From the IMG/VR virus record IMGVR_UViG_3300026519_000015, positions 1 through 59,882 of that record: 59,882 nucleotides of DNA; one strand, written 5' to 3'. The translations under genes were made by a program, and so were the position numbers. This DNA is from a virus. Each line of letters opens with the position of its first letter. Positions within the stretch are counted from its first letter, which is position 1. Below the pieces are notes generated by a model. The model saw only the letters and a list, made by a program, of their open reading frames with translations. It ran no database searches and was not told the DNA's origin. This document shows positions 1-59,882 of this stretch, piece by piece.

Positions 1-3000
1 TGGGTCCAGCCCCAATCCGGGGTCCGTTTTTCGGTACCCGTCATCAGGGTCTTGAGCGCATTCTGATACAGCTTCTCCGCTTCCTCAATCGTAGGGATAC
101 GACGCATCGCTTCCGTGACTAATCGAGGATTCAGGTACGGATTAAATTCTCCGGGGGCAGACCGGCCACGTGAATACAACTCTGATAACTCCGGGAAAAT
201 ATGGAACCAACCATCATCCCGGAACCAGGACCGCAACTCCGGAGACGCTACCTTAAACTCCTCCAGCATCTGGATGACCCCGAAATATGACCCCAGGGAT
301 TCCCGCATATTCGGATATTGCTCAAGAAATTGGGTCATCTTATTCGTGTTATACGGCATCTCCTGGATCGCATACACCATCTTACGGGCTACATCCGGAA
401 CCAGGCTGCCTTTAGAATCCAGGAGATCCGTGCCCTTAAGGGTGACTTTGAACATATCCTTGAGCATCGAAGCCGTAGTGTAGGCCAGGTCTACTCCGGC
501 TTCCTGCTGATGCACCATATCGCGCCAAATATTCTCACCCTTAACCACTAACTCTTGGAGTGACGCAGGGAATCGGGACCGCACCCAACGGTCTAACGCT
601 CCTAACAGCCCCTTAGCGGTATCCCGCACTGGTAACGCAGTTGTGGCTGCTAACTCTGAAGCCGCACGCTCACGACTCAAGATCCTTAAGGCACGACCCA
701 ATTGCTCCGGGATATAACCCCACCGACTCGATATCCCGTCAATCAAACTCTGGGTATCCAGGCTACTCGGGTCATACTTTATCTCTTGAACCCGTTTACG
801 CGCCGGCATCGCCATATCCAGATAATCATCCGTCAAGGACCACATTTCTTCCAACAACAAACCGGTCCGATCCTCCGGGCTCATACCACGCCAAATCTCT
901 GTAGCCTCTGCGAACGGGTCCCCGATATCGACAGGGCTACCGTCAGTAGGGATGAGGGGCGGAGGCGGAGCATTCGGGTCAAGAGTGCTGGTTAGGTGCT
1001 GGTTCCCGTCTACATCATCCAACAACCCCAGGAGCCTGGCGGTTAACCTGGTCTTAATCGTAGACTTCTGCAATAACTGCTCAGAACCCTTAAGAGCCTC
1101 TTGCTCCGTAGCACCCGTAGCGGTTAACCTCGCACCCTCAACCTCCGCAAGGTCAGACCCCAGAATCGTAGCCCGGTCCCTAAGACCCGGTAACTGCTCC
1201 TGGAGCTTTTGTTCCCTGGTCTTAAGTAATTCAATACGACGCTGTAATCGGTCAACAGTTCTGTCCCAACTATCCCGCATCGCCTGGCTACGCGCCAACC
1301 AGGCATCACGCTCAAGACCGGGGAGCCGAGTGTCAATATCACTAATCGCTTCCTTGCCAGCCTTAATCTTCTCCTGCAGCCATTTCTGATACCGCAATGC
1401 TTTCTGATAAGCACGCTCCTCTGGAGTAATCTTTGGTTTCCCCTTAACCGCAACACCCTTCGGAGGATTCGATAACAACTTCTTATGAGCCGCTTCCGCA
1501 TTCCGCAACACCTTACGAGCATGCTCAATCTTCTTCTGACCCTTACCCGCCTCCGCAGCCTTTAGACGCTCACGAGCCTTATTGACCCGATCCTCAGACC
1601 TCTTTACACGGTCGGTATACTTGGTATACCTCGACTTCGCTTGCTCTTTAGCCTTGGTATACTTCGCCTTTTTAACCTCTTTTTGGGCTTTATCAGCTCT
1701 TTTCTTGAGTTCCGGGAGAACTTCGTTCCTTAATTTAGTATGTTTATCCGACAGTTCTGTTATCCGCTTCTCAGTACGCTTCCGGACACTTAAAGCCTTA
1801 TTGTGCTCTTTAACTGCTTCAGTACCACGACCGAACTTCTTGATATCCCACTCAGTATCCGGGGACTGGGTCGCCATCTTGCTCGCACGTTTCTCAAGCT
1901 CCGGTATCTTCCGTTGCGTGCGTTTTAGCTCCCTTGACGCCGCCCCGAACGCCTTAGTCGCGTTCTCATACGCATTCTGTTTCGCTTGCACAAGGACCTG
2001 ATACAAAGCATCCGGGTCCTTACTCATCGAGTGCAACAACATCCGCACCGTTTTGGATGACTCAAACCCAATACGATCCGGGAACTGACTGAAATTCAAA
2101 CGGTTCTGAACTACCGAATCCAGAGCTTCATCAAAATGCTTAACCGCAGCATCCCATAATTCCGGGACCTCGGAACCCCGGAATTCTTGTAACGGATCCA
2201 ACACTACCCGCTCAGGTAACTCACTACCCAGGGAATCCAGGACTTCGGCATGCCGCTCTAACCGATTCCCCACATGCTCAAATACATCCGCGGTCTTGAG
2301 GTAATCGTCAGACTTCTGGTAAGGCTCCGTCATCTGCATCTGGGTAAGCTGATTCTTACCCCCCAGGAACGTTTCTTTCGCTTTTCGGTAATCCTGAAAC
2401 TCCTCAGGAGTAATATCCAGATCCCGCAACTTCTGGTGCTGCTCAGCACGTAACTGGTTCAAATACTTCTGGATCTTCTTGATTGCCTTACCGTCAGGAC
2501 CACCCTCAACAATATCCTCCGGAGTAATATCTAGCTGCTTCAGGAGTTCGGCATCCTGACTTAACGCATCCACTCCCAGGTCCTTACGGGGATGCGCCAC
2601 ATCACGAGCACGATTGATTGTTTGCTGTGTTTTATCAATCAGCTCTGCAGATGCCGTCAGGGCACGATCCGCTTCCCGAAGACCAGGCTTCTGCTGCACC
2701 TTCTGAGATAAATCCTTACCAACCTGGATTACCTGCTGCTGCAACCGCTTGATATCCGCAAGATACTTCTGAACCCCGGTTCGATACATCTGGGCAGTCT
2801 TTCGGAAATTCCCCGCGTACTCCAACAACTCTTTCCGGGTATTCCGTAACGCAGATGCCCGCTGTAACTGCTGCAATAACTTAAACGATTCTTTCATTTT
2901 GGACAAAATACGCCCCGAGAAAGTAACCGCTTCCGGGTCAGCATTCGGAAACGCCGATACCATCAATTCATCAAACTTATTTAGCCATTTGGTTACGGCA

Positions 3001-5144
3001 GGCGCGGCTTTCGCCATCCAGGGCATATTCTTTAAGTTATCTCTAGTAATCGACTCAACAACACTGAGCCGCACATCCCCCATTTCCGCACCTGCAGCTA
3101 ACGCCGCTTTCGTCTTCTCCAGCCAATTAGACTCTTTTAACTTAACTCCCGCAGCACCTAACCCCATCGGGATCGCCATCCCGACTAACCAACCCGCGAA
3201 CCCGGCCACTAACCCTTTCGCCACAGCCTCTACCGGACTGGCACCAGCATACAGTTCGTGCCCGGCCGTGACTGCTGCTGCGTCTACTGCCCCCAGGGAA
3301 GCATAGACCGACATCGCCTCAACAGTGCTCTCCGCAAACGCCTTAGCCTCCAGCTCCGTAGCACCACGCCCGATAGCCTGCTGCTTAAACATCTCCGTGA
3401 ACTTCGGCTTCAAACCAGACTTCACCAAAACCGCATCCCCCGGGGCCCCCAGGGCTTCCTTAGCGCCCACAGCACCCGGCTTCGATAACAACCCGGCCTC
3501 CGGACCCAATAACGCCATCAGGGTTGTGGTACCAGCCAACATCGGGATCTCCATAGCCAAGCCGGCCACATTACCCATAGTTGCCCGCTTAGCATTCTCC
3601 CACGACCACTCTTTCTTCTTACCTAACGGATCCGTTACAGTCGCTTTCGCCCAACCCCAAAAGTCAAAATCCTCAATATCACCTTCCCCAGAACCCCGGC
3701 GGTCAGTCTGGATCTGCGCGAACTCCGGATCCCACCAATCCGTAGGAGCCATTGACATCGCAAGACTCCTCCAGGGCACCAGACCCCAAACCTTACTTAA
3801 CCCCTTAGCACCCATCGAGATCGCAGGGTCCAGAGGTGTGGCATAATCCTCTTTATTCCCAGTCAGGGGGTCCGCGTGAATCCCTATCTCCGGAATCCCC
3901 ATACCCGGCATCAACCCGGGAACAAAGCCGGCGGACTCCGAACGGTCACGCATAGCCTTAATGTTCTCCATCCGGGTTCCCGCCACATCACCCACAGCAG
4001 CCTGCTCTAATTGCTTCTCGATACCCGCACCCAGCAGGAAAACACCGGACGTCAACCCCCGCACGTAAGCCCGAGTACCCTCTTTTATATCCTGACCCTG
4101 GATCTCCATCGGAGACATGCCGGTCCGTAACGCCTTCTCCTCCAGCGCCTCCTCAGTACCCGGAACAATAAACGGCATCCAATCCTGGATATCTTTCCGG
4201 ATCCGAGCACGCTGACTCGCCTCTATAGGACCCCGGGTCCTGGCAATCGGCCCCACATTCTTCTTAAAATCAACCGCAACCTCGGACCCCGACACTTTTG
4301 GGTTGACATAATCCCGGGGAGCCGCGATCCACTTCATCGCTTCATCGTTCGTCACCCCCAAGATCCCCGCTACATACGGTAACGTTTGGGCATACCAGGT
4401 TGTGGGATCGTCAGACGGCGGATACTGACCGTTAGCTTCCGCATACTCTACCGCCTGACCACCCCCGTTATACGCAGCTAACGCCTTAGCCCAAGACCCA
4501 TCATACTTATCCAGAAGCCCGCGCAGGTGCTCCAGGGAGATATCGATCTGTACATACGGGTCCTCAATATAATCCTTAGCCTCAATACCACGTTTCTGAA
4601 GGTACGGGGCTAACGTCCCGGGCATCATCTGCCCAATCCCCAGGGCCCCCGCAGAAGAGGTCTTGATAGAACCATCCGGGTTATACGGCTCCATCCCACT
4701 CTCTTGCATCAATAACTTCGAATAAATCTCAGCATCACGATCATTAAAACCATGCGCCCTCGCTAACTTCGGTACCATATACCGAATCGACACATCACGA
4801 GGCTCCTCAGGACGACTCGGAACAGACGGCGCAGTCTCACGATACGACTCCGGGATATCCTGCTGATACGCCGGCGCGAACAACTCCTCCGGGTAAGCAT
4901 CATCCTCTATCACAGGAGGATCCGAAACACCCACAGTCTCCTCAGGAACCGGAGGATCCGGAGTATCTAGCATATTGACCGGAGAAACCTCGTCTATAGG
5001 AGACGGAATCTCGATAGGAGTAGGGGTTAATGCCGGGCCAGACTCCAAAGTATCCAGGGGTGGGATACCACGCTCCTGACGATCTTTCTCAAGAGCATCA
5101 CGCAACCAATCCATGTTCCCCGGGTCTTGAGGTGCACCCGCCAT
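1..5144 (-). CDS. giant ejection protein, N-terminal two thirds, with lytic transglycosylase domain (continues at 59882)
   Basis: The frame opens with ATG at 5144, which overlaps the upstream stop as TAATG. It stays open to base 1 and is in phase with the frame ending at 57328: 1,679 codons precede the Met at 107 (= 59862), giving about 2,523 residues after closure. Residues about 130-250 are a soluble lytic transglycosylase domain with MQESG (catalytic Glu about 148), SAGALGIGQMMP and ALAAYNGG. A Pro- and Glu-rich leader precedes it. Hydrophobic segments occur near residues 520-555 and 640-665, and a long Lys/Glu/Arg/Gln-rich, probably coiled-coil region spans about 750-1300. Domain, size and position after a gp15-like gene match the T7 gp16 role: an internal virion protein that is ejected, cuts peptidoglycan and forms a DNA conduit. 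The size is roughly twice that of gp16. The function assigned to the region beyond the SLT domain is inference. Confidence 0.9.
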   Translation of the reverse strand, partial: MAGAPQDPGNMDWLRDALEKDRQERGIPPLDTLESGPALTPTPIEIPSPIDEVSPVNMLDTPDPPVPEETVGVSDPPVIEDDAYPEELFAPAYQQDIPESYRETAPSVPSRPEEPRDVSIRYMVPKLARAHGFNDRDAEIYSKLLMQESGMEPYNPDGSIKTSSAGALGIGQMMPGTLAPYLQKRGIEAKDYIEDPYVQIDISLEHLRGLLDKYDGSWAKALAAYNGGGQAVEYAEANGQYPPSDDPTTWYAQTLPYVAGILGVTNDEAMKWIAAPRDYVNPKVSGSEVAVDFKKNVGPIARTRGPIEASQRARIRKDIQDWMPFIVPGTEEALEEKALRTGMSPMEIQGQDIKEGTRAYVRGLTSGVFLLGAGIEKQLEQAAVGDVAGTRMENIKAMRDRSESAGFVPGLMPGMGIPEIGIHADPLTGNKEDYATPLDPAISMGAKGLSKVWGLVPWRSLAMSMAPTDWWDPEFAQIQTDRRGSGEGDIEDFDFWGWAKATVTDPLGKKKEWSWENAKRATMGNVAGLAMEIPMLAGTTTLMALLGPEAGLLSKPGAVGAKEALGAPGDAVLVKSGLKPKFTEMFKQQAIGRGATELEAKAFAESTVEAMSVYASLGAVDAAAVTAGHELYAGASPVEAVAKGLVAGFAGWLVGMAIPMGLGAAGVKLKESNWLEKTKAALAAGAEMGDVRLSVVESITRDNLKNMPWMAKAAPAVTKWLNKFDELMVSAFPNADPEAVTFSGRILSKMKESFKLLQQLQRASALRNTRKELLEYAGNFRKTAQMYRTGVQKYLADIKRLQQQVIQVGKDLSQKVQQKPGLREADRALTASAELIDKTQQTINRARDVAHPRKDLGVDALSQDAELLKQLDITPEDIVEGGPDGKAIKKIQKYLNQLRAEQHQKLRDLDITPEEFQDYRKAKETFLGGKNQLTQMQMTEPYQKSDDYLKTADVFEHVGNRLERHAEVLDSLGSELPERVVLDPLQEFRGSEVPELWDAAVKHFDEALDSVVQNRLNFSQFPDRIGFESSKTVRMLLHSMSKDPDALYQVLVQAKQNAYENATKAFGAASRELKRTQRKIPELEKRASKMATQSPDTEWDIKKFGRGTEAVKEHNKALSVRKRTEKRITELSDKHTKLRNEVLPELKKRADKAQKEVKKAKYTKAKEQAKSRYTKYTDRVKRSEDRVNKARERLKAAEAGKGQKKIEHARKVLRNAEAAHKKLLSNPPKGVAVKGKPKITPEERAYQKALRYQKWLQEKIKAGKEAISDIDTRLPGLERDAWLARSQAMRDSWDRTVDRLQRRIELLKTREQKLQEQLPGLRDRATILGSDLAEVEGARLTATGATEQEALKGSEQLLQKSTIKTRLTARLLGLLDDVDGNQHLTSTLDPNAPPPPLIPTDGSPVDIGDPFAEATEIWRGMSPEDRTGLLLEEMWSLTDDYLDMAMPARKRVQEIKYDPSSLDTQSLIDGISSRWGYIPEQLGRALRILSRERAASELAATTALPVRDTAKGLLGALDRWVRSRFPASLQELVVKGENIWRDMVHQQEAGVDLAYTTASMLKDMFKVTLKGTDLLDSKGSLVPDVARKMVYAIQEMPYNTNKMTQFLEQYPNMRESLGSYFGVIQMLEEFKVASPELRSWFRDDGWFHIFPELSELYSRGRSAPGEFNPYLNPRLVTEAMRRIPTIEEAEKLYQNALKTLMTGTEKRTPDWGWT
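2..127. repeat. direct terminal repeat, left copy
   Basis: These 126 bases are identical to 59757..59882. The base just outside differs (t at 1, c at 59756). The repeat lies inside one open reading frame that continues in frame across the join. It is therefore best read as the overlap of a circular assembly (circularly permuted or closed genome) and not as a proven physical terminal repeat. Confidence 0.95.
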
Positions 5145-7525
5145 TACTTACTACGACCCTTCCCCAGAGTCTGCTCCCGGTGCCTGAGGTACGCAGTAAC
5201 TACCTGTTCGGCTTCCGCATCCGTAAACACACCAGGATGCTTCGACGTCAGCGCACGCTTGATCGTTTCCCTATCCGTAACCCCCGGGAACTGACTCATA
5301 AACCTGTTCATCGTACTCACAACTTTTAACCTATCCTGCTTCGAAATACCACTGCTATCAACAGGTTTAGCCGGCGCGGTCGCGGTAGCCGGTGTCGGCG
5401 CTGCCCCCGGAGGTATCCGGTCTACCTTCCGGACATACGTATCACTACGGTCACCAGGGGATTCCGCAGTTCCACCACCGCCGCCAGCGCTACCCGCAGC
5501 ACCCGAAACACTATAGTCTAACCCAATATTCTTCCGAAGGTCATTCACTACCCTACGGGCTGCAGCCTTACGAGTATCATCAAAACCACCACGATACCCC
5601 GGGTCATACACGAGGAACTTCCCGAGGTCATCAATTACCTGCTGGGGATTCTGGGTACGGGAAATCGCTACCGCAGCCTCCGCGTTAGCCCGGTCCAGTT
5701 GGCCCACAAGACCGGGAACATACTCGTTCTCAGGAGTATTGGGGTCATCCTCAACACCCCACAGCCGAACCCGTAACCGCTCCTTATGCTGAGCTGCCAT
5801 CCGGGCCCGCTCCAACGCTCTCTTGTAAGTCGGGTTATCCGCATACTCCGGAGGCAACTCCCCTCCGCCCACAAGCACATTGTCCAGCAAAACCCCAATA
5901 GGAGACAAGATCTTGTCCGCATCACGCAGAATCTCATCCGCACGATCTATCTCTCTATATGTGGTCTCAACCTGAGTCGCATACCCCATCGCTAACGCAG
6001 TCGCGTTCTTAGCAGATTTATCCCGGAATACTTGCGCATTATCCAGTAACTTCACATAATTCGTCTGCTCATCAACTGCTAACCGCCGCCACTTGAGAGC
6101 CCGGTCCTCATCACCCTTATCAATCTCCCACAACGCCTTGGCAGCTTCCGCCCAGTTCTTCTTAATCTCAGAAGGCGCTTTCTCCGCCGCCGTCTGGGCC
6201 CGGGATAAACCCGCCTGCGCATTGATCTTCTGCACCTCAAACGTCGCCATACGCTCCTGATGCGCCCGAATAGCAGCATCAGCTGTAACTTTATTGTCAT
6301 GCCACTGCTTCGCCATACCCCAGTGATACGCTTGAGTACTCTTCGGTAACCGGATAAACTGCTCCCAATACGGCCGAAACTCTTCCGCATTCTCAGCATA
6401 CTTCTCAGGATCCTGATTCATCACATACAACATCGTAGTGATCCCCATATCCATATCCGCAGGGTCAATCGCACCTAACCCATACATCGCTTCCTTGCGA
6501 ATCTGGTCCGCCTCACCCTGGTCTACCGCCATCTGGAGCATATCTACAGCCTGAGGAGTCCTGCCCTCCCGAAGGTCCATCGCTACCCGTAACCCCGCAG
6601 CGTGCTGCAACTGACGCTGATACAACCTGTTGACCTTCGGACCCACCAACTGCACCGTCTGGTTAACCCTCTTTGTCTCCTCCGGACTCAATACCGGCAT
6701 CGGTAGCGACATCTGAGGACCTTTGGCTCGTAAATCCGGACGCTCCACACCAACAGCAGGATCCAGATACGGCTTCCCGTCAGGTCCCAACACCACAGCA
6801 TCCGGGGACACATCGATCTGCTTCGCAGCCTGGGCCCTGATATCAATCTTCCGAGGCTCCGGAGGACTCACGACTTCCTGCGGTTGGTATATCAGAGGCT
6901 CCCCCTGGTCATAAGTAGGGTCCTGCTTAACCTCCGCAGCTACCTGGGCACTCACATCACGTGGTATCGGTAAATCCTGCTCAGCAGCACTCCCAGGAGC
7001 CGCAGGCGGTATCTCACCAAACACCGGAGGTTTCTCTGCACCCGGGACTACAGAAGCCTCTTGAGGCGTCTCTTGAGGCATCTCTTGCGGCACTGCTGCA
7101 GGCTCAAGACCACGAATCTGGTCTGTAGACTCATATAACCCCCGCTGCTCTTCCCACATACGCGCACGCGCAAGGTCCGCAGGATCAATCATATCCGGAA
7201 GCTTCGCAATACTATCCCGCCACTCCGGGAACTGTGTCGCTGCAGCCTCATCTAGTTTACGACGCTCCTCAGAACCTGGCTGCGTTTTCGCCCTATACTC
7301 CTGATACCCTAACCAGGAATTCACCTTATTCGACTGCGCTAATGCCGCAAGATACTCCTCATTCGGGTCCCCAAACATAAGACCCTTAACATCCTTAGCA
7401 GCACTCGCAATACTCGGGATCGCCCCCAGGAAAGCACCCCAAAACCCCTGACGCTGTTGCTGCACCGTTTGAGGGTAAATGACTTGAGGACGCTGTGCGG
7501 TAAATTGCGGAGGCTGTAACGGCAT
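5144..7525 (-). CDS. internal virion (ejection) protein, T7 gp15-like by position
   Basis: This is a 793-residue, soluble-looking protein rich in Ala, Gln, Arg and Glu. The first half has Pro/Glu-rich linkers and the second is largely helical. A Gly/Ser-rich linker near residue 700 is followed by a compact C-terminal helical segment with repeated basic residues. ATG at 7525 follows GGAG with 8 bases between. The stop overlaps the start of the transglycosylase giant (TAATG), so the two are translated together. The order medium internal protein, then large SLT protein matches T7 genes 15 and 16, and the length is close to gp15 (about 747 residues). I see no catalytic motif. The assignment rests on context and size. 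Confidence 0.75.
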   Translation of the reverse strand: MPLQPPQFTAQRPQVIYPQTVQQQRQGFWGAFLGAIPSIASAAKDVKGLMFGDPNEEYLAALAQSNKVNSWLGYQEYRAKTQPGSEERRKLDEAAATQFPEWRDSIAKLPDMIDPADLARARMWEEQRGLYESTDQIRGLEPAAVPQEMPQETPQEASVVPGAEKPPVFGEIPPAAPGSAAEQDLPIPRDVSAQVAAEVKQDPTYDQGEPLIYQPQEVVSPPEPRKIDIRAQAAKQIDVSPDAVVLGPDGKPYLDPAVGVERPDLRAKGPQMSLPMPVLSPEETKRVNQTVQLVGPKVNRLYQRQLQHAAGLRVAMDLREGRTPQAVDMLQMAVDQGEADQIRKEAMYGLGAIDPADMDMGITTMLYVMNQDPEKYAENAEEFRPYWEQFIRLPKSTQAYHWGMAKQWHDNKVTADAAIRAHQERMATFEVQKINAQAGLSRAQTAAEKAPSEIKKNWAEAAKALWEIDKGDEDRALKWRRLAVDEQTNYVKLLDNAQVFRDKSAKNATALAMGYATQVETTYREIDRADEILRDADKILSPIGVLLDNVLVGGGELPPEYADNPTYKRALERARMAAQHKERLRVRLWGVEDDPNTPENEYVPGLVGQLDRANAEAAVAISRTQNPQQVIDDLGKFLVYDPGYRGGFDDTRKAAARRVVNDLRKNIGLDYSVSGAAGSAGGGGGTAESPGDRSDTYVRKVDRIPPGAAPTPATATAPAKPVDSSGISKQDRLKVVSTMNRFMSQFPGVTDRETIKRALTSKHPGVFTDAEAEQVVTAYLRHREQTLGKGRSK

Positions 7526-7528
7526 GAT

Positions 7529-8899
7529 TTATACTCCAAATCCCCAGGCATACGGATTAGTATAAGGTGCTGCGAATCCACCCTGGGGCACATACGCTAC
7601 CGGACCCATAAACGGGGGCGGAACATACATCATAGCACCCCCGGCCGGAGGCTGCATTACCTCACCCATCCCCGGAACCATACTGCCCGCCTCCATCTCC
7701 TGACGCGCATTCCGATCTAGATTGTTCCGGGTCTTATCATCCTGACCCGCCCCGGATTGCTGCGGTTGCTGGATACCGGGGGAAGGCCGGCGCTGAGGCT
7801 GCTGACCTCCCGGGACCGCACCCGACATCCCTACCTGGTTCATACCCCACCCCATCAGGGGAGCCCAGTTCCCGGTTCCAAAACCCATACCAAGCCCAAG
7901 CCCCATCCCGAGCAAGTCCCCAAGCCCGAATCCGCCCCCGCCACCCTGCACTACAGTCGTGGGGGACTGCATCACAGTCGGGGATACCGGCTGAAACATA
8001 GGATTACCTAACATTGACTGCTCCCTACCTTGCGTCTTTAACGGTGCCTCCCGAGGTATCGCACTCGGTATACGCAACATCATATTACGCACAAAACTCG
8101 GGTCTATCGGGTAACTGTTACCCGGAGTACCCGGAGCACCACCACCCCAATACGGCATATCTCGAAAACCTTTATCACGCACGTCACGTTGCATCAACTG
8201 ATCCGCAAACAACAACGTATACGGATTCGCTATCCGGTTCTGAGGACTCTCTAGAACACTCCCGCGCCAGGAATCAAGCGCATTATTCAGATACTGAACC
8301 CGGGTAGATAGGGTCTCGGCTTTCTGCTCATCCGTATAGTATTCCCGTAACCTGTCCGGCAACGTGCCCGGATCCCCCTTGAGTAACTGCGAGACCTCAC
8401 CATACTCCTGAGCATACCGGGAAAACTGCTCCTTAAGTAACGGGTCCATATCCGGGATATCTGCCCGACGCTGCCATTCCTCTTTATTCTGCAACGCTTC
8501 CTGACTCAAATACGTATACAAATCCTTGAGTAACCGAGACCGCTCCCCATGACCCTCTGCAGGAATATCGCCCTTCCGAATCCGGTCTATCGCTTCATTA
8601 AAATACCGCTCCCGGAGAATAGCATCCTGAATCTTCTTCCCCTTAATCTCTTGCTGACCCCCAGGAGACTGGACATGACGTGCCTGCTCCGTAGCCTTCC
8701 GGCTTAACTGCTCCTCGTTCGCAGCCTGCTGTCTAGACTGCTGGACCTCCGGCTGCTTCCCAGACCACGTACGACCCTCAGTCAAAATAGGGGGATGCAC
8801 ACCACCCTTTACAAGCGGATCCCAGTACTCACGCTTATAAATCTCCCAGAAATTCCCAATTATCGGAACCTTACCCAGTCCAGAACGCTCCTCAGGCAT
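7529..8899 (-). CDS. virion protein with Gly-rich hydrophobic segment, probable ejection protein
   Basis: The product has 456 residues. The N-terminal half is charged and helical with many Gln and Arg. Near residues 300-345 lies a Gly/Leu/Met/Phe-rich hydrophobic stretch (GLGDLLGMGLGLGMGFG) that could insert in a membrane. The C-terminus is rich in Pro, Tyr, Gly and Phe. ATG at 8899 follows an AGGGGAG site at the end of the preceding 49-codon gene. It precedes the gp15-like gene by 3 bases. By position it could match the T7 gp14 class of membrane-inserting ejection proteins. No family is recognised from sequence, so the role is inferred. Confidence 0.65.
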   Translation of the reverse strand: MPEERSGLGKVPIIGNFWEIYKREYWDPLVKGGVHPPILTEGRTWSGKQPEVQQSRQQAANEEQLSRKATEQARHVQSPGGQQEIKGKKIQDAILRERYFNEAIDRIRKGDIPAEGHGERSRLLKDLYTYLSQEALQNKEEWQRRADIPDMDPLLKEQFSRYAQEYGEVSQLLKGDPGTLPDRLREYYTDEQKAETLSTRVQYLNNALDSWRGSVLESPQNRIANPYTLLFADQLMQRDVRDKGFRDMPYWGGGAPGTPGNSYPIDPSFVRNMMLRIPSAIPREAPLKTQGREQSMLGNPMFQPVSPTVMQSPTTVVQGGGGGFGLGDLLGMGLGLGMGFGTGNWAPLMGWGMNQVGMSGAVPGGQQPQRRPSPGIQQPQQSGAGQDDKTRNNLDRNARQEMEAGSMVPGMGEVMQPPAGGAMMYVPPPFMGPVAYVPQGGFAAPYTNPYAWGFGV

Positions 8900-8904
8900 C
8901 GAAA

Positions 8905-9054
8905 CTACTCCCCTTTACTAAATAAACGCGCTACCTTCAAGGCTTCCTTACGAGTACCACACACCGCGACTAACCGGCCCTCAGGATTCCGGACATACCA
9001 CACATTCTGATCCAGAATCTTCCCCTTCTCCTTACTCACAACGTACTTCTCCAT
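8905..9054 (-). CDS. small basic protein, 49 aa, unknown
   Basis: ATG at 9054 overlaps the upstream stop as TGATG, and the gene ends 5 bases before the next start, so it sits exactly in the operon. The product starts MEKYVVSKEK and contains WYVRNPEGRLVAVCGTRKEA followed by a basic helix. The pattern of a short beta sheet carrying an aromatic residue plus a helix is seen in small phage proteins of unknown role. I cannot name a function. Confidence 0.7.
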   Translation of the reverse strand: MEKYVVSKEKGKILDQNVWYVRNPEGRLVAVCGTRKEALKVARLFSKGE

Positions 9055-9731
9055 CACGACTTCCCTCCAGTCTGGGTCACAACATTCGTAGGCGCCACTA
9101 CCGGGTTCGACCCCAACATCGCCAACGGGAACTGAAAATCCCCGAACATCGCATTCTGACCTAACGAATACAAACCCTCAGACATACCCTGACCCGCCTG
9201 ATACGCCTGAATCGGGAACCCAAATGTAAACGGCATCGCCTGTGCCGCAATCTGCTGCCGCTGAGTACCCATCTGACCCGCCATCTGGTTCAATTGCTGA
9301 TTATACTGATTCGTAGCCTCAAACAACGCCGGCGCCAAAGAACCGTGGGACGCCGAATTCTCAAACATACCCTCAATACGATTGCTCGTATCCGCTAACT
9401 GACGCGCACCCAGCATCGCAGTAGACCCCAAATACGCCTGCTCCATAGGAGTCATGCCCGGAGAATACAACGCCTGCTGAAAACCCGACGCCTGCGGAGT
9501 AGCCTGCGACGCCCAATTGGCCTGATTCATCGCATTCCCGATACCATACGTAAACGGGTTCGCAAACAACGGAGGTAAAAAGTTATTCGCATACTCGGGA
9601 CCAGGACCCGGGGGCGGTCCGATCAACCCCCACTGGTCCACAGCAAAAGGATGCTGATCACCAGGATTTAAACCCTGCTGCTGTGGTTGCCCCTGACCAT
9701 ACGCCGGCTGTAAGGTTTGGTCAAATCTCAT
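9054..9731 (-). CDS. Gln/Ala-rich low-complexity virion protein
   Basis: The product has 225 residues rich in Gln, Ala, Gly, Asn and Phe, for example FDQTLQPAYGQGQPQQQG and repeated Ala-Gln pairs. It is weakly charged and has no catalytic motif. ATG at 9731 overlaps the upstream stop (TGATG). It lies between the beta-propeller hub and the ejection proteins, where T7-like phages keep small internal virion proteins, so an ejection role is plausible but unproven. Confidence 0.65.
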   Translation of the reverse strand: MRFDQTLQPAYGQGQPQQQGLNPGDQHPFAVDQWGLIGPPPGPGPEYANNFLPPLFANPFTYGIGNAMNQANWASQATPQASGFQQALYSPGMTPMEQAYLGSTAMLGARQLADTSNRIEGMFENSASHGSLAPALFEATNQYNQQLNQMAGQMGTQRQQIAAQAMPFTFGFPIQAYQAGQGMSEGLYSLGQNAMFGDFQFPLAMLGSNPVVAPTNVVTQTGGKS

Positions 9732-10414
9732 CAGGACGCACCCCCTGTTGGTTGAAACGGATTATACTGCTGGGCACCCGACATAAACGCATTCCAGTAA
9801 CTATACGGATCCTGCTGAAATGCGTTGATATTATTCGGCATAGAAGTATATCCCGCGGCACTTGAAGGCTGGGGACCAGCCTGCTGGGACGCAATAGACC
9901 ACATGTCAAACAAACTCTGCAAATCCTGAGGGTTCGGATTCTGAGAACCCTGAGAACCACCAGACCCCTGAGAACCACCAGAACCCTGATTACCCGAAGA
10001 CGGCACCACACTCGGATTACCACCAGAACCCTGAGAACCCTCACCTGGACGAATCGTACCGCCGAACGCCTGCGCCGTAGGAGCAGCACCCATCGGTAAC
10101 ATCCCAAAACCCGGAAGAACACCACCACTAACACCAAAACCTAACGGGTTCTGCAGAAAATTCCCCAAATACCCAATACCACCAACCGGATACTGGGGGA
10201 TCGCTCCCGGAACATAGCGAGGACTATAATCCGGAACAGTGCCAAAACCACGGAAAAAATCCACAGAACGCCACGGGGAACTATACCACGGACTCTGAGC
10301 ATATAACCGCCACTGAGCAGCAGAATTCATCATATCCTGGTTCGGAACAGACGGTAACGAACCCGGGATCTGCTGCACATCAGTACTCTGACCACCACCA
10401 AACAAATCACCCAT
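9731..10414 (-). CDS. Gly/Ser/Gln-rich virion protein with short tandem repeats
   Basis: The product has 227 residues. It contains a low-complexity run with repeated GSGG and GSQ units at about residues 130-165 and Pro/Gly/Phe-rich segments on both sides. ATG at 10414 follows GGAAGG. The nucleotide repeats (imperfect ccagaaccctga units, 9944-10040) encode the Gly-Ser-Gln tract. It is very likely structural because it is embedded in the virion operon. The function is unknown. Confidence 0.65.
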   Translation of the reverse strand: MGDLFGGGQSTDVQQIPGSLPSVPNQDMMNSAAQWRLYAQSPWYSSPWRSVDFFRGFGTVPDYSPRYVPGAIPQYPVGGIGYLGNFLQNPLGFGVSGGVLPGFGMLPMGAAPTAQAFGGTIRPGEGSQGSGGNPSVVPSSGNQGSGGSQGSGGSQGSQNPNPQDLQSLFDMWSIASQQAGPQPSSAAGYTSMPNNINAFQQDPYSYWNAFMSGAQQYNPFQPTGGAS

Positions 10415-10416
10415 AG

Positions 10417-10980
10417 CTACAATACCTTCCCAATCCCAACATACGTCGCCTTACCCCCAAACTGCCGCTCCATAGCCTCAATATTCCCATCCACCCTAAC
10501 ATTACCATAGATCCAAACCGCAGGAAACGGCTTCGCCTCACGAGCCCAATCCTCCACATTCCTAACCAGCTCGCGACCCACAACCCACGGCACACGGGCA
10601 CGGCCACACGGCGCAGAAATCGACGGCGCCACAAACATACTGTGCACAAAGCAATGCACCAATGGCTTAGAACCCGGGGGCGACGCTAAATCCGGGGGAT
10701 TCGTCAGCATCGCAAAACAATACCCCACAGGATGACTGCGCCACCAGGCTAACCATAACCCCACATTCGGCACCATAAGGCTATGCAGGAAATAACCCCG
10801 CATCGATTCCTCAGTAACCCCCAGGACAGGACCCACACTACCACCACGAACCTTACGACGCTTACTCTCCCAACTGGCCTGCACCGCCAACAGGGACCGC
10901 ACATCTACCCAATCCTCCAGCACTACCTGCCGGACCAATACCTCACTGGGACACGAGGACTTGACCCTCAAGGCAGACAT
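10417..10980 (-). CDS. GNAT-like acetyltransferase in the virion operon
   Basis: The product has about 187 residues from ATG 10980. An in-frame ATG at 11004 and a TTG at 11013 would add up to 11 more residues, and no start has a strong Shine-Dalgarno. The N-terminus VLVRQVVLEDWVDVRSLL has the beta-helix layout of GNAT N-acetyltransferases. The mid-region VHSMFVAPS, then CGRARVPWVVGRELVRN, resembles the beta4/acetyl-CoA loop and alpha3. IYGNVRVDGNIEAMERQFGG resembles the Asn-containing C-terminal motif followed by F-G. GNAT-like proteins occur in other phage morphogenesis clusters. The substrate is unknown. Confidence 0.65.
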   Translation of the reverse strand: MSALRVKSSCPSEVLVRQVVLEDWVDVRSLLAVQASWESKRRKVRGGSVGPVLGVTEESMRGYFLHSLMVPNVGLWLAWWRSHPVGYCFAMLTNPPDLASPPGSKPLVHCFVHSMFVAPSISAPCGRARVPWVVGRELVRNVEDWAREAKPFPAVWIYGNVRVDGNIEAMERQFGGKATYVGIGKVL

Positions 10981-11353
10981 TGAGGACTGAGGCGACTCCG
11001 GCATACACCGCAATCTCAGAACCCCCTTCCAATACCTTCTGGATACAACTCAACATATACGTCGGATACGCAGCCGTCAGGGTCCGGCCCCAAATAATAT
11101 ACTTGTCAGCAGCAACCGCACCCTTAGGCGTATAACGCACCCGAACCGCTACATCACTACCAGAATCATGCCAAAACCATAAATTAGTCAACGTCCACGT
11201 CTCAAGATCCGGAACCGTGATCGCTACCGTCCACCCCAACCCTAACTCACCATCCTGATACAATACCTTATCAGCCCATATCTGAGACACAAAACGATCA
11301 CTATATGGCTGCGGTAACCCCGGGAAAAAATTGCCCGTGTTTAATCCGTCCAT
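10943..11353 (-). CDS. small beta-rich tail/hub protein, unknown
   Basis: The product has 136 residues from ATG 11353, which overlaps the stop of the hub gene (TGATG). The frame stays open 30 codons upstream, but that part lies inside the hub gene. The sequence is beta-rich with many Trp, Tyr, Thr and Val and no charged clusters, as in small tail accessory proteins. The 3' end overlaps the GNAT-like gene. The position directly after the beta-propeller hub suggests a tail or adsorption part. Confidence 0.65.
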   Translation of the reverse strand: MDGLNTGNFFPGLPQPYSDRFVSQIWADKVLYQDGELGLGWTVAITVPDLETWTLTNLWFWHDSGSDVAVRVRYTPKGAVAADKYIIWGRTLTAAYPTYMLSCIQKVLEGGSEIAVYAGVASVLNVCLEGQVLVSQ

Positions 11354-12945
11354 CAACGAGTACCACCCCTCGGTAACGTCCAGACCGCTACACCATCCAC
11401 AGGTGTGGGAGTAGTCGTCCCCACAGGCCACACTAAACCCCACTGGGCAAAACGCTCGCTAAACGTACGCTCCGATACATACGGAATCGAATCCGTAGCA
11501 GCCTGGTCAATCTCACTAAACGTCGTCGGGGTCGCGGACTCAATATCCTGAACCGTACGACCTACACGCACACGAGGCGTACACGTCCCCTCAGAACCAT
11601 GAATCGATACCTTATGAATCTCACCCTCCGACGCTAACGGCTGACGACCACCAAAAATCTCCATAAAGTCATAAACCTTAGACCAAACATACGCCTCCCA
11701 CTGGGTACCAGCATCACGCATCGGAGACGCTACGTCATACTCATACAACTTCCCATCCTCAGAACCCCAGAAAATAACAGACCCGGAACCCACGAAATAA
11801 CCATACGTGCCATGCAACACCTGCAACGTACTCACCGCAGTCGCACCCTCAGTCCACGCACCCGTGCTCAAATCCAAACACAGCAAATGACGCGCCTGCT
11901 CGGAACCATGCGCAGTAGTCGGGACCACCAACCAGTACAATGACTCATCATGATCCACTAAACCAACAGCACGATTCGCTTTCGAAAAATCCACAATACC
12001 CTGTAGGTAATCCTGCACCGGCAACCCCACAGGCTGCAACTTCCCACGAGCACCCAACATATACACATTCAGGTCAGAACCAAGGAACAACACCGTATCC
12101 TGGTATTGCCGGATCGTCTTACCTGCTATGCAACCAACACGAGTCGTGATGGGCACAAAATCGTACCAAACCGGAGAACCACGCCACTGACCAATATAAA
12201 TACTCCAGGTCTTGAACGCCATCACGAACTGACCCGAATGAAAATGTAACCCCGTTATGGGATACGTATCATGCTGCAGATCCTGGTAACTCGCAGAACC
12301 ACGCCCAATATCGCCCGTACCATTAGACCAAATATTAGAATTCAGCGTCGTACTCCACCAAACACGATACGGATACCGCTCACTACCGCCAGGCTCTATC
12401 CCGTTCGCCAAAAATACACGCGATGCAGTCGTGGCGATAAAACGCGCCTTATCCGGAGGACGTAACTCGGTATTCGGTTGCAAACTATCCACCGTCACTA
12501 ACGACGGGCCCGACGGGGTCCATTTGTGTAACTCACCATCACCCGGCAGCAATAAACCCTCATCCTTAAAAGGTAACAAAACAGGGGGAGTATCACGACT
12601 GGTCCCTAAACCCACGACTAAACTCGACCAGGCAGCACCATCCCAATACGATACCCCTAACGTCCCAGCAGTAAAATCCGAATTCCCCTTAATAGGATAC
12701 TCAACACCACCCCGATCCCGTAAGATCTCAAACAACGACAACGGATCCGTGTCTGTGTTGGTATACCGGGTCGATAACCTGAACCCCGGACGCGGTTGAA
12801 TCCTACCCTCCGTCAGGACAACATTCCACGCATCATAAAAACCCTTATCAGGAATACTCGCCGGCGGAACCTCACGGTGTATCCCATCCCACGGACCCCA
12901 TAACGGAACCGCATCCGCAGTCTTTAACGAACCCGCACGAGCCAT
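11353..12945 (-). CDS. beta-propeller tail hub / DNA-stabilisation protein (T7 gp12- or P22 gp10-like role)
   Basis: The product has 530 residues. The N-terminal segment DAWNVVLTEGRIQPRPGF is the typical opening of podovirus tail hub proteins, in which the gene order is adaptor then propeller. Repeating beta-blade signatures follow (VFLANG, YPITGLHFHSGQFVMAF, DTVLFLGSDLNVYML, SLYWLVVP). ATG at 12945 directly abuts the adaptor stop. The expected job is to plug the portal-adaptor ring and form the distal nozzle of a short tail. The family is inferred from architecture, and the podovirus assignment of the whole window leans on it. Confidence 0.8.
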   Translation of the reverse strand: MARAGSLKTADAVPLWGPWDGIHREVPPASIPDKGFYDAWNVVLTEGRIQPRPGFRLSTRYTNTDTDPLSLFEILRDRGGVEYPIKGNSDFTAGTLGVSYWDGAAWSSLVVGLGTSRDTPPVLLPFKDEGLLLPGDGELHKWTPSGPSLVTVDSLQPNTELRPPDKARFIATTASRVFLANGIEPGGSERYPYRVWWSTTLNSNIWSNGTGDIGRGSASYQDLQHDTYPITGLHFHSGQFVMAFKTWSIYIGQWRGSPVWYDFVPITTRVGCIAGKTIRQYQDTVLFLGSDLNVYMLGARGKLQPVGLPVQDYLQGIVDFSKANRAVGLVDHDESLYWLVVPTTAHGSEQARHLLCLDLSTGAWTEGATAVSTLQVLHGTYGYFVGSGSVIFWGSEDGKLYEYDVASPMRDAGTQWEAYVWSKVYDFMEIFGGRQPLASEGEIHKVSIHGSEGTCTPRVRVGRTVQDIESATPTTFSEIDQAATDSIPYVSERTFSERFAQWGLVWPVGTTTPTPVDGVAVWTLPRGGTR

Positions 12946-13874
12946 CAGTACCCCGAAGGCCCAAAATAATGCGAATCACCCGGTAAACGACGATACGTGC
13001 CATCACGACCAACAGCATCAGACGAACTCTGGTAAAACCCAATCTCCTCCGTATCCTGCTGCTCACGCTTGATAGTATCGAACTTCATCTTACCCACAAG
13101 ACCCGCATTCGCTATATCACTCCGAATATGCCCCCGATCAGTATCACCAAACAACTCACGCATATAATACTGCACCATCTTGACCTCATGAAAAAACTCC
13201 GCATACTCCAGACCCGCAAGACAATGCATCACACGAGGATAATACTGCAACATCAGATTCGTATAACTACCACCAGAACTGAACCACGGAGGATACGCAA
13301 GTTGGAAACTCACACACATCAAATACACATCATCCGGAATCGGAACCAAACGCAAATACGTAACACCATCTACCGTATGGGGCCAGATCCGCACCGGCTT
13401 CCCAGACGCGGACTCACGCGATAACACCGTCGTGGCAAAATACTGCTCAGAACCCGGGACCTCAAGGTTCGACTGGAACGCACCCTCTAGACTATAACGA
13501 CTCGCAAAATTAATACGACTCGCCTCAGTCGCTACCCACGAACGCGAACCCGGCACCGTACCAGGATCCGCTACATCACTCGTGTATAACTTATAATACT
13601 CCTTATCAGCCTCCGTCAGGAACCAACCCTCATCCAAAAACCGACCCACCACAATAGCCGCTACCGCAGTCGCGGAATCCGCATACGGAAACTGACTTGG
13701 TACATAAAAACCCGGATGCTTCTTCAGAAACCAATAATCAAAATCAGAACAGATCTCACGCATCCGATCACGCAGTAAATCCGCTATGTAACCCTCAAGT
13801 GTGGCCGAAGTCTTCCCAAACTTCGCCTTAACACGCTCCGTTACATAACTCAATAAACGCGTCGGAGACGACAC
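12945..13874 (-). CDS. head-tail adaptor (T7 gp11 / P22 gp4-like role)
   Basis: The product has 309 residues. The N-terminal half is helical (VTERVKAKFGKTSATLEGYIADLLRDRM with SDFDYWFLKKHPGFY), a pattern common in podoviral adaptor proteins. A mixed beta domain and a C-terminal helix carrying a mobile-looking tail follow. It sits immediately before the beta-propeller gene, which starts on the base where this gene ends. By context it joins the portal to the hub. The sequence motif evidence is moderate and the gene-order evidence is good. Confidence 0.7.
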   Translation of the reverse strand: MSSPTRLLSYVTERVKAKFGKTSATLEGYIADLLRDRMREICSDFDYWFLKKHPGFYVPSQFPYADSATAVAAIVVGRFLDEGWFLTEADKEYYKLYTSDVADPGTVPGSRSWVATEASRINFASRYSLEGAFQSNLEVPGSEQYFATTVLSRESASGKPVRIWPHTVDGVTYLRLVPIPDDVYLMCVSFQLAYPPWFSSGGSYTNLMLQYYPRVMHCLAGLEYAEFFHEVKMVQYYMRELFGDTDRGHIRSDIANAGLVGKMKFDTIKREQQDTEEIGFYQSSSDAVGRDGTYRRLPGDSHYFGPSGY

Positions 13875-13877
13875 AAC

Positions 13878-14504
13878 CTACTTCGCCTTCCGATTACTAG
13901 GAGCCGGGACCTTAAACCCTACCTGACCACGCTGCTTCACCGATAACTGAGGATTCGAATCCATAGGACGCCCATCAACACCCACATACGACGCACTAAA
14001 CTCCGAAACCGCCTCCTGCAATAACTCCTCCTCAGTAGGCATCCGGACCACAGAACGCTCCGATACCTCCGGTTCACTCTCTAGCGCCGCTAACGAACCA
14101 AATGGGTCACTAGGATCAATTAACTTTTTTAACTCCTCACCATCACCACCAGCACCAGGCGTCCAGACTAACTCTGGCTGCCTAGCGCCACACTCGGAAC
14201 AAAACTTGGAACTCACCGGTAACGACGGAAAACTACACTCCACACACTCACGATACTCACGCTTCTTCTGGTGAGGCTTCAACATCTGGATCATCGTGGG
14301 ACACACAGTATAGTTATTCGCACGCAACCACTTCACATCATGACGTAAACGGCGACCACGACCATCATACAGGGTCTGGTTATACACAATCACCGCACTA
14401 CAACCCTGCTCCTGAAAACGCGCATGCCCCGGAGGTAACCGGTCCTTATCCAATACCTGCGGAGCACCGTCACTCACCTTGACATCCGTAAACCTGATCC
14501 CCAT
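13878..14504 (-). CDS. zinc-ribbon protein of the virion operon
   Basis: The product has 208 residues and contains a four-Cys zinc ribbon, CVEC then CSECG about 18 residues later (roughly residues 87-111). The first part is beta-rich (CSAVIVYNQTLYDGRG) and the C-terminal half is acidic and low in order. The gene follows the capsid gene pair across a strong hairpin and ends 3 bases before the adaptor gene. The function is unknown. It may be a minor head or assembly protein. Confidence 0.65.
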   Translation of the reverse strand: MGIRFTDVKVSDGAPQVLDKDRLPPGHARFQEQGCSAVIVYNQTLYDGRGRRLRHDVKWLRANNYTVCPTMIQMLKPHQKKREYRECVECSFPSLPVSSKFCSECGARQPELVWTPGAGGDGEELKKLIDPSDPFGSLAALESEPEVSERSVVRMPTEEELLQEAVSEFSASYVGVDGRPMDSNPQLSVKQRGQVGFKVPAPSNRKAK

Positions 14505-14526
14505 ACATTACTCCAAACCTAAATAC

Positions 14527-14552
14527 CCCAGGGGGGGCAAAAGCCCCCCGGG
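14527..14552 (-). terminator. GC-rich stem-loop after the capsid genes
   Basis: On the minus strand CCCGGGGGGC, a 4-base loop TTTT and GCCCCCCCTGGG form a stem of about 9-10 bp. No long U run follows, so it may be a partial terminator or an mRNA-stabilising 3' end for the capsid transcripts. Confidence 0.5.
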
Positions 14553-14561
14553 ATATCAACA

Positions 14562-15044
14562 TTATTGACCCGCCAGGATCCTGACTATGATGTAAGGCCA
14601 CACAGTCTGGTCGCCAACACCAGCACCCTGCGTCCCTACCTTCAACTCAATCAGTTGTGCAGAACTCGCCTCCGGATAACTCGGCTCCGCAGACAAATTG
14701 TCCGTCGTACTGTTCAGCTCAGTCTCCACTACGTCATTGATAGTATGAGACGCCACAGACGTGACGGTAAAATCATTACCATTCGCATCCTCTACGTCTA
14801 CACCACCAATCTCCATCACCATCGTCCCGTCAGTCGTCTGGGCTCCACCACCAGCGGCATAATGAAAACCCATCGCCAATACCTGCACCTTGCCCCAACC
14901 CGCAGGTATCCAGAACTTCGCAAGACTCGTGTTCGCAGCCGCAGCCAGATCTACCGCCGCAACCTTGTCAGCCGGCAACAACATCTGCGGAGCCTGGTAA
15001 CGCTCATATGAATGCCCACGAGAGGCAGTACTTACTAAAGGCAT
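14562..15044 (-). CDS. probable head decoration protein
   Basis: The product has 160 residues, is Ala/Gly/Val/Thr-rich and has a beta-sandwich-like composition (KVQVLAMGFHYAAGGGAQT, TMVMEIGGVDVED, VWPYIIVRILAG). It has few positive charges. It lies 22 bases downstream of the major capsid gene and shares the region bounded by hairpins at 16038-16058 and 14527-14552. Small beta-rich proteins paired with a capsid gene are usually decoration or cement proteins. The family is not identified. Confidence 0.6.
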   Translation of the reverse strand: MPLVSTASRGHSYERYQAPQMLLPADKVAAVDLAAAANTSLAKFWIPAGWGKVQVLAMGFHYAAGGGAQTTDGTMVMEIGGVDVEDANGNDFTVTSVASHTINDVVETELNSTTDNLSAEPSYPEASSAQLIELKVGTQGAGVGDQTVWPYIIVRILAGQ

Positions 15045-15066
15045 CTTATCCTAACTCTCCCCTTCC

Positions 15067-15999
15067 CTACAGCGAATGAACCCGAATCATTCGAGCCTCA
15101 TTCTCCGTAGAATAATCCCACGTCTTGGCCCAATTGCCATACCAGACCCACCGGAGACCACGATCACGACTGTAATCAGCACCCGCCTTGGCCTGGATCT
15201 CCTCCGGATACACAACAATCTCCAACACCGCATCCTCAGCAATATAGATCGCCTCGCCTAAGCCATTGCCAAGATCATTGTCCATCACATTCGTGTCCGT
15301 CAGAAAACGGCCCTTATAAAAATGACCAACCTCACCACGCCAAACACGCTCCGCAGCATTATAAACTACCGGACGCTCCCAGGCACCATCCTCATGGAAA
15401 CTACGCAAAAACGCAGTCGTACCTACCGCAATATAACCATCGTCTGAATAATAGGGCATGTTATAAGTACCCTCCATCAGATCAATCACATTACGATGAT
15501 CCCAAACCGTGAAGGGACGCGTGCCCGCCGCTAACGCAGTACCCGCAGTGCCTAACGTATAACTCGGATTCGTTAACGAACCCGTCGGGGTATACACCAA
15601 ATCAGACGTCTGGAAAATCTTCCCACACATCTTGTCCAACGTGCGCGCCATCGAATTCGTCAACGCTATCACTATCTGGTTGTAAATATCCAGCTTGGCT
15701 AAAATATCCAAACGCCAGGAGTAATCAATCCCTAACGTCACCTCTAACGCCGTCACACTAGACTTGTAAAACGTCAGGTTACCAGTGGGGACCGTCTCGG
15801 TCTCACTAACAACACGACCATCCTCAGTATCACCAACCTTCGTATACTGCAACACATCACCACGATGCATCCCAAATGACTCCTGCGGATTCACAAGATT
15901 ACGGAAAACCTGCTTCGTCTGCGCCACAACTCGGATCTTCTCCGATAACTCCGGACTCGTCAGGTAACCTCCGCGAGAGTCAACTTCCCAAACAAGCAT
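15067..15999 (-). CDS. major capsid protein, N4-gp56-like
   Basis: The product has 310 residues. The C-terminal segment (GRFLTDTN, EAIYIAEDAVLEIVVYPEEIQAKAGADYSRDRGLRW and the final WKT/WYGNWAKTW region) has the pattern of the N4-gp56 family of HK97-fold capsid proteins, where a capsid ends with a strand describing charge-balanced residues and a Trp-rich turn. ATG at 15999 has a strong AAGAGGAGGTAACC ribosome binding site, the best in the head operon, as expected for the most abundant protein. It is flanked by the scaffold candidate and the decoration candidate. Confidence 0.8.
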   Translation of the reverse strand: MLVWEVDSRGGYLTSPELSEKIRVVAQTKQVFRNLVNPQESFGMHRGDVLQYTKVGDTEDGRVVSETETVPTGNLTFYKSSVTALEVTLGIDYSWRLDILAKLDIYNQIVIALTNSMARTLDKMCGKIFQTSDLVYTPTGSLTNPSYTLGTAGTALAAGTRPFTVWDHRNVIDLMEGTYNMPYYSDDGYIAVGTTAFLRSFHEDGAWERPVVYNAAERVWRGEVGHFYKGRFLTDTNVMDNDLGNGLGEAIYIAEDAVLEIVVYPEEIQAKAGADYSRDRGLRWVWYGNWAKTWDYSTENEARMIRVHSL

Positions 16000-16037
16000 T
16001 GTCTGGTTACCTCCTCTTGCATTTACTACTCCGACCC

Positions 16038-16058
16038 AAAAACCCGATCAGGGTCGGG
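16038..16058 (-). terminator. short hairpin with U run upstream of the capsid gene
   Basis: On the minus strand CCCGA, loop CCCTGA, TCGGG is followed by TTTTT, giving a 5-bp stem and U tract. It lies in the 92-base leader between the scaffold candidate and the capsid gene. It may attenuate upstream transcription or shape the capsid mRNA leader. Confidence 0.4.
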
Positions 16059-16091
16059 CAACAGGCGCGGGGGCCACAGCCGGAAACAACA

Positions 16092-16730
16092 CTACTTCAT
16101 CGCATCAGGATAAGACTTCAATAACGGCTCACCACGCAAACCCCCACTCTTACGATACATTAAATCCTTCTTGCGAGCACGCATCCACTTGTCACGATCC
16201 CCCTCACGACGCTCCTCACTATAAAAACCAACACCAGAACCCATACCACGCTCGTCAGGACGCAATAAACCCGGGTCTAATCCACCATCTACACCAACAC
16301 CACGATTCGGCGACGGAAACGGATTGGAACTCGAAACCGCAGGAGGCTCCATACCCATATTGCGTAACTGCTGCACATGCTCTACAGCTAAATTATACGC
16401 AGACTCTATCCCTAAACCAGAACGCACAGACGCAGCAAAATGCTGCTCCGCTACACGCTTCCACGGCACTAACTCCGCGTTCTTCACAAACTCACGCTCT
16501 AACTCCACTAGACGCTCACGAGTCTTACCCCATAACTCCTGCTGACGACGCTGCTCCAACAACATCGCAGCACGAACACGAGACTGGATCTCATCAGCAT
16601 CACCAACACCCGCATCAACACCACCCGATACCTCACTCGGCTCACCACCAGAATCCTTCACAACACCCTCAGACTCCGGACGACCTGTCGGCTGATTCCA
16701 AAAATCAGGATCCTCCCACGGCTCTCCCAT
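16092..16730 (-). CDS. putative scaffold protein
   Basis: The product has 212 residues, highly charged and largely helical, with an acidic N-terminal part (GEPSEVSGGVDAGVGDAD), a central Arg/Glu-rich coiled-coil-like stretch (EQRRQQELWGKTRERLVELE) and a basic C-terminus (KWMRARKKDLMYRKSGG). Position just before the major capsid gene, charge pattern and lack of fixed motifs fit a phage scaffolding protein, whose basic C-terminal end binds the coat. The assignment is contextual. Confidence 0.6.
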   Translation of the reverse strand: MGEPWEDPDFWNQPTGRPESEGVVKDSGGEPSEVSGGVDAGVGDADEIQSRVRAAMLLEQRRQQELWGKTRERLVELEREFVKNAELVPWKRVAEQHFAASVRSGLGIESAYNLAVEHVQQLRNMGMEPPAVSSSNPFPSPNRGVGVDGGLDPGLLRPDERGMGSGVGFYSEERREGDRDKWMRARKKDLMYRKSGGLRGEPLLKSYPDAMK

Positions 16731-16732
16731 CC

Positions 16733-16978
16733 TTAACTACCCTCCAATATCCTCACGAGTTCACGACGAAAATCTCGAATCACCAACACCTTCGCCTGAC
16801 ATAAACGGCGAGACTCATCATCACTACATAACGGTAACTCACGCTCCGCTACATCTAACAACATACCCCCGAGAACCCGGGATAAATGATTGACGCTCAC
16901 TACAGACGCAACCTCGCGTAAACCAGCCTCTACACCCAAAGCCTCAATATCTATCCCAGGACCCGGAGGAAACATCAC
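16733..16978 (-). CDS. small head-operon protein, 81 aa
   Basis: The product has 81 residues, helical, with SVNHLSRVLGGMLLDVAE and RRLCQAKVLVIRDFRRELVRILEG. It ends 2 bases before the scaffold candidate start. I see no known motif. The composition suggests a small alpha-helical bundle. Confidence 0.6.
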   Translation of the reverse strand: MMFPPGPGIDIEALGVEAGLREVASVVSVNHLSRVLGGMLLDVAERELPLCSDDESRRLCQAKVLVIRDFRRELVRILEGS

Positions 16979-16983
16979 TACAC

Positions 16984-17139
16984 CTACACCATCTTCGGAA
17001 TCGACTTCTGCTTCGCAGCAGCAGCCTTGTCACCAGCCTTCTCCACAGATAAACGACACGCCTTTACCTGCACCGCTACAGTATTCCGCTGCTTCACTAC
17101 AGCACCCTTCGGCCTGTGTGCACCACTATCTGACTGCAT
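16984..17139 (-). CDS. small basic protein, 51 aa
   Basis: The start chosen is ATG 17139, 9 bases after AGGAGG. An ATG at 17145 lies too close to that site. The product begins MQSDSGAHRPKGAVVKQRNT and ends KAAAAKQKSIPKMV. It is rich in Lys, Ala and Val with no recognisable family. It is the only frame in the 200-base interval between two operon genes and has its own ribosome binding site. Confidence 0.55.
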   Translation of the reverse strand: MQSDSGAHRPKGAVVKQRNTVAVQVKACRLSVEKAGDKAAAAKQKSIPKMV

Positions 17140-17180
17140 AACCATATCCCTCCTATTCCGTAAATCCTAAGCCCATACCT

Positions 17181-17396
17181 CTAGTCAAACTTAACCGGAG
17201 GACCAGGACGCTCAAAACGCTTCACTACACTATAACCCACACGCTCTACCTCACTCATGCCAGGCGCATCACGTAAACGCACCACTACCTCACGCTCTAC
17301 ATAACGCCCAGCAGGAACACTAAAACCACCATGACGCTCGTTGCCACGCATACAATCACCTACACCATACACTACACGATCCTCTAGAATCTCCAC
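17181..17396 (-). CDS. small protein, 71 aa, downstream of portal
   Basis: The product begins MEILEDRVVYGVGDC and contains GGFSVPAGRYVEREVVVRL, an arrangement of beta strands, with a basic C-terminus (VVKRFERPGPPVKF). It lies 18 bases after the portal gene. It could be a small head accessory protein. No family is recognised. Confidence 0.55.
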   Translation of the reverse strand: MEILEDRVVYGVGDCMRGNERHGGFSVPAGRYVEREVVVRLRDAPGMSEVERVGYSVVKRFERPGPPVKFD

Positions 17397-17414
17397 CCTA
17401 ACCTCCTTACCACT

Positions 17415-19439
17415 CTAACCCTGACCAGGAGGAACCGGCGCTACCGGACTCACAACACCCGGCTCCCCTATACCACCATCCCCCGCAGCACCACCTGGCA
17501 ACTCCATCGGACGATCAGCAGTCGGACCCGCATCCGGCCATAAAAACTGATCCGGATCCTCTTCTAGCGATATCATAGCAGTTTTGGCTACTTGATGCCA
17601 CTTCACACGCTGCGCAAAACCCGGGATCTGTTGCGCCATATCCGTGATCATAGAAATATTCTCCAGATTCTCACGACGCGACTCCCGAGCACTATAGACC
17701 TTAACCTTAAACCGAAATACCGCACTCAACTTCTCATAACGCTCACGAGCACCCCAATTCCGCATCACACGCAACTTCTTCACTACATCAGGCTCCTCTT
17801 GACCAACCCAACCCTCTAGCTTACTCGCTATCTTCTCATCAATAAAATTCTCCCATAAATCACGAGGGCACTTCTGCAATAACAATAAATACGCCTGATG
17901 CAACACCGGCGTGATCAGATTCCGCTCAATATTACGCATTATCTGCTGCCATAAACCACTGCTCGCTACACGACGCTCCGTAAACTCCTTCGCACTTATA
18001 CGATTACGAGTACGAGGCATCGCACCCGTGTCGGCTAACGCAGCACCCTCACTAAACTCAGTCTTGAAAAAACCTAACCCCTGCCACACACCAGACGGAA
18101 TATCAGGCGTCGCAGCACGACTCACCGCAGGAAAATTCTTCGGACCCTTATTCGTGTGAATCACCATGCCAGGATATATCCCAGACTTGAACTGGCCCGT
18201 CTTCTGACTCGCTATCTGATCCCAGTCAACCTCAGTAGGCGGGTTAATTACCTGCACTAAATAATCCAACAGCAAATTCAATAACTCAGTACGAGCTTCC
18301 TGAGAATCTAGATTCAACGTCAATAACGAACGATGATAATTACTCCACGGAACACGAATCATACCCGCACTCACTATCGGGATCTTCCCATGCCAATACG
18401 GATTATCACGAGGCTCCGGGGTTAACAAAAAGTCGCCGCTCCAAGCACAATACTTGTTCTCAAATAACGCCTCACCACGCTCATCAAATAACGTCCCGAA
18501 AAAATGACGGATCTCTATCGTATCCACAGGCTTCGGACTACTCGCCTCACCACGCTCACGAGCATCACGATTCCGAATCTCATGAGAACCACTACCCTCA
18601 GCACCACTCCCCGCACGCTGGGCACGAATAACCTCCTCCACATTCTCCCAACCAAACTCCGACGCTACACGACGAAACTGCCACGGCGTCATCTCCTGAT
18701 ACCACACCTTATACTGATCACCACGACCACTCGTGGTATCAACCAACACCTTCCGAGGATTCAGAGCCTCAAAACGTAACCTGAACTTATCCTGCGCCAC
18801 CACCACTGGGGGAGGACCAGTCTCCTGGCTAGACTCCCCCATCCCAAACGACGGCACCACGGCATCACCAACACCCGACTCACCCAGATCACCAAATATA
18901 TCAGACTCGTCAGGACTATAATCCACTACCCCCTCATTCTCCGCCACTACCAATACATGCGACATCTCCGAAATCGCCATCCCCACCATAGCGTCATAAT
19001 ACACCGTGAAAAAATCTGAACCATCATCATCACCCGCAGGACGTAAATACTCCATCACAAAATCCCGTGGAATATCAACCAGATCACGCCACGGATGCAA
19101 CGGCGTCGTTACCTCAAACCAATTCTTACCCGCTAACTCTAACGCCTTCGTCATCTCCCACGCATACTTTAACGCCAATACCGTGAACGTCGGTAAACCA
19201 CGCTTCGATTGCCACTCGCGTTTCCGGTAAAAATCCCAACGATTATTGAAACGCTCCCACGCACGATCCCATAAAACCTGGTGAGGACGCCGAACCTCAT
19301 ACTCATGACGAAAAACACGACGCAATGACTCCAGAATATCACCGCCACCAACCACATCAACACCATCCTGACCACCCAACACCAGCCCCCAGTCAGGACC
19401 ACCAGCCGCTAAACCTACACCTAACTCATCCACTAGCAC
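17415..19439 (-). CDS. portal protein
   Basis: The product has 674 residues. After an acidic, Gly-rich N-terminus, residues about 40-90 are a charged helical region (FRHEYEVRRPHQVLWDRAWERFNNRWDFYRKREWQ) typical of the start of podoviral portals. The middle includes WGKIPIVSAGMIRVPW-type crown segments and the long helix near the C-terminus (EARTELLNLLLDYLVQVINP, then NRISAKEFTERRVASSG). It ends with a Pro/Gly tail. It lies 6 bases after TerL in the order small terminase, TerL, portal, scaffold, capsid. The protein would form the dodecameric ring at the packaging vertex. Confidence 0.75.
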   Translation of the reverse strand: MLVDELGVGLAAGGPDWGLVLGGQDGVDVVGGGDILESLRRVFRHEYEVRRPHQVLWDRAWERFNNRWDFYRKREWQSKRGLPTFTVLALKYAWEMTKALELAGKNWFEVTTPLHPWRDLVDIPRDFVMEYLRPAGDDDGSDFFTVYYDAMVGMAISEMSHVLVVAENEGVVDYSPDESDIFGDLGESGVGDAVVPSFGMGESSQETGPPPVVVAQDKFRLRFEALNPRKVLVDTTSGRGDQYKVWYQEMTPWQFRRVASEFGWENVEEVIRAQRAGSGAEGSGSHEIRNRDARERGEASSPKPVDTIEIRHFFGTLFDERGEALFENKYCAWSGDFLLTPEPRDNPYWHGKIPIVSAGMIRVPWSNYHRSLLTLNLDSQEARTELLNLLLDYLVQVINPPTEVDWDQIASQKTGQFKSGIYPGMVIHTNKGPKNFPAVSRAATPDIPSGVWQGLGFFKTEFSEGAALADTGAMPRTRNRISAKEFTERRVASSGLWQQIMRNIERNLITPVLHQAYLLLLQKCPRDLWENFIDEKIASKLEGWVGQEEPDVVKKLRVMRNWGARERYEKLSAVFRFKVKVYSARESRRENLENISMITDMAQQIPGFAQRVKWHQVAKTAMISLEEDPDQFLWPDAGPTADRPMELPGGAAGDGGIGEPGVVSPVAPVPPGQG

Positions 19440-19445
19440 AACACC

Positions 19446-21107
19446 TCAGTAAGCACTATCACCAAAACCATAATACGCCATCTGGTCAAATCCGTCACCT
19501 ACATCAGGCACTAGACCAGCACCATATACCCCACTCCCAAACTCATCATGCCGACGCCAACCACTACGCTCCGGACGCACACTCGAGACCAAACTGTCCT
19601 GCAGACGCCTACGGTGCACTAAACCATACCTCAACGCATCCGCTAGATGAATATAATAACCATCATCAACAGGACGAAACCGATCACGACCTAAATCCTC
19701 AGGAACACAAAACCCTACCTCAAACATATCCTGCAGATCCTGCGTATACTTCCCGTCAGGCTCCAGCACAAGATCCGGCTGCACACCCATAACACGATCC
19801 ACACTATGCCCCTGTAACAACGAAATCACTAACTCCACACCCGCGGTCTCACTCGTCGGCGTCGCTACCGGATTCAGACCCATCGACCGCAACACATCTA
19901 ACGCATTCTCAGTCGATACACCACGCGGATCACTCACCTTCCCCGCAGGGTCCACATAACACAAAAACTCAGCACCAGGCAAAATCCTATAGACCTCATC
20001 CAGTACACGATTCCCAAACACACGCAACGACTCACTGTCACCCAGGTAACCCGCCAATAACCGTATCTGACGAAAACCCCCCACCTCAACATCCTGAAAC
20101 ACCACCACCGCAGGATGACGAAACCCAAAATCCCAACACAAACAAACAGGACCATCCTGCCATAACTGATCACGGGCCCACCTGGCGATAAAAGACTGCT
20201 TCGCTACATGAAAATCACGGTTGAAATAAGGACCATACACCGGCGTCCCCTTTACCTCAGGACCCCACTCACCCAAGATAAAACGACGAAACAAACCCGG
20301 AGTATTCGCATAACGCGCATACTGCGTCTCTATATATCCCGGAGGCAGCCACGCCGCATTATCCTCCATCGTAAAATGAAAGTCATGATAATCCTCCGGA
20401 TACGGCACACCCTCCTTACGTAAAAACATACGCGCTAACCAATGATTCTCAGGTGTCGGGTTCAAATTGTAAAACACAACACGTAACTTGATACCAGACT
20501 TCTCACGCAACCGCTGCGTCACAGTGTCTATCGCAGCCTTGTGAATCATATCCGCTTCCTCTAACGTCGCACCACTATACTGCGTCGAACCTAAACCACG
20601 CGCATTATCCGCAGTACTACTCTCAACAGCAGACTCACTACTCCAGAAAACCCACTTGGAACCATTCGGGTAACGAATCTCAGGAGGACCGGTCCCACTA
20701 CCTAAACGCTTACTATACGGAATCCGAAACTCATCATTAAACTCTAAAATCTGCTGGTACAATGACGCCATTAACTGGCTGTTCGTACGACGCATCCCTA
20801 ACCACTTCGCACCCGGAAAACGATGCATCTGCATCACAGGCCACGCTATCGATACCGTACTCTTCCCACTACCCACACTGCCACGTAACGCTACATGCTG
20901 AACACGATAACTCACACGCTCCGGTAAACCCGGATCACTCAGAATACTATACACACGACGCTGCTTCGGATTCCGACTCCAATCAAAACGCTCGTAAAAA
21001 TCACTCAGCATCTCAACATGCGCTAAAATCCGCTCCCGAACCTCACGACAAATAAAATCAAAACTCCCCGACGGTAACTGCTTTAACTTTACTACCTCAC
21101 TCCCCAA
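19446..21107 (-). CDS. terL: terminase large subunit
   Basis: The product has 553 residues. The ATPase domain has Walker A GSVGSGKST (residues 76-84), an adjacent GMRRTNSQLM segment and Walker B with acidic pair LEEAD. The RNase H-like nuclease domain shows CWDFGFRHPAVVV (Asp 1), CYVDPAGKVSD (Asp 2) and HLADALRYGLV (last Asp). It packages DNA into the prohead through the portal and cuts the concatemer. The 5' end overlaps the small-terminase candidate by 11 bases. The subfamily, and so the packaging mode, cannot be decided by eye. Confidence 0.92.
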   Translation of the reverse strand: MGSEVVKLKQLPSGSFDFICREVRERILAHVEMLSDFYERFDWSRNPKQRRVYSILSDPGLPERVSYRVQHVALRGSVGSGKSTVSIAWPVMQMHRFPGAKWLGMRRTNSQLMASLYQQILEFNDEFRIPYSKRLGSGTGPPEIRYPNGSKWVFWSSESAVESSTADNARGLGSTQYSGATLEEADMIHKAAIDTVTQRLREKSGIKLRVVFYNLNPTPENHWLARMFLRKEGVPYPEDYHDFHFTMEDNAAWLPPGYIETQYARYANTPGLFRRFILGEWGPEVKGTPVYGPYFNRDFHVAKQSFIARWARDQLWQDGPVCLCWDFGFRHPAVVVFQDVEVGGFRQIRLLAGYLGDSESLRVFGNRVLDEVYRILPGAEFLCYVDPAGKVSDPRGVSTENALDVLRSMGLNPVATPTSETAGVELVISLLQGHSVDRVMGVQPDLVLEPDGKYTQDLQDMFEVGFCVPEDLGRDRFRPVDDGYYIHLADALRYGLVHRRRLQDSLVSSVRPERSGWRRHDEFGSGVYGAGLVPDVGDGFDQMAYYGFGDSAY

Positions 21108-21681
21108 GCACTACACCACCTAGACTACCCTCCATACGAGCCGCTATCTCTAACATATACTGCTGAGGCACTATCTCGAACAACACACGCATTAACTGAT
21201 CAAACACACGACTGTCAAACTCCACACGCACACTAATACCATCCGTGATCTCCTTATACTGCTTCGCTAACTTCCCTATATCAGCAGTAATACCACGCAA
21301 CACCTTCACATCATCACGACTTAACTCCAACACCGGTAACACCTCATCCAATACCGCCATCACAGCACTCGATACCGGCTCCACTAGATCAACACCTACA
21401 CCACGCCTCCGCAACTCCACACCAACACCACGCATCACCTCACTATACAACACACCACGCGCATCACCAGAACGACGCTCTATCGAATCCTGCAACTTCA
21501 AACGCAAATAACGTAAATACGATATATCCTCCGATAAATCCGTTACAGCAGGATTCCGACGCAACTGCTCCCATAAATCAACATCACGCTCCGGTATCCC
21601 TACAAGACTACCAACACCAGACTCCTCCAGCTTCACTAACTCCTCAAAAGGATCACTACTGCACTCTGCCACTAGACTCAC
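21097..21681 (-). CDS. putative terminase small subunit
   Basis: The product has 194 residues, mostly helical, with an Arg-rich central segment (LRYLRLKLQDSIERRSGD) and a C-terminal helix rich in hydrophobic residues. It immediately precedes terL and overlaps it by 11 bases. Position and helical character fit a TerS that binds DNA and feeds TerL, but I cannot point to a defined HTH. Its 5' end is coupled to the upstream gene by ATGA (21678-21681). Confidence 0.5.
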   Translation of the reverse strand: MSLVAECSSDPFEELVKLEESGVGSLVGIPERDVDLWEQLRRNPAVTDLSEDISYLRYLRLKLQDSIERRSGDARGVLYSEVMRGVGVELRRRGVGVDLVEPVSSAVMAVLDEVLPVLELSRDDVKVLRGITADIGKLAKQYKEITDGISVRVEFDSRVFDQLMRVLFEIVPQQYMLEIAARMEGSLGGVVLGE

Positions 21682-21917
21682 ACCTTCCGGCCAGGCACCA
21701 CTACACCACCACCCACCGGACGCAACACCGTCTCCACCAATACCCGCACATCACCCGCATCACCAGTCCCCAAACCCCACAACTCCACTATCCGGAACGG
21801 CACAGGCTCACGACATAACTCACCCAAAAACTCATCAACACCCTGACCCTCACCAGGCCTCAATAAACCATAACTATAAAAACAATCATCCGCAGGACGA
21901 AACTTCACCGCACCCAT
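21678..21917 (-). CDS. unknown 79-aa protein
   Basis: The product begins MGAVKFRPADDCFYSYGLLRPGEG and has beta-type segments (PFRIVELWGLG, DVRVLVETVLRPV). It overlaps the HTH gene by 32 bases at its 5' end and TerS by 4 bases at its 3' end, so it is translated as part of the packaging operon. No family is recognised. Confidence 0.5.
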   Translation of the reverse strand: MGAVKFRPADDCFYSYGLLRPGEGQGVDEFLGELCREPVPFRIVELWGLGTGDAGDVRVLVETVLRPVGGGVVVPGRKV

Positions 21918-22167
21918 AACTCTCCCTAAACTCCTCCAGACTACATAACTCTACACGAAAACATACACCTAAACCAACACATATACGCATCAAACGCCGA
22001 AAATCTAAATTCTCCGCAACCATAAAACGACACACACTCGACCTCGATAACCCCACACACTCCCCTAGATCACCATAACTCATCCCCCTACACCACAACA
22101 ACACACACACATCATCACCAACACCACGACACACACGCAACACTAACTCGTCAATATCCACATACAT
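21886..22167 (-). CDS. small HTH DNA-binding protein, first gene of the leftward operon
   Basis: The product has 93 residues. Residues 29-50 (MSYGDLGECVGLSRSSVCRFM) form an XRE/Cro-like helix-turn-helix. The rest is short helices rich in Cys and Val. It is the promoter-proximal gene of the virion operon and lies beside the GTATAC-rich control region, so it is the best candidate for a regulator that binds there. It could also act in packaging. ATG at 22167 has only a weak ribosome binding site. Confidence 0.6.
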   Translation of the reverse strand: MYVDIDELVLRVCRGVGDDVCVLLWCRGMSYGDLGECVGLSRSSVCRFMVAENLDFRRLMRICVGLGVCFRVELCSLEEFRESYGCGEVSSCG

Positions 22168-22209
22168 AACACTACCATGCCTGCCCCACGATACGCAACA
22201 CCACTATAA

Positions 22210-22223
22210 GTATACTGGTATAC
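22210..22223. promoter_or_regulatory. GTATAC tandem site near the leftward start
   Basis: GTATAC-TG-GTATAC lies about 45 bases upstream of the HTH gene. On the minus strand it overlaps possible -10 hexamers (TATACT, and TATAGT at 22202-22207). No matching TTGACA is present, so a leftward promoter is only suggested. Confidence 0.4.
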
Positions 22224-22367
22224 TAATATACCCCAGATCCACACTCCCCCGGAGAGTATTTCCACAACCATACACACACACTACTACCTCCCCTAGAGGA
22301 GAACTTCCCTACTCTACCCTAACCTATACACACTAGAAACCGCTACACAGGAAAAAATCCTAAATAA

Positions 22368-22468
22368 AACCCCCAGGAGGAGGCTACAAAAAAATCACAG
22401 AAACATAACCCCCACGTAGGAGGCTACACAAAAAAACCAGATCAACAACCCCACATAGGGGGCTACAT
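22368..22468. repeat. three direct repeats, period about 40 bp
   Basis: Units start near 22368, 22407 and 22447 and share aacccc..., a few variable bases, then agg(a/g)ggctaca. They are separated by A-rich spacers. On either strand each unit can fold into a small C/G stem. They could be iterons, protein sites or leader hairpins. Confidence 0.6.
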
Positions 22469-22581
22469 ACCTCCACCCATACCACATACATACACCTCCT
22501 TGCCCCCCTCCGCCCCCGGGCGCGCGCGTGGCCGTTCCGGGTGAGGGAACCTGCGCAGAGGGCCGGTCGTCCCACCCCCGC

Positions 22582-22599
22582 TTGAGGAATTTTCCTCAA
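22582..22599. repeat. perfect inverted repeat TTGAGGAA-tt-TTCCTCAA
   Basis: Eight-base arms with a two-base centre lie at the boundary where the GC-rich part begins. The symmetry fits an operator for a dimeric protein or a short hairpin. Confidence 0.5.
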
Positions 22600-22741
22600 T
22601 CCCCTAGGGTCGATTTTTCCTGCACCCCCCTGTCCCTGCCCCGGTCCTGTGGCCCATTGGAGCCTGTAGAGCTGGTTGACCCTGCCCCCTAGAGCTTGTG
22701 GAGCTGGTTGACCCCCTGGAGCTGGAGCCAGGGGGCGGATC

Positions 22742-23375
22742 GGTATACCACATTGCATGGTATACCGGTATACCGATCTGACACCCGGGGACCCGGTATA
22801 CCTGGTTGCCCCCTGGTGCTGAGGACCACCAGCTGCTACTACCCTGCCCCGTGGCCCGGGGAGTGATAGTAGGTAGTGCGTATGTGTGTGTGTGTGTGGG
22901 CTGGTGGTGTGTTTCCCCCGCCCTACAGCCCCGTGGCCCCCCTGGAGCTGGTATACCGATCAGCGTTGGGTATACTGGTATACCCGGCTGCCATTGTCCC
23001 CACAGAGCCTGACCCCCGTCCACCCCGCCCTGCCCGTGTAACCAGCTGGTTGCCCGGTATACCTGGTATACCCCAAAAAGCACCCGGGTACAGGGTTGGT
23101 GGGGGGCTGGATACGATCCCGGGGGTACAGGGGTACAGGGGGGCAGGAAGATCCCCGGGTTGATCCGGCAAGAGGATCCTGGGGCATCCGGGTTGGTAGA
23201 GCTAGTAGAGGGTAGAGCTGGTGTGTGTGTGTGAGTGAAAAGGAAAAGATCGTCCGGAGGAGGAGTAGGATCCGGGGTATACCGGTATACCGGGGATTTT
23301 GGGGGGCCGCGCGGCAAAAATCCCGGCAGATCAGGCGGATTTAGGTTGACACAGATCGGTATACTGCAGTATACT
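22742..23375. promoter_or_regulatory. cluster of GTATAC palindromes
   Basis: Copies of ggtatacc or close variants occur near 22742, 22759 (pair), 22793, 22951, 22968 (pair), 23057 (pair), 23274 (pair) and 23359 (pair, overlapping the -10 region of the early promoter). Pairs are usually two GTATAC separated by 2 bases (CG or TG), in a few cases by 3 or 4. Further pairs lie at 25270 and 25313 beside the second early promoter and at 22210 beside the leftward gene. The clustering at promoters suggests binding sites for a regulator or replication protein. Confidence 0.6.
23346..23375 (+). promoter_or_regulatory. early rightward promoter TTGACA-N18-TATACT
   Basis: TTGACA at 23346-23351 and TATACT at 23370-23375 form a consensus sigma-70/sigma-A promoter with an 18-base spacer. 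The palindrome GTATACTGCAGTATAC (23359-23374) covers the -10 element and adjoining spacer, as an operator would. Transcription would start near 23382. Confidence 0.75.
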
Positions 23376-23382
23376 AGATCCA

Positions 23383-24345
23383 GTGGATACCAATATGCAT
23401 ACGGGTGCATCCCCTGCACCCGCGGGGCGCCCGCCCCGCAGGGATACCCGACCGCCGATCCGATGGATCGGGGCATTTCGCGGTCTGCCAAGATCCGAGA
23501 TCGAATCCCTGGAGTGGGAATGCCGGCAGAGGCACACACAGGTGCCCGCGGAGGTACCTGCGTGGCGACAGCCCTATCGGGTACCCGCGGTCCTGGGGAT
23601 CGTGGCCCGCGTCGAAGACGTGATCCAGGCGTACGACCACGATTGTTGGTCTAGATCCCGTGGTGGCCGGCTGCACACGGACAGCTACCCCGCGGCATCG
23701 TTGGCGGCAGCCCGCAAAAAATCGGACCACTATTGTGAAGTATTCTTGCGCCGCGGATGGATCCCGCAGGGGATCGTGCTACGGCCCGTCGCCCTACGCC
23801 ACGGGGATCCTGCCAAGGTGGACGCCGTGATCCAATGGGCATACCAACGGGCCATGCCCGTGTACATCCTGCGCGGGGGCCGGGACCTGACGCCGTACGA
23901 CCCGCGGATCGTGGCGCGCAAGGCAGCCCGCCGGGCCCGACGGACCGCCCGCAGGGTAGCGGATCCCCAGGTGTGGACCCGGCGTCTACGGCACGATGCC
24001 CCCGTGTGGCCTGCGGCCAGGTATACCCATACCCCGGACACCACGTGGTACGCGGGGTCGATCCCGGTCGACACAATGCCCGCGATCGACGGCCGTGAAC
24101 GGTACCGGTGGCGGTATGGATACTGCCACGTAACCGATCGGTATGACCCGGCGTACCAGATCCCCCAGTACCCCGGCAACCCGATCCCGGATGCCGCGTG
24201 GATGGATGGCCCGTATTGGCGGGCCCCCTGGGTATGGTCCCGCGTGGGCCAGGCGGTCCGCAAGGCCTGTCCTGCCCCGGGTCGAAAAATTTTCAAGATC
24301 AATCCGAATCATCAGGAGGTGATAGCATGCCTACTGGGCATTTGA
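23383..24345 (+). CDS. first early gene, unknown 320-aa protein rich in Trp, Arg, Tyr and Pro
   Basis: The frame opens with GTG at 23383, right at the expected transcription start of the promoter at 23346. An in-frame ATG lies at 23395. There is no Shine-Dalgarno, so it would be leaderless. The product is basic with a central Arg-rich patch (ARKAARRARRTARRVADPQ) and an aromatic C-terminal half (ERYRWRYGYC, WMDGPYWRAPWVW). No family is recognised. The region is GC-rich and other frames are open as well, so coding status is likely but not certain. Hairpins at 23402-23439 lie at its very 5' end. Confidence 0.55.
   Translation: MDTNMHTGASPAPAGRPPRRDTRPPIRWIGAFRGLPRSEIESLEWECRQRHTQVPAEVPAWRQPYRVPAVLGIVARVEDVIQAYDHDCWSRSRGGRLHTDSYPAASLAAARKKSDHYCEVFLRRGWIPQGIVLRPVALRHGDPAKVDAVIQWAYQRAMPVYILRGGRDLTPYDPRIVARKAARRARRTARRVADPQVWTRRLRHDAPVWPAARYTHTPDTTWYAGSIPVDTMPAIDGRERYRWRYGYCHVTDRYDPAYQIPQYPGNPIPDAAWMDGPYWRAPWVWSRVGQAVRKACPAPGRKIFKINPNHQEVIACLLGI
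23402..23439 (+). other. two adjacent hairpins in the early mRNA 5' end
   Basis: CGGGTGCA-tcccc-TGCACCCG (23402-23422) is followed by GCGGGGCG-cc-CGCCCCGC (23422-23439). Both would form right after the promoter at 23346, either at the start of the 320-aa frame or as a structured leader if the frame is not translated from 23383. Confidence 0.55.
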
Positions 24346-24362
24346 CGCCTACGCGGGGATAG
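24327..24362 (+). CDS. 11-codon micro-ORF with a perfect Shine-Dalgarno
   Basis: AGGAGGTGAT, fully complementary to the usual 16S 3' end, stands 3 bases before ATG 24327. The frame MPTGHLTPTRG ends at TAG 24360-24362 and overlaps the end of the 320-aa frame. It could be a leader peptide for the following small genes or a remnant of a truncated gene. Confidence 0.35.
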   Translation: MPTGHLTPTRG

Positions 24363-24417
24363 ACAGGCGGAGGAGCCGCTGGATAAGTCGGTCCCCGACC
24401 TGTTAGATCCCCCTGTG

Positions 24418-24522
24418 TCCGGGTGTGGTCACCCGGATCGGATGACATGGCCGGCAATCCATGTCCGCATGCCAGGCGTCACTGGCGGGACCGCCCCCGG
24501 GGCCGGCGGAGGAGCCCCGGGG
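24418..24522 (+). other. two GC-rich stem-loops in the leader of the 65-aa gene
   Basis: TCCGGGTG-tggt-CACCCGGA (24418-24437) and CCCCGGGGC-N10-GCCCCGGGG (24495-24522). Neither has a U tract. The second ends 9 bases before the ribosome binding site of the next gene and may protect or gate it. Confidence 0.5.
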
Positions 24523-24543
24523 AAACCTAAAGGAGGACACAGC

Positions 24544-24741
24544 ATGTATATTTTATTTTGCAACAATATTTGGCGATATTGTATCGCCACACAGGACGAC
24601 TGGGACACGATTGTTCCGGTCGGGGAATTTAAGACATCGGATGAGGCCATCGAGGCGTGGATCCGAGAATGCAGCCCAGAGCACATGGACCGGATCCAGT
24701 GCCCCGCGGAGGGGTGGTACTATGCGTACCGCGGGGCTTAG
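24544..24741 (+). CDS. small early protein, 65 aa
   Basis: ATG 24544 is preceded by AAAGGAGGACACAGC, the leader used by many genes of this arm. The open frame reaches 43 codons further upstream, but that part crosses the hairpins and is not expected to be translated. The product begins MYILFCNNIWRYCIATQDDW and contains SDEAIEAWIREC. It is acidic, small and of unknown function. Such early proteins often inhibit host functions (inference). Confidence 0.7.
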   Translation: MYILFCNNIWRYCIATQDDWDTIVPVGEFKTSDEAIEAWIRECSPEHMDRIQCPAEGWYYAYRGA

Positions 24742-24759
24742 GATCGTCGGCACATTTTT

Positions 24760-24781
24760 CCCCGCCCTGGTGTGGGCGGGG
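24760..24781 (+). terminator. hairpin CCCCGCCC-N6-GGGCGGGG
   Basis: An 8-bp GC stem with a TGGTGT loop is followed by gtagtttt, a weak U tract. It lies 18 bases after the 65-aa gene. It is probably a leaky terminator. Confidence 0.55.
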
Positions 24782-24814
24782 GTAGTTTTAACCACACTTT
24801 AGGAGGTAGCACAC

Positions 24815-25099
24815 ATGCCATACGGACATACGATATCATGGGTCGTCATAGACGACACCCGGGCAGCGGACGTAACCCCTGTCCTCCGGCCGGAGGAGAT
24901 CCTAGGGGGCTACAGCCTCTGGGATCTCGCAGGGATCCTAGGAGATCAGCTCTACGAATATGTATGGACACACGGATCCCTGGATCCAGAGGACGCGGTA
25001 ATGATCGCCCGCAGACTAGATGACCCGGACGGCGCCTGGGTCTGCGCCTGGCGATCTGTCAACCCCTGGATCGCGCGCTGCCTGGAGCGCGTCCAGTAG
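24815..25099 (+). CDS. small acidic early protein, 94 aa
   Basis: ATG 24815 has TTAGGAGGTAGCACAC upstream. The product is acidic (pattern DDTRAADV, EEILGGYSLWDLAGILGDQLYEYV, SLDPEDAVMIARRLDDPD), a likely all-helical protein with a Trp-containing C-terminus. It is followed by a clear terminator at 25134. The function is unknown. Size and charge recall DNA-mimic anti-host proteins, but nothing specific supports that. Confidence 0.7.
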   Translation: MPYGHTISWVVIDDTRAADVTPVLRPEEILGGYSLWDLAGILGDQLYEYVWTHGSLDPEDAVMIARRLDDPDGAWVCAWRSVNPWIARCLERVQ

Positions 25100-25133
25100 C
25101 TCCAGCCCCCCACCGACCAACTTTCAGATTTAG

Positions 25134-25162
25134 GCCCCCGGTATCGTGCCGGGGGCTTTTTG
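25134..25162 (+). terminator. strong rho-independent terminator
   Basis: GCCCCCGG-tatcgtgc-CGGGGGC is followed by TTTTTG. It closes the first early transcription unit that starts at 23346. Confidence 0.85.
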
Positions 25163-25305
25163 ATGTACCCCCCCCCCGGGGATCCGGCACCCGGGTTGAT
25201 CGGGGGTCGACCGGGGGGCCCTGGCGAGGCCCTGCCGGAATCACCCGCACGACTTCGGGCACGACTTCGGGCACGACTGCGGTATACTGGTATACCTACA
25301 GGGGG

Positions 25306-25334
25306 TTGACAGGGTATACTCATACGGGTATACT
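25306..25334 (+). promoter_or_regulatory. second early promoter TTGACA-N17-TATACT
   Basis: TTGACA (25306-25311) and TATACT (25329-25334) are spaced by 17 bases. GTATAC sites flank and overlap it (25270-25284, 25314-25319, 25328-25333). Transcription should begin near 25341, about 5 bases before ATG 25346. Confidence 0.8.
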
Positions 25335-25345
25335 ATTAATACGAT

Positions 25346-25771
25346 ATGGATATCGCCCCTGACATAGATCTCATTGGCCTGGCCCTGGAGGGTATGGGTC
25401 TGATCGAGATCCTCATCACCCCCGGAGATGGTGATGTGTTTATGTCTTCCCCACAGGGTGATGTCTGGTGGGACGCCACGTCCCGGACCTGCGTCATTGA
25501 GGATGATGCAGAGCAGGAGGTAGCCACAACCTCCTGCCCCTCCGGGATGCATCCTGACACATTTATTGCAGCCGTGATCGCAGCTGTTGAAACTGCTGAC
25601 CAACACGGTATACCCCGTGTGGAGCTAGCCCCTAGAGGCGCCCACAGCCTCCACAACCTGGGATGGCACCTGCAGAATCACGCATACGATAACCGGGTGT
25701 GTTATGCCATCCAGGATGTCCGCACACAGGACCCAGCGCGGTATATGCGGTGGTGCAGGGATACGGATTAG
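25346..25771 (+). CDS. early protein, 141 aa, probably leaderless
   Basis: ATG 25346 lies about 11 bases after the -10 box, and no ribosome binding site fits in between, which suggests translation of a leaderless mRNA. The product is acidic in its first half (IDLIGLALEGMGLIEILITPGDGDVFM) with a helix FIAAVIAAVETADQHG and a His/Tyr-rich C-terminus. It has no known motif. As the first gene of the second early unit it may be one of the earliest proteins made. Confidence 0.65.
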   Translation: MDIAPDIDLIGLALEGMGLIEILITPGDGDVFMSSPQGDVWWDATSRTCVIEDDAEQEVATTSCPSGMHPDTFIAAVIAAVETADQHGIPRVELAPRGAHSLHNLGWHLQNHAYDNRVCYAIQDVRTQDPARYMRWCRDTD

Positions 25772-25811
25772 ATGTTTAGAGTGATAAAAAAACAGAGAGG
25801 AAGGACACAAC

Positions 25812-26246
25812 ATGGAAACCTACACATTTGACTATATAATTCCCTCCCGGGGATTAGTAACATCCCTATACCTGGAGGGAACTCATGTCCACATCCTCCG
25901 CCACCGAGGAGATAAAATACTGCTCCGGAAACAGTACCTCGGTGATATCCCCGGGCGGGTTGTGACCCCACACCAGAGACTCGAGGAAATAATCACCTGT
26001 CTCCTCGAGACCCATGACCCCCGAACCGAGGCGTGGAGGGAAGCTTGGAGCAATATGCTCCAGAGTCTCTGCTTGAGAGGGTACCCCGATCATATCCCCC
26101 TGGAGAAAATCCAAAAACTCCGAGAGGCGGGGAACAGCTGGGAGGATCTGGAGATCCGGCTGTCAGACCACAAAACCCGCTATTTTGCAGCGGATCTCCG
26201 GGAATATTTTTCCCCCCTACAGAATTACACCCGTGTTGACGACTAA
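25812..26246 (+). CDS. early paralogue pair, copy 1 (144 aa)
   Basis: ATG 25812 follows GAGGAAGGACACAAC. The sequence aligns along its whole length with the next gene: YTFDYIIPSRG, TSLYL.G.HV.IL.H.GD, KQYLGDIPGRVVTP, TEAW..AW..MLQ.LC.RGYP and SDH.TRYFAADLREYF. The N-terminal half is beta-rich and the C-terminal half helical and acidic. I do not recognise the family. Tandem duplication of an early gene suggests a host-directed or dosage role. Confidence 0.75.
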   Translation: METYTFDYIIPSRGLVTSLYLEGTHVHILRHRGDKILLRKQYLGDIPGRVVTPHQRLEEIITCLLETHDPRTEAWREAWSNMLQSLCLRGYPDHIPLEKIQKLREAGNSWEDLEIRLSDHKTRYFAADLREYFSPLQNYTRVDD

Positions 26247-26287
26247 TTTTTTCGAGTGGGAAAAAAACAACCAAAGGAGGACACAGC

Positions 26288-26698
26288 ATGTATACATTTG
26301 ACGACATCACCCCCTCCAGGAACGGGATGCACACATCCCTGTACCTGTCCGGGAGCCACATTTCCGTCTTGGAGCACACGGGCGACAGCTGGCTCCAGGG
26401 GAAACAATATTTGGGCGATATCCCCGGGAGAGTAGTAACCCGACAGCAATCCCTAGAGCAGGCTATAGCCTGCCTCCTCGAGACGTACAAGCCAGGCACC
26501 GAGGCATGGGGACACGCATGGAGCGACATGCTACAGGGGCTCTGCTGGAGGGGGTACCCGGAGGAGGTCACCCTGGAGGAGATCCGAGACCTCCGAGAGG
26601 AGGGATACGACTGGGAGGACATAGCGGACCTCCTATCGGACCACGAAACCTGCTATTTTGCAGCAGATATCCGAGAGTATTTTGCTGCGGACCTGTAA
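26288..26698 (+). CDS. early paralogue pair, copy 2 (136 aa)
   Basis: ATG 26288 follows AAAGGAGGACACAGC. It shares LGDIPGRVVT, LLET..PGTEAWGHAWSDML-type helices and CYFAADIREYF with copy 1, at roughly half identity by eye. It is more acidic in the region EEVTLEEIRDLREEG. The two copies are 41 bases apart with the same spacing of ribosome binding sites, so the whole cassette including its leader was duplicated. Confidence 0.75.
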   Translation: MYTFDDITPSRNGMHTSLYLSGSHISVLEHTGDSWLQGKQYLGDIPGRVVTRQQSLEQAIACLLETYKPGTEAWGHAWSDMLQGLCWRGYPEEVTLEEIRDLREEGYDWEDIADLLSDHETCYFAADIREYFAADL

Positions 26699-26783
26699 TT
26701 TTCAAAATTTCCGAAACCCCTTCGGGGGTCCACCAGAGATGGGCTACTGGTGCTGATGATGGAAGCCTAGAGAGGACACAAAA

Positions 26784-27185
26784 ATGGGCAGAATATTAAA
26801 TTTAACCCAGCATACCGCCACCCCGGAGCAGGCGGCAGCAGGAGTTTTCGAGCCTCCTGCAGAGACCAAGAAGGAGATCCGGGAGCTGCTCACGTTCAAC
26901 GAGCTTCCGAACCGTGAGGAGATCCGGAAACGGGTCAAACGGCTAGCCGCTATTGCTAGCTACCAGATCCAAAAAGCGGAGCTTCGGCCTGCCCCAAAGG
27001 CCATGATTGGCGGAGCCCCCTATTTAATGGGGCCCCTGCAGGATGAGCTTGACAGTTGGGGCATTGTACCCCTGTACGCGTTTTCTCGACGGGAGAGCAC
27101 CGAGGTGCTCCAACGAGACGGAATCGTAACGAAAACAATACGATTCCGGCACCTGGGATTCGTGGCGGGTGTCATAAACGTTTAG
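26784..27185 (+). CDS. conserved hypothetical protein of the 'NLTQH' type, 133 aa
   Basis: The product begins MGRILNLTQHTATPEQAAAGVFEPP and contains LLTFNELPNREEIRKRV, AMIGGAPYLMGPLQDEL, AFSRRES and FRHLGFVAGV. These blocks belong to a conserved family I have the impression of seeing in bacterial mobile elements, though I cannot name a function or family number. The Gly-rich GGAP block followed by SRRES looks like a small-molecule or nucleotide binding site (inference). ATG 26784 follows GAGAGGACACAAAA. Confidence 0.7.
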   Translation: MGRILNLTQHTATPEQAAAGVFEPPAETKKEIRELLTFNELPNREEIRKRVKRLAAIASYQIQKAELRPAPKAMIGGAPYLMGPLQDELDSWGIVPLYAFSRRESTEVLQRDGIVTKTIRFRHLGFVAGVINV

Positions 27186-27217
27186 GTCGATCAGCCAGAG
27201 AAAGAGAGGAACACAAC

Positions 27218-27421
27218 ATGTATTTCGTTGATGAGAGAATGCTAGGAGGAGACCACCTGCCCCTGGAGCAGGTAGCGATCTTCGCCCGTATATTGACCGA
27301 CATCACAGGGGTAGTCTGTGTAGCAGCGGACTGTGCTCCAGTCGGGCAAGAAGCCCCGTTCAGCCAGGAGGACTGGGAGCTGGCTCTGGAGCAGTTCTGC
27401 CGGGAGGTAGAGCCGGTATGA
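27218..27421 (+). CDS. small acidic protein, 67 aa
   Basis: ATG 27218 has GAGAGGAACACAAC upstream. The longer open frame before it is not expected to be used. The product MYFVDERMLGGDHLPLEQVA... is acidic, has two Cys (VVCVAADCAP) and ends with EQFCREVEPV. The stop overlaps the next start (ATGA). Confidence 0.65.
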   Translation: MYFVDERMLGGDHLPLEQVAIFARILTDITGVVCVAADCAPVGQEAPFSQEDWELALEQFCREVEPV

Positions 27422-28086
27422 CGATCCAGGAAGCAGCCAAAACTTTGCGTGGGATCGCAGAATCCAGCACATCACCAGACCTACAACCCAACCATTTCAA
27501 AATCCACAAATCCCACCCGGAGCTGGTACCGATCAGCCCCCCGACCCAGAAGATCCTGACCCTCGTGACAGCCGGAGGGATGGGGTCTATTTTATTTACC
27601 CCCGGACCCGACGACCCCGACCCGGGCACCCCACCAGGACAGGAGCCCCAACTGAATACACGACTTCGAAAACTGTGGGGCAACACGGTATACCGTGACT
27701 TCGTAACCATGCGCACCCACATCCTGACCCAACGGGGGCGCAAGCGCACCAGCTTTACGATCCACCCAACCGCTGCCAAAAAGATCGCATCCCGGATCTG
27801 GAAAGCAGGGTTACGAAAGACCGAGGATTATGTAGTGATAAAGCCCCACAAGAACGCGATCTACCTTGAGTTATACGGGGCATTGCACGAACTAGACTGC
27901 TGCCCCCTGACGAAAATAACCCAGAACCGCAGGATTAGCCTGTGTGCCAAAACCATCCGGGGCATGCTGCGGTATTGTGGGAAACAGGGGGAATCCCTAC
28001 GAGTCGAGTACTCGACTTCCCAAAAATTGATCGAATTAACCGGCGCCACGATTTACTGGGCTGGATTAGGGAGGAAATGGCTATGA
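27418..28086 (+). CDS. unknown 222-aa early protein
   Basis: It is translationally coupled at both ends by ATGA overlaps. The product has a Pro/Asp-rich stretch (PGPDDPDPGTPPG), a basic central region (RGRKRTSFTIHPTAAKKIASRIW) and a C-terminal part with several paired Cys (CCPLTKITQNRRISLCAKTIRGMLRYCG). The Cys residues might bind zinc. No family is recognised. Confidence 0.6.
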   Translation: MTIQEAAKTLRGIAESSTSPDLQPNHFKIHKSHPELVPISPPTQKILTLVTAGGMGSILFTPGPDDPDPGTPPGQEPQLNTRLRKLWGNTVYRDFVTMRTHILTQRGRKRTSFTIHPTAAKKIASRIWKAGLRKTEDYVVIKPHKNAIYLELYGALHELDCCPLTKITQNRRISLCAKTIRGMLRYCGKQGESLRVEYSTSQKLIELTGATIYWAGLGRKWL

Positions 28087-28445
28087 AACACATACAATTT
28101 AAGGCGACAGGGGCCCTGGAGGAGGCGATCCTGGACAGGACCCCGTTACTCCAGAGCTGCCACCTGGTGGCGAAACGGGACCTGGCTCGTTACTATGAGC
28201 TGATCGAAAAGGTCGCGGTCCCGAAGGGATTGGTGAGCCGGTTCCGTGCCCTGGGGATGGGGGGGATCAATACGGTGGGGGAGCTGTGTATGCTGGCGGT
28301 TATGCATGGTGCAACCCAGGCAGACCTCGAAAAACTTCGAAAAATGGCTCCCTGGGAGCTGGCTAAATTATTGGATGAGTTGACACTCCCGGAGGAATCC
28401 GGGAACTACGCAGGTTTACGGGAACGGAGGACACAGACATGTTAA
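28083..28445 (+). CDS. helical early protein, 120 aa
   Basis: The start chosen is ATG 28083, 8 bases after AGGGAGGA and overlapping the upstream stop by ATGA. Candidate starts further up would overlap the preceding gene deeply. The product begins MKHIQFKATGALEEAIL and contains LVSRFRALGMGGINTVGELCMLAV and ADLEKLRKMAPWELAKLLDEL, the latter like a short HhH/SAM-type helical unit (LRKMA..ELAKLL). It may bind nucleic acid (weak). Confidence 0.6.
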   Translation: MKHIQFKATGALEEAILDRTPLLQSCHLVAKRDLARYYELIEKVAVPKGLVSRFRALGMGGINTVGELCMLAVMHGATQADLEKLRKMAPWELAKLLDELTLPEESGNYAGLRERRTQTC

Positions 28446-28633
28446 TCACAGGCAAGCTCCTAAAGGAACATGGAGCATGTACGGAATGGCTCGAACGATT
28501 CGAGCAGAACTATCCGGGACCTTACAGGTGCCTACACACACCACCAGGACCCCAAAACTGGAAAACTTTCCCTAAAAACCCCCTTTTTGGGGACAAAACA
28601 TATAAAAATAACGAAAGGACACAAAGACCATGA
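28439..28633 (+). CDS. small basic protein, 64 aa
   Basis: ATG 28439 follows ACGGAGGACACAGAC and overlaps the upstream gene by 7 bases. The product starts MLITGKLLKEHGACTEWLERFEQ, a helix seen in small phage proteins, and has a Pro/Lys-rich tail (KTFPKNPLFGDKTYK). Its stop overlaps the next ATG. The function is unknown. Confidence 0.55.
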   Translation: MLITGKLLKEHGACTEWLERFEQNYPGPYRCLHTPPGPQNWKTFPKNPLFGDKTYKNNERTQRP

Positions 28634-28998
28634 GAACACTACTATTTGAGGCAGGGGTATACTTCGCAAAAACCCACGAAGACGACATCCGATACATTTA
28701 CCGGAACTATTACCCGGAAGACGGGGTAGAGACCCGGCAGTTTTTCCTAGAACTCGAGACCCAGGTGCTCCGGCAACTAGACACAGACACCGAGCAGTCC
28801 GACATCCCGCTCTATCTTAGCCTCCCGGCAGAAGCCACAATCCTCCGGGACCTCCGGGACCGTGACTCAAGATTCCTCGATGGAATCGTGTCCGAAGCCG
28901 AATCCTGGGAAGACCTGGAGTTCTACCACACCCGGGACGCAGACGAAGAAACAATGCTGGACAACAAATACCGGTTGGAGGCGATCCAAAATGCTTGA
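28630..28998 (+). CDS. acidic early protein, 122 aa
   Basis: ATG 28630 follows CGAAAGGACACAAAGACC. The product is strongly acidic in its second half (ATILRDLRDRDSRFLDG, EAESWEDLEF, DADEETMLDN) with aromatic residues in the first (EDDIRYIYRNYYPEDG). The charge pattern resembles DNA mimics or regulatory inhibitors but no family is recognised. It overlaps the next start by 8 bases. Confidence 0.6.
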   Translation: MRTLLFEAGVYFAKTHEDDIRYIYRNYYPEDGVETRQFFLELETQVLRQLDTDTEQSDIPLYLSLPAEATILRDLRDRDSRFLDGIVSEAESWEDLEFYHTRDADEETMLDNKYRLEAIQNA

Positions 28999-29281
28999 GT
29001 ATAACGCTTGGAGAATGATTGCAGACAGTATTGTGGAGCACAACCCGGTACTCGTAACACAACCTCCCCAGGATCTACGGGCTCTTGAGGTATGGCTCCA
29101 CGCATGGGCACACTATACCTATCAAACCCTACCGCGATCCCTACCCCCAGTCTACCGAGACCTGACCGGGTTCAGTACCGCAGTAATCCGGGACAATATT
29201 CCAAAACTCGCCCCTATGGTTATGACCGCGATCCGGGACTATGGGTACTATGCAGACCGAGAGGTAACTCAGAATGTCTAA
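28991..29281 (+). CDS. early protein, 96 aa
   Basis: ATG 28991 lies 8 bases after GGAGG inside the end of the preceding gene. The product begins MLEYNAWRMIADSIVEHNPVL, followed by WLHAWAHYTYQTLPRSLPPVY and a C-terminal helix with YGYYADREV. It is helical with no known motif. The open frame extends 43 codons further up, in the shadow of the upstream gene. Confidence 0.6.
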   Translation: MLEYNAWRMIADSIVEHNPVLVTQPPQDLRALEVWLHAWAHYTYQTLPRSLPPVYRDLTGFSTAVIRDNIPKLAPMVMTAIRDYGYYADREVTQNV

Positions 29282-29930
29282 AAATCCTTACCTTCTAATT
29301 AGTCCCGGGATCCTTCGGGGTATTATGCGGTCCCCAAACCCTAGTACCCTCGATGAAAAATATATATATTGGCCAGAACTAATCCAAAAATACACCCTGC
29401 TATTTGGGGAACAGGAGCGCCAATTAGACCCAAATATGTTAGTGAAACTCCTGAACGCAGGATTAGGAGGATTGGCGTGTCCAGAATTGCAACCCCCGGT
29501 ACTTCAGAAGGTCGAGATCCTCCTGACCCAAATCCTGACACTCCGGAACCTCTGGATCCAGGAATCCAAATTTGAAGCCTGCACCCTGACCGGGAGTCTC
29601 GAACAATGCGACCTACACCATAGCACGTTTTCGGATCTCATCATCACATACTCCGCCGTGATCCGAGATACTAATATGCAATGCTGCAATTTATACAGTG
29701 TTGTTGCGAATGACTGTCTATTCGAGAATACCAGCCTGGATTCCGCAGTATTCGAACACGGGGTGTTTACATACTGCAATTTTAAAAACTGCTCCCTAAC
29801 AAACATCACATTCCTCAAGACCGCGTTCCGTGACTGTCGTTTCCGAAACTGTGACGTAACCGGGGCCAACTGGGAAACTACCCTCCTTGTGCAAACCTCA
29901 AAATTCCACAACTGCGCCGGATCACCTTAA
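29274..29930 (+). CDS. pentapeptide-repeat protein
   Basis: The product has 218 residues. From about residue 95 it shows the A(D/N)LXX-type pentapeptide periodicity in a degenerate Cys/Asn-rich form (CTLTG, CDLHH, STFSD, CNLYS, CLFEN, TSLDS, CNFKN, CSLTN, CRFRN, CDVTG, ANWET), which folds as a right-handed quadrilateral beta helix. The N-terminal 90 residues are helical. Several such proteins mimic DNA and protect or inhibit gyrase. Whether this one does is inference. It overlaps the upstream gene by 8 bases. Confidence 0.8.
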   Translation: MSKNPYLLISPGILRGIMRSPNPSTLDEKYIYWPELIQKYTLLFGEQERQLDPNMLVKLLNAGLGGLACPELQPPVLQKVEILLTQILTLRNLWIQESKFEACTLTGSLEQCDLHHSTFSDLIITYSAVIRDTNMQCCNLYSVVANDCLFENTSLDSAVFEHGVFTYCNFKNCSLTNITFLKTAFRDCRFRNCDVTGANWETTLLVQTSKFHNCAGSP

Positions 29931-29932
29931 AG

Positions 29933-30214
29933 GTGAAACACCCCAAAAAACCTCAACTAACCGTCACCCTGACCCCCGAGGCATCACTACGTATTCATTA
30001 CCTATCCGATGCCTCGGGGGTTTCGGGCAGGGAACTAGTCATGTGGGCTATCGCAGAGCTATATCACGCATACCAGAACGGGGAATGGCGAGCGCACCCG
30101 GGATTGCTACAGGACGACCGGGACAGCCATACCCGTAGGGTAGCCCGGAACATGAAAATACCTCGAAAGAGTACACGAATATGGACCCTGGAAGACCAGC
30201 AGAAATACAAATAA
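29933..30214 (+). CDS. ribbon-helix-helix-like protein, 93 aa
   Basis: The frame opens with GTG 29933 (AAAGGTGAAAC context, weak ribosome binding site). Residues about 8-50 (QLTVTLTPEASLRIHYLSDASGVSGRELVMWAIAEL) have the strand-helix-helix layout of Arc/CopG DNA-binding proteins. The tail is basic (HTRRVARNMKIPRKSTR). It may regulate early genes or bind phage DNA. It overlaps the helicase gene by 34 bases. Confidence 0.55.
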   Translation: MKHPKKPQLTVTLTPEASLRIHYLSDASGVSGRELVMWAIAELYHAYQNGEWRAHPGLLQDDRDSHTRRVARNMKIPRKSTRIWTLEDQQKYK

Positions 30215-31818
30215 TCGACCACCAGGCCGTCATTAAACTACACGACAAAAACCTCCGGACAAAAGTGACACGGAAGCTGGCTAAACTACCCTGGCGGTAC
30301 GACTACAGGCTACAGGCATGGATTGTGCCCATGTTCGCACTGCCCAGTATCCCAACAGAACTACACCCCTATATCCCCGACACTACTCCGACAAATGGGG
30401 ACCCGCTCCTCCTTACCCTTCTGCCAGAAAACATGACCCCTTACGAATTCCAGTACGAGCAAATCCGGAACCTCCTGACAGGACGCTGGGGTCTCTGGAG
30501 CGCCTGTGGGACCGGCAAAACCTTTATGGCCCTGGGAGCCTACCATATCCTCAAGACCTTGGGACACGTTGACGGAATGCTCGTGGTGGGGCCAGAACCC
30601 GGACGCCACGTATGGGTAGGAGAAGCATCCGAAACCTACAGATGGTTAGGCGAACCCGGGCACTACGTAGTACGCCCTGAGCCGCTCCCAGAGAGCCGGG
30701 AAGGGGTTGTGTACGTCACGACTGCTAAGATCTGGAGGCAGCCGTATTTCACCATCCTGGGGGACCTGGTGCGGTCACAACGCTGGATCCTGGTGATAGA
30801 TGAGTGCCACGAATGCTCCGGGGTCTTGAGTAAACGATTCGCCACCCTCAATACCTGGGTCCGGTACTGCAAGTACCTCTGGTGCCTAACCGCAACCCCT
30901 GTCCGGAACTGGCCCGATACCTTTTGGGCGATCTATCGATTCCTGTCGGGATCCGGAATCGATATCTCTCTCTGGTACGACTGGTTCTGCCCCTCGGGAG
31001 GAAAGAAATGGCGCAACGACAGACTCACAGACTTAGCACTATACTGCTGGCGATTCAGCAGCACCATCACTAAGGAAGCAGCGGCTTCATGGCTACCCCC
31101 GATCACCGAAACCGTTATCCGGGTTCCCATGACCGGGAGACAGCTCAAGCTGTACTCCGACATGGTCAACGATAGTAAGATCAAAATTGAGGAAACTCAT
31201 GGGGACCGAAACGTGTTTGCTCGCGAGATGTTCGTCCAGATGACACACTTGCAAAGCCTTGCATCACACCCGCTTGTTAGCCGGGATACCGCATGGCAGG
31301 ATCACGACATTGCTAAATTAGAACGCCTGGAAGCCATCCTAGCCGGCGTCGGGGAAGAGAAGACCCTTATATGGTCCTGGCACCCGGGAGTACTGGAATG
31401 GCTCGCTGCTAAACTCCCAGGGTCAGTTCAATACCACGGACGCGTAAATAAACGAGACCGGGAACAAGCCGTGCACCGATTCAATAACGACCCCGATGGC
31501 AAGATATTCCTCGGGAACCCGTCGAGCGCTGGAGTCAGCCTGAACCTGGGAGCCGGGACCGTCAGGGTCTTTTGGGACCTGCATTGGTCCTGGGTCCAGT
31601 ACCACCAGGCATGTGAACGCAACAATAGGATTACACGTAAACTACCAATCACAAGCTACATCCTGATTAGCCAGGATAGTATAGAGGAGGCAATATGGGA
31701 AGCGATCAACCACAAGAGCGACATGTCTACAACAATCGGGGGTGTCGGGATCTGGAAACAAAGCGTCGAAAAAACCACCGAGCTAATAGCCCGCTGGGAA
31801 AGCTCCGCAGGAACCTGA
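30181..31818 (+). CDS. SF2 helicase/ATPase of the SNF2-like DECH-box type
   Basis: The product has 545 residues. Motif I is SACGTGKTF (about residue 109-115), motif II VIDECHEC (DECH), motif III CLTATPVRN, motif V GVSLNLG and motif VI QACERNNRI. Between the RecA lobes lies a region with KLEEKTLIWSW-type helicase C start. The N-terminal 80 residues hold a small WRYDYRLQAWIVP module seen in phage SNF2-like helicases. Expected to remodel or unwind DNA, in recombination or in repair. The start at 30181 overlaps the upstream gene, and a weak GAAAGAG site precedes it. Confidence 0.85.
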   Translation: MDPGRPAEIQIIDHQAVIKLHDKNLRTKVTRKLAKLPWRYDYRLQAWIVPMFALPSIPTELHPYIPDTTPTNGDPLLLTLLPENMTPYEFQYEQIRNLLTGRWGLWSACGTGKTFMALGAYHILKTLGHVDGMLVVGPEPGRHVWVGEASETYRWLGEPGHYVVRPEPLPESREGVVYVTTAKIWRQPYFTILGDLVRSQRWILVIDECHECSGVLSKRFATLNTWVRYCKYLWCLTATPVRNWPDTFWAIYRFLSGSGIDISLWYDWFCPSGGKKWRNDRLTDLALYCWRFSSTITKEAAASWLPPITETVIRVPMTGRQLKLYSDMVNDSKIKIEETHGDRNVFAREMFVQMTHLQSLASHPLVSRDTAWQDHDIAKLERLEAILAGVGEEKTLIWSWHPGVLEWLAAKLPGSVQYHGRVNKRDREQAVHRFNNDPDGKIFLGNPSSAGVSLNLGAGTVRVFWDLHWSWVQYHQACERNNRITRKLPITSYILISQDSIEEAIWEAINHKSDMSTTIGGVGIWKQSVEKTTELIARWESSAGT

Positions 31819-32066
31819 TCAATATCGGGATGCGGGTACACGGGTTCGACAATATCACGAAACTCGCAGCACACCTGGATATGAGTGTCGATGCGATCCG
31901 ATTCACTCTATACCGACGCCCCAAAAACGTGAAAAAATGCCATATCACGATCCGGAAGATCGGGGAGACGTTGCCATTTATTGAGGATTATTGGCTGGCA
32001 GCGTATGGATTGGTTAAACCACGGACTGATGCAGAATGGACAGAGATCCTGGAGGTGCAGGAATAA
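31695..32066 (+). CDS. HTH-like protein overlapping the helicase end (up to 123 aa)
   Basis: ATG 31695 has AGAGGAGGCAAT directly upstream but lies 124 bases inside the helicase gene, in another frame. An in-frame ATG at 31830, after the helicase stop, would give 79 residues without a good ribosome binding site. Residues NITKLAAHLDMSVDAIRFTLYRRP form a helix-turn-helix. The C-terminal part is Trp- and Asp-containing. The stop is coupled to the next gene by TAATG. It is probably a small DNA-binding protein. The start is uncertain. Confidence 0.55.
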   Translation: MGSDQPQERHVYNNRGCRDLETKRRKNHRANSPLGKLRRNLINIGMRVHGFDNITKLAAHLDMSVDAIRFTLYRRPKNVKKCHITIRKIGETLPFIEDYWLAAYGLVKPRTDAEWTEILEVQE

Positions 32067-32554
32067 TGAAGACCACACTACGCTGTCTCGGGACAATGAT
32101 CATCATAACAATATGGGTCCTGGTAATGCTGGCACAGGCACAAGGTGCAGAGACCCCGATCACTGAACCAAAAACTGTAGAAGACACAGGAACACAAGCC
32201 TTCACCCTGGGGATCCGGCAAGACGGTATCCCGTTAGTATATATCGCTGTCAGCTCCCTGGAAGACCCAGAGTCCTCCGCAGCAGTCTTGACTTCAGCAC
32301 AACTACAAGCACTACAACAGGCTCTCACAAAAGCCGAACGCTGGCTCAAACGCCCCAAAACCAAACCGATCTACATCAACATACCCTCTGCCCTAAAATA
32401 CCCCGTGACCGTCATAGGGTTTTCCGACATGGGGATAATCGGGGTCGGGATAGATGACGGGACCGGCACCCGGGTATTCGCAACCAGCAATCCCCGGAAG
32501 ATCCGAAAGCTCCAGCAGAACTTACGACACGCAGCCAGGATATTCCGGAGGTAA
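32066..32554 (+). CDS. exported early protein with signal peptide
   Basis: The product has 162 residues from ATG 32066 (GGAGGTGCAGGAATA upstream). Residues 1-28 are a signal peptide: basic MKTTLR, hydrophobic MIIITIWVLVMLAQ, small residues before the likely cleavage at about AQG-AE. The mature part has helices (SAQLQALQQALTKAERWLKR) and a strand region (VTVIGFSDMGIIGVGIDDGTG). A protein sent to the membrane or envelope from the early region could be a superinfection-exclusion factor (inference). Confidence 0.7.
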   Translation: MKTTLRCLGTMIIITIWVLVMLAQAQGAETPITEPKTVEDTGTQAFTLGIRQDGIPLVYIAVSSLEDPESSAAVLTSAQLQALQQALTKAERWLKRPKTKPIYINIPSALKYPVTVIGFSDMGIIGVGIDDGTGTRVFATSNPRKIRKLQQNLRHAARIFRR

Positions 32555-32560
32555 CTAGTG

Positions 32561-32725
32561 ATGAATAGACGCACCGAAAAGATCCGGATTCAGCAACTCG
32601 AGACCAACGTAACTTCCCTCCAGCAAGATATAGACTTTCTACACGACCGCACAAAACAACTAGAGGGTCTAATCAAAAACCTAACGTGCAAACTGGAATC
32701 CCTATGGAACGCACCCCCAAGATAA
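32561..32725 (+). CDS. 54-aa coiled-coil protein
   Basis: ATG 32561 lies 9 bases after GGAGG. A GTG directly before it is also possible. The product MNRRTEKIRIQQLETNVTSL... has a heptad pattern through LQQDIDFLHDRTKQLEGLIKNL, like SlyX-type small coiled coils. It is the last gene before the noncoding segment. The function is unknown. Confidence 0.6.
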   Translation: MNRRTEKIRIQQLETNVTSLQQDIDFLHDRTKQLEGLIKNLTCKLESLWNAPPR

Positions 32726-33149
32726 CCACCTAACTCACCTCACCTCCGGCAGGATCCACATCTTCCCGGGGGTTCCTTATGTACACCACAGATCCCCGGA
32801 GGAAAAACGGTATACGACACAATATGCCATACCATTTTTCACAATAACAATCCAATATTAAAAATAGTATACTTAAATTTGTATACCTCCGTATTTACCC
32901 TAAAAAACCCCATCTATGGTCAAGTTATACAAAGAATTTTATACCGGGGCTTTAGACCCGGGATTCCCCGGAGCCCCCTCGCGTAGGTAAAAATTCCGTT
33001 CGCTGCACTACCGTTGCCGTCCGTGCGAACCGCTCACTTCTTATGCCTCACTTCGTTCGGCGGGGAGATGGGGGACCCAGGTAATCAGGGGCGCGCAACC
33101 CCCTGTGTTGTACCCTCAAAAACCACTCTATTTTTACCCCCGGATCCAC
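32726..33149. other. noncoding segment, partly AT-rich, with stem-loops
   Basis: No gene with a credible start is seen. Bases about 32815-32945 are distinctly AT-rich compared with the rest and contain GTATAC-N8-GTATAC (near 32866-32885). At 32944-32977 lie alternative stems (CCGGGG/CCCCGG or GGGGCT/AGCCCC). The part 32990-33120 is a mixed sequence with short repeats of cgttcg. A 24-codon frame at 32919-32993 lacks a ribosome binding site. This could be a replication origin or a regulatory RNA region. Confidence 0.5.
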
Positions 33150-33178
33150 TTGACATAAGAGGCGTACCACTTTAATAT
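33150..33178 (+). promoter_or_regulatory. promoter TTGACA-N17-TAATAT of the replication operon
   Basis: TTGACA (33150-33155) and TAATAT (33173-33178) are spaced by exactly 17 bases. Transcription should start near 33185, giving a 15-base leader with the GGAGG site before ATG 33200. Confidence 0.8.
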
Positions 33179-33199
33179 GTTACGTGGAGGCACCGAGAT

Positions 33200-34270
33200 A
33201 TGACTGATTGGGATCACCCCCTGAATTGGGTATCCGCGAAGTCAAACCTGTTCGTAACCCATTGGCTCCCGGAGGAGTTCGGGGATGATTACCGAGTGAT
33301 TGGCGGGGTACTGGACGGGATATCAGAGGTTTGTCTATACCCTAATATGATGAACCTCCAGGAGCTGCATCTGCGGTTCCAGAAGAATGACAGCCCTGAA
33401 TCTGACCACATTCCGTCACTTCCGGTTGAATCGATCGCGCATGTCCTGTGTGAGGAATGGCGCCGGGAGATCCAGGTGGTGGTGTGGTTAGGTGATACGG
33501 TGATCCAAAAATCTGAAACTAAAGGAGATAACATGGCTAGACGTCGGAGAACTACAACAAAGAATGACGCAGAAAAAGCGGCAGCAGCTGCCGCGACTGT
33601 GCAGCCCACCGAAAGCCCCCTGGAGGGTCTCACAGAAGACCCGTTCGCAACCCTAGCAGAGACCCCCACGACTTCTTCCGGCCCTGTAGAGACCGCTACC
33701 GGGCTAGATGCCCTGGTGGAGAGTGTGACGACTTCTGAGGTAGCTGCCGCAATCGAGACAGTTCACGGTAACGACCCGGCTGTCGCGAGTAGTGTGGTGA
33801 AGATCCTGGGACACACGTCCCAGATCCTGGAGAAACTCGACAACAGCCTTGAACTTAAGGCCGTCACCAAACTGACAGATAAGCTGCACAAACACCTGAA
33901 GGATGTAGAGACCATGATTGAGGGTAATGTGGCTGCTATCTTACAATCCCTCCAGGCCGTCAGGGACGCTGTAGCAGACCTCCAGACTGCTAATCCGGCA
34001 CCTGCCCCCACGACTACTTCCAAACCCCGGAAAGAGGCTTCTGCGGCTTCTCAGAAAGCGTCCGATATGGCTGCGCAGCTGATCGCAACTCTCCGGGAGA
34101 AGCGAGCCGTAATGCCTCGGTTCCCGAAGGTGCTGGATATGGCTAACCCGCACCATGCAGAAGCTGTGAAGCAGCAGGTAGAACAACTAGGGTTCCCGAT
34201 GCGGGTAGACCAGATCCTGGAGGAATTGGAGAAAGCCGGCGTCCTAGAGGGTACTGTTATCAAATTCTAA
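33200..34270 (+). CDS. replication-operon protein, 356 aa, with an internal in-frame start
   Basis: ATG 33200 has GGAGG 9 bases upstream. The frame is open for 356 codons, but a second, better site AAAGGAGATAAC precedes ATG 33533, which would give a 245-residue C-terminal product beginning MARRRRTTTK. The N-terminal 111 residues are a compact mixed domain. After an Ala-rich linker, the rest has coiled-coil helices (ILEKLDNSLELKAVTKLTDKLHKHLKDVE) and a C-terminal basic helical domain (MRVDQILEELEKAGVLEG). No family is recognised. It is probably two products or a fusion of two genes. Confidence 0.65.
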   Translation: MTDWDHPLNWVSAKSNLFVTHWLPEEFGDDYRVIGGVLDGISEVCLYPNMMNLQELHLRFQKNDSPESDHIPSLPVESIAHVLCEEWRREIQVVVWLGDTVIQKSETKGDNMARRRRTTTKNDAEKAAAAAATVQPTESPLEGLTEDPFATLAETPTTSSGPVETATGLDALVESVTTSEVAAAIETVHGNDPAVASSVVKILGHTSQILEKLDNSLELKAVTKLTDKLHKHLKDVETMIEGNVAAILQSLQAVRDAVADLQTANPAPAPTTTSKPRKEASAASQKASDMAAQLIATLREKRAVMPRFPKVLDMANPHHAEAVKQQVEQLGFPMRVDQILEELEKAGVLEGTVIKF

Positions 34271-34291
34271 ACGCAACACGGGGGCGTACCG

Positions 34292-34374
34292 ATAGCCCCC
34301 GGCAGCAGGGGCCTTGCGGAGGTGCCTCCCACCACATCCCCCGAGACCGCAAGGCTCCTCCTGGCGGGGGCTAT
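34292..34374 (+). other. long stem-loop with 28-nt arms
   Basis: Arms 34292-34319 and 34347-34374 are complementary except for three mismatches, with a 27-base loop. The stem ends at atagccccc / gggggctat and is followed by ttgtccct. It lies between the 356-codon gene and the 176-codon gene. Possible roles are an attenuator, an RNase processing site or the trace of an inverted DNA element. Confidence 0.8.
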
Positions 34375-34401
34375 TTGTCCCTCCCCGGAAAGGACTGAGG
34401 A

Positions 34402-34932
34402 ATGGGGATTTTTTCGAACTGGAAACGGATACGTGCACTGAAACAACTGAATGCGCAGCTGCGCAGCCAGGTAGCAGAACTGACAGAGCAAGTTATCAAG
34501 ACCCGGAGAGAGCTAAGGGCTACCCGGGAAGAGATCGAGGGTTGGGAGTACGATTACAAAGAGGCAACGGAGAAACTGGAGAAGTTAGAGAATTCTATTC
34601 AACCGTTTAGACATTTATTTAAGAGCAATGACGCTATTGTGGTCCATAGCGACATATGGATCCGGCATGCCCTAGAAAATGCCCCCCCTGCTTCTGAATT
34701 CCCGGACCCGGCCCAGGATTCCGGAGAGATGGGGGATGTTGCAAAAATAACAAAACTCCCGGAAGTAATTGGGATTGGTTACGTAAGTAAGAAAGTCTTA
34801 CGGATCTTTTGTTCCCGTCCGTTAGGTTCACCCTCATGGCAGCGTGTTCTGGAGTTATGCCCGTTATCGTTATATGCGGTACGTCCGGATCCGGGTGAGA
34901 TTAAAGCTGGAGTATTGGAGCTGAGGTGGTAA
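34402..34932 (+). CDS. coiled-coil protein upstream of the DNA polymerase, 176 aa
   Basis: ATG 34402 follows AAAGGACTGAGGA. Residues 8-75 are a coiled coil (LKQLNAQLRSQVAELTEQVIKTRREL...). The second half is a compact beta-type domain (VIGIGYVSKKVLRIFCSRPLG). The stop is coupled to the polymerase start by TAATG. Possibly a polymerase or replication accessory protein. The function is unknown. Confidence 0.65.
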   Translation: MGIFSNWKRIRALKQLNAQLRSQVAELTEQVIKTRRELRATREEIEGWEYDYKEATEKLEKLENSIQPFRHLFKSNDAIVVHSDIWIRHALENAPPASEFPDPAQDSGEMGDVAKITKLPEVIGIGYVSKKVLRIFCSRPLGSPSWQRVLELCPLSLYAVRPDPGEIKAGVLELRW

Positions 34933-37709
34933 TGGTACCGATTAGGATTGATGATAGGGATTGGATCGAAGTTAATGGTGCCCGGGTGGAGGCGGAGAAC
35001 CGCCCCCTTGTGCTTGTGGTGCTGCCCTCCCCTACAGAATTCGAGAGAAAATCCGGGCAGGCCCTTGTGGGGTCACAGCACGATTTTCTCCTTGACTTCC
35101 TGACGGCTCTCGACTTCCGGTGGGCCGCTATGTACCTGTACCCGGATTACGATACTATGCTGGAAGCTATAAAAACGGGGACTAGAGATGCGTTAGACCG
35201 ATTCTGGAGAGTGGTACGGAACCTGAGCCCGAATGTGGTGATGTCTTGTGGGAGTAATGTGCTTAAAGCCCTATGGCCACCCGGGGCGGGGAAACCCACG
35301 TCAATCCACAAGGCTCGGGCAACTCCGTTAGAGATAGCTCCCGGTCTCTTGTGTGTGTGGGCCTATGATCCTATGGCGCACCACAAGTATCTTCAGACTG
35401 ATGGGCGTTACGGGAAAGACTTGGTTGATGACCTGTGTGCCAGCTTCCAACTGGTATCAGATATCGCAGAAGGAACTTATCGACAACCTGTCCCAACCTA
35501 CACTGTGATCGATACCCCTGCTGGTTTGGCCAAATTGGCCCAACGAATAGCAGAACTTAATCCTCCGGCATTGTACTTAGATGTGGAAGATGCGACTTGG
35601 ATCGGATCTGGGAATGTGCAACCTCACAAATGGCCCCCGGATGTTCCGAGCAAATTGACAATCCGGCACCCGGGTAATCGATTGTTGTTACTAGGGCTAA
35701 CTATCCCGATCTGGTGTGGGGGCCGGGTAGATTACGAGACTTATTGTATTTTGCCGCATTTGGTAGAGAAAACGCCACGTCAAGAATGTCCACCATTATT
35801 ACAATCTTTGCTGACGGGACGCCACCTTGAGGCGTGGAACATGGATTATGACTGGCAGGCTTTGGATTGGTTCGGCGGCTACGATGTATATGATCCAGTG
35901 AACCAAAATACCCTCGGGGATGGGATGGTAGCGCATTACGAGGTGGACCAATCAGTTCCGGGCAACGGATTAAAGGCGCTGGCTATGAACTTATTGTCGT
36001 TTCCCGCGTGGGACCTTGAGGTGCGGAGTCAATTAGAACTGGCTCGTAAAAGGAACCGAACCCGTTGGGGTTCTGGTATGAACGCTGCCTCATTCGACCA
36101 GGTTAGTCCCACCAATCTGTATCTGTACAATGCCTTCGACACCTTTGCGAATGCTCGATTAGTTGAAGAGTACTTCGCAGACCCCCTGAAGTTCACTCCT
36201 CCCGAGAATTGTAAGGTCTATGATTTTCTTGTGGATAAGGCAGCACCCGCATTTGCTAGCATGACTCGAACCGGGATCCTGATAAATACGGAACAGCTAA
36301 GTGGGGAGATCCGGGTTCTGGAATCAGATATCCATAACCTTAAGGTGAAGATTTTACGGTCTAAATACACCCGGAAAGCCGGAGAGATATCGGGAAAAGA
36401 GTTTAATCCAAGGTCTCCACTATGGTTCCGAGCCCTGGTAGCGGTTACTCACGGGAAAGCGCAGCAAGCAAATGGGAGCTGGGACTTAGAATTCCCGGAT
36501 TGGATCCCCCGGACTAAGAAAACAAATGCCCTGCAACGGTCCACAAGTGTGATTCGACAGCTCGCCGGACTGGACCCGGAAACTGGGGTGCTGGGTCCGG
36601 GAGAGAAACAGAATGCGGGACAAAAACTGTGGCATAAGATTCACGATTACAAACTCGCATTAGATAAATTAGGCAGGTTCCTTACGCTGCAAAACTACAT
36701 TGTGGGTGACCGGATTCACCCGACGTACCGGTTAGTGAAAGCAGCAGTTCCCTCTGAAGATATTCTCACGGCAGGAGATAAATCCGGAGGTTCGGTGTCC
36801 GGGCGGACCTCCACAACCCCAAACATGCAGAACGATGCTAACGATCCCCGGGTTAAACGGCTATTCGGAGCACCCCCGGGGTTCCTTGTGGTCCAGATCG
36901 ATTATGATCGGTCCGAGTTAATCTGGTTAGCTTTCAATACTAAGGACACTCTGTATCGGGAATGGGCAGTAGCGGGGTTAGACCAGCACCTGCGTAAGGG
37001 CATAGAACTCTGGAAGGTTAAAACCTCTGGGTCTGAAGAGTATTTTCACCAGTTACCTCCGGAAAAACAGAAACGGTGGCGTGCGATTGGTAAAACGATG
37101 AACTTCGCCACCGTGTATCTCCAGGAACCCCAGACCACAGCTGCCATGATGGGGGTAACGGTAGAGGAAGCCATCAAGACTGCACAACACGATACCCTGA
37201 TCCATACTGGTGTGACGAATGCGAAGTACGAACTGTACGAGACAATCCAAGCCGGTAAGATGGTGACGACCCGGGTGTTGGGACGTAGGCGATCCGCACC
37301 TGGGTGGCATTCGACTAAACTATCAGCCGAAGACTTTTTCTCCTATGACCCGGACAAACAGATCCTGCAGGACCAAAAGAACAAGACAATTTTTAGGTCC
37401 TTATGGAACACCTATGCTGCACAAGCGGATAGCAACGATATGGCTATGATCCAAACCGCGGAGATCCATAGACGTTTAACCACAACAGATTGGCTTAACC
37501 CCGAATGGGTTGTGCCCCATTTATTTCTGCATGACGCGGTCTATTTCTACATCCGGGAAGACTATATTGATGTGGCGATCCCGGAGCTGTGTAGGCAGAT
37601 GGAGGATACTGATATCCTGGAATGCGGATTTGACCTGCCGATTCGTGTGTCGGTAGAACTGGGGCCCAACAGGGCAGAGATGCAAGACTATGATTGGAGG
37701 AACCCATGA
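34932..37709 (+). CDS. family A DNA polymerase with 3'-5' exonuclease and UDG-like N-terminal domain
   Basis: The start chosen is ATG 34932 (GAGG 5 bases before, TAATG overlap). GTG 34926 is an alternative. The product has about 925 residues. Residues 1-180 resemble the degenerate uracil-DNA-glycosylase-type domain of some phage polymerases (VVLPSPTEFERKSGQAL, YDPMAHHK near its end). The exonuclease motifs are YLDVED (about 215), NMDYDWQALDW (about 303) and YNAFDTF (about 400). Polymerase motif A is QIDYDRSELIW (about 655), motif B RAIGKTMNFATVYLQ (about 720) and motif C LHDAVYF (about 868). Motif B has Leu where Gly usually follows Tyr, and motif C has HDA in place of the usual HDE. It is the replicative polymerase. 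Confidence 0.93.
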   Translation: MVPIRIDDRDWIEVNGARVEAENRPLVLVVLPSPTEFERKSGQALVGSQHDFLLDFLTALDFRWAAMYLYPDYDTMLEAIKTGTRDALDRFWRVVRNLSPNVVMSCGSNVLKALWPPGAGKPTSIHKARATPLEIAPGLLCVWAYDPMAHHKYLQTDGRYGKDLVDDLCASFQLVSDIAEGTYRQPVPTYTVIDTPAGLAKLAQRIAELNPPALYLDVEDATWIGSGNVQPHKWPPDVPSKLTIRHPGNRLLLLGLTIPIWCGGRVDYETYCILPHLVEKTPRQECPPLLQSLLTGRHLEAWNMDYDWQALDWFGGYDVYDPVNQNTLGDGMVAHYEVDQSVPGNGLKALAMNLLSFPAWDLEVRSQLELARKRNRTRWGSGMNAASFDQVSPTNLYLYNAFDTFANARLVEEYFADPLKFTPPENCKVYDFLVDKAAPAFASMTRTGILINTEQLSGEIRVLESDIHNLKVKILRSKYTRKAGEISGKEFNPRSPLWFRALVAVTHGKAQQANGSWDLEFPDWIPRTKKTNALQRSTSVIRQLAGLDPETGVLGPGEKQNAGQKLWHKIHDYKLALDKLGRFLTLQNYIVGDRIHPTYRLVKAAVPSEDILTAGDKSGGSVSGRTSTTPNMQNDANDPRVKRLFGAPPGFLVVQIDYDRSELIWLAFNTKDTLYREWAVAGLDQHLRKGIELWKVKTSGSEEYFHQLPPEKQKRWRAIGKTMNFATVYLQEPQTTAAMMGVTVEEAIKTAQHDTLIHTGVTNAKYELYETIQAGKMVTTRVLGRRRSAPGWHSTKLSAEDFFSYDPDKQILQDQKNKTIFRSLWNTYAAQADSNDMAMIQTAEIHRRLTTTDWLNPEWVVPHLFLHDAVYFYIREDYIDVAIPELCRQMEDTDILECGFDLPIRVSVELGPNRAEMQDYDWRNP

Positions 37710-37975
37710 CCCCGAGACAATCCCAAATCTATAACTCCCTGTGCCGGATGGAAAAGAAAGCCGACTATATCCGGAAGTATTTACGAATTCAGCTAAACAA
37801 ACTTCCAAAAAAGACCCCGATTTTACTACCTCCGGGGGCAGAATTAGCGAAGGAGTATCCTAATCAGTCTGTGCAGGCCGTGCTGGCAGACCTTCTAGAG
37901 CAATCGGAAGACCACTACTGTGGCTTGGTTCAGGTCCGTAGGCTATTTAATGGGGAGTGCGGATTCCAATGCTGA
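37706..37975 (+). CDS. small protein, 89 aa, after the polymerase
   Basis: ATG 37706 overlaps the polymerase stop (ATGA) and has GGAGGAACCC upstream. The product is basic in its first part (MEKKADYIRKYLRIQLNKLPKK) and acidic later. Helical, of unknown function. It ends 7 bases inside the next gene. Confidence 0.6.
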   Translation: MTPRQSQIYNSLCRMEKKADYIRKYLRIQLNKLPKKTPILLPPGAELAKEYPNQSVQAVLADLLEQSEDHYCGLVQVRRLFNGECGFQC

Positions 37976-38193
37976 AGTGTGAACGTCATGATGTCGAGTA
38001 TTGTTGGTTCGAACATCCGCGTCGTAATAGCCGCCAGGTATATGCGTGCCCTGTGTGTCACGGGGTAGCGGAATCCGCGCGTCCTGCGAACTCCCCATTC
38101 CCGAGGGTCCGGTGGGGCATCAACTTTTGGCGGGATCGCCCCCTGACAGAAAAAGAGAAACAATCCCCACCCCGTAAACCCTGCGATTGGTAG
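37969..38193 (+). CDS. zinc-finger-like small protein, 74 aa
   Basis: From ATG 37969 the product MLKCERHDVEYCWFEHP... VYACPVCHG has Cys/His pairs spaced like a treble-clef or ribbon zinc site, followed by a Pro/Arg/Trp-rich basic tail. It may bind nucleic acid. It ends where the next promoter begins (38194). Confidence 0.6.
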   Translation: MLKCERHDVEYCWFEHPRRNSRQVYACPVCHGVAESARPANSPFPRVRWGINFWRDRPLTEKEKQSPPRKPCDW

Positions 38194-38222
38194 TTGACAG
38201 TAGAACATTGTTTTGCTATGAT
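38194..38222 (+). promoter_or_regulatory. promoter TTGACA-N17-TATGAT with a dyad in the spacer
   Basis: TTGACA (38194-38199) and TATGAT (38217-38222) have optimal spacing. The spacer contains AACATTGTT (38204-38212), a symmetric element, and GAACAATTC follows at 38232-38240 just upstream of the LexA-like gene, so autoregulation is plausible. Confidence 0.75.
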
Positions 38223-38253
38223 TCTGACAGCGAACAATTCAGGGAGGCACAAC

Positions 38254-38643
38254 ATGGTAATTGGTGAGAGGCGACGAAAAATCCTCAAGTTCGTCAATCA
38301 ATACTATGAGGAACACAAAGTACCCCCGACGTACCGGGAAATAATGCTCGCAGTCGGGTTAAGATCAACATCCACAGTCTGGAGTCACCTTCGGAAGCTT
38401 GCACGCTCCGGAGAACTGAGTTCACTCGGTAGGGGACGCCCCAGGAGTTATGTTCCCGTTAATGTGGCCAGTACTTCATTACAATCTGAGGAACTAGACA
38501 AACTGCAGCAGCAGCTCGACAGCTTCCGAGACTTGATGCTGGAAGTAGCGAATCCAGAAAATTGGAACTGCAACGTGTGGGTCGGAGCCGGGTGCTTACA
38601 CGTCCGGGCCCTGACCCTATTACAACAGGACGGCAATGACTGA
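38254..38643 (+). CDS. LexA-type winged-helix regulator without protease domain
   Basis: The product has 129 residues from ATG 38254 (CAGGGAGGCACAAC upstream). Residues 5-65 align with the LexA N-terminal domain: RRRKILKFVNQYYEEHKVPPTYREIMLAVGLRSTSTVWSHLRKLARSGEL. The rest is a helical segment (EELDKLQQQLDSFRDLM) with no Ser-Lys protease site. So it is a LexA-fold DNA-binding protein with a different C-terminus. It has its own promoter and may repress itself and the recombination genes downstream. Confidence 0.8.
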   Translation: MVIGERRRKILKFVNQYYEEHKVPPTYREIMLAVGLRSTSTVWSHLRKLARSGELSSLGRGRPRSYVPVNVASTSLQSEELDKLQQQLDSFRDLMLEVANPENWNCNVWVGAGCLHVRALTLLQQDGND

Positions 38644-38872
38644 CACAAATGTAGTCCAGATGTATATATTCAGTAACCGAGACCGGAAACTGTACCAAGT
38701 GAGGTTCAACATCACCCAGATCCTACAGGCCGGAGAGAAGTTCGATCCCCTGGATGCAGAGTGCTTTGCCTTTATCTGCAAAGCTTTATCCCAAATCCTG
38801 GAGACCCGGATTCTGGATATGGATATCATCCTTATTGATACCCTACTGGGGCAAGAAATTAGTTGGAATTGA
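38636..38872 (+). CDS. small protein, 78 aa
   Basis: ATG 38636 overlaps the upstream stop by 8 bases. The product is helical with MYIFSNRDRKLYQVRF at the N-terminus and ILDMDIILIDTLLGQEI near the end. Unknown function, transcribed with the recombination genes. Confidence 0.6.
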   Translation: MTDTNVVQMYIFSNRDRKLYQVRFNITQILQAGEKFDPLDAECFAFICKALSQILETRILDMDIILIDTLLGQEISWN

Positions 38873-38881
38873 GGTAAAATT

Positions 38882-39337
38882 ATGGAAACCCCACCCCCCG
38901 GATGGTTTGAAGTTAACAGCATAGACCAGGATAACTTACTATATCACCTGGAAAAAACCGCAGCACAGGAAGCGTGGCTGGGAGAAAAGATTGCGGAAGT
39001 AGACCGGGAGCTTCAGCTCCTGAAGCTACGTGTCCGGGATCTGGAACTCAAATTATTCCTGGAGTACAAGAGTGCACCAATAAAAAAAGAAACCGCGAAA
39101 CGCGGATTGATAGAAGTCGATGCTTCCGACGAGGTAGCGAAAGCAATGGCTGCCACCAGCCCGGATGTCATCCAGATGAAAGAGTTGGCGATCCAGGCAC
39201 AAACGAAACGAGATACCCTCCGGGGATACCGCGATGCGTTTGAGACCAAGAAAAGCTTCATAGCCTGCTTAGCCGGCTTGATGCGTGATGAAAAGAAAAC
39301 ATTGGGAGGCAATCCATGGGTTTTAACAGAGCAGTAG
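38882..39337 (+). CDS. coiled-coil protein, candidate UvsY-like recombination mediator
   Basis: The product has 151 residues, mostly helical, with EAWLGEKIAEVDRELQLLKLRVRDLELKL, then AKRGLIEVDASDEVAKAM and a C-terminal pattern of two helices KRDTLRGYRDAFETKKSF-IACLAGLMRDEKK. Size, helix pattern and the neighbouring gp32-like and UvsX-like genes match the T4 uvsY set. UvsY loads UvsX on SSB-coated ssDNA. Sequence similarity is faint, so the context carries the call. The gp32-like ribosome binding site (GGGAGG) lies in its last codons. Confidence 0.5.
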   Translation: METPPPGWFEVNSIDQDNLLYHLEKTAAQEAWLGEKIAEVDRELQLLKLRVRDLELKLFLEYKSAPIKKETAKRGLIEVDASDEVAKAMAATSPDVIQMKELAIQAQTKRDTLRGYRDAFETKKSFIACLAGLMRDEKKTLGGNPWVLTEQ

Positions 39338-40269
39338 TAAAGCAAAGACGGGCCTTAAAAGACCAACAGGCTCGAGCACAGGCACGTGCCAACAGGGGCG
39401 CCCGAATGCCCTTTATCCAACCGAAAGAACTGATTGACGGGGCATTCCGGATCCGGTTATGGCCTACTCACGAAAAGAATCCACACGGGTTTCTATATTA
39501 TGCGAGTCACGCGTACCTTCACGGCTACGGTTCCCCGGACAAAACTATCGCCCAATGCCCCCGTTCGAATAACTGGGACCCCCTTCCGTATATGGAGGAT
39601 GAACACGGAGATCCGATCTATAAAGAACGGTGCCTGGCGTGCGAGATCCGAGAATGGGTGTATGAACCGGAACTAGACACAGCCGGCAATATTGTCACAC
39701 CTCCGCTGTATGACCAATTCCCTGAGAGTCTCCAGAGTGTGTGCGATACCCTTATCGGGACCGGGTTTATGGCGCCGGCTAACTTTTACCCAGCAACCAT
39801 TAAGGCGAAGATCCATGCCCGGGAGAAACGGGAATCCGCTGCTGGTAAGGTGTACGAGGTTGTGACGTACGAACCTGACCCGGAAACCGAGATGTATATC
39901 ATCCTGAAGCTAGAGGACGGGAAGATCTATGAACGCCAATTGATGGACCTGATCGCGCAGTGCGAGGACCTGAATGACCCCATCACGGGCCGCTGGTTAA
40001 CGCTCACAAAGGCGAATGGGGGTAAGGGTCCCGGGGGTTATAACTGGAGCTATGACCCGCATCCTAGCCAGTTTGACAACTACGATTACAGTCAGGTAGC
40101 AGACTTCCGAAAATGGGGAGCTGGGAACCGGAGCAAACCGAGCCGTAGAATTCCCTTTGTGGAGCAAATAGCGCTTGTGGAAACAACCGATTGGGGAAAA
40201 GACCTCCAAAAGTTCGGAGTTCCGATCCGAGACGAAGACACACTGGACCCGGATGATATCCCGTTCTAA
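39316..40269 (+). CDS. gp32-like single-stranded DNA-binding protein
   Basis: The product has 317 residues, with a basic N-terminal arm (NRAVVKQRRALKDQQARAQ), a beta-rich core with IRLWPTHEKNPHGF and a Cys cluster (QCPRS, ERCLACE) that may bind zinc, and an acidic C-terminal tail DEDTLDPDDIPF. The acidic tail and the aromatic basic core are the hallmarks of phage SSB proteins. It is TAATG-coupled to uvsX. It coats ssDNA in replication and recombination. Confidence 0.75.
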   Translation: MGFNRAVVKQRRALKDQQARAQARANRGARMPFIQPKELIDGAFRIRLWPTHEKNPHGFLYYASHAYLHGYGSPDKTIAQCPRSNNWDPLPYMEDEHGDPIYKERCLACEIREWVYEPELDTAGNIVTPPLYDQFPESLQSVCDTLIGTGFMAPANFYPATIKAKIHAREKRESAAGKVYEVVTYEPDPETEMYIILKLEDGKIYERQLMDLIAQCEDLNDPITGRWLTLTKANGGKGPGGYNWSYDPHPSQFDNYDYSQVADFRKWGAGNRSKPSRRIPFVEQIALVETTDWGKDLQKFGVPIRDEDTLDPDDIPF

Positions 40270-41276
40270 TGAGCACGAGTCGAGCTGATAGGTTGGGGGC
40301 GGAATTGGGGCGCAGGGTTCCGAAAAAACATTCCGCGTCTTATCAAATCACTACCCCCACAATCCCCTACTGGATCCCTACGGGTTCGGTCCTCCTGGAT
40401 ACCTATATCCGGGGGGGCCTGACCCCATCCGGGTTACCCTGTGGTAAATTCACCGAGTTCTTCGGGCCGGAGGCTTCCGGGAAAACCAGCACCTGGCTCC
40501 GGGTAGCGTCAGGGGTCCAGAGACGCGGGGGTATGGTGGTGGCGATTTGCCCGGAAGGGTTAGATGAACCGTACGCTAACCGCATACATTTCGTCGATAC
40601 ACAAGACCCGGATAAATGGATCTATATTGAACCCTACAGCCTCGAGGCTGCACTATCTGCTATCGAATCCGCGGTATATCAGTTCCACGATGCCGACTTC
40701 GAAACCCTGATTGTACTGGATAGTCTGTCAGTACTCCGAGCGAACGACCTGACTATGGATCATCAAGAGATCAATGCGACCGAAGCGGCTGCTGCTGAAG
40801 CTAAACTGCTCCATAAGTTCTTCCGTAGAGGAGTCTTGTACTATATGTCTGGGTCACGGGTATCGTGCTTAATGGTACGCCACCAGACCCAGAACCCCCG
40901 GCCCTATAGTCGGTCCGTCACGACACACGGTTCTGCATTAGATTTTCAAGCCTGGCTCCGGATCCGGTTCCGGAGAACCAAATTAGAATTTAACAAGAAG
41001 CAAACCGGTTGGTTCATTCATTTAGCGTGTGAAAAATCCAAGCTGGGACCAGACCTCTGGCGGTTATCGATCCCGCTGTATTTTGACGGAGGGTTTGACC
41101 CCGGGATGGAAGCGATCTGTTTCCTGCTGGACCGGAAGGTGGTGAAGACAGACCGGGCCGGCTACATAGTTATTGGTGACGAAAAACGGTGGGCGTCAAC
41201 TTGGCGGAAACTGTACCGCGAGAACGAGACAGTAAGAGACCAGATTGATGAAATGGTGAGGAACGAACTGAAGTGA
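40269..41276 (+). CDS. uvsX: UvsX/RecA-like recombinase
   Basis: The product has 335 residues. Walker A GPEASGKT lies at residues 66-73, with the RecA-type entry sequence IRGGLTPSGLPCGKFTEFFG before it. Walker B is LIVLDSLSVL (about 152-161). MVRHQTQNPRP and FDGGFDP-type C-terminal elements follow. It forms filaments on ssDNA for homologous recombination and replication restart. The start (TAATG) is coupled to the SSB gene. Confidence 0.85.
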   Translation: MSTSRADRLGAELGRRVPKKHSASYQITTPTIPYWIPTGSVLLDTYIRGGLTPSGLPCGKFTEFFGPEASGKTSTWLRVASGVQRRGGMVVAICPEGLDEPYANRIHFVDTQDPDKWIYIEPYSLEAALSAIESAVYQFHDADFETLIVLDSLSVLRANDLTMDHQEINATEAAAAEAKLLHKFFRRGVLYYMSGSRVSCLMVRHQTQNPRPYSRSVTTHGSALDFQAWLRIRFRRTKLEFNKKQTGWFIHLACEKSKLGPDLWRLSIPLYFDGGFDPGMEAICFLLDRKVVKTDRAGYIVIGDEKRWASTWRKLYRENETVRDQIDEMVRNELK

Positions 41277-42844
41277 AGACAACAGACTGGGAAAAAGCCG
41301 TCATATCCTGGTGTCTCCATAACCCGGATGACTTTGGATTCCTTGCAGATCGGATGAAGGAATTCCACTTCGGGGACCCTAGAGCAAAGATTGTGTGGAA
41401 ACCGCTCCTACAGGCTTACATAAAACACACTACATTTCCAACATTCTCCGAGTTAACCCAGATCCTGAATCAGGTGCAGACCGAAAAGGAACAATATACC
41501 CGGGCCCTCCTGGAGCAGTACCTGATTGAGGTATACCAAACCCCCCACACAGGTGTCACAGGAGACCGGGTAAAGGAATGGGTGGCTTCAAAAGAACTGT
41601 TCGACCTCGGGAACAAATTCATTGAGGTGTCGAGCACAGGGGTGACGGGGCACGAAGATGACCTGTACGGGTGGCAAGAACGTCTAGAATCAATTCAGTA
41701 TCTGGTTGGGAGGACAACCAAAGGCACAGTGTTCCGACCCCTGGACCTGGAGAGTATTGAGAACCTGGAGACCTGTATCGAACAGCATTACGGAGTGGAC
41801 CCGGTCCCGACTGGGATTTATAGACTAGACAAAAAACTCCGGGAGGGTGGGATTCGGGCACACCTGACAGTTATCTTTGGCCCTATCGGGACCGGTAAGA
41901 CCACTATCTCCCTGGGGATCGCAATGAATGTGATCCGGACCGGACGCCGAGTAGTCTACTTCTCACTCGACGACAACCCGGGGGAACTGACTGAACGTCA
42001 GTACAGTCATATGCTTAAGCGCCCCTTTTGCATCGATACAGAAGAAACCAACCAGACCCTGGAGGCAACTAAACAGGAACTCAAACACCTGATCGAAACT
42101 ACCTGGACCGGGGATTTTCACGGAGTCGAGCTGATGGCCGACACCACTACTCCCCACGAGATGGCTCGTGACCTTCTCAAGATGCAAAAAACTTTCTACG
42201 TCCAAGACCGAGAATCAGGGGAGGTTCCGGAATCCGAATGGGGGCAGATAGACCTTGTGGTGGTCGATACCGCCGACCAGGCTAAACCTCACAGGCATTA
42301 CCGATCTGAATGGTATGAACAAACAAAAGTATTCGAAGCCTTTAACGTGATCCCTAAGCGCCTGGGATGCCCTGTCCTGTTGAATGTGCAGGGTAACCAA
42401 CAATCTGTGGGTGCCGCACAACTAACGGAACGTAACCTCGGGGGCACCTATGGGAAGAACAAAGCTGCCAAACTGGTTCTGGGAATCGCCCAAACGTTTG
42501 CTCAAGTCCATAACCGAATCACCCTGGATCCTGGACACCCGGATATCCGAGATAATTTGGGGCGCTTACGGAACTACTGTCCGGAGCGTGACCGGGATAC
42601 TGAATGGGAGCGAGCCTGGATCTGTGTGGTAAAGAACACACGAGCCCGAGAAGGCGCGGGTGCTGTTCGGAGAGTCAAGATCCCGATCCTTATGAACCTG
42701 GCGACCTGTAGAGTTATTGATGATTTTACATTACCAGAGTCTGCAATCATGGTGGAACAACAAACCTTACGAGAGGAACAGGAGGTTGCGCGAGCGGGAG
42801 CCTCTGCGAGCCGACCGTCCGGTGGGAAGAGAGGACCGAAGTGA
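41273..42844 (+). CDS. DnaB-like replicative helicase
   Basis: The product has 523 residues. The frame starts with GTG 41273 (GAGG 9-10 bases upstream, GTGA overlap with uvsX). Residues 1-120 are an N-terminal helical domain. Residues about 195-420 form the RecA-like motor: GPIGTGKTT (Walker A), VVYFSLDDNP (H1a-like) and LVVVDTADQA (Walker B), then NVQGNQQ. It unwinds the duplex for the polymerase and works with the separate TOPRIM primase two genes downstream. Confidence 0.85.
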   Translation: MKTTDWEKAVISWCLHNPDDFGFLADRMKEFHFGDPRAKIVWKPLLQAYIKHTTFPTFSELTQILNQVQTEKEQYTRALLEQYLIEVYQTPHTGVTGDRVKEWVASKELFDLGNKFIEVSSTGVTGHEDDLYGWQERLESIQYLVGRTTKGTVFRPLDLESIENLETCIEQHYGVDPVPTGIYRLDKKLREGGIRAHLTVIFGPIGTGKTTISLGIAMNVIRTGRRVVYFSLDDNPGELTERQYSHMLKRPFCIDTEETNQTLEATKQELKHLIETTWTGDFHGVELMADTTTPHEMARDLLKMQKTFYVQDRESGEVPESEWGQIDLVVVDTADQAKPHRHYRSEWYEQTKVFEAFNVIPKRLGCPVLLNVQGNQQSVGAAQLTERNLGGTYGKNKAAKLVLGIAQTFAQVHNRITLDPGHPDIRDNLGRLRNYCPERDRDTEWERAWICVVKNTRAREGAGAVRRVKIPILMNLATCRVIDDFTLPESAIMVEQQTLREEQEVARAGASASRPSGGKRGPK

Positions 42845-43083
42845 TGGAAACAATCTATATCTACCCCATAGACAATAACCTGGAACAATGGCGTATCAAA
42901 ACCGATTACTCCCCGGAATTCAAAGCCGGGATGCGTCAGATACCGAGTGAAGACCGGTACTGGGATGCAACAAACCAATGGTGGGTATTCTCAGATTCCT
43001 GGTTAGAACACGTAGAGCAGAAAGTAGTGGAAGTCTGGCCGGCTACGAATATTGTGGTGGTGGAAGAATGTCCCGAGGATTAG
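42844..43083 (+). CDS. small protein, 79 aa, aromatic
   Basis: The start chosen is ATG 42844 with AGAGGA 8 bases upstream. GTG 42841 is an alternative. The product METIYIYPIDNNLEQWRIK... with RYWDATNQWWVFSDSW resembles the small N-terminal module of phage SNF2-like helicases seen at 30181. It may assist the helicase or primase. No family is assigned. Confidence 0.55.
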   Translation: METIYIYPIDNNLEQWRIKTDYSPEFKAGMRQIPSEDRYWDATNQWWVFSDSWLEHVEQKVVEVWPATNIVVVEECPED

Positions 43084-43835
43084 CGTTACCTACCGGGGGT
43101 CGCCGGTCAGGGAACGAAACCGTCTGGGATTGCCCTGCCTGCGGGGGAGTGCAAAAATTCTGGTTCAATACCCGGAACCACAAAGGTATCTGCTACCGAT
43201 GCAACACCCGGGTGGGAAACCATAAGTCCTTACTACGCTTATTCCGGAATCCCCCGACTGTTACGGTTGATATCGGTGACTACCCAAAGAAAATCGGGTA
43301 TATAGCGGATTCGGCCCACAGCGAACGCACTGCGGATGTGGAAGCTTACCTACGGAGCAGGGGTGTAAATACCCAGCTGGCTAACCAGATCCCGATCCGG
43401 CAACAGGGGAAACGGATTCTGTTCCCGGTATCCTGCCCTATGGGGCGACCGGATGAATGGATCTGGCGCCGGCTAGACCACGGATCCTGGATGGGACCCA
43501 AATACCCGAAAGGCTTGTACTGGTTTGGGCAGTGTGCCACGAAACACCCGGTGTTGGTCGAGGGTGTGTTTGACCTCCTGACTCCCGGGTTATGGGGACA
43601 CGGGTGGGCCTTACTGGGGACCAACTTAAGTGCACATTTAGAGTGTTGGCTCGCGGGACAAGACTTTGAAACCATAACGATTTGGTTCGACAACGACCCC
43701 CCGGGACGCCGGCGGGCTCAGCAACTCAAGAAACGCCTGAATGCCTGGATCGATACCCGAACCGTATTTGGGAAACCAGACACAGACCCGGGGAACTACA
43801 GCCCGGAGGAAGCAAAGAAGGTGCTGGGATGGTAA
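43068..43835 (+). CDS. DNA primase with zinc finger and TOPRIM fold
   Basis: The product has 255 residues from ATG 43068. The open frame extends 30 codons up, inside the preceding gene. The zinc ribbon has C22, C25, C42 and C45 (CPACGG, CYRC). TOPRIM elements are VLVEGVFD (Glu motif, about 162) and WFDNDPPGRRRAQ (DxD motif, about 205-214), with RPDEWIWRRLDHG between. It makes RNA primers for the polymerase. T7-type fusions carry a helicase on the same chain, whereas here the helicase is separate. Confidence 0.85.
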   Translation: MSRGLALPTGGRRSGNETVWDCPACGGVQKFWFNTRNHKGICYRCNTRVGNHKSLLRLFRNPPTVTVDIGDYPKKIGYIADSAHSERTADVEAYLRSRGVNTQLANQIPIRQQGKRILFPVSCPMGRPDEWIWRRLDHGSWMGPKYPKGLYWFGQCATKHPVLVEGVFDLLTPGLWGHGWALLGTNLSAHLECWLAGQDFETITIWFDNDPPGRRRAQQLKKRLNAWIDTRTVFGKPDTDPGNYSPEEAKKVLGW

Positions 43836-44869
43836 AATTCCTGCTGACTGCCGACCTGCACGGTTCCGACCGGACAGATGAAGAACTGCATTGGTCTCTT
43901 CACGTCTGGGACCACCTGCTCACCACAGGCCGGAAACTCAAGGTGGATGCAGTCATCATTACTGGTGATATTATCCATTACAAATACGGTCTGAGCGCCC
44001 GGCTCCTACTCCATATCTCCCGGATGCTCCAGGATTACCCTAAACCTGTCATTATTCTCCCGGGTAACCACGATATTCCCTGGCCTACCAGCCCGGAAGA
44101 CACGGTGCTGGAACTGATAGCCGGCGCCAAAGTTCTAACTAAACCCTTCTTATGGGTGCTGGAGGAGGCTATTCTGGCATTCATGCCCTGGAGACCCCCG
44201 GATTCCTACCAGGATTTACTGCACCAATTGACTCTGGAGGCTATGAAGTTAGGAGCCGGACGTAACAAAAAAGCCTTCCTGTTCTCACACGTAGCTCTAC
44301 ACGAAGGCCACGTTAGCTCTAGCAACATCCGGATCACCACACCTATCAGAGCACACCATTTATACCTAGACACCTATGACCACGTGTTCCTGGGGGATTA
44401 TCACGCACGCCAACAGATTAAGAACATCACCTATATCGGAGCACCAAGGCCCCGGACACATGGAGACTACGATAACAAAGGCTTCATGACCCTCACGATC
44501 CCGGATTCCGGGGCCTGGACAGTCGGCTCTGTAGATCCTCACCCTGAATGGCCACAATACATTACCCGAAGGGTTCAGTGTGAATCAGACTTCCCGTTAC
44601 CCAAAGGGAGGCCGCAAGATAAGATCCGGGTCTATGCACCCCTGGAGATGATGCGCTGGGTCCAGGAAACCTACCCGAACTATAAGGTCCAGGTTCTGGA
44701 GGGTGTGAAGATAAAACAATCCGATAACCGCCTCGGAGATATAGAATCCCTGGACCCCTGGAATATTTTTACTCGCTGGCTCAAAATCCGAGGGTATACC
44801 AGCAAAATATACCAACAATTAGGGAGGCAATACATTGAAGAGATACCGGAAAAGACGAGTAAAGTTTAA
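43829..44869 (+). CDS. SbcD / gp47-like nuclease subunit
   Basis: The product has 346 residues from ATG 43829, overlapping the primase end. The phosphoesterase motifs are all present: TADLHGS, ITGDIIH, LPGNHDIPW, FSHVALHEGH and FLGDYHARQ. With the SbcC-like subunit two genes on it forms a Mre11/Rad50-type complex that processes DNA ends and feeds recombination-dependent replication. Confidence 0.85.
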   Translation: MVKFLLTADLHGSDRTDEELHWSLHVWDHLLTTGRKLKVDAVIITGDIIHYKYGLSARLLLHISRMLQDYPKPVIILPGNHDIPWPTSPEDTVLELIAGAKVLTKPFLWVLEEAILAFMPWRPPDSYQDLLHQLTLEAMKLGAGRNKKAFLFSHVALHEGHVSSSNIRITTPIRAHHLYLDTYDHVFLGDYHARQQIKNITYIGAPRPRTHGDYDNKGFMTLTIPDSGAWTVGSVDPHPEWPQYITRRVQCESDFPLPKGRPQDKIRVYAPLEMMRWVQETYPNYKVQVLEGVKIKQSDNRLGDIESLDPWNIFTRWLKIRGYTSKIYQQLGRQYIEEIPEKTSKV

Positions 44870-45212
44870 GCCCAATAAGACCAACATGCCTTACTGCTCG
44901 GGATCCGGAATCCTGGTAGCGGATATTGACTGCAGAAAAGTAAAGGAACCCCCGTACAGACCTGGTGATGTATACCCCTGTCCGGAATGCGGGGACCTGG
45001 TGGTGCTGTCGGGTGAAACCCATTACCCCAAAAAAGCGAAACTCCCGTCCCATAAACCCCGGGATACGGAACTAATCCTCCGGGTACCGACCAGACTACT
45101 CCCGGACCTGGAAGATGACTTCTGGCACCGTAAGACTATAACCGGGTTTCAGATCCAAAGGGCTGAGGACCATTCTGCGACAGTGGAGATAAGGTTATCA
45201 AGATGCGACTAA
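44835..45212 (+). CDS. zinc-ribbon protein between gp47- and gp46-like genes, 125 aa
   Basis: The frame starts at TTG 44835 with AGGGAGG 7 bases before, inside the SbcD-like gene end. It begins basic (MKRYRKRRVKFKPNKT), then YCSGSGILVADIDC and YPCPECGDLVVLSG, a Cys-pair zinc site, and a C-terminal strand-rich part. It overlaps the SbcC-like gene by 10 bases. Possibly a DNA-binding accessory of the complex. Confidence 0.6.
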   Translation: MKRYRKRRVKFKPNKTNMPYCSGSGILVADIDCRKVKEPPYRPGDVYPCPECGDLVVLSGETHYPKKAKLPSHKPRDTELILRVPTRLLPDLEDDFWHRKTITGFQIQRAEDHSATVEIRLSRCD

Positions 45213-46933
45213 GTGCACTCACAATACAGAATTGGATGAGTTGGGCCGGGAAACACCAATGGGATCCAGGAGTCGGGCTCGTGGTGATTAACGGCGACAA
45301 CCGTGACACAAGCCCCCCGCAGTCAAACGGAGCTGGAAAGTCCGCATTGTTTTACGCTATCGTGTGGGGCCTGTGGGGAAAACTTCCAAGGAAACATAAG
45401 AAAGATGACCTTATCACTAACGGTTATAAGAAATGCAGCGTTCATTTGGTACTTGAGAGCAAGGACACAGTGCTGGAGATTACTCGCACGAAACAAAAAA
45501 CATTAGGTGAGAAACTCGAATTCAAAATCGGGGACAAAGTTGTTGCCGGCGACCTCCTGAATACTCAAATCGCCCTTGAGGAATGGTTCCATATCAGTTT
45601 TGAAACGTTCTGCAACGTAATCTATATCGGGAGAGAATCCGCTTCGGCCCGTTTCTTTGAAGCCAGTCCGACCCAACGGATGGCTATCCTGAGCGAGCTC
45701 ATAGAGGACACGGTCTTCCGGGAAGCCGGAAAGCGTGTCGGAAAAGATATCACTAAACTGGTTCGGGAAAACGACAAAGACACAGCCTCAATCAGTAGCT
45801 TGCAACAAGTCGTAGACCGCTTGAGTAAAGAGGCAGTCGAGGTTAACCGGAAACTACACCACGAACGAAAACAACAACAAGCCGAAGTTCACGAAAAAGC
45901 ACACCAGATCGCGGAACTCGAGAAGCAACAAATCGAGATCCAGAAACGCATCCGGGATTGCCCTGAAGGCGACGAATCCGCTCTCCGGGAAGAAGTAGCG
46001 ATCCGTTCGACTAAGATTCGGGAACTCCAGAACCAAAGCGCTATCCTGTCCCACCAGGTTCGGACAACCACCTTACCGCCCGGGAGTAAATGCAGCACCT
46101 GTGGACAAACCGTGACAGAGGAATTTGTCGCAGGGATCCGGCAGAAACAACAAGCAGCTCGAGACGAACTCCGAAAGATCAACAATACCCTGACCGACCT
46201 CCAGGCCGAGCATACCCAGTACCAGGAGGAACTCAATAAGATCCTCCGGTGGCATCAACAAAAAGAAAAGTACCGACAACAAATGGAAGACCTGAATGCC
46301 CGGATATATCAGGTCAGAGAAGCCGCATACAGCCGGGCTGTCGAGTACCTGGAGGAAAACCTGAAGCAGATAGAGGAGAATATCAATAATCTCCACACCC
46401 AAATAGCAGATCTAAAACGTTCGATAAGCCAACGCAACAAACACCTTCCAGTCCTGAAAGCCCTGCAGGCCGGGTTCAACCGAGAGATCCGGAACATGCT
46501 CCTGGATGAAGTGAGACAGGTCCTCACACACTACACGAACCGCTACACCCCCTATATGGCGGGTTCCGAATTCTCCATCACCTACCCACCCCAAACCAAC
46601 ACAGGCCGGGAAACCTTCGATATCGTGGTTAAACGGGGCCCTGAGGAGGTGGGGCTCCCGTCAGGTGGTGAACGCTACCGGATCTCAATCGCCTGCCTCC
46701 TGGCTCTCCGACAAGCCCTACAGTTCGGACGCACCTGCCCCTTCGACTTCCTCCTACTAGACGATCCTGTGGGGGAACTAGACGACCCCGGGTGCCATGC
46801 CCTCTCATTACTCCTGAGAGACCTGAATCCCGACATCCAGACCATCATGATGACTGTCCCCCGGGAAATGAAGCTGGAAGGCCACAGGGACGTATTAGTG
46901 GTTAAACAGGAGGGTAAATCCAGAATTGGGTAG
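45203..46933 (+). CDS. SbcC / gp46-like ATPase subunit
   Basis: The product has 576 residues. Walker A is SNGAGKSALF (about 40-49). Long coiled coils surround a CSTC zinc hook (about 297-300). The ABC signature is LPSGGERYRIS (about 484) and Walker B LLLDDPVGELD (about 514-524). It is the Rad50-like partner of the SbcD-like subunit. The short coiled coil is typical of phage versions. Confidence 0.88.
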   Translation: MRLSALTIQNWMSWAGKHQWDPGVGLVVINGDNRDTSPPQSNGAGKSALFYAIVWGLWGKLPRKHKKDDLITNGYKKCSVHLVLESKDTVLEITRTKQKTLGEKLEFKIGDKVVAGDLLNTQIALEEWFHISFETFCNVIYIGRESASARFFEASPTQRMAILSELIEDTVFREAGKRVGKDITKLVRENDKDTASISSLQQVVDRLSKEAVEVNRKLHHERKQQQAEVHEKAHQIAELEKQQIEIQKRIRDCPEGDESALREEVAIRSTKIRELQNQSAILSHQVRTTTLPPGSKCSTCGQTVTEEFVAGIRQKQQAARDELRKINNTLTDLQAEHTQYQEELNKILRWHQQKEKYRQQMEDLNARIYQVREAAYSRAVEYLEENLKQIEENINNLHTQIADLKRSISQRNKHLPVLKALQAGFNREIRNMLLDEVRQVLTHYTNRYTPYMAGSEFSITYPPQTNTGRETFDIVVKRGPEEVGLPSGGERYRISIACLLALRQALQFGRTCPFDFLLLDDPVGELDDPGCHALSLLLRDLNPDIQTIMMTVPREMKLEGHRDVLVVKQEGKSRIG

Positions 46934-47651
46934 ACGACGTGCCAAAGTAGCACCACTAGCGGATGTGATCGAATGGACCATGGGGGATATTACTGCCAGG
47001 GAAATGCGAGACCCTGACTACATCAAACCCTTACCCAAACCGATCCACCTTGAGGTATGGGTCCCGGGGAATCCGAAACAGAAAAACCAGGGGTTCGCAC
47101 GAGTGAGTAAACGCGGGAATCCCTATATGACCACGGATAAAAAAACAATCCAGGCAGAAGCCAATATCCGTCAGGTATTTATCGATACCATGTGCCGCGA
47201 CTACCCGCACCTGATACCCTACTTACCTATCCGAAAAGGTGCTGCACGACTTCGCACAATATTCCTCATGAGTCCCCCTGAGAAAGCCTGGTTCCAGGGG
47301 AAACAACACACGAAGCGTCCCGACTGGAGTAATTTATATAAGCTCGTAGAGGATGCGCTAGCGGGTAGGCAAGCCCGGATGCCCCCGCTCCTGTATGTGG
47401 ATGATTGCCTTGTGGAGGGTGGTTCCGGTCTTAAGGTATACTGGGATCCCCACATGATCCATGTCCCCGGTTACCCCCAGCAGCCCGGAACCCAAATCTT
47501 TATTGACCTGTACCCAGAAGTACGAGACCCACGACTTCCCCCAGCTGGGTTACGACAATGCAAACGGTGCGGGCGTGACGACTTTAAGACTGACGGGGGG
47601 CTACGAAGACACGAACAATACTGTAAAGACGGAAGAAAGAAGGTAGAGTAA
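46926..47651 (+). CDS. rusA: RusA-like Holliday junction resolvase with a C-terminal zinc finger
   Basis: The product has 241 residues. The frame opens with TTG 46926, where the AGGAGG site lies 12 bases upstream, so the start is less sure. RusA-type segments: LEVWVPGNPKQKNQ, then KRPDWSNLYKLVEDALAG and LLYVDDCLVEGG with the conserved Asp residues. After the RusA domain a C2H2/C3H-like finger CKRCGRDDF...LRRHEQYC is added (residues about 209-233). The resolvase cleaves junctions before packaging. Confidence 0.75.
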   Translation: MGRRRAKVAPLADVIEWTMGDITAREMRDPDYIKPLPKPIHLEVWVPGNPKQKNQGFARVSKRGNPYMTTDKKTIQAEANIRQVFIDTMCRDYPHLIPYLPIRKGAARLRTIFLMSPPEKAWFQGKQHTKRPDWSNLYKLVEDALAGRQARMPPLLYVDDCLVEGGSGLKVYWDPHMIHVPGYPQQPGTQIFIDLYPEVRDPRLPPAGLRQCKRCGRDDFKTDGGLRRHEQYCKDGRKKVE

Positions 47652-47654
47652 ATT

Positions 47655-47858
47655 ATGGGTAGTAGGGATTGGCAGAACAGAGACACACGGCAAGTGAGTA
47701 TGTTACTGGAGATCGACAACATCCTCTTTCTAGACGACCTGAAATACCGGATGCACCTGAGCCGTAACCGTGTGATGAATCACCTTGTGGCCCGGGTCCG
47801 GTGGCTAGAGAAAGAGCACCCAGAGGTATTCCAAACCCTATTGGGGAAAATGTTCTAA
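47655..47858 (+). CDS. small helical protein, 67 aa, last gene of the rightward arm
   Basis: The product has 67 residues: after a basic N-terminus, LEIDNILFLDDLKYRMHLSRNRVMNHLVARVRWLEKEHPEVF resembles small ribbon-helix-helix/HTH DNA-binding proteins. It follows the RusA-like gene by 3 bases and precedes the convergent terminator. Confidence 0.55.
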   Translation: MGSRDWQNRDTRQVSMLLEIDNILFLDDLKYRMHLSRNRVMNHLVARVRWLEKEHPEVFQTLLGKMF

Positions 47859-47861
47859 AGC

Positions 47862-47887
47862 GAGAAACCCGGGTACACCGGGTTCTC
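47862..47887 (+). terminator. hairpin just after the rightward arm
   Basis: GAGAAaCCCGG-gtaca-CCGGGTTCTC, 10 bp with one bulged A, starting 3 bases after the stop codon. It lacks a U tract and may stabilise the 3' end or act with the terminator at 47956. Confidence 0.5.
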
Positions 47888-47945
47888 AGGTTGTGCGATT
47901 GGCACCATTATGGTATTCTAGCGATAGGATCGTATGGATCTGCTA

Positions 47946-48125
47946 TTACCGGTACCGCCCCCTCTTTAGGGGGTGTTGTTTTTTCTTGCGGGCTTCCGAG
48001 AGAGCGATCGCGATCGCTTGTTTACGTGACGTGACTTTCTTCCCGGAGGAACTCTTAAGCTTCTTCTTTTTGAACTCACGCATCACTTTTGCAATTTTTT
48101 TCTTGTTTTGGGGTGTTTTAGCCAT
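47946..48125 (-). CDS. small Lys-rich protein of the DUF6496 type, 59 aa, last gene of the leftward arm
   Basis: ATG 48125 lies 2 bases after the fibre gene stop. The product MAKTPQNKKKIAKVM... contains LKSSSGKKVTSRKQAIAIALSEARKK, a hallmark of a small family found in phages and bacteria (assigned here from memory as DUF6496). The protein is strongly basic and probably binds DNA or is packed in the virion. It stops at TAA 47946-47948, beyond the convergent terminator hairpin. Confidence 0.75.
   Translation of the reverse strand: MAKTPQNKKKIAKVMREFKKKKLKSSSGKKVTSRKQAIAIALSEARKKKQHPLKRGRYR
47956..47985 (+). terminator. terminator of the rightward arm
   Basis: CCCCCT-cttt-AGGGGG is followed by tgttgtttttt. 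It lies at the convergence of both arms, inside the 3' end of the minus-strand gene 47946-48125. Confidence 0.7.
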
Positions 48126-48127
48126 AG

Positions 48128-49444
48128 TTATCCCAATCTCTCAAGCTCAAAAAAACCAACTGTGTTACTGATAGATCCAGACCCCCAGATACGAGCCCAA
48201 TAATACGTAGTCCCAGGAGTAACGACATCTATTACTCCTGTTACCAGATTCAGGTATGTGACACTGGAAGCAGTCATGTCGATATTCGCAACTGTAAAAC
48301 CGTCATCTGAGGCTCCCACGGCATATGCACTAGCCCGAATATCTACCCCCAAAATAACTCCCGTAGTTACGGAAACAAATAACCGCAACCTTACATAGTT
48401 ATCCCCCGATATACTGGTGATTCGTTCTGCGTTAGTGAGGGAAAATCGACCCGCGGTATCATTTACCGCACTACCCCATGTGATGTTGGAAGGGGTACCC
48501 CCGATTGTCGCAGAAGCCGACTTTAGTCGGGTGTAATGGTCACTGGAGGTTATGTACCCACCACCACTGACATTCGATAAAGTATACTCACTATTCGTAT
48601 TATCCCACGTGACAGAATAACCGTCTTCGCCAGCACCGGGTGTTCCGACATTCACATCAGATAGGTCATTAAGAGCATGGGTGTGGCTTGAGGTGGCTAA
48701 AGAAGCTTCCGCTGCTGTTTGGTTAATCCATTCCCCGGATGCTGTGTCATACGCCAATACCTCATTATCCGCTACTCCAGTGATCGTGACATCAGATAAA
48801 TCATTAAGAGCATGTGTATGTCCAGCAGCAGCTAAACCAGCCTCAGAAGCAGTCTGGTTAATCCATTCACCAGTAGCTGTATCATAAGCCAACACTTCAT
48901 TATCAGCCACAGGACCAGTGATAGTGACATCAGATATATCATTAAGAGTAGAACTACTGGATAAAAGACCCGCTACTGTCGCCTGGTCCACATCCACCCA
49001 TTGCCCGGAAGCAGCATCGTACAAAAGAAAATCATTATCCTGCAGGGGTCCTGTAAGAGTGACATCTCCAAGGTCATTCAGGTTCCAAACATCCCATGAG
49101 GATCCATCATAATGATAATACAGATCCTCATCCTCGACCCAAACAATCCAACCCTCGGTCGGGACATAAAACTCCCAGACACCCTGCGCAGCATTCCAGA
49201 CCGCAATCTCATCCTCATGAAGGGCCCAATCGCCACCCGCAACCGCAGTCACAAGATACGCATCCCCGTCAGCAGGAGACCCCGGAGGAGTATTGAGACG
49301 GTCGATTACTGAAAAAATAGACGACACCGATATGGTGCCGGGTTCTGATAAATCTACAGGTTTCCCTGAAGGCGACGTGGTGCGGCCATGAAGACCAACT
49401 GTCTGCTTCCGCTCCCCTAATTGTCCCCAACGATTGCGATACAT
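48128..49444 (-). CDS. tail fibre / receptor-binding protein with DUF2793-like head and internal repeats
   Basis: The product has 438 residues. Residues about 40-120 are a DUF2793-like domain (PPGSPADGDAYLVTA, DWALHEDEIAVW, GVWEFYVPTEGW, YYHYDGSSW). Then about four repeats of the form ND(L/I)(S/G)DVT(I/L)TG...DN(E/D)xLxYDxA(T/S)G(E/Q)W follow, two with HTHAL linkers. The C-terminal part is beta-rich (STVTYLNLVTGV) and likely the receptor-binding tip. The gene ends at 48128 next to the small basic gene. The repeats are typical of trimeric fibres. Confidence 0.8.
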   Translation of the reverse strand: MYRNRWGQLGERKQTVGLHGRTTSPSGKPVDLSEPGTISVSSIFSVIDRLNTPPGSPADGDAYLVTAVAGGDWALHEDEIAVWNAAQGVWEFYVPTEGWIVWVEDEDLYYHYDGSSWDVWNLNDLGDVTLTGPLQDNDFLLYDAASGQWVDVDQATVAGLLSSSSTLNDISDVTITGPVADNEVLAYDTATGEWINQTASEAGLAAAGHTHALNDLSDVTITGVADNEVLAYDTASGEWINQTAAEASLATSSHTHALNDLSDVNVGTPGAGEDGYSVTWDNTNSEYTLSNVSGGGYITSSDHYTRLKSASATIGGTPSNITWGSAVNDTAGRFSLTNAERITSISGDNYVRLRLFVSVTTGVILGVDIRASAYAVGASDDGFTVANIDMTASSVTYLNLVTGVIDVVTPGTTYYWARIWGSGSISNTVGFFELERLG

Positions 49445-49586
49445 TTACCGAACCCCAGCAGTAAAAGAAAAAGAGAGGGCCCCCGGGCCAAGTGATACCG
49501 CGGGAGCCGTAAGAGACCGGTTGTTAAGGACACAACATGAACTGAGAAAAGAAACAACCAACCACATTATACGTGCCCACATCTGG
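49445..49586. other. intergenic segment with a stray early-type leader
   Basis: It separates two minus-strand genes. On the plus strand aaggacacaacATG (ATG at 49536) matches the early-gene leader but is followed by AAC TGA, so there is no gene. A short GC stem (ggcccccgggcc) is near 49475. No other feature is seen. Confidence 0.5.
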
Positions 49587-49955
49587 TTAGTCAATCTCCT
49601 CATAAAATAGAATCAGATTCAACGACCCATTAACTGTCGCTTTCGCATACAGACTATATCCAGACAATAAGGGGATATCCCCGATCTGAACATAATCGTC
49701 AGCCGCAATCTCAATCTCTATAATCGTGTTGGCAGCTGTAGCACCCGCGTCAGAATCCGATACGTAATACAGGGTAAAGATAACAGCAGCCCCCGAGTAG
49801 TTACATACCCGGGAGCTACCGAGAACGTACCGGGGCGCCTCTGTAGCTGGAGAGTCCAAAACCTCCGCTGCCGATGTCGTGAGCGCAATCACACCCGTGG
49901 TCCCAGCAGACGTGTTAGGACGAAACGTAGAGACATGCCCGGTATTGTAGTTCAT
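49587..49955 (-). CDS. small beta-rich virion protein, 122 aa
   Basis: The product is Ala/Thr/Ile-rich (TTGVIALTTSAAEVLD, RYVLGSSRVCNYSGAAVIFTLYYV) with a layout of beta strands, as in tail fibre or decoration modules. It shares its start with the upstream stop (49955). It sits just upstream of the large fibre gene and may be an adhesion or fibre-attachment component. No family is recognised. Confidence 0.6.
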   Translation of the reverse strand: MNYNTGHVSTFRPNTSAGTTGVIALTTSAAEVLDSPATEAPRYVLGSSRVCNYSGAAVIFTLYYVSDSDAGATAANTIIEIEIAADDYVQIGDIPLLSGYSLYAKATVNGSLNLILFYEEID

Positions 49956-50293
49956 TACCGCAGTATCCCCTGCCTCTGAAGGTCATCAACTACAGCATTC
50001 ACAAAAGACGCTGTGTCGGCCTGGTCCGATACCAGCTTGTTAATCTGGTCCGCTAACTCACCAATCGCATCCTTCACATCACTCACAACCGCATTCACAG
50101 CATTATTGACAGCTGTATCAGTATAGGTGTCCGCAGTAGACAGAGCAATATTAGCGACATCCGCAATCGTCCCGTCCGGAGCTGCTCCGGAAGTGTTGTC
50201 AGTTAATGCTGCAGCGGTACGAGCCGCGTGGGTAGCATCGGCAGTACTATAGGTCTGCGTGATCGCAGTACTCTGTGATCTTGTAACCGGCAT
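49955..50293 (-). CDS. fibre-associated protein, 112 aa, paralogous to the C-terminal half of 55446-55991
   Basis: The product shares TQTYSTADATHAARTAAALTD, NTSGAAPDGTI and a C-terminal helix (ELADQINKLVSDQADTASFVNAVVDDL) with the 181-residue protein further upstream (TQTYATASRTQ, LTDNSGG, ADQVNKLRVD). The C-terminal region is a probable trimeric coiled coil. It overlaps both neighbours by single bases. Confidence 0.65.
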   Translation of the reverse strand: MPVTRSQSTAITQTYSTADATHAARTAAALTDNTSGAAPDGTIADVANIALSTADTYTDTAVNNAVNAVVSDVKDAIGELADQINKLVSDQADTASFVNAVVDDLQRQGILR

Positions 50294-50688
50294 TATACCC
50301 TCCGGGTCCAGGAGACGATCTCGTAGTTGATCGAATCATTCGCACTCGCCAGAATCCCAAGAGTATCCCCAGCCTGTAAGACCGCAAGCGGAACTTCCGG
50401 GTGCGACGACTGAATCAACACAAAGGTGTTGGCATTCAACGATTCCTCACTAATAATATCGTAAGTATCCGCCGCTATACCTTCACCAGATGCTCGATGC
50501 GTGATTGAGAAAGTCGCGGCATTAGTCGCATGGCGATTCGTCACTAGAATACTGGCCACATGGATCTCAGCACCCCCGGTAGCTACCGTGTGGACCGCGG
50601 CTTCCGTAGTAGTAGCAGTCCCTTTCTTACGGTCGTATTCACGATCCGAGGAAACCGTCCTGAACTGTACTCCCGTCCCGACAGACAT
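50293..50688 (-). CDS. small beta-sandwich-type virion protein, 131 aa
   Basis: ATG 50688 follows AAGGAGGGTTTATT. The product (VHTVATGGAEIHVASILVTNRHATNAATFSITHRA... NDSINYEIVSWTRRV) is a set of beta strands, similar in style to the proteins encoded at 55005 and 49587. It is most likely a tail or fibre accessory. Confidence 0.6.
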   Translation of the reverse strand: MSVGTGVQFRTVSSDREYDRKKGTATTTEAAVHTVATGGAEIHVASILVTNRHATNAATFSITHRASGEGIAADTYDIISEESLNANTFVLIQSSHPEVPLAVLQAGDTLGILASANDSINYEIVSWTRRV

Positions 50689-50742
50689 AATAAACCCTCC
50701 TTACAGATAAGAACCCGTTTCCCCGGGCCCAACAACCCTATC

Positions 50743-51152
50743 TTACTCCAAATCTAAATCCCGGTCTAGATCCTCTCGTAAGCCCGCAACCAACTCCTCC
50801 GGTGTCGGCAACCCCGTCATCGGCGGCATCACGACCGGAGGCAACTCCACCGGCCCAAACTCCACTGGTGGCAGGTCCGGCCTTGGTCTCTCGATCTGCT
50901 CTACTAGTTCCGGCACCGACGGGTTCGGATCGCCGGGTTTCGGCTGCGCGAGCAGGTCTCGCAGAGGATCCTCTACAACTTTCCCAGTTGAGACCCGACT
51001 ACTTCTAACAAATCCTGCAGAGTCAGTTTGCCCGGGCTGTCGTCCTCCGGGCCCGCCTGCTCTGCAACTGCGATCAATAAATTGCCCGTGAAAGACAACG
51101 CCTTCTGGACATTCGGCGTGACGGTCAGACCTTCTGCCAAAAAGTTATTCAT
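50743..51152 (-). CDS. probable -1 frameshift product (136 aa) of the 59-aa gene
   Basis: The upstream frame reads CTG GGA AAG TTG TAG. The heptamer G-GGA-AAG (50985-50979) is in exact X-XXY-YYZ register. A -1 slip continues as GTT GTA GAG GAT and stays open for 78 codons to TAA at 50743. The added tail is Pro/Glu-rich (PKPGDPNPSVPELVEQIE, LPTPEELVAGLREDLD). No ATG, GTG or TTG with a ribosome binding site begins the second frame near the overlap, which supports frameshifting. The same heptamer serves lambda G/GT. Unknown role here. Confidence 0.6.
50973..51152 (-). CDS. 59-aa protein preceding the frameshift site
   Basis: ATG 51152 has AAAGAGGAGGAATTAAA upstream and overlaps the preceding stop as ATGA. 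The product begins MNNFLAEGLTVTPNVQKAL and ends LEVVGSQLGKL. It is helical and acidic in the middle. The termination product ends at TAG 50973-50975, two codons after the slippery heptamer. Confidence 0.65.
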   Translation of the reverse strand: MNNFLAEGLTVTPNVQKALSFTGNLLIAVAEQAGPEDDSPGKLTLQDLLEVVGSQLGKL

Positions 51153-51286
51153 TTTAATTCCTCCTCTTTAGGTTTATACATCAATACCATGATCGGATCC
51201 CCGGGATCGTCGAACACAACTTCCCACACCTCACCATGTTCCCACTTTGGTGCGGGATCTGTTGTGAGTGACGTATACCTAATCAT
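51149..51286 (-). CDS. 45-aa protein coupled to the endolysin gene
   Basis: ATG 51286 overlaps the amidase end by 8 bases, and the TGA overlaps the next ATG. The product starts MIRYTSLTTDPAPKWEHGEV, then WEVVFDDPGDPIMVLMYKPK. It is small and strand-rich. Its last codons provide the ribosome binding site of the next gene. No function is recognised. Confidence 0.55.
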   Translation of the reverse strand: MIRYTSLTTDPAPKWEHGEVWEVVFDDPGDPIMVLMYKPKEEELK

Positions 51287-51971
51287 CCAGGGTCACGATT
51301 TTCTTTTCGGGATCCCACCCGGTTTTAAGTCCGGCCAAATCCGCAACCTGTCGAACCGGAGCATAGGTGGTTCCGTCTATTATCCTACCATAGATTGTCT
51401 GGCCCTTATAGACGATCGGGACCCCGGCAGGAGTCTGGTGATCCGGTATCGACCCCACAGTACCTCTTTTGATATTGTCCGAGATTGAATCCATGATCTC
51501 ATATAGGTTTTTTCCCGGACATACAGTCTTGTTGTAAAGAAGATGGGGGAACAGGGGCAACTTATTAGGATGTTGCCCCTGCAACCAGACCACGAGGCGC
51601 ACTAACGCGTCGATAGCGCGCTGGTCCGGATAATCAATCTCAAAATTCCCCATTAAGCAAATACCGAGAGAATCCCAGTTTTGCCCATAGGTATGGGCAC
51701 CGACATAATGGATTGAGCGCCCCTCGAAAACCCACCCTGCCGGCGCAATCACATAGTGATATCCGATATCACTGTACCCCCGCACCCGGATATGGTAGTC
51801 CTGGTGATCCCGCATCCGGGCCGCTGCCTGCCCCCAGGTCATGTCGTCCGGGGTCTCGGACGCATCATGGTGTAAGATGATTTGGGTTACGGGGGATCTT
51901 ATCGATGTTGATACGTAAGCATTAGGGTCCGCACCCCACTCATCCTTGGAAAAAATTTTAGGCTTGGTCAT
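51279..51971 (-). CDS. N-acetylmuramoyl-L-alanine amidase endolysin with CuAO-N-type domain
   Basis: The product has 230 residues. The Amidase_2/PGRP-type catalytic domain (1-165) has the zinc ligand and neighbours ILHHDAS (34-35), VGAHTYGQNWDSLGICLMGN and, near the end, HLLYNKTVCPG. The C-terminal 45 residues (VPIVYKGQTIYG, IIDGTTYAPVRQVADLAG, WDPEKKIVTL) match the copper-amine-oxidase N-terminal-like repeat that many Firmicutes cell-wall enzymes use. It cleaves the peptide from peptidoglycan. ATG 51971 overlaps the HNH gene stop. Confidence 0.88.
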   Translation of the reverse strand: MTKPKIFSKDEWGADPNAYVSTSIRSPVTQIILHHDASETPDDMTWGQAAARMRDHQDYHIRVRGYSDIGYHYVIAPAGWVFEGRSIHYVGAHTYGQNWDSLGICLMGNFEIDYPDQRAIDALVRLVVWLQGQHPNKLPLFPHLLYNKTVCPGKNLYEIMDSISDNIKRGTVGSIPDHQTPAGVPIVYKGQTIYGRIIDGTTYAPVRQVADLAGLKTGWDPEKKIVTLDD

Positions 51972-52615
51972 TCCGCCTCCACGAAATCCAGGATTTTAAC
52001 GGAATCCCGAGGATCCAGTTCCACGGTAGTGTATTTAACCTGATTATCCTGTTTGGTTTTCTGCACATGACACTTATGACAAAGAACTTGCATGTTATCG
52101 AGCCCCATGTAGGACCCTCCGTATCGCCAGGGCCAGATATGGTCAAGCTGCCACATGGATCTTGGCCGGGAGGAATAGTGTGCATCCTGCCAGGTTGTGC
52201 CTGCAATTCCATAAGGCCATCCTTGTTTCTCCATCTCCTCAGCCAGACTGATATAACTCTGGAATTTTTCATCTACCTTTGGCTTCATCTCTTGTCTCTT
52301 GTTCCTGCCGGCACGGCAGTAGTGCCAGTACAGGTCTCGCCAGGCTCTCCAGGCATCCCTAACAGGCCTTTCAAGCTCTATCATATCGAGCCCGCAGGAC
52401 GCACACACGCAGCCCCCCCGAGTCTCTACAAGCTTTTGTCTGGCAAATCCAGAATCTACACGGATCCGGTATTCATCAACACAGGCATCGCTACACCAGG
52501 CTCGACGACGACCTTGGAGCCGGGTTCCGCACCACTTGCAGAGCAGGTTGCCATCGGGGTCCCGGGGGGTTTTGTCCGGAACCTTGACCCGCATACGATC
52601 TCGATTCCAACTCAT
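51968..52615 (-). CDS. HNH endonuclease between holin and endolysin
   Basis: The product has 215 residues from ATG 52615 (coupled to the holin stop as ATGA). The open frame reaches higher but overlaps the holin. It has two zinc sites (CKWCG / CSDAC and CVCASCG) and then the HNH core LDHIWPWRYGGS with NMQVLCHKCHVQK near the C-terminus. HNH nucleases inserted in lysis modules are often selfish homing enzymes. An HNH partner to packaging is less likely here as it is far from terL. Confidence 0.8.
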   Translation of the reverse strand: MSWNRDRMRVKVPDKTPRDPDGNLLCKWCGTRLQGRRRAWCSDACVDEYRIRVDSGFARQKLVETRGGCVCASCGLDMIELERPVRDAWRAWRDLYWHYCRAGRNKRQEMKPKVDEKFQSYISLAEEMEKQGWPYGIAGTTWQDAHYSSRPRSMWQLDHIWPWRYGGSYMGLDNMQVLCHKCHVQKTKQDNQVKYTTVELDPRDSVKILDFVEAE

Positions 52616-52902
52616 AATTTGCTGATCGCCTCCGAAATCAGAGCCAGTAATGCCGCCGCAGCAGTCGCGTACAGACCCTTTTGTTGCCCGGCCGTCATAC
52701 CAGCCTGGTCCTTGCAATCTTTGGACCGGTCCTTCAGGACCGCCACGTCCTGCTGGATATCCGCAAGGTCCTCCGCTACCCGGATCGACCTGTCCTTGTT
52801 AGCCGCCACGTCTCGCTTGATCGCAGCAACATCTGCCTGTATGGCCGACTGACCACGATATATCTCCCGTAAGATCTCCCTGGTCTCCTTGTCAGGTGCC
52901 AC
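52612..52902 (-). CDS. holin candidate (XhlA-like architecture), 96 aa
   Basis: The frame opens with GTG 52902, AAGGAGGA 8 bases upstream. Residues 1-65 are a coiled coil with IQADVAAIKRDVAANKDRS- and IQQDVAVLKDRSK-type repeats, and residues about 76-92 (GLYATAAAALLALISEA) are a single membrane segment at the C-terminus. This layout (amphipathic coiled coil then one TM) is that of XhlA-type hemolysins/holins. It would release the endolysin. Confidence 0.65.
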   Translation of the reverse strand: MAPDKETREILREIYRGQSAIQADVAAIKRDVAANKDRSIRVAEDLADIQQDVAVLKDRSKDCKDQAGMTAGQQKGLYATAAAALLALISEAISKL

Positions 52903-52948
52903 CTACACTGTCCTCCTTACTGTGAATCTCAGTCAATCTCTGGCGCAT
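52892..52948 (-). CDS. 18-codon micro-ORF, end of a coupled chain
   Basis: ATG 52948 overlaps the stop of the previous micro-ORF as TAATG, and the ORF ends just inside the holin start. It reads MRQRLTEIHSKEDSVGGT. It may only serve to deliver ribosomes to the holin gene. Confidence 0.3.
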   Translation of the reverse strand: MRQRLTEIHSKEDSVGGT

Positions 52949-53004
52949 TAAGGCAATATCGCAATATACCGGGCCGTATCCTGTGACGGAGAGGCTCGTG
53001 TCAC
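52948..53004 (-). CDS. 18-codon micro-ORF in a coupled chain
   Basis: GTG 53004 overlaps the upstream stop as GTGA. It reads MTRASPSQDTARYIAILP and ends in TAATG. Very short, no known function. Confidence 0.3.
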   Translation of the reverse strand: MTRASPSQDTARYIAILP

Positions 53005-53114
53005 TCGTATCCTGTGTCATCTATGTCATCCTCCCGTTGCAGGATTACTCCGACTGGCCAGTCATGGCTCCACATGATCGTTACTCGATCAGGGACAGTG
53101 TTGTTGCTGGTCAC
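53001..53114 (-). CDS. 37-aa ORF in a coupled chain
   Basis: GTG 53114 overlaps the previous stop as GTGA (53111-53114), and GGAGG lies 1-2 bases upstream. The product MTSNNTVPDRVTIMWSHDW... is acidic at its end. No family is recognised. Confidence 0.4.
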   Translation of the reverse strand: MTSNNTVPDRVTIMWSHDWPVGVILQREDDIDDTGYE

Positions 53115-53242
53115 GTCTCCTCCGGAGCAATATACGTCCGGGGATCCAGTATCTGGTCCCGGTATACTTGCAGCAGATATCCCAATGTTGCCAGATCTAC
53201 CTGCTGGTTAGTCCCACTCGTAGGCCCATCTAGGTCGATCAT
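53111..53242 (-). CDS. 43-aa ORF in a coupled chain
   Basis: ATG 53242 overlaps the previous stop as ATGA. The product begins MIDLDGPTSGTNQQVDLATL and has LLQVYRDQILDPRTYI. Helical, unknown function. Confidence 0.45.
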   Translation of the reverse strand: MIDLDGPTSGTNQQVDLATLGYLLQVYRDQILDPRTYIAPEET

Positions 53243-53409
53243 GCATCCCCCAACCACATAGCCTGGTCCTGGGCATCTTGCAGGCTAGATTTTTCGCGCA
53301 TCAGGGCCTGGATCTGCTGCTGATGCAACTGCACCTGCCGGTTATGCAGCTCCAGACTATGCAGCAATTTTCCCATCTTGGCCTCTATCTCTGCGATCCT
53401 ATCACTCAT
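53239..53409 (-). CDS. 56-aa coiled-coil protein
   Basis: ATG 53409 follows AGAGGACACGGAT. The product MSDRIAEIEAKMGKLLHSLEL... is Gln/His-rich and a likely coiled coil (QVQLHQQQIQALMREKSSL). It could be a Rz- or holin-associated small protein, given the lysis context. Confidence 0.55.
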   Translation of the reverse strand: MSDRIAEIEAKMGKLLHSLELHNRQVQLHQQQIQALMREKSSLQDAQDQAMWLGDA

Positions 53410-53422
53410 ATCCGTGTCCTCT

Positions 53423-53824
53423 CTAGGGTTTTACAGGTCTGGGTGGTAAGGTATCGCGCCACCTGGCCAAAAGCATCTCTGCTCGCTCCATAGCCTTCCG
53501 CTCATACGGACGCTTCATGTAGGGCAACACAATATTCCACCACCACCGCAAAAACTTCTGCCACCACCCAAAATGCTCCCACTGCTCCACATGGTGCAGT
53601 TCATGAAACAAGGTCGAGATCTGCTGGGCATCTCGGAGATCAAACGTTTTGTCGGGCCAATGGTCGAGAGACATAATGATCGTTCGGGGACGCTGGGATT
53701 GATGCAGCCCAAACCCATGCTTAAGCTTCTCAAACACGATCTCGATATTGTCCACATCTGTGATGCGGACATAATTAGCCCGGATAAACATCCGGAGAGT
53801 CTCTGGTAAGTCTTTAACCCACAT
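53423..53824 (-). CDS. HExxH metallopeptidase-like protein, 133 aa
   Basis: The product contains FHELHHVEQW (HELHH, matching HExxH) after DAQQISTLF, with a Trp-rich helix WWQKFLRWWWNIVLP after it. HExxH plus a following helix is typical of zinc peptidases. A third ligand may be the Glu in KRPYERKAMERAE. The gene lies between fibre genes and the lysis cassette. Small proteins of this type occur in phage tail/lysis modules. Substrate unknown. Confidence 0.6.
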   Translation of the reverse strand: MWVKDLPETLRMFIRANYVRITDVDNIEIVFEKLKHGFGLHQSQRPRTIIMSLDHWPDKTFDLRDAQQISTLFHELHHVEQWEHFGWWQKFLRWWWNIVLPYMKRPYERKAMERAEMLLARWRDTLPPRPVKP

Positions 53825-54182
53825 TGCCCAATTCTACTACCGGCGGAGGCTCTGGTTTTTGCTTATCCTCCAGGATGTCTACCCCATCCCGGACCTCCTG
53901 GAGCAGGTCTCCGTCCGGGACCGTGGCGAGCGCCGCATACGGCATCCCCGCATGGGTGCGCTGGGATAGTTGGGCATATAGATCTGGATCCTGCTCGCGC
54001 ACAATCGTCTGCTGTCCGAGACGGTATGCCTCCTCACCGGCCTGGCGCGCTGCACGATCGCGCCATCCGCCCCACACGACCGTGAGGTGTTGATTGGCGT
54101 CGTCATAAATCCGGACCATGGGGGCGACGTAAAGGTTACGCCTGCCCCACACCGGATCGATCTTTGTGATTTGCTTGGCCAT
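53814..54182 (-). CDS. unknown 122-aa virion-arm protein
   Basis: The product starts MAKQITKIDPVWGRRNLYVA and contains IYDDANQHLTVVWGGW and a helix AARQAGEEAYRLGQQ; the tail is Pro/Glu-rich. It overlaps the HExxH gene by 11 bases. It could be a fibre-attachment or lysis-linked protein. No family is recognised. Confidence 0.55.
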   Translation of the reverse strand: MAKQITKIDPVWGRRNLYVAPMVRIYDDANQHLTVVWGGWRDRAARQAGEEAYRLGQQTIVREQDPDLYAQLSQRTHAGMPYAALATVPDGDLLQEVRDGVDILEDKQKPEPPPVVELGNVG

Positions 54183-54190
54183 GTGTCCTC

Positions 54191-55015
54191 CTAAATTATT
54201 GCGGCGGTGAAAGTTTTTAGGGTGCCGTCGGAATATTTAATCCGTGCTTTGAGATTGTTGCCAACCTCGTCAAGATAAAACGTAATGGATCCACTGTCCA
54301 GGTTAGCATCACTGGACGGCGCGGAGGAGTCCGCCTTGAGGTTGCAGCCAGTTGTACTGTGCATCCGGATGTATCGGGTCGTCATGACATTGTTCCCAAT
54401 ACCGATCTCCATTGCCTCGCGACCGATCAGTTGTAATCCGTGTTGGATCCCGATTAAATTCAGAACTGATCGGAGATCTCCGAGCAGCACGCTCCCACTC
54501 GTCCCCAGCGATAGCTTGTTGACGATCCTTACATCGCCACTAGTAGGAGATATCACGAGCCTACCTGTGCTCGTGACCTCGAAATCACTGTAAACACTGC
54601 CGGAGGTGTAGGAGAGGCGGAGTTGGGGGGAGGTGCTGGCCACCTCAAGCGGCATTGCTGGCACTGACCAATCGGTGGCGAGCCCGATCCCGACATTCCG
54701 ACGGGGCAGGAAAAAATTCGATCCGACCATGAGAGCCGATCCTGAGCCCGTGTAGAACCTGTAGGCGTCCCCGGTCTGGCTAACGTTAAGATCGCCGTTG
54801 TTGGCGGATTTGATTGTGACGGTCCCGGCGCCAGCGGAATCGGAAAATTGAATCCCGATATCCGGACCGAGAGCCAGGTTGATGCCGTCGAATATCAGAT
54901 CACTCGTCCCCTCGATCGTCCCGTCCCCGGTCCAGACCGCTACCTGGTTATCGGCAGGAGTGCCGACCTTGTAGACGTCGCCGCCGCCTGTATTTATGAG
55001 GATGTTACGCGACAT
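54191..55015 (-). CDS. tail fibre-like protein, 274 aa
   Basis: The product is Gly/Ser/Thr-rich and beta-dominated, with repeated short strands (TVTIKSANNGDLNVSQTGDAYRF, VASTSPQLRLSY, FEVTSTGRLVISPTSGDVRI). The N-terminus contains GTPADNQVAVWTGDGTIEGTSDLIFDG, a typical fibre/tail-spike start. It overlaps the upstream gene by 11 bases. It is likely a trimeric fibre or adhesin. No chaperone motif is seen. Confidence 0.65.
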   Translation of the reverse strand: MSRNILINTGGGDVYKVGTPADNQVAVWTGDGTIEGTSDLIFDGINLALGPDIGIQFSDSAGAGTVTIKSANNGDLNVSQTGDAYRFYTGSGSALMVGSNFFLPRRNVGIGLATDWSVPAMPLEVASTSPQLRLSYTSGSVYSDFEVTSTGRLVISPTSGDVRIVNKLSLGTSGSVLLGDLRSVLNLIGIQHGLQLIGREAMEIGIGNNVMTTRYIRMHSTTGCNLKADSSAPSSDANLDSGSITFYLDEVGNNLKARIKYSDGTLKTFTAAII

Positions 55016-55433
55016 AGAAGTAACTCACTCCCTCGCCGTTATTATCCACATCCAAGTACACCTTACTCAGATTATCAATCGGGATCACCACACTCTGGGT
55101 GGCCGCAAGAGCTATTCCGGCACCCGCTGCAACAGAACTGCCACCCACATACACGTTACCCGTGTTGCTCGCGAGAGCCTGAATCGCTACCTGAACACAC
55201 GTTGTTGCCGTCGCTAACGCTTCCGCCGTCCCGGCAGCTGCTACGGTTTTGGACCCGGAAGCTAAACTTGAGGGTGCGGTATCCAGGACATTCAGGGTCG
55301 TACTGGTGGAAATAATAACGTAACCGTCAGAGTCTAACCTGAGCATCCGGAGTTCAGGGGAAGCCCCTGTCTTGTCTTCCCCGTACACGATAGCGTTATC
55401 AGTATAACGCCCAATCTTCTTATCGTCCGCCAT
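55005..55433 (-). CDS. small beta-rich virion protein, 142 aa
   Basis: The product MADDKKIGRYTDNAIVYGEDK... is Ala/Val/Thr-rich with beta-strand segments (VYVGGSSVAAGAGIALAATQ, YLDVDNNGEGVSYFYVA). Similar in style to the proteins at 50293 and 49587. A probable structural component attached to the fibres. Confidence 0.6.
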   Translation of the reverse strand: MADDKKIGRYTDNAIVYGEDKTGASPELRMLRLDSDGYVIISTSTTLNVLDTAPSSLASGSKTVAAAGTAEALATATTCVQVAIQALASNTGNVYVGGSSVAAGAGIALAATQSVVIPIDNLSKVYLDVDNNGEGVSYFYVA

Positions 55434-55445
55434 TCTCTACTTCTC

Positions 55446-55991
55446 CTATCCGGCCAGACCGAAGCTTTGACTGTCATCTATAAGGCTATTTACTACCTGT
55501 TTAACATTTTCTAAGTCTACTCGCAACTTATTGACCTGATCCGCCAGGTCGGCAAAATTGTTCCGTAGCTCTGGTATTAAGTTTAACACAAGATCATCCC
55601 GGAGTGCATCAGCATCCACAGGCGCATTCGCGGGATCCGTCAATGCCTGAATGGTAGTATCCGGAATCCCTCCAGAATTGTCAGTCAATGTTGCGGAAGT
55701 CAGGTTATTCTGGGTGCGGGAAGCAGTTGCGTAGGTCTGGGTGTAAGCCGCAGCCTGGATCGTGGGGGTAACGTTGAAGAATCCTACATTGGACCCGTCG
55801 TGATTCAGGTCCCCATTTATCTCAAGATTCTCAACAACCGAATCCCCGGGGTTAACCGTAAAATTGCCCTGAACAGTTAACGCCCCTGTTATGGTCCCCC
55901 CGGTTTTATCTAACTTCGCGTCCAACTGGGCCTGCGCATCCGTTATCTCCAGGATCGAGGGTTCGCTACCAAATCCCGCACGCTGCGTCAT
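55446..55991 (-). CDS. fibre/tail protein, 181 aa, paralogous in its C-terminal half to 49955-50293
   Basis: The N-terminal half (ITDAQAQLDAKLDKTGGTITGALTV, VENLEINGDLNHDG) is a typical fibre segment. The C-terminal half aligns with the 112-aa protein (TQTYATASRTQ, LTDNSGG, DLADQVNKLR). The last helix suggests a trimeric coiled coil. ATG 55991 overlaps the ATP-grasp gene stop. Confidence 0.65.
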   Translation of the reverse strand: MTQRAGFGSEPSILEITDAQAQLDAKLDKTGGTITGALTVQGNFTVNPGDSVVENLEINGDLNHDGSNVGFFNVTPTIQAAAYTQTYATASRTQNNLTSATLTDNSGGIPDTTIQALTDPANAPVDADALRDDLVLNLIPELRNNFADLADQVNKLRVDLENVKQVVNSLIDDSQSFGLAG

Positions 55992-57331
55992 TCATCCTCA
56001 TCCTCATCTTCTTCCTCTTCTTCTCGTAACACCGACACAGGATACAGATCCATCTCCCATAACGGATCCGGTTCCACAAGGGCCTGCACAAACGGAATCC
56101 TGCTGCTCTGGAGCTGATTCCGCACCTCCACAAGTGATTCCAGATATGTAGCACCCTTACCCGTCAAGTAACCAACTGTAGGGTGGATTATCTCATACCC
56201 ACCTTGCCGATCATCCCGAACACCTGCCCAATAAATATTCGGCTCCTGGCGAGTTATTTGAGGATCCGGAGGTAAACACTCCTGCACCAACTTCCGTTTC
56301 TGTTCCTGCGATAACCACCGGGCTTCGGTCAATGGGTACGGTGGCACTGTTAACTTCCGACTAGAGACATGCCCTACCCAGAAATCATACGGATTATCCG
56401 GTCTACGGGGGTTCAGGAGCCGGTCCAGGAAAAAACTAAACGATATCTCCAGACCCCGCAGAAAACACGCCCAAAACCCGTCTGGCGCTGTTAGGGAAAA
56501 ATTCGTGCAACACAACCGGCTACGCCAATCCGTTTCCGCAGACGGTGCCTCCACCGTACACCCCAGAAATACCGGGCCCACATAACCCATATTGCTCAAA
56601 CTCGGAACTAACTTCTTAAGCGTCATCCCGATTATACGGTGCCCGGACGGGATATTCTGGATCGTCACACCCTCAATAGTCGGGATCCCCATACCACCTG
56701 GTAAGAACCCACTACTTACTCGGAACCCCAGACACGGATTCATCAAGCCTCTTGAGTTCACAAACCCGCATAACCAGAACTCCGAACTCAGCTGCAACTG
56801 GTTATCCGCAAGACCGGGGAAATCCCGCATCAGAGCAAACCGCTGAGGAACCTTATTGTTCGCCTCCAGGGTCTCGAGGTAAATCTGTAACTGCACCTCA
56901 TCCGGAAACGTCTCAGAACTACAATCACTGCACACCATACGCCACGGGTGCGCCCCACACTGCACATACTCGCAAGCATCCGATACATCTGTGAATTCCT
57001 GGTAATCACAAGTCGGGATACCGGCAGCATCTAAGAAATTGATCGCAAACAGATAATCTTTCTCTATCCGGGAGGCTAACGGTATACTCCCGACAACAGG
57101 AACTCCTGCCTCTCGGAACCGTTTTGCCGCAGGCCCCAATCCTGGTTGATCCACCAACACAACTTCCGGCTCCCAGCTTAACGCATCCCCAAGGCTCCCA
57201 ACACGATTGACAAGCCCATCCCATACCCCCGTGTTGTACTTACTCAGGAGCGCAACCTCATTACCCTCACGAGTTAACTGATCCAGTAAAAACGCGTGCT
57301 TTTCGTCACGACTCAGTAATAATACCTTCAT
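55988..57331 (-). CDS. ATP-grasp protein resembling PurD (phosphoribosylamine-glycine ligase fold)
   Basis: The product has 447 residues. The N-terminal 120 residues follow the PurD N-domain: MKVLLLSRDEKHAFLLDQL, VVLVDQPGLGPAAKRFREAGVPVVGS, then RIEKDYLFAINFLDAAGIPTCDY at the start of the ATP-grasp region. GGMGIPTIEGV and GYVGPVFLGCTV-like segments follow, and the C-terminus ends in an acidic run of Glu and Asp. It sits between the giant ejection protein and fibre genes, not among nucleotide genes. It may ligate an amino acid to something in the virion or act on the cell wall. The reaction is unknown. Confidence 0.65.
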   Translation of the reverse strand: MKVLLLSRDEKHAFLLDQLTREGNEVALLSKYNTGVWDGLVNRVGSLGDALSWEPEVVLVDQPGLGPAAKRFREAGVPVVGSIPLASRIEKDYLFAINFLDAAGIPTCDYQEFTDVSDACEYVQCGAHPWRMVCSDCSSETFPDEVQLQIYLETLEANNKVPQRFALMRDFPGLADNQLQLSSEFWLCGFVNSRGLMNPCLGFRVSSGFLPGGMGIPTIEGVTIQNIPSGHRIIGMTLKKLVPSLSNMGYVGPVFLGCTVEAPSAETDWRSRLCCTNFSLTAPDGFWACFLRGLEISFSFFLDRLLNPRRPDNPYDFWVGHVSSRKLTVPPYPLTEARWLSQEQKRKLVQECLPPDPQITRQEPNIYWAGVRDDRQGGYEIIHPTVGYLTGKGATYLESLVEVRNQLQSSRIPFVQALVEPDPLWEMDLYPVSVLREEEEEDEDEDE

Positions 57332-59882
57332 TTATTCCGCCACCCCGGAGTCTTGACCCGCACCTTAGAAGCCCGTTTCTTCCTCTCCTGTTTCCGCTTC
57401 TTCAGCATTTGAGGAACCCGACCCTGAAGAGTTTTGCGCATATTCCGAACTGCTCGTTCGTACTCCAGTTTTCTACCTTCCGACAAACTCTCAATCGTGA
57501 CCCCAAACGCCTCCATCCGTTTCGCGATCACTAACGCGATCTGATCCTCCGTAAGCCTAACTTTATTCCCGGGGTAAATCCCAATCCAATTCTCATGACC
57601 GCCCTCACCCCATACATCAGCACCCGTAGCGGCTAACTGCAACGCCCGGTCCAGACCTTCCGGATCAGACCCCGAGAGCCAACTGTCGATCATAGGATTA
57701 ACCTGGTCCAGTAAATCATTCACATTGTCTTTCTCAATCATCGACAGCCAGGCTTTTTCCTGTAGATACGGGTTATTCTTACCGATCTGGACACCCGCCC
57801 AACCCGCAAGGTACTCACTCAATTGCCGGGATTGGGCCCCTACATACGGATAAACAGACTGCCCGAATACTTCCTCGATTGTCGTGCCCGCTATCGCACG
57901 CAGCACATAACGCCCCATCTTGAGCGCCTGGTACGCCTTCATCCTGGGGTCCAAAGACCGGTCCCGGTTATACACAGGTCTTCCGGGGCGATACCGATCC
58001 CGGTTAGTCGCGATATCCATCAGGACAGGCCCAAACCCACTCACCTGACTCGATACATAACGGCCCGCAATCTCGGTATCCAGCACCGCCCCCGATAACC
58101 GCACCGGATCCTTATACATCCCCATGAAAGGAATTGTGACGTAATTCGTGGGTGATAACTGAATATTCGCAATATCGTTCGGGTTATTCCACTGGTACTG
58201 AAAATATTTCCCCGGATCCCCCGAAGCAATAGCAGCGAACATACCCCGGTCACTCACGATCCATTCCAGCACCTGTTTCGCTACGAATCCGGTCGTCATC
58301 GCAGTCAACAACGCTTTCTGGTACTCACCACGCAGATTCTTCGCCAGCACAGGATCCCGGACATGCCACAAACTCCTACCTAAAGGTGAAAGCAACATAG
58401 TATCCACTTTGGCTCGGAACCAACCCGGAGTCTTGGCATGCACCATCGTTCCCATTAAACCCTGGCCATACAGGTACTCATCCAGGGAAACACCACCAAT
58501 TACTATTTTTTGGTAATGGTTCAGGGATCCGGCCATCTTGTTGACGTAATCCGCGGCTTCTCTCCGCACCTCCCGGAATGCTATCTCGAACGGGACACCT
58601 CCGCTCATCAACTTCTGACCCCAGTTTTTCCAATGCACCGCGGTCCAGTAATGATACCCGGCAAAAATAGCTTCCTTGATAGGGTTAAATGTAACGAACT
58701 TATTCATCAGGAGATCCGTGTTATACGCGATCCCCCCAATGTTTGTCTCCTTATTCCGCCACATCTCACCCAACTGACGGAATGATTCCGCCTGTTTTGT
58801 GGCTTTCTCAAAAGCCCCCTCGGGTTTCGGTTTTAACTCCGAGGAATTCATCTCTAGTAATCGTTCCTGGATCTTAAGCGCGGTTTTGGCGAAATTATTC
58901 CACGTCTCCATATTGGCGCCACTCAGGATCGCATCCGTCCGCAAAGCCTGCCCTGCTTCCAGACCACGCCGGCCAGCTCCCGCAACCCCGAAAGCATCTA
59001 CCGGGGCCGACACAAAATCCAGAATCCCGCCCCCGAGATTCTTAATCCGCTCCTTAAAAGACCCAGGACCGAACACCGACTTAAAAATCGTCTGGAGCGC
59101 GGTTTTGGAAAAATTAAAGTAAAAATCACTCAGAATATTGACCGCATGATGCACCGGACTACCCGAAAGCTGCGCTAACCTTGTCATCTCGATAATACCC
59201 ATCGCCTCCGGGTTAGTCGCGTTCGGGTCAATATCAAATCGTGCCTTAAAGGCTTTCGCCATCTCGGGGTGCATGTAGACGTGCTTCGCCTCTACTTGTT
59301 TCCCCTTAATCGTCAGGACCGAATCCGGTGCCATCCCTAACCCCGTGTCCGGGCTCGATAACGATATATAGTACTCACCCGTGGACATATCGTCCCCCAC
59401 AGTCCCCAGGGTCCGGGCTAACGGGGGGCTCCCGGATTCGTTCACCATCACCATTGTGATCGGTTCCTCAGCCCCCACCATATTCGGTACCTTGACGCGT
59501 GCAGCATTCGATATCGCCTGCCGCACTGAATCCGCCTTAATAGTAGACCGGATTTGGCGCTTCACTACCTCTACAGGGTCCAGAACCGGATTCCCCAACG
59601 ATAAATGCATCTGGACCCTGGCGATATTCCGCAGGATCTTATCCCGCGCTTCACCACGAAACTCTTCCGCACTATACCCTAAAACTCGCGCCCTTTGCTC
59701 ATCAGTAGCGGCCTTAAACAACTTTGCTCTTTGGGCAGGGGTATTGGTCGCTTTCCGGGTCCAGCCCCAATCCGGGGTCCGTTTTTCGGTACCCGTCATC
59801 AGGGTCTTGAGCGCATTCTGATACAGCTTCTCCGCTTCCTCAATCGTAGGGATACGACGCATCGCTTCCGTGACTAATCGAG
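57328..59882 (-). CDS. giant ejection protein, C-terminal third (continues from base 1)
   Basis: From the Met at 59862 (first copy at 107) the frame runs 844 residues to TGA 57328-57330. Because the frame from 5144 stays open to base 1 and both share the terminal repeat in phase, these are one protein of about 2,523 residues. This part is largely helical with a Lys/Arg-rich end (KKRKQERKKRAS) and stretches typical of large phage virion proteins (FNPIKEAIFAGYHYWTAVHW, LPFIGMYKDP-like). It overlaps the ATP-grasp gene by ATGA. The base at 59756 differs from base 1 (R versus Q/H codon). Confidence 0.85.
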   Translation of the reverse strand, partial: RLVTEAMRRIPTIEEAEKLYQNALKTLMTGTEKRTPDWGWTRKATNTPAQRAKLFKAATDEQRARVLGYSAEEFRGEARDKILRNIARVQMHLSLGNPVLDPVEVVKRQIRSTIKADSVRQAISNAARVKVPNMVGAEEPITMVMVNESGSPPLARTLGTVGDDMSTGEYYISLSSPDTGLGMAPDSVLTIKGKQVEAKHVYMHPEMAKAFKARFDIDPNATNPEAMGIIEMTRLAQLSGSPVHHAVNILSDFYFNFSKTALQTIFKSVFGPGSFKERIKNLGGGILDFVSAPVDAFGVAGAGRRGLEAGQALRTDAILSGANMETWNNFAKTALKIQERLLEMNSSELKPKPEGAFEKATKQAESFRQLGEMWRNKETNIGGIAYNTDLLMNKFVTFNPIKEAIFAGYHYWTAVHWKNWGQKLMSGGVPFEIAFREVRREAADYVNKMAGSLNHYQKIVIGGVSLDEYLYGQGLMGTMVHAKTPGWFRAKVDTMLLSPLGRSLWHVRDPVLAKNLRGEYQKALLTAMTTGFVAKQVLEWIVSDRGMFAAIASGDPGKYFQYQWNNPNDIANIQLSPTNYVTIPFMGMYKDPVRLSGAVLDTEIAGRYVSSQVSGFGPVLMDIATNRDRYRPGRPVYNRDRSLDPRMKAYQALKMGRYVLRAIAGTTIEEVFGQSVYPYVGAQSRQLSEYLAGWAGVQIGKNNPYLQEKAWLSMIEKDNVNDLLDQVNPMIDSWLSGSDPEGLDRALQLAATGADVWGEGGHENWIGIYPGNKVRLTEDQIALVIAKRMEAFGVTIESLSEGRKLEYERAVRNMRKTLQGRVPQMLKKRKQERKKRASKVRVKTPGWRNK
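59757..59882. repeat. direct terminal repeat, right copy
   Basis: Identical to 2..127. See the left copy. If this is an assembly overlap, the closed genome is 59,756 bp. Confidence 0.95.

Follow-up and report, generated by a model that had tools for sequence, protein, structure and literature searches.

The gene at 55988-57331 of the window (the whole stretch of viral DNA analyzed here, that is, all 59,882 nucleotides of IMG/VR record IMGVR_UViG_3300026519_000015) appears to encode a far-diverged, most likely noncatalytic member of a PurD-derived branch of phage ATP-grasp proteins, kept for structure or binding. We assign this reading a probability of roughly 0.6. The following features of the window are referred to below:

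55988..57331, minus strand: PurD-like protein of predicted ATP-grasp fold, 447 amino acids, active site lost
56929..57331, minus strand: residues 1 to 134, pre-ATP-grasp domain and first ATP-grasp part, the recognizable PurD-like portion (family-profile hmmsearch, hhalign)
56852..56956, minus strand: residues 126 to 160, where the family has a lysine, a glycine-rich loop, and a second lysine site; the loop is deleted here
55991..56026, minus strand: acidic C-terminal tail, REEEEEDEDEDE
57328..57331, minus strand: ATGA overlap between the PurD-like gene and the giant ejection-type gene (same -4 overlap in 117/203 relatives)
57328..59882, minus strand: C-terminal part of the giant ejection-type gene, whose N-terminal part, with the SLT lytic transglycosylase domain, is at 3-5144
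55446..55991, minus strand: fiber-like gene, in ATGA overlap with the PurD-like gene

The gene is open, coupled to its neighbors, and part of a virion module

The frame runs for 447 codons from 57331 to 55988 on the minus strand, which the original prediction had left unstated while giving the right coordinates; the plus strand carries many stops there. Codon usage scores 0.60 in this frame, compared with 0.59 to 0.63 in the giant gene and 0.32 to 0.43 in the other five frames, and resembles that of the adjacent virion genes. At each end the gene shares ATGA with a neighbor, its start with the stop of the giant gene (57328) and its stop with the start of the fiber-like gene (55991), confirming the predicted place between the two. 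The Glu/Asp tail noted in the prediction is indeed unusual for PurD: D or E make up 11 of the 15 C-terminal residues, compared with a maximum of 7 in PurD and 8 in the phage family described below. Only 2 of 141 relatives come near this count, and the tail was treated as peculiar to this phage, not as a family trait.

The minus-strand virion module also encodes a terminase, a portal (SU10_portal, 1.4e-12), a capsid protein, a virion structural protein (phrog_3287), a weak GNAT match, and the giant protein, which has SLT transglycosylase and internal-virion-protein matches. The two record ends (1-127 and 59756-59882) share a 127-base overlap with a single mismatch, so that the giant gene, of about 2,500 amino acids, crosses them. 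The same overlap indicates that the 59,882-base genome is probably complete and probably circularly permuted. As predicted, no other purine gene was found among the window proteins scanned.

Elsewhere in the window, the segment at 22400-25500, at the strand switch, is rich in G+C (0.61 to 0.64, versus about 0.52), with GC skew near zero and open reading frames spread over many frames, none convincing as a gene. The adjacent open reading frames 25812-26246 and 26288-26698 are tandem paralogues that have KQYLGDIPGRVVT and other segments in common. A pentapeptide-repeat protein is encoded at 29274-29930 (Pfam Pentapeptide_4, 2.5e-12); some pentapeptide-repeat proteins mimic DNA.

The protein resembles PurD over a short stretch and is predicted to have an ATP-grasp fold

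The PurD resemblance is well above chance and limited to residues ~61 to 135. The NCBIfam purD model (TIGR00877) matched residues 69 to 129 at 3.1e-9 and 36.2 bits, against a cut-off of 288 bits; PDB PurD chains matched at 6.5e-5 and Pfam GARS_A at only 0.016. Both the GARS signature R[LF]GDPEx[EQ] and the metal-site motif EFNxR are absent. An AlphaFold model built with the family alignment had a pLDDT of 51 (low confidence), with residues 1 to 165 mostly at 60 to 84, residues 282 to 446 below 50, and the C-terminal third unmodelled. In Foldseek, the top PDB matches of this model were GAR synthetases (E = 8e-14, TM = 0.45), followed by PurK, Ddl, and LysX; this fold evidence is not fully independent, since the model used the family alignment. 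By overall fold, the low-confidence model places the protein in the ATP-grasp superfamily. The fold comparison suggested in the original prediction was thereby borne out, with GAR synthetases first. The claim of a PurD-like ATP-grasp protein stands for ancestry and fold and falls for the ATP-binding residues, which are missing.

The window protein probably belongs with a large family of phage PurD-like proteins

Single-sequence scans of IMG/VR with the window protein, the window terminase, and the window giant protein returned no relatives. The sole relative among GenBank phages is a 443-amino-acid open reading frame at 42140-43471 of MW202796.1 (L002:19875-21206), a circular genome from Manatee Spring; it is missing from the GenBank annotation and lies in the virion module as in the window phage. 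With the single-sequence scans empty, this frame served as the bridge to the other relatives. Iterative searches from it gave 49 contigs and then 42 (a partly overlapping set), and the family has at least 546 loci in IMG/VR by such searches; a more distant subgroup of 75 also emerged. Three more distant relatives come from phage-like contigs that had been assigned to metagenome-assembled genomes of Methylococcaceae, Elusimicrobia, and Armatimonadetes; each of these genomes also holds a true PurD, and the binning of phage contigs is no proof of host. PurD matches in several records labeled as phage (Y11, SA 1306 Kay, and a fecal scaffold) were set aside: these proteins exceed the cut-off and are true PurDs, and the unverified records that contain them are most likely bacterial DNA. 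They served solely for PurD comparison.

PHROGs lacks the family and was of no use for either the window protein or its relatives, and BFVD lacks it too, holding distant ATP-grasp proteins only. The openly searchable literature yielded no account of a PurD-like protein encoded in a virion module. The family is unnamed, has no named function, and is in none of the phage family libraries searched.

Identity of the window protein to the family is only 20 to 27%, and the collections searched hold no close relative. Nevertheless, blastp aligned residues 1 to 261 with one member (L210) at 27% identity (1.6e-14), hmmsearch with the family profile matched residues 32 to 135 (E = 4e-10), and hhalign gave 5e-12 over 253 columns with the family profile versus 6e-9 over 67 with PurD. 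In the tree, the protein lies near the family on an extremely long branch (5.7) with an attachment support of only 48/65, and this placement was dropped as proof. Profile comparison and genomic place favor kinship to the phage family over direct kinship to PurD, a point that the tree does not settle.

The family is distinct from PurD and has an invariant active site

The family profile matched PDB PurD structures over nearly the full length (E = 1e-20), and PurD was the first structural match of a predicted model of the relatives. With TIGR00877, however, relatives score 49 to 101 bits and true PurDs 290 to 628. The signatures RFGDPE and EFNxRFGD occur in 25/25 PurDs and 0/141 relatives, and the phage proteins form one clade apart from PurD (support, 100/99). 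By these sequence comparisons, the family is a phage-specific paralogue branch of PurD and not PurD itself.

We compared 204 distinct full-length proteins drawn from the matches listed. Lys139, Glu185, Lys208, Glu271, and Arg275 (L093 numbering) are invariant in all 204, position 146 is Lys or Arg in all 204, and Asp256 is kept in 202; some search patterns contained E185, E206, K208, K209, or R275, so that those columns are partly selected, whereas no printed pattern included K139, K146, D256, or E271. Three members (L342, L345, and L350) carry inserts of ~300 amino acids, intein-like at their ends, in the conserved TGExGT loop, the substrate loop. The insert loci are L342:6421-8769, L345:4864-7134, and L350:6390-8663, with two slightly different insertion points, and a LAGLIDADG-like domain is significant in two inserts and weak in the third. 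Conserved active sites are known seats of inteins, and given this habit the inserts fit an active, constrained enzyme. The relatives are plausibly ATP-driven ligases, as their invariant active-site residues suggest.

Genomic place is conserved as well. Of 203 relatives, 193 have an open reading frame on the same strand that terminates no more than 300 bases upstream, and in 149 of those it is at least 400 amino acids long, many contigs being cut; 117 of the 203 have the 4-nucleotide overlap with the upstream gene seen in the window. The gene behind often opens with a PPIPxxxIxExxxWRxWF-type motif, in fiber-type genes, and other neighbors include a stabilization protein, GNAT, a glycine-rich protein, and ejection-type proteins (MW202796.1 annotation and open reading frame layout). 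The gene order of the window is the same by class of gene. Because blastp found almost no similarity, in short pieces only, between the other virion proteins of the window and those of the relatives, what is shared is gene order by class and not a set of homologous neighbors. The conservation of this place across a large phage family argues that placement in the virion operon is no accident, and the predicted assignment of an ATP-grasp-fold gene to the virion module is upheld by relatives that mostly lie directly behind a large ejection-type gene. The window terminase matched only two phages, both of which lack a PurD-like gene. A phage with a related terminase and no PurD-like gene (MW202637.1) has a putative amidoligase annotated outside the virion module (L005:10638-12692).

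The window protein has lost the family's active site

At the family sites, the window protein has Ser for K139, nothing for K146, Glu for E185 (E184), Ser for K208, and Phe for D256; E271 and R275 have no secure match. A deletion spans the glycine-rich loop and Lys146. The loss is also visible without alignment, since there is no Lys at residues 92 to 159 and no Gly at 127 to 172. The family motif was not found in other frames of the gene, ruling out a frameshift that hides the active site. Residues retained at family-conserved structural positions are G39, W53, D61, G76, P78, E184, G189, G215, Y250, and G252, and the C-terminal third is hardly alignable to the family. The fold has most likely been kept and catalysis lost. 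Of the original prediction, then, the fold holds and the catalytic part fails: the ATP-binding residues that it proposed to check are absent, and without them the ATP-grasp ligation that it proposed is unlikely in this phage, which lacks the active-site lysines, the loop, and the metal-site Asp.

Competing explanations

The short span of the curated PurD matches, residues ~69 to 129, could be taken for chance similarity over a Rossmann-like stretch. Such a coincidence is very improbable: residues 1 to 270 match the phage family, coupling and place are the same as in that family, and GAR synthetases are the top fold matches, even if the model's use of the family alignment makes these not fully independent. 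We consider it equally far-fetched that the gene is an auxiliary metabolic PurD raising the supply of glycinamide ribonucleotide. PurD is the best match in curated libraries, but the score lies below even that of the relatives and far under the cut-off, the PurD signatures are absent from the relatives and from the window protein, no other purine gene was seen, and the gene sits between ejection and fiber genes. The score, the missing signatures, and this place also bear out the original view that the protein does not serve ordinary purine synthesis.

The main rival, which we regard as unlikely, is that this phage no longer has a use for the enzyme and that its gene is drifting toward death, its product having no function. 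The loss of otherwise invariant residues, the very long branch, and the poorly alignable C-terminal third would all fit, as would the facultative nature of the gene, which is absent from the two phages nearest by terminase. However, 447 codons remain fully open with normal codon usage, both ATGA couplings are intact, and structural residues are retained at many family-conserved places. Somewhat less probable again is a protein that still binds ATP or another ligand through replacement residues and carries out the ligation first proposed. The predicted fold, the retained E184 (the Glu conserved in the second half of the ATP-grasp), and the invariant active site of the relatives speak for it, but both lysines, the glycine-rich loop, and the metal-site Asp are missing, and the stretch at 92 to 159 contains no lysine.

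Under the preferred reading, a noncatalytic member kept for structure or binding, the ancestral protein would have been an ATP-grasp ligase made together with ejection and fiber proteins, as the fold, the invariant active site, and the operon place indicate. This ligase, like the relatives, may have joined a carboxylate to an amine on a virion protein or on a target met at infection. The window lineage would then have lost the phosphate-holding lysines, the glycine-rich loop that covers them, and the first metal-site aspartate, while retaining the reading frame, translational coupling, the N-terminal domain, and several structural glycines. For the giant ejection protein or the fiber, the folded domain would most likely serve as a factor in binding or assembly, its synthesis being coupled to that of both neighbors.

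A wider and more tentative proposal is that freshwater, peat, and soil tailed phages possess a widespread PurD-derived virion-operon ligase that may attach a small group to an ejection or fiber protein or to a target on the cell surface, and that in the window lineage it has become a structural or chaperone-like virion part devoid of catalysis. Hundreds of environmental phages carry a PurD descendant at a fixed place between ejection and fiber genes; with an invariant site targeted by inteins, it points to an undescribed ATP-driven step in building or using the particle. The apparently dead copy in the window is a natural control that separates a catalytic role from that of a folded part.

Comparison with known systems

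Phage proteins of ATP-grasp fold have been described before, and in the searchable papers none is PurD derived or encoded in a virion operon. LUZ24-like and Pa11 podophages carry ATP-grasp and amidoligase genes; in UFV-P2, ORF28 (291 amino acids) lies in the early module with an amidoligase and a glutamine amidotransferase (PMC3890496, PMC6209634), whereas the window gene is in the virion module. R2K ATP-grasp ligases occur in jumbo phages, where peptide or protein modification has been proposed (PMC7824862). All of these share with the window protein the ATP-grasp fold in a phage and belong to other branches, a separation drawn from published descriptions.

PurD (TIGR00877, PF01071/PF02843) has domain order and fold in common with the phage family and resembles the window protein over residues ~61 to 135. 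The family differs in lacking the RFGDPE, EFNxRFGD, GPNTGGMG, and DHKR motifs, in having Asp256 and Thr273 where PurD has Tyr and Asn, and in scoring far under the equivalog cut-off; the window protein additionally lacks the ATP-binding core. The other close system is the phage PurD-like family itself. Like the window gene, its members follow a large ejection-type gene and precede a fiber-type gene with an ATGA overlap, are mostly 435 to 450 residues long, and have an N-terminal GL(V/I)xRV with a Trp soon after. In contrast, their active site is invariant, whereas the window protein has lost it; its acidic tail is also longer than theirs, and its C-terminal third has diverged.
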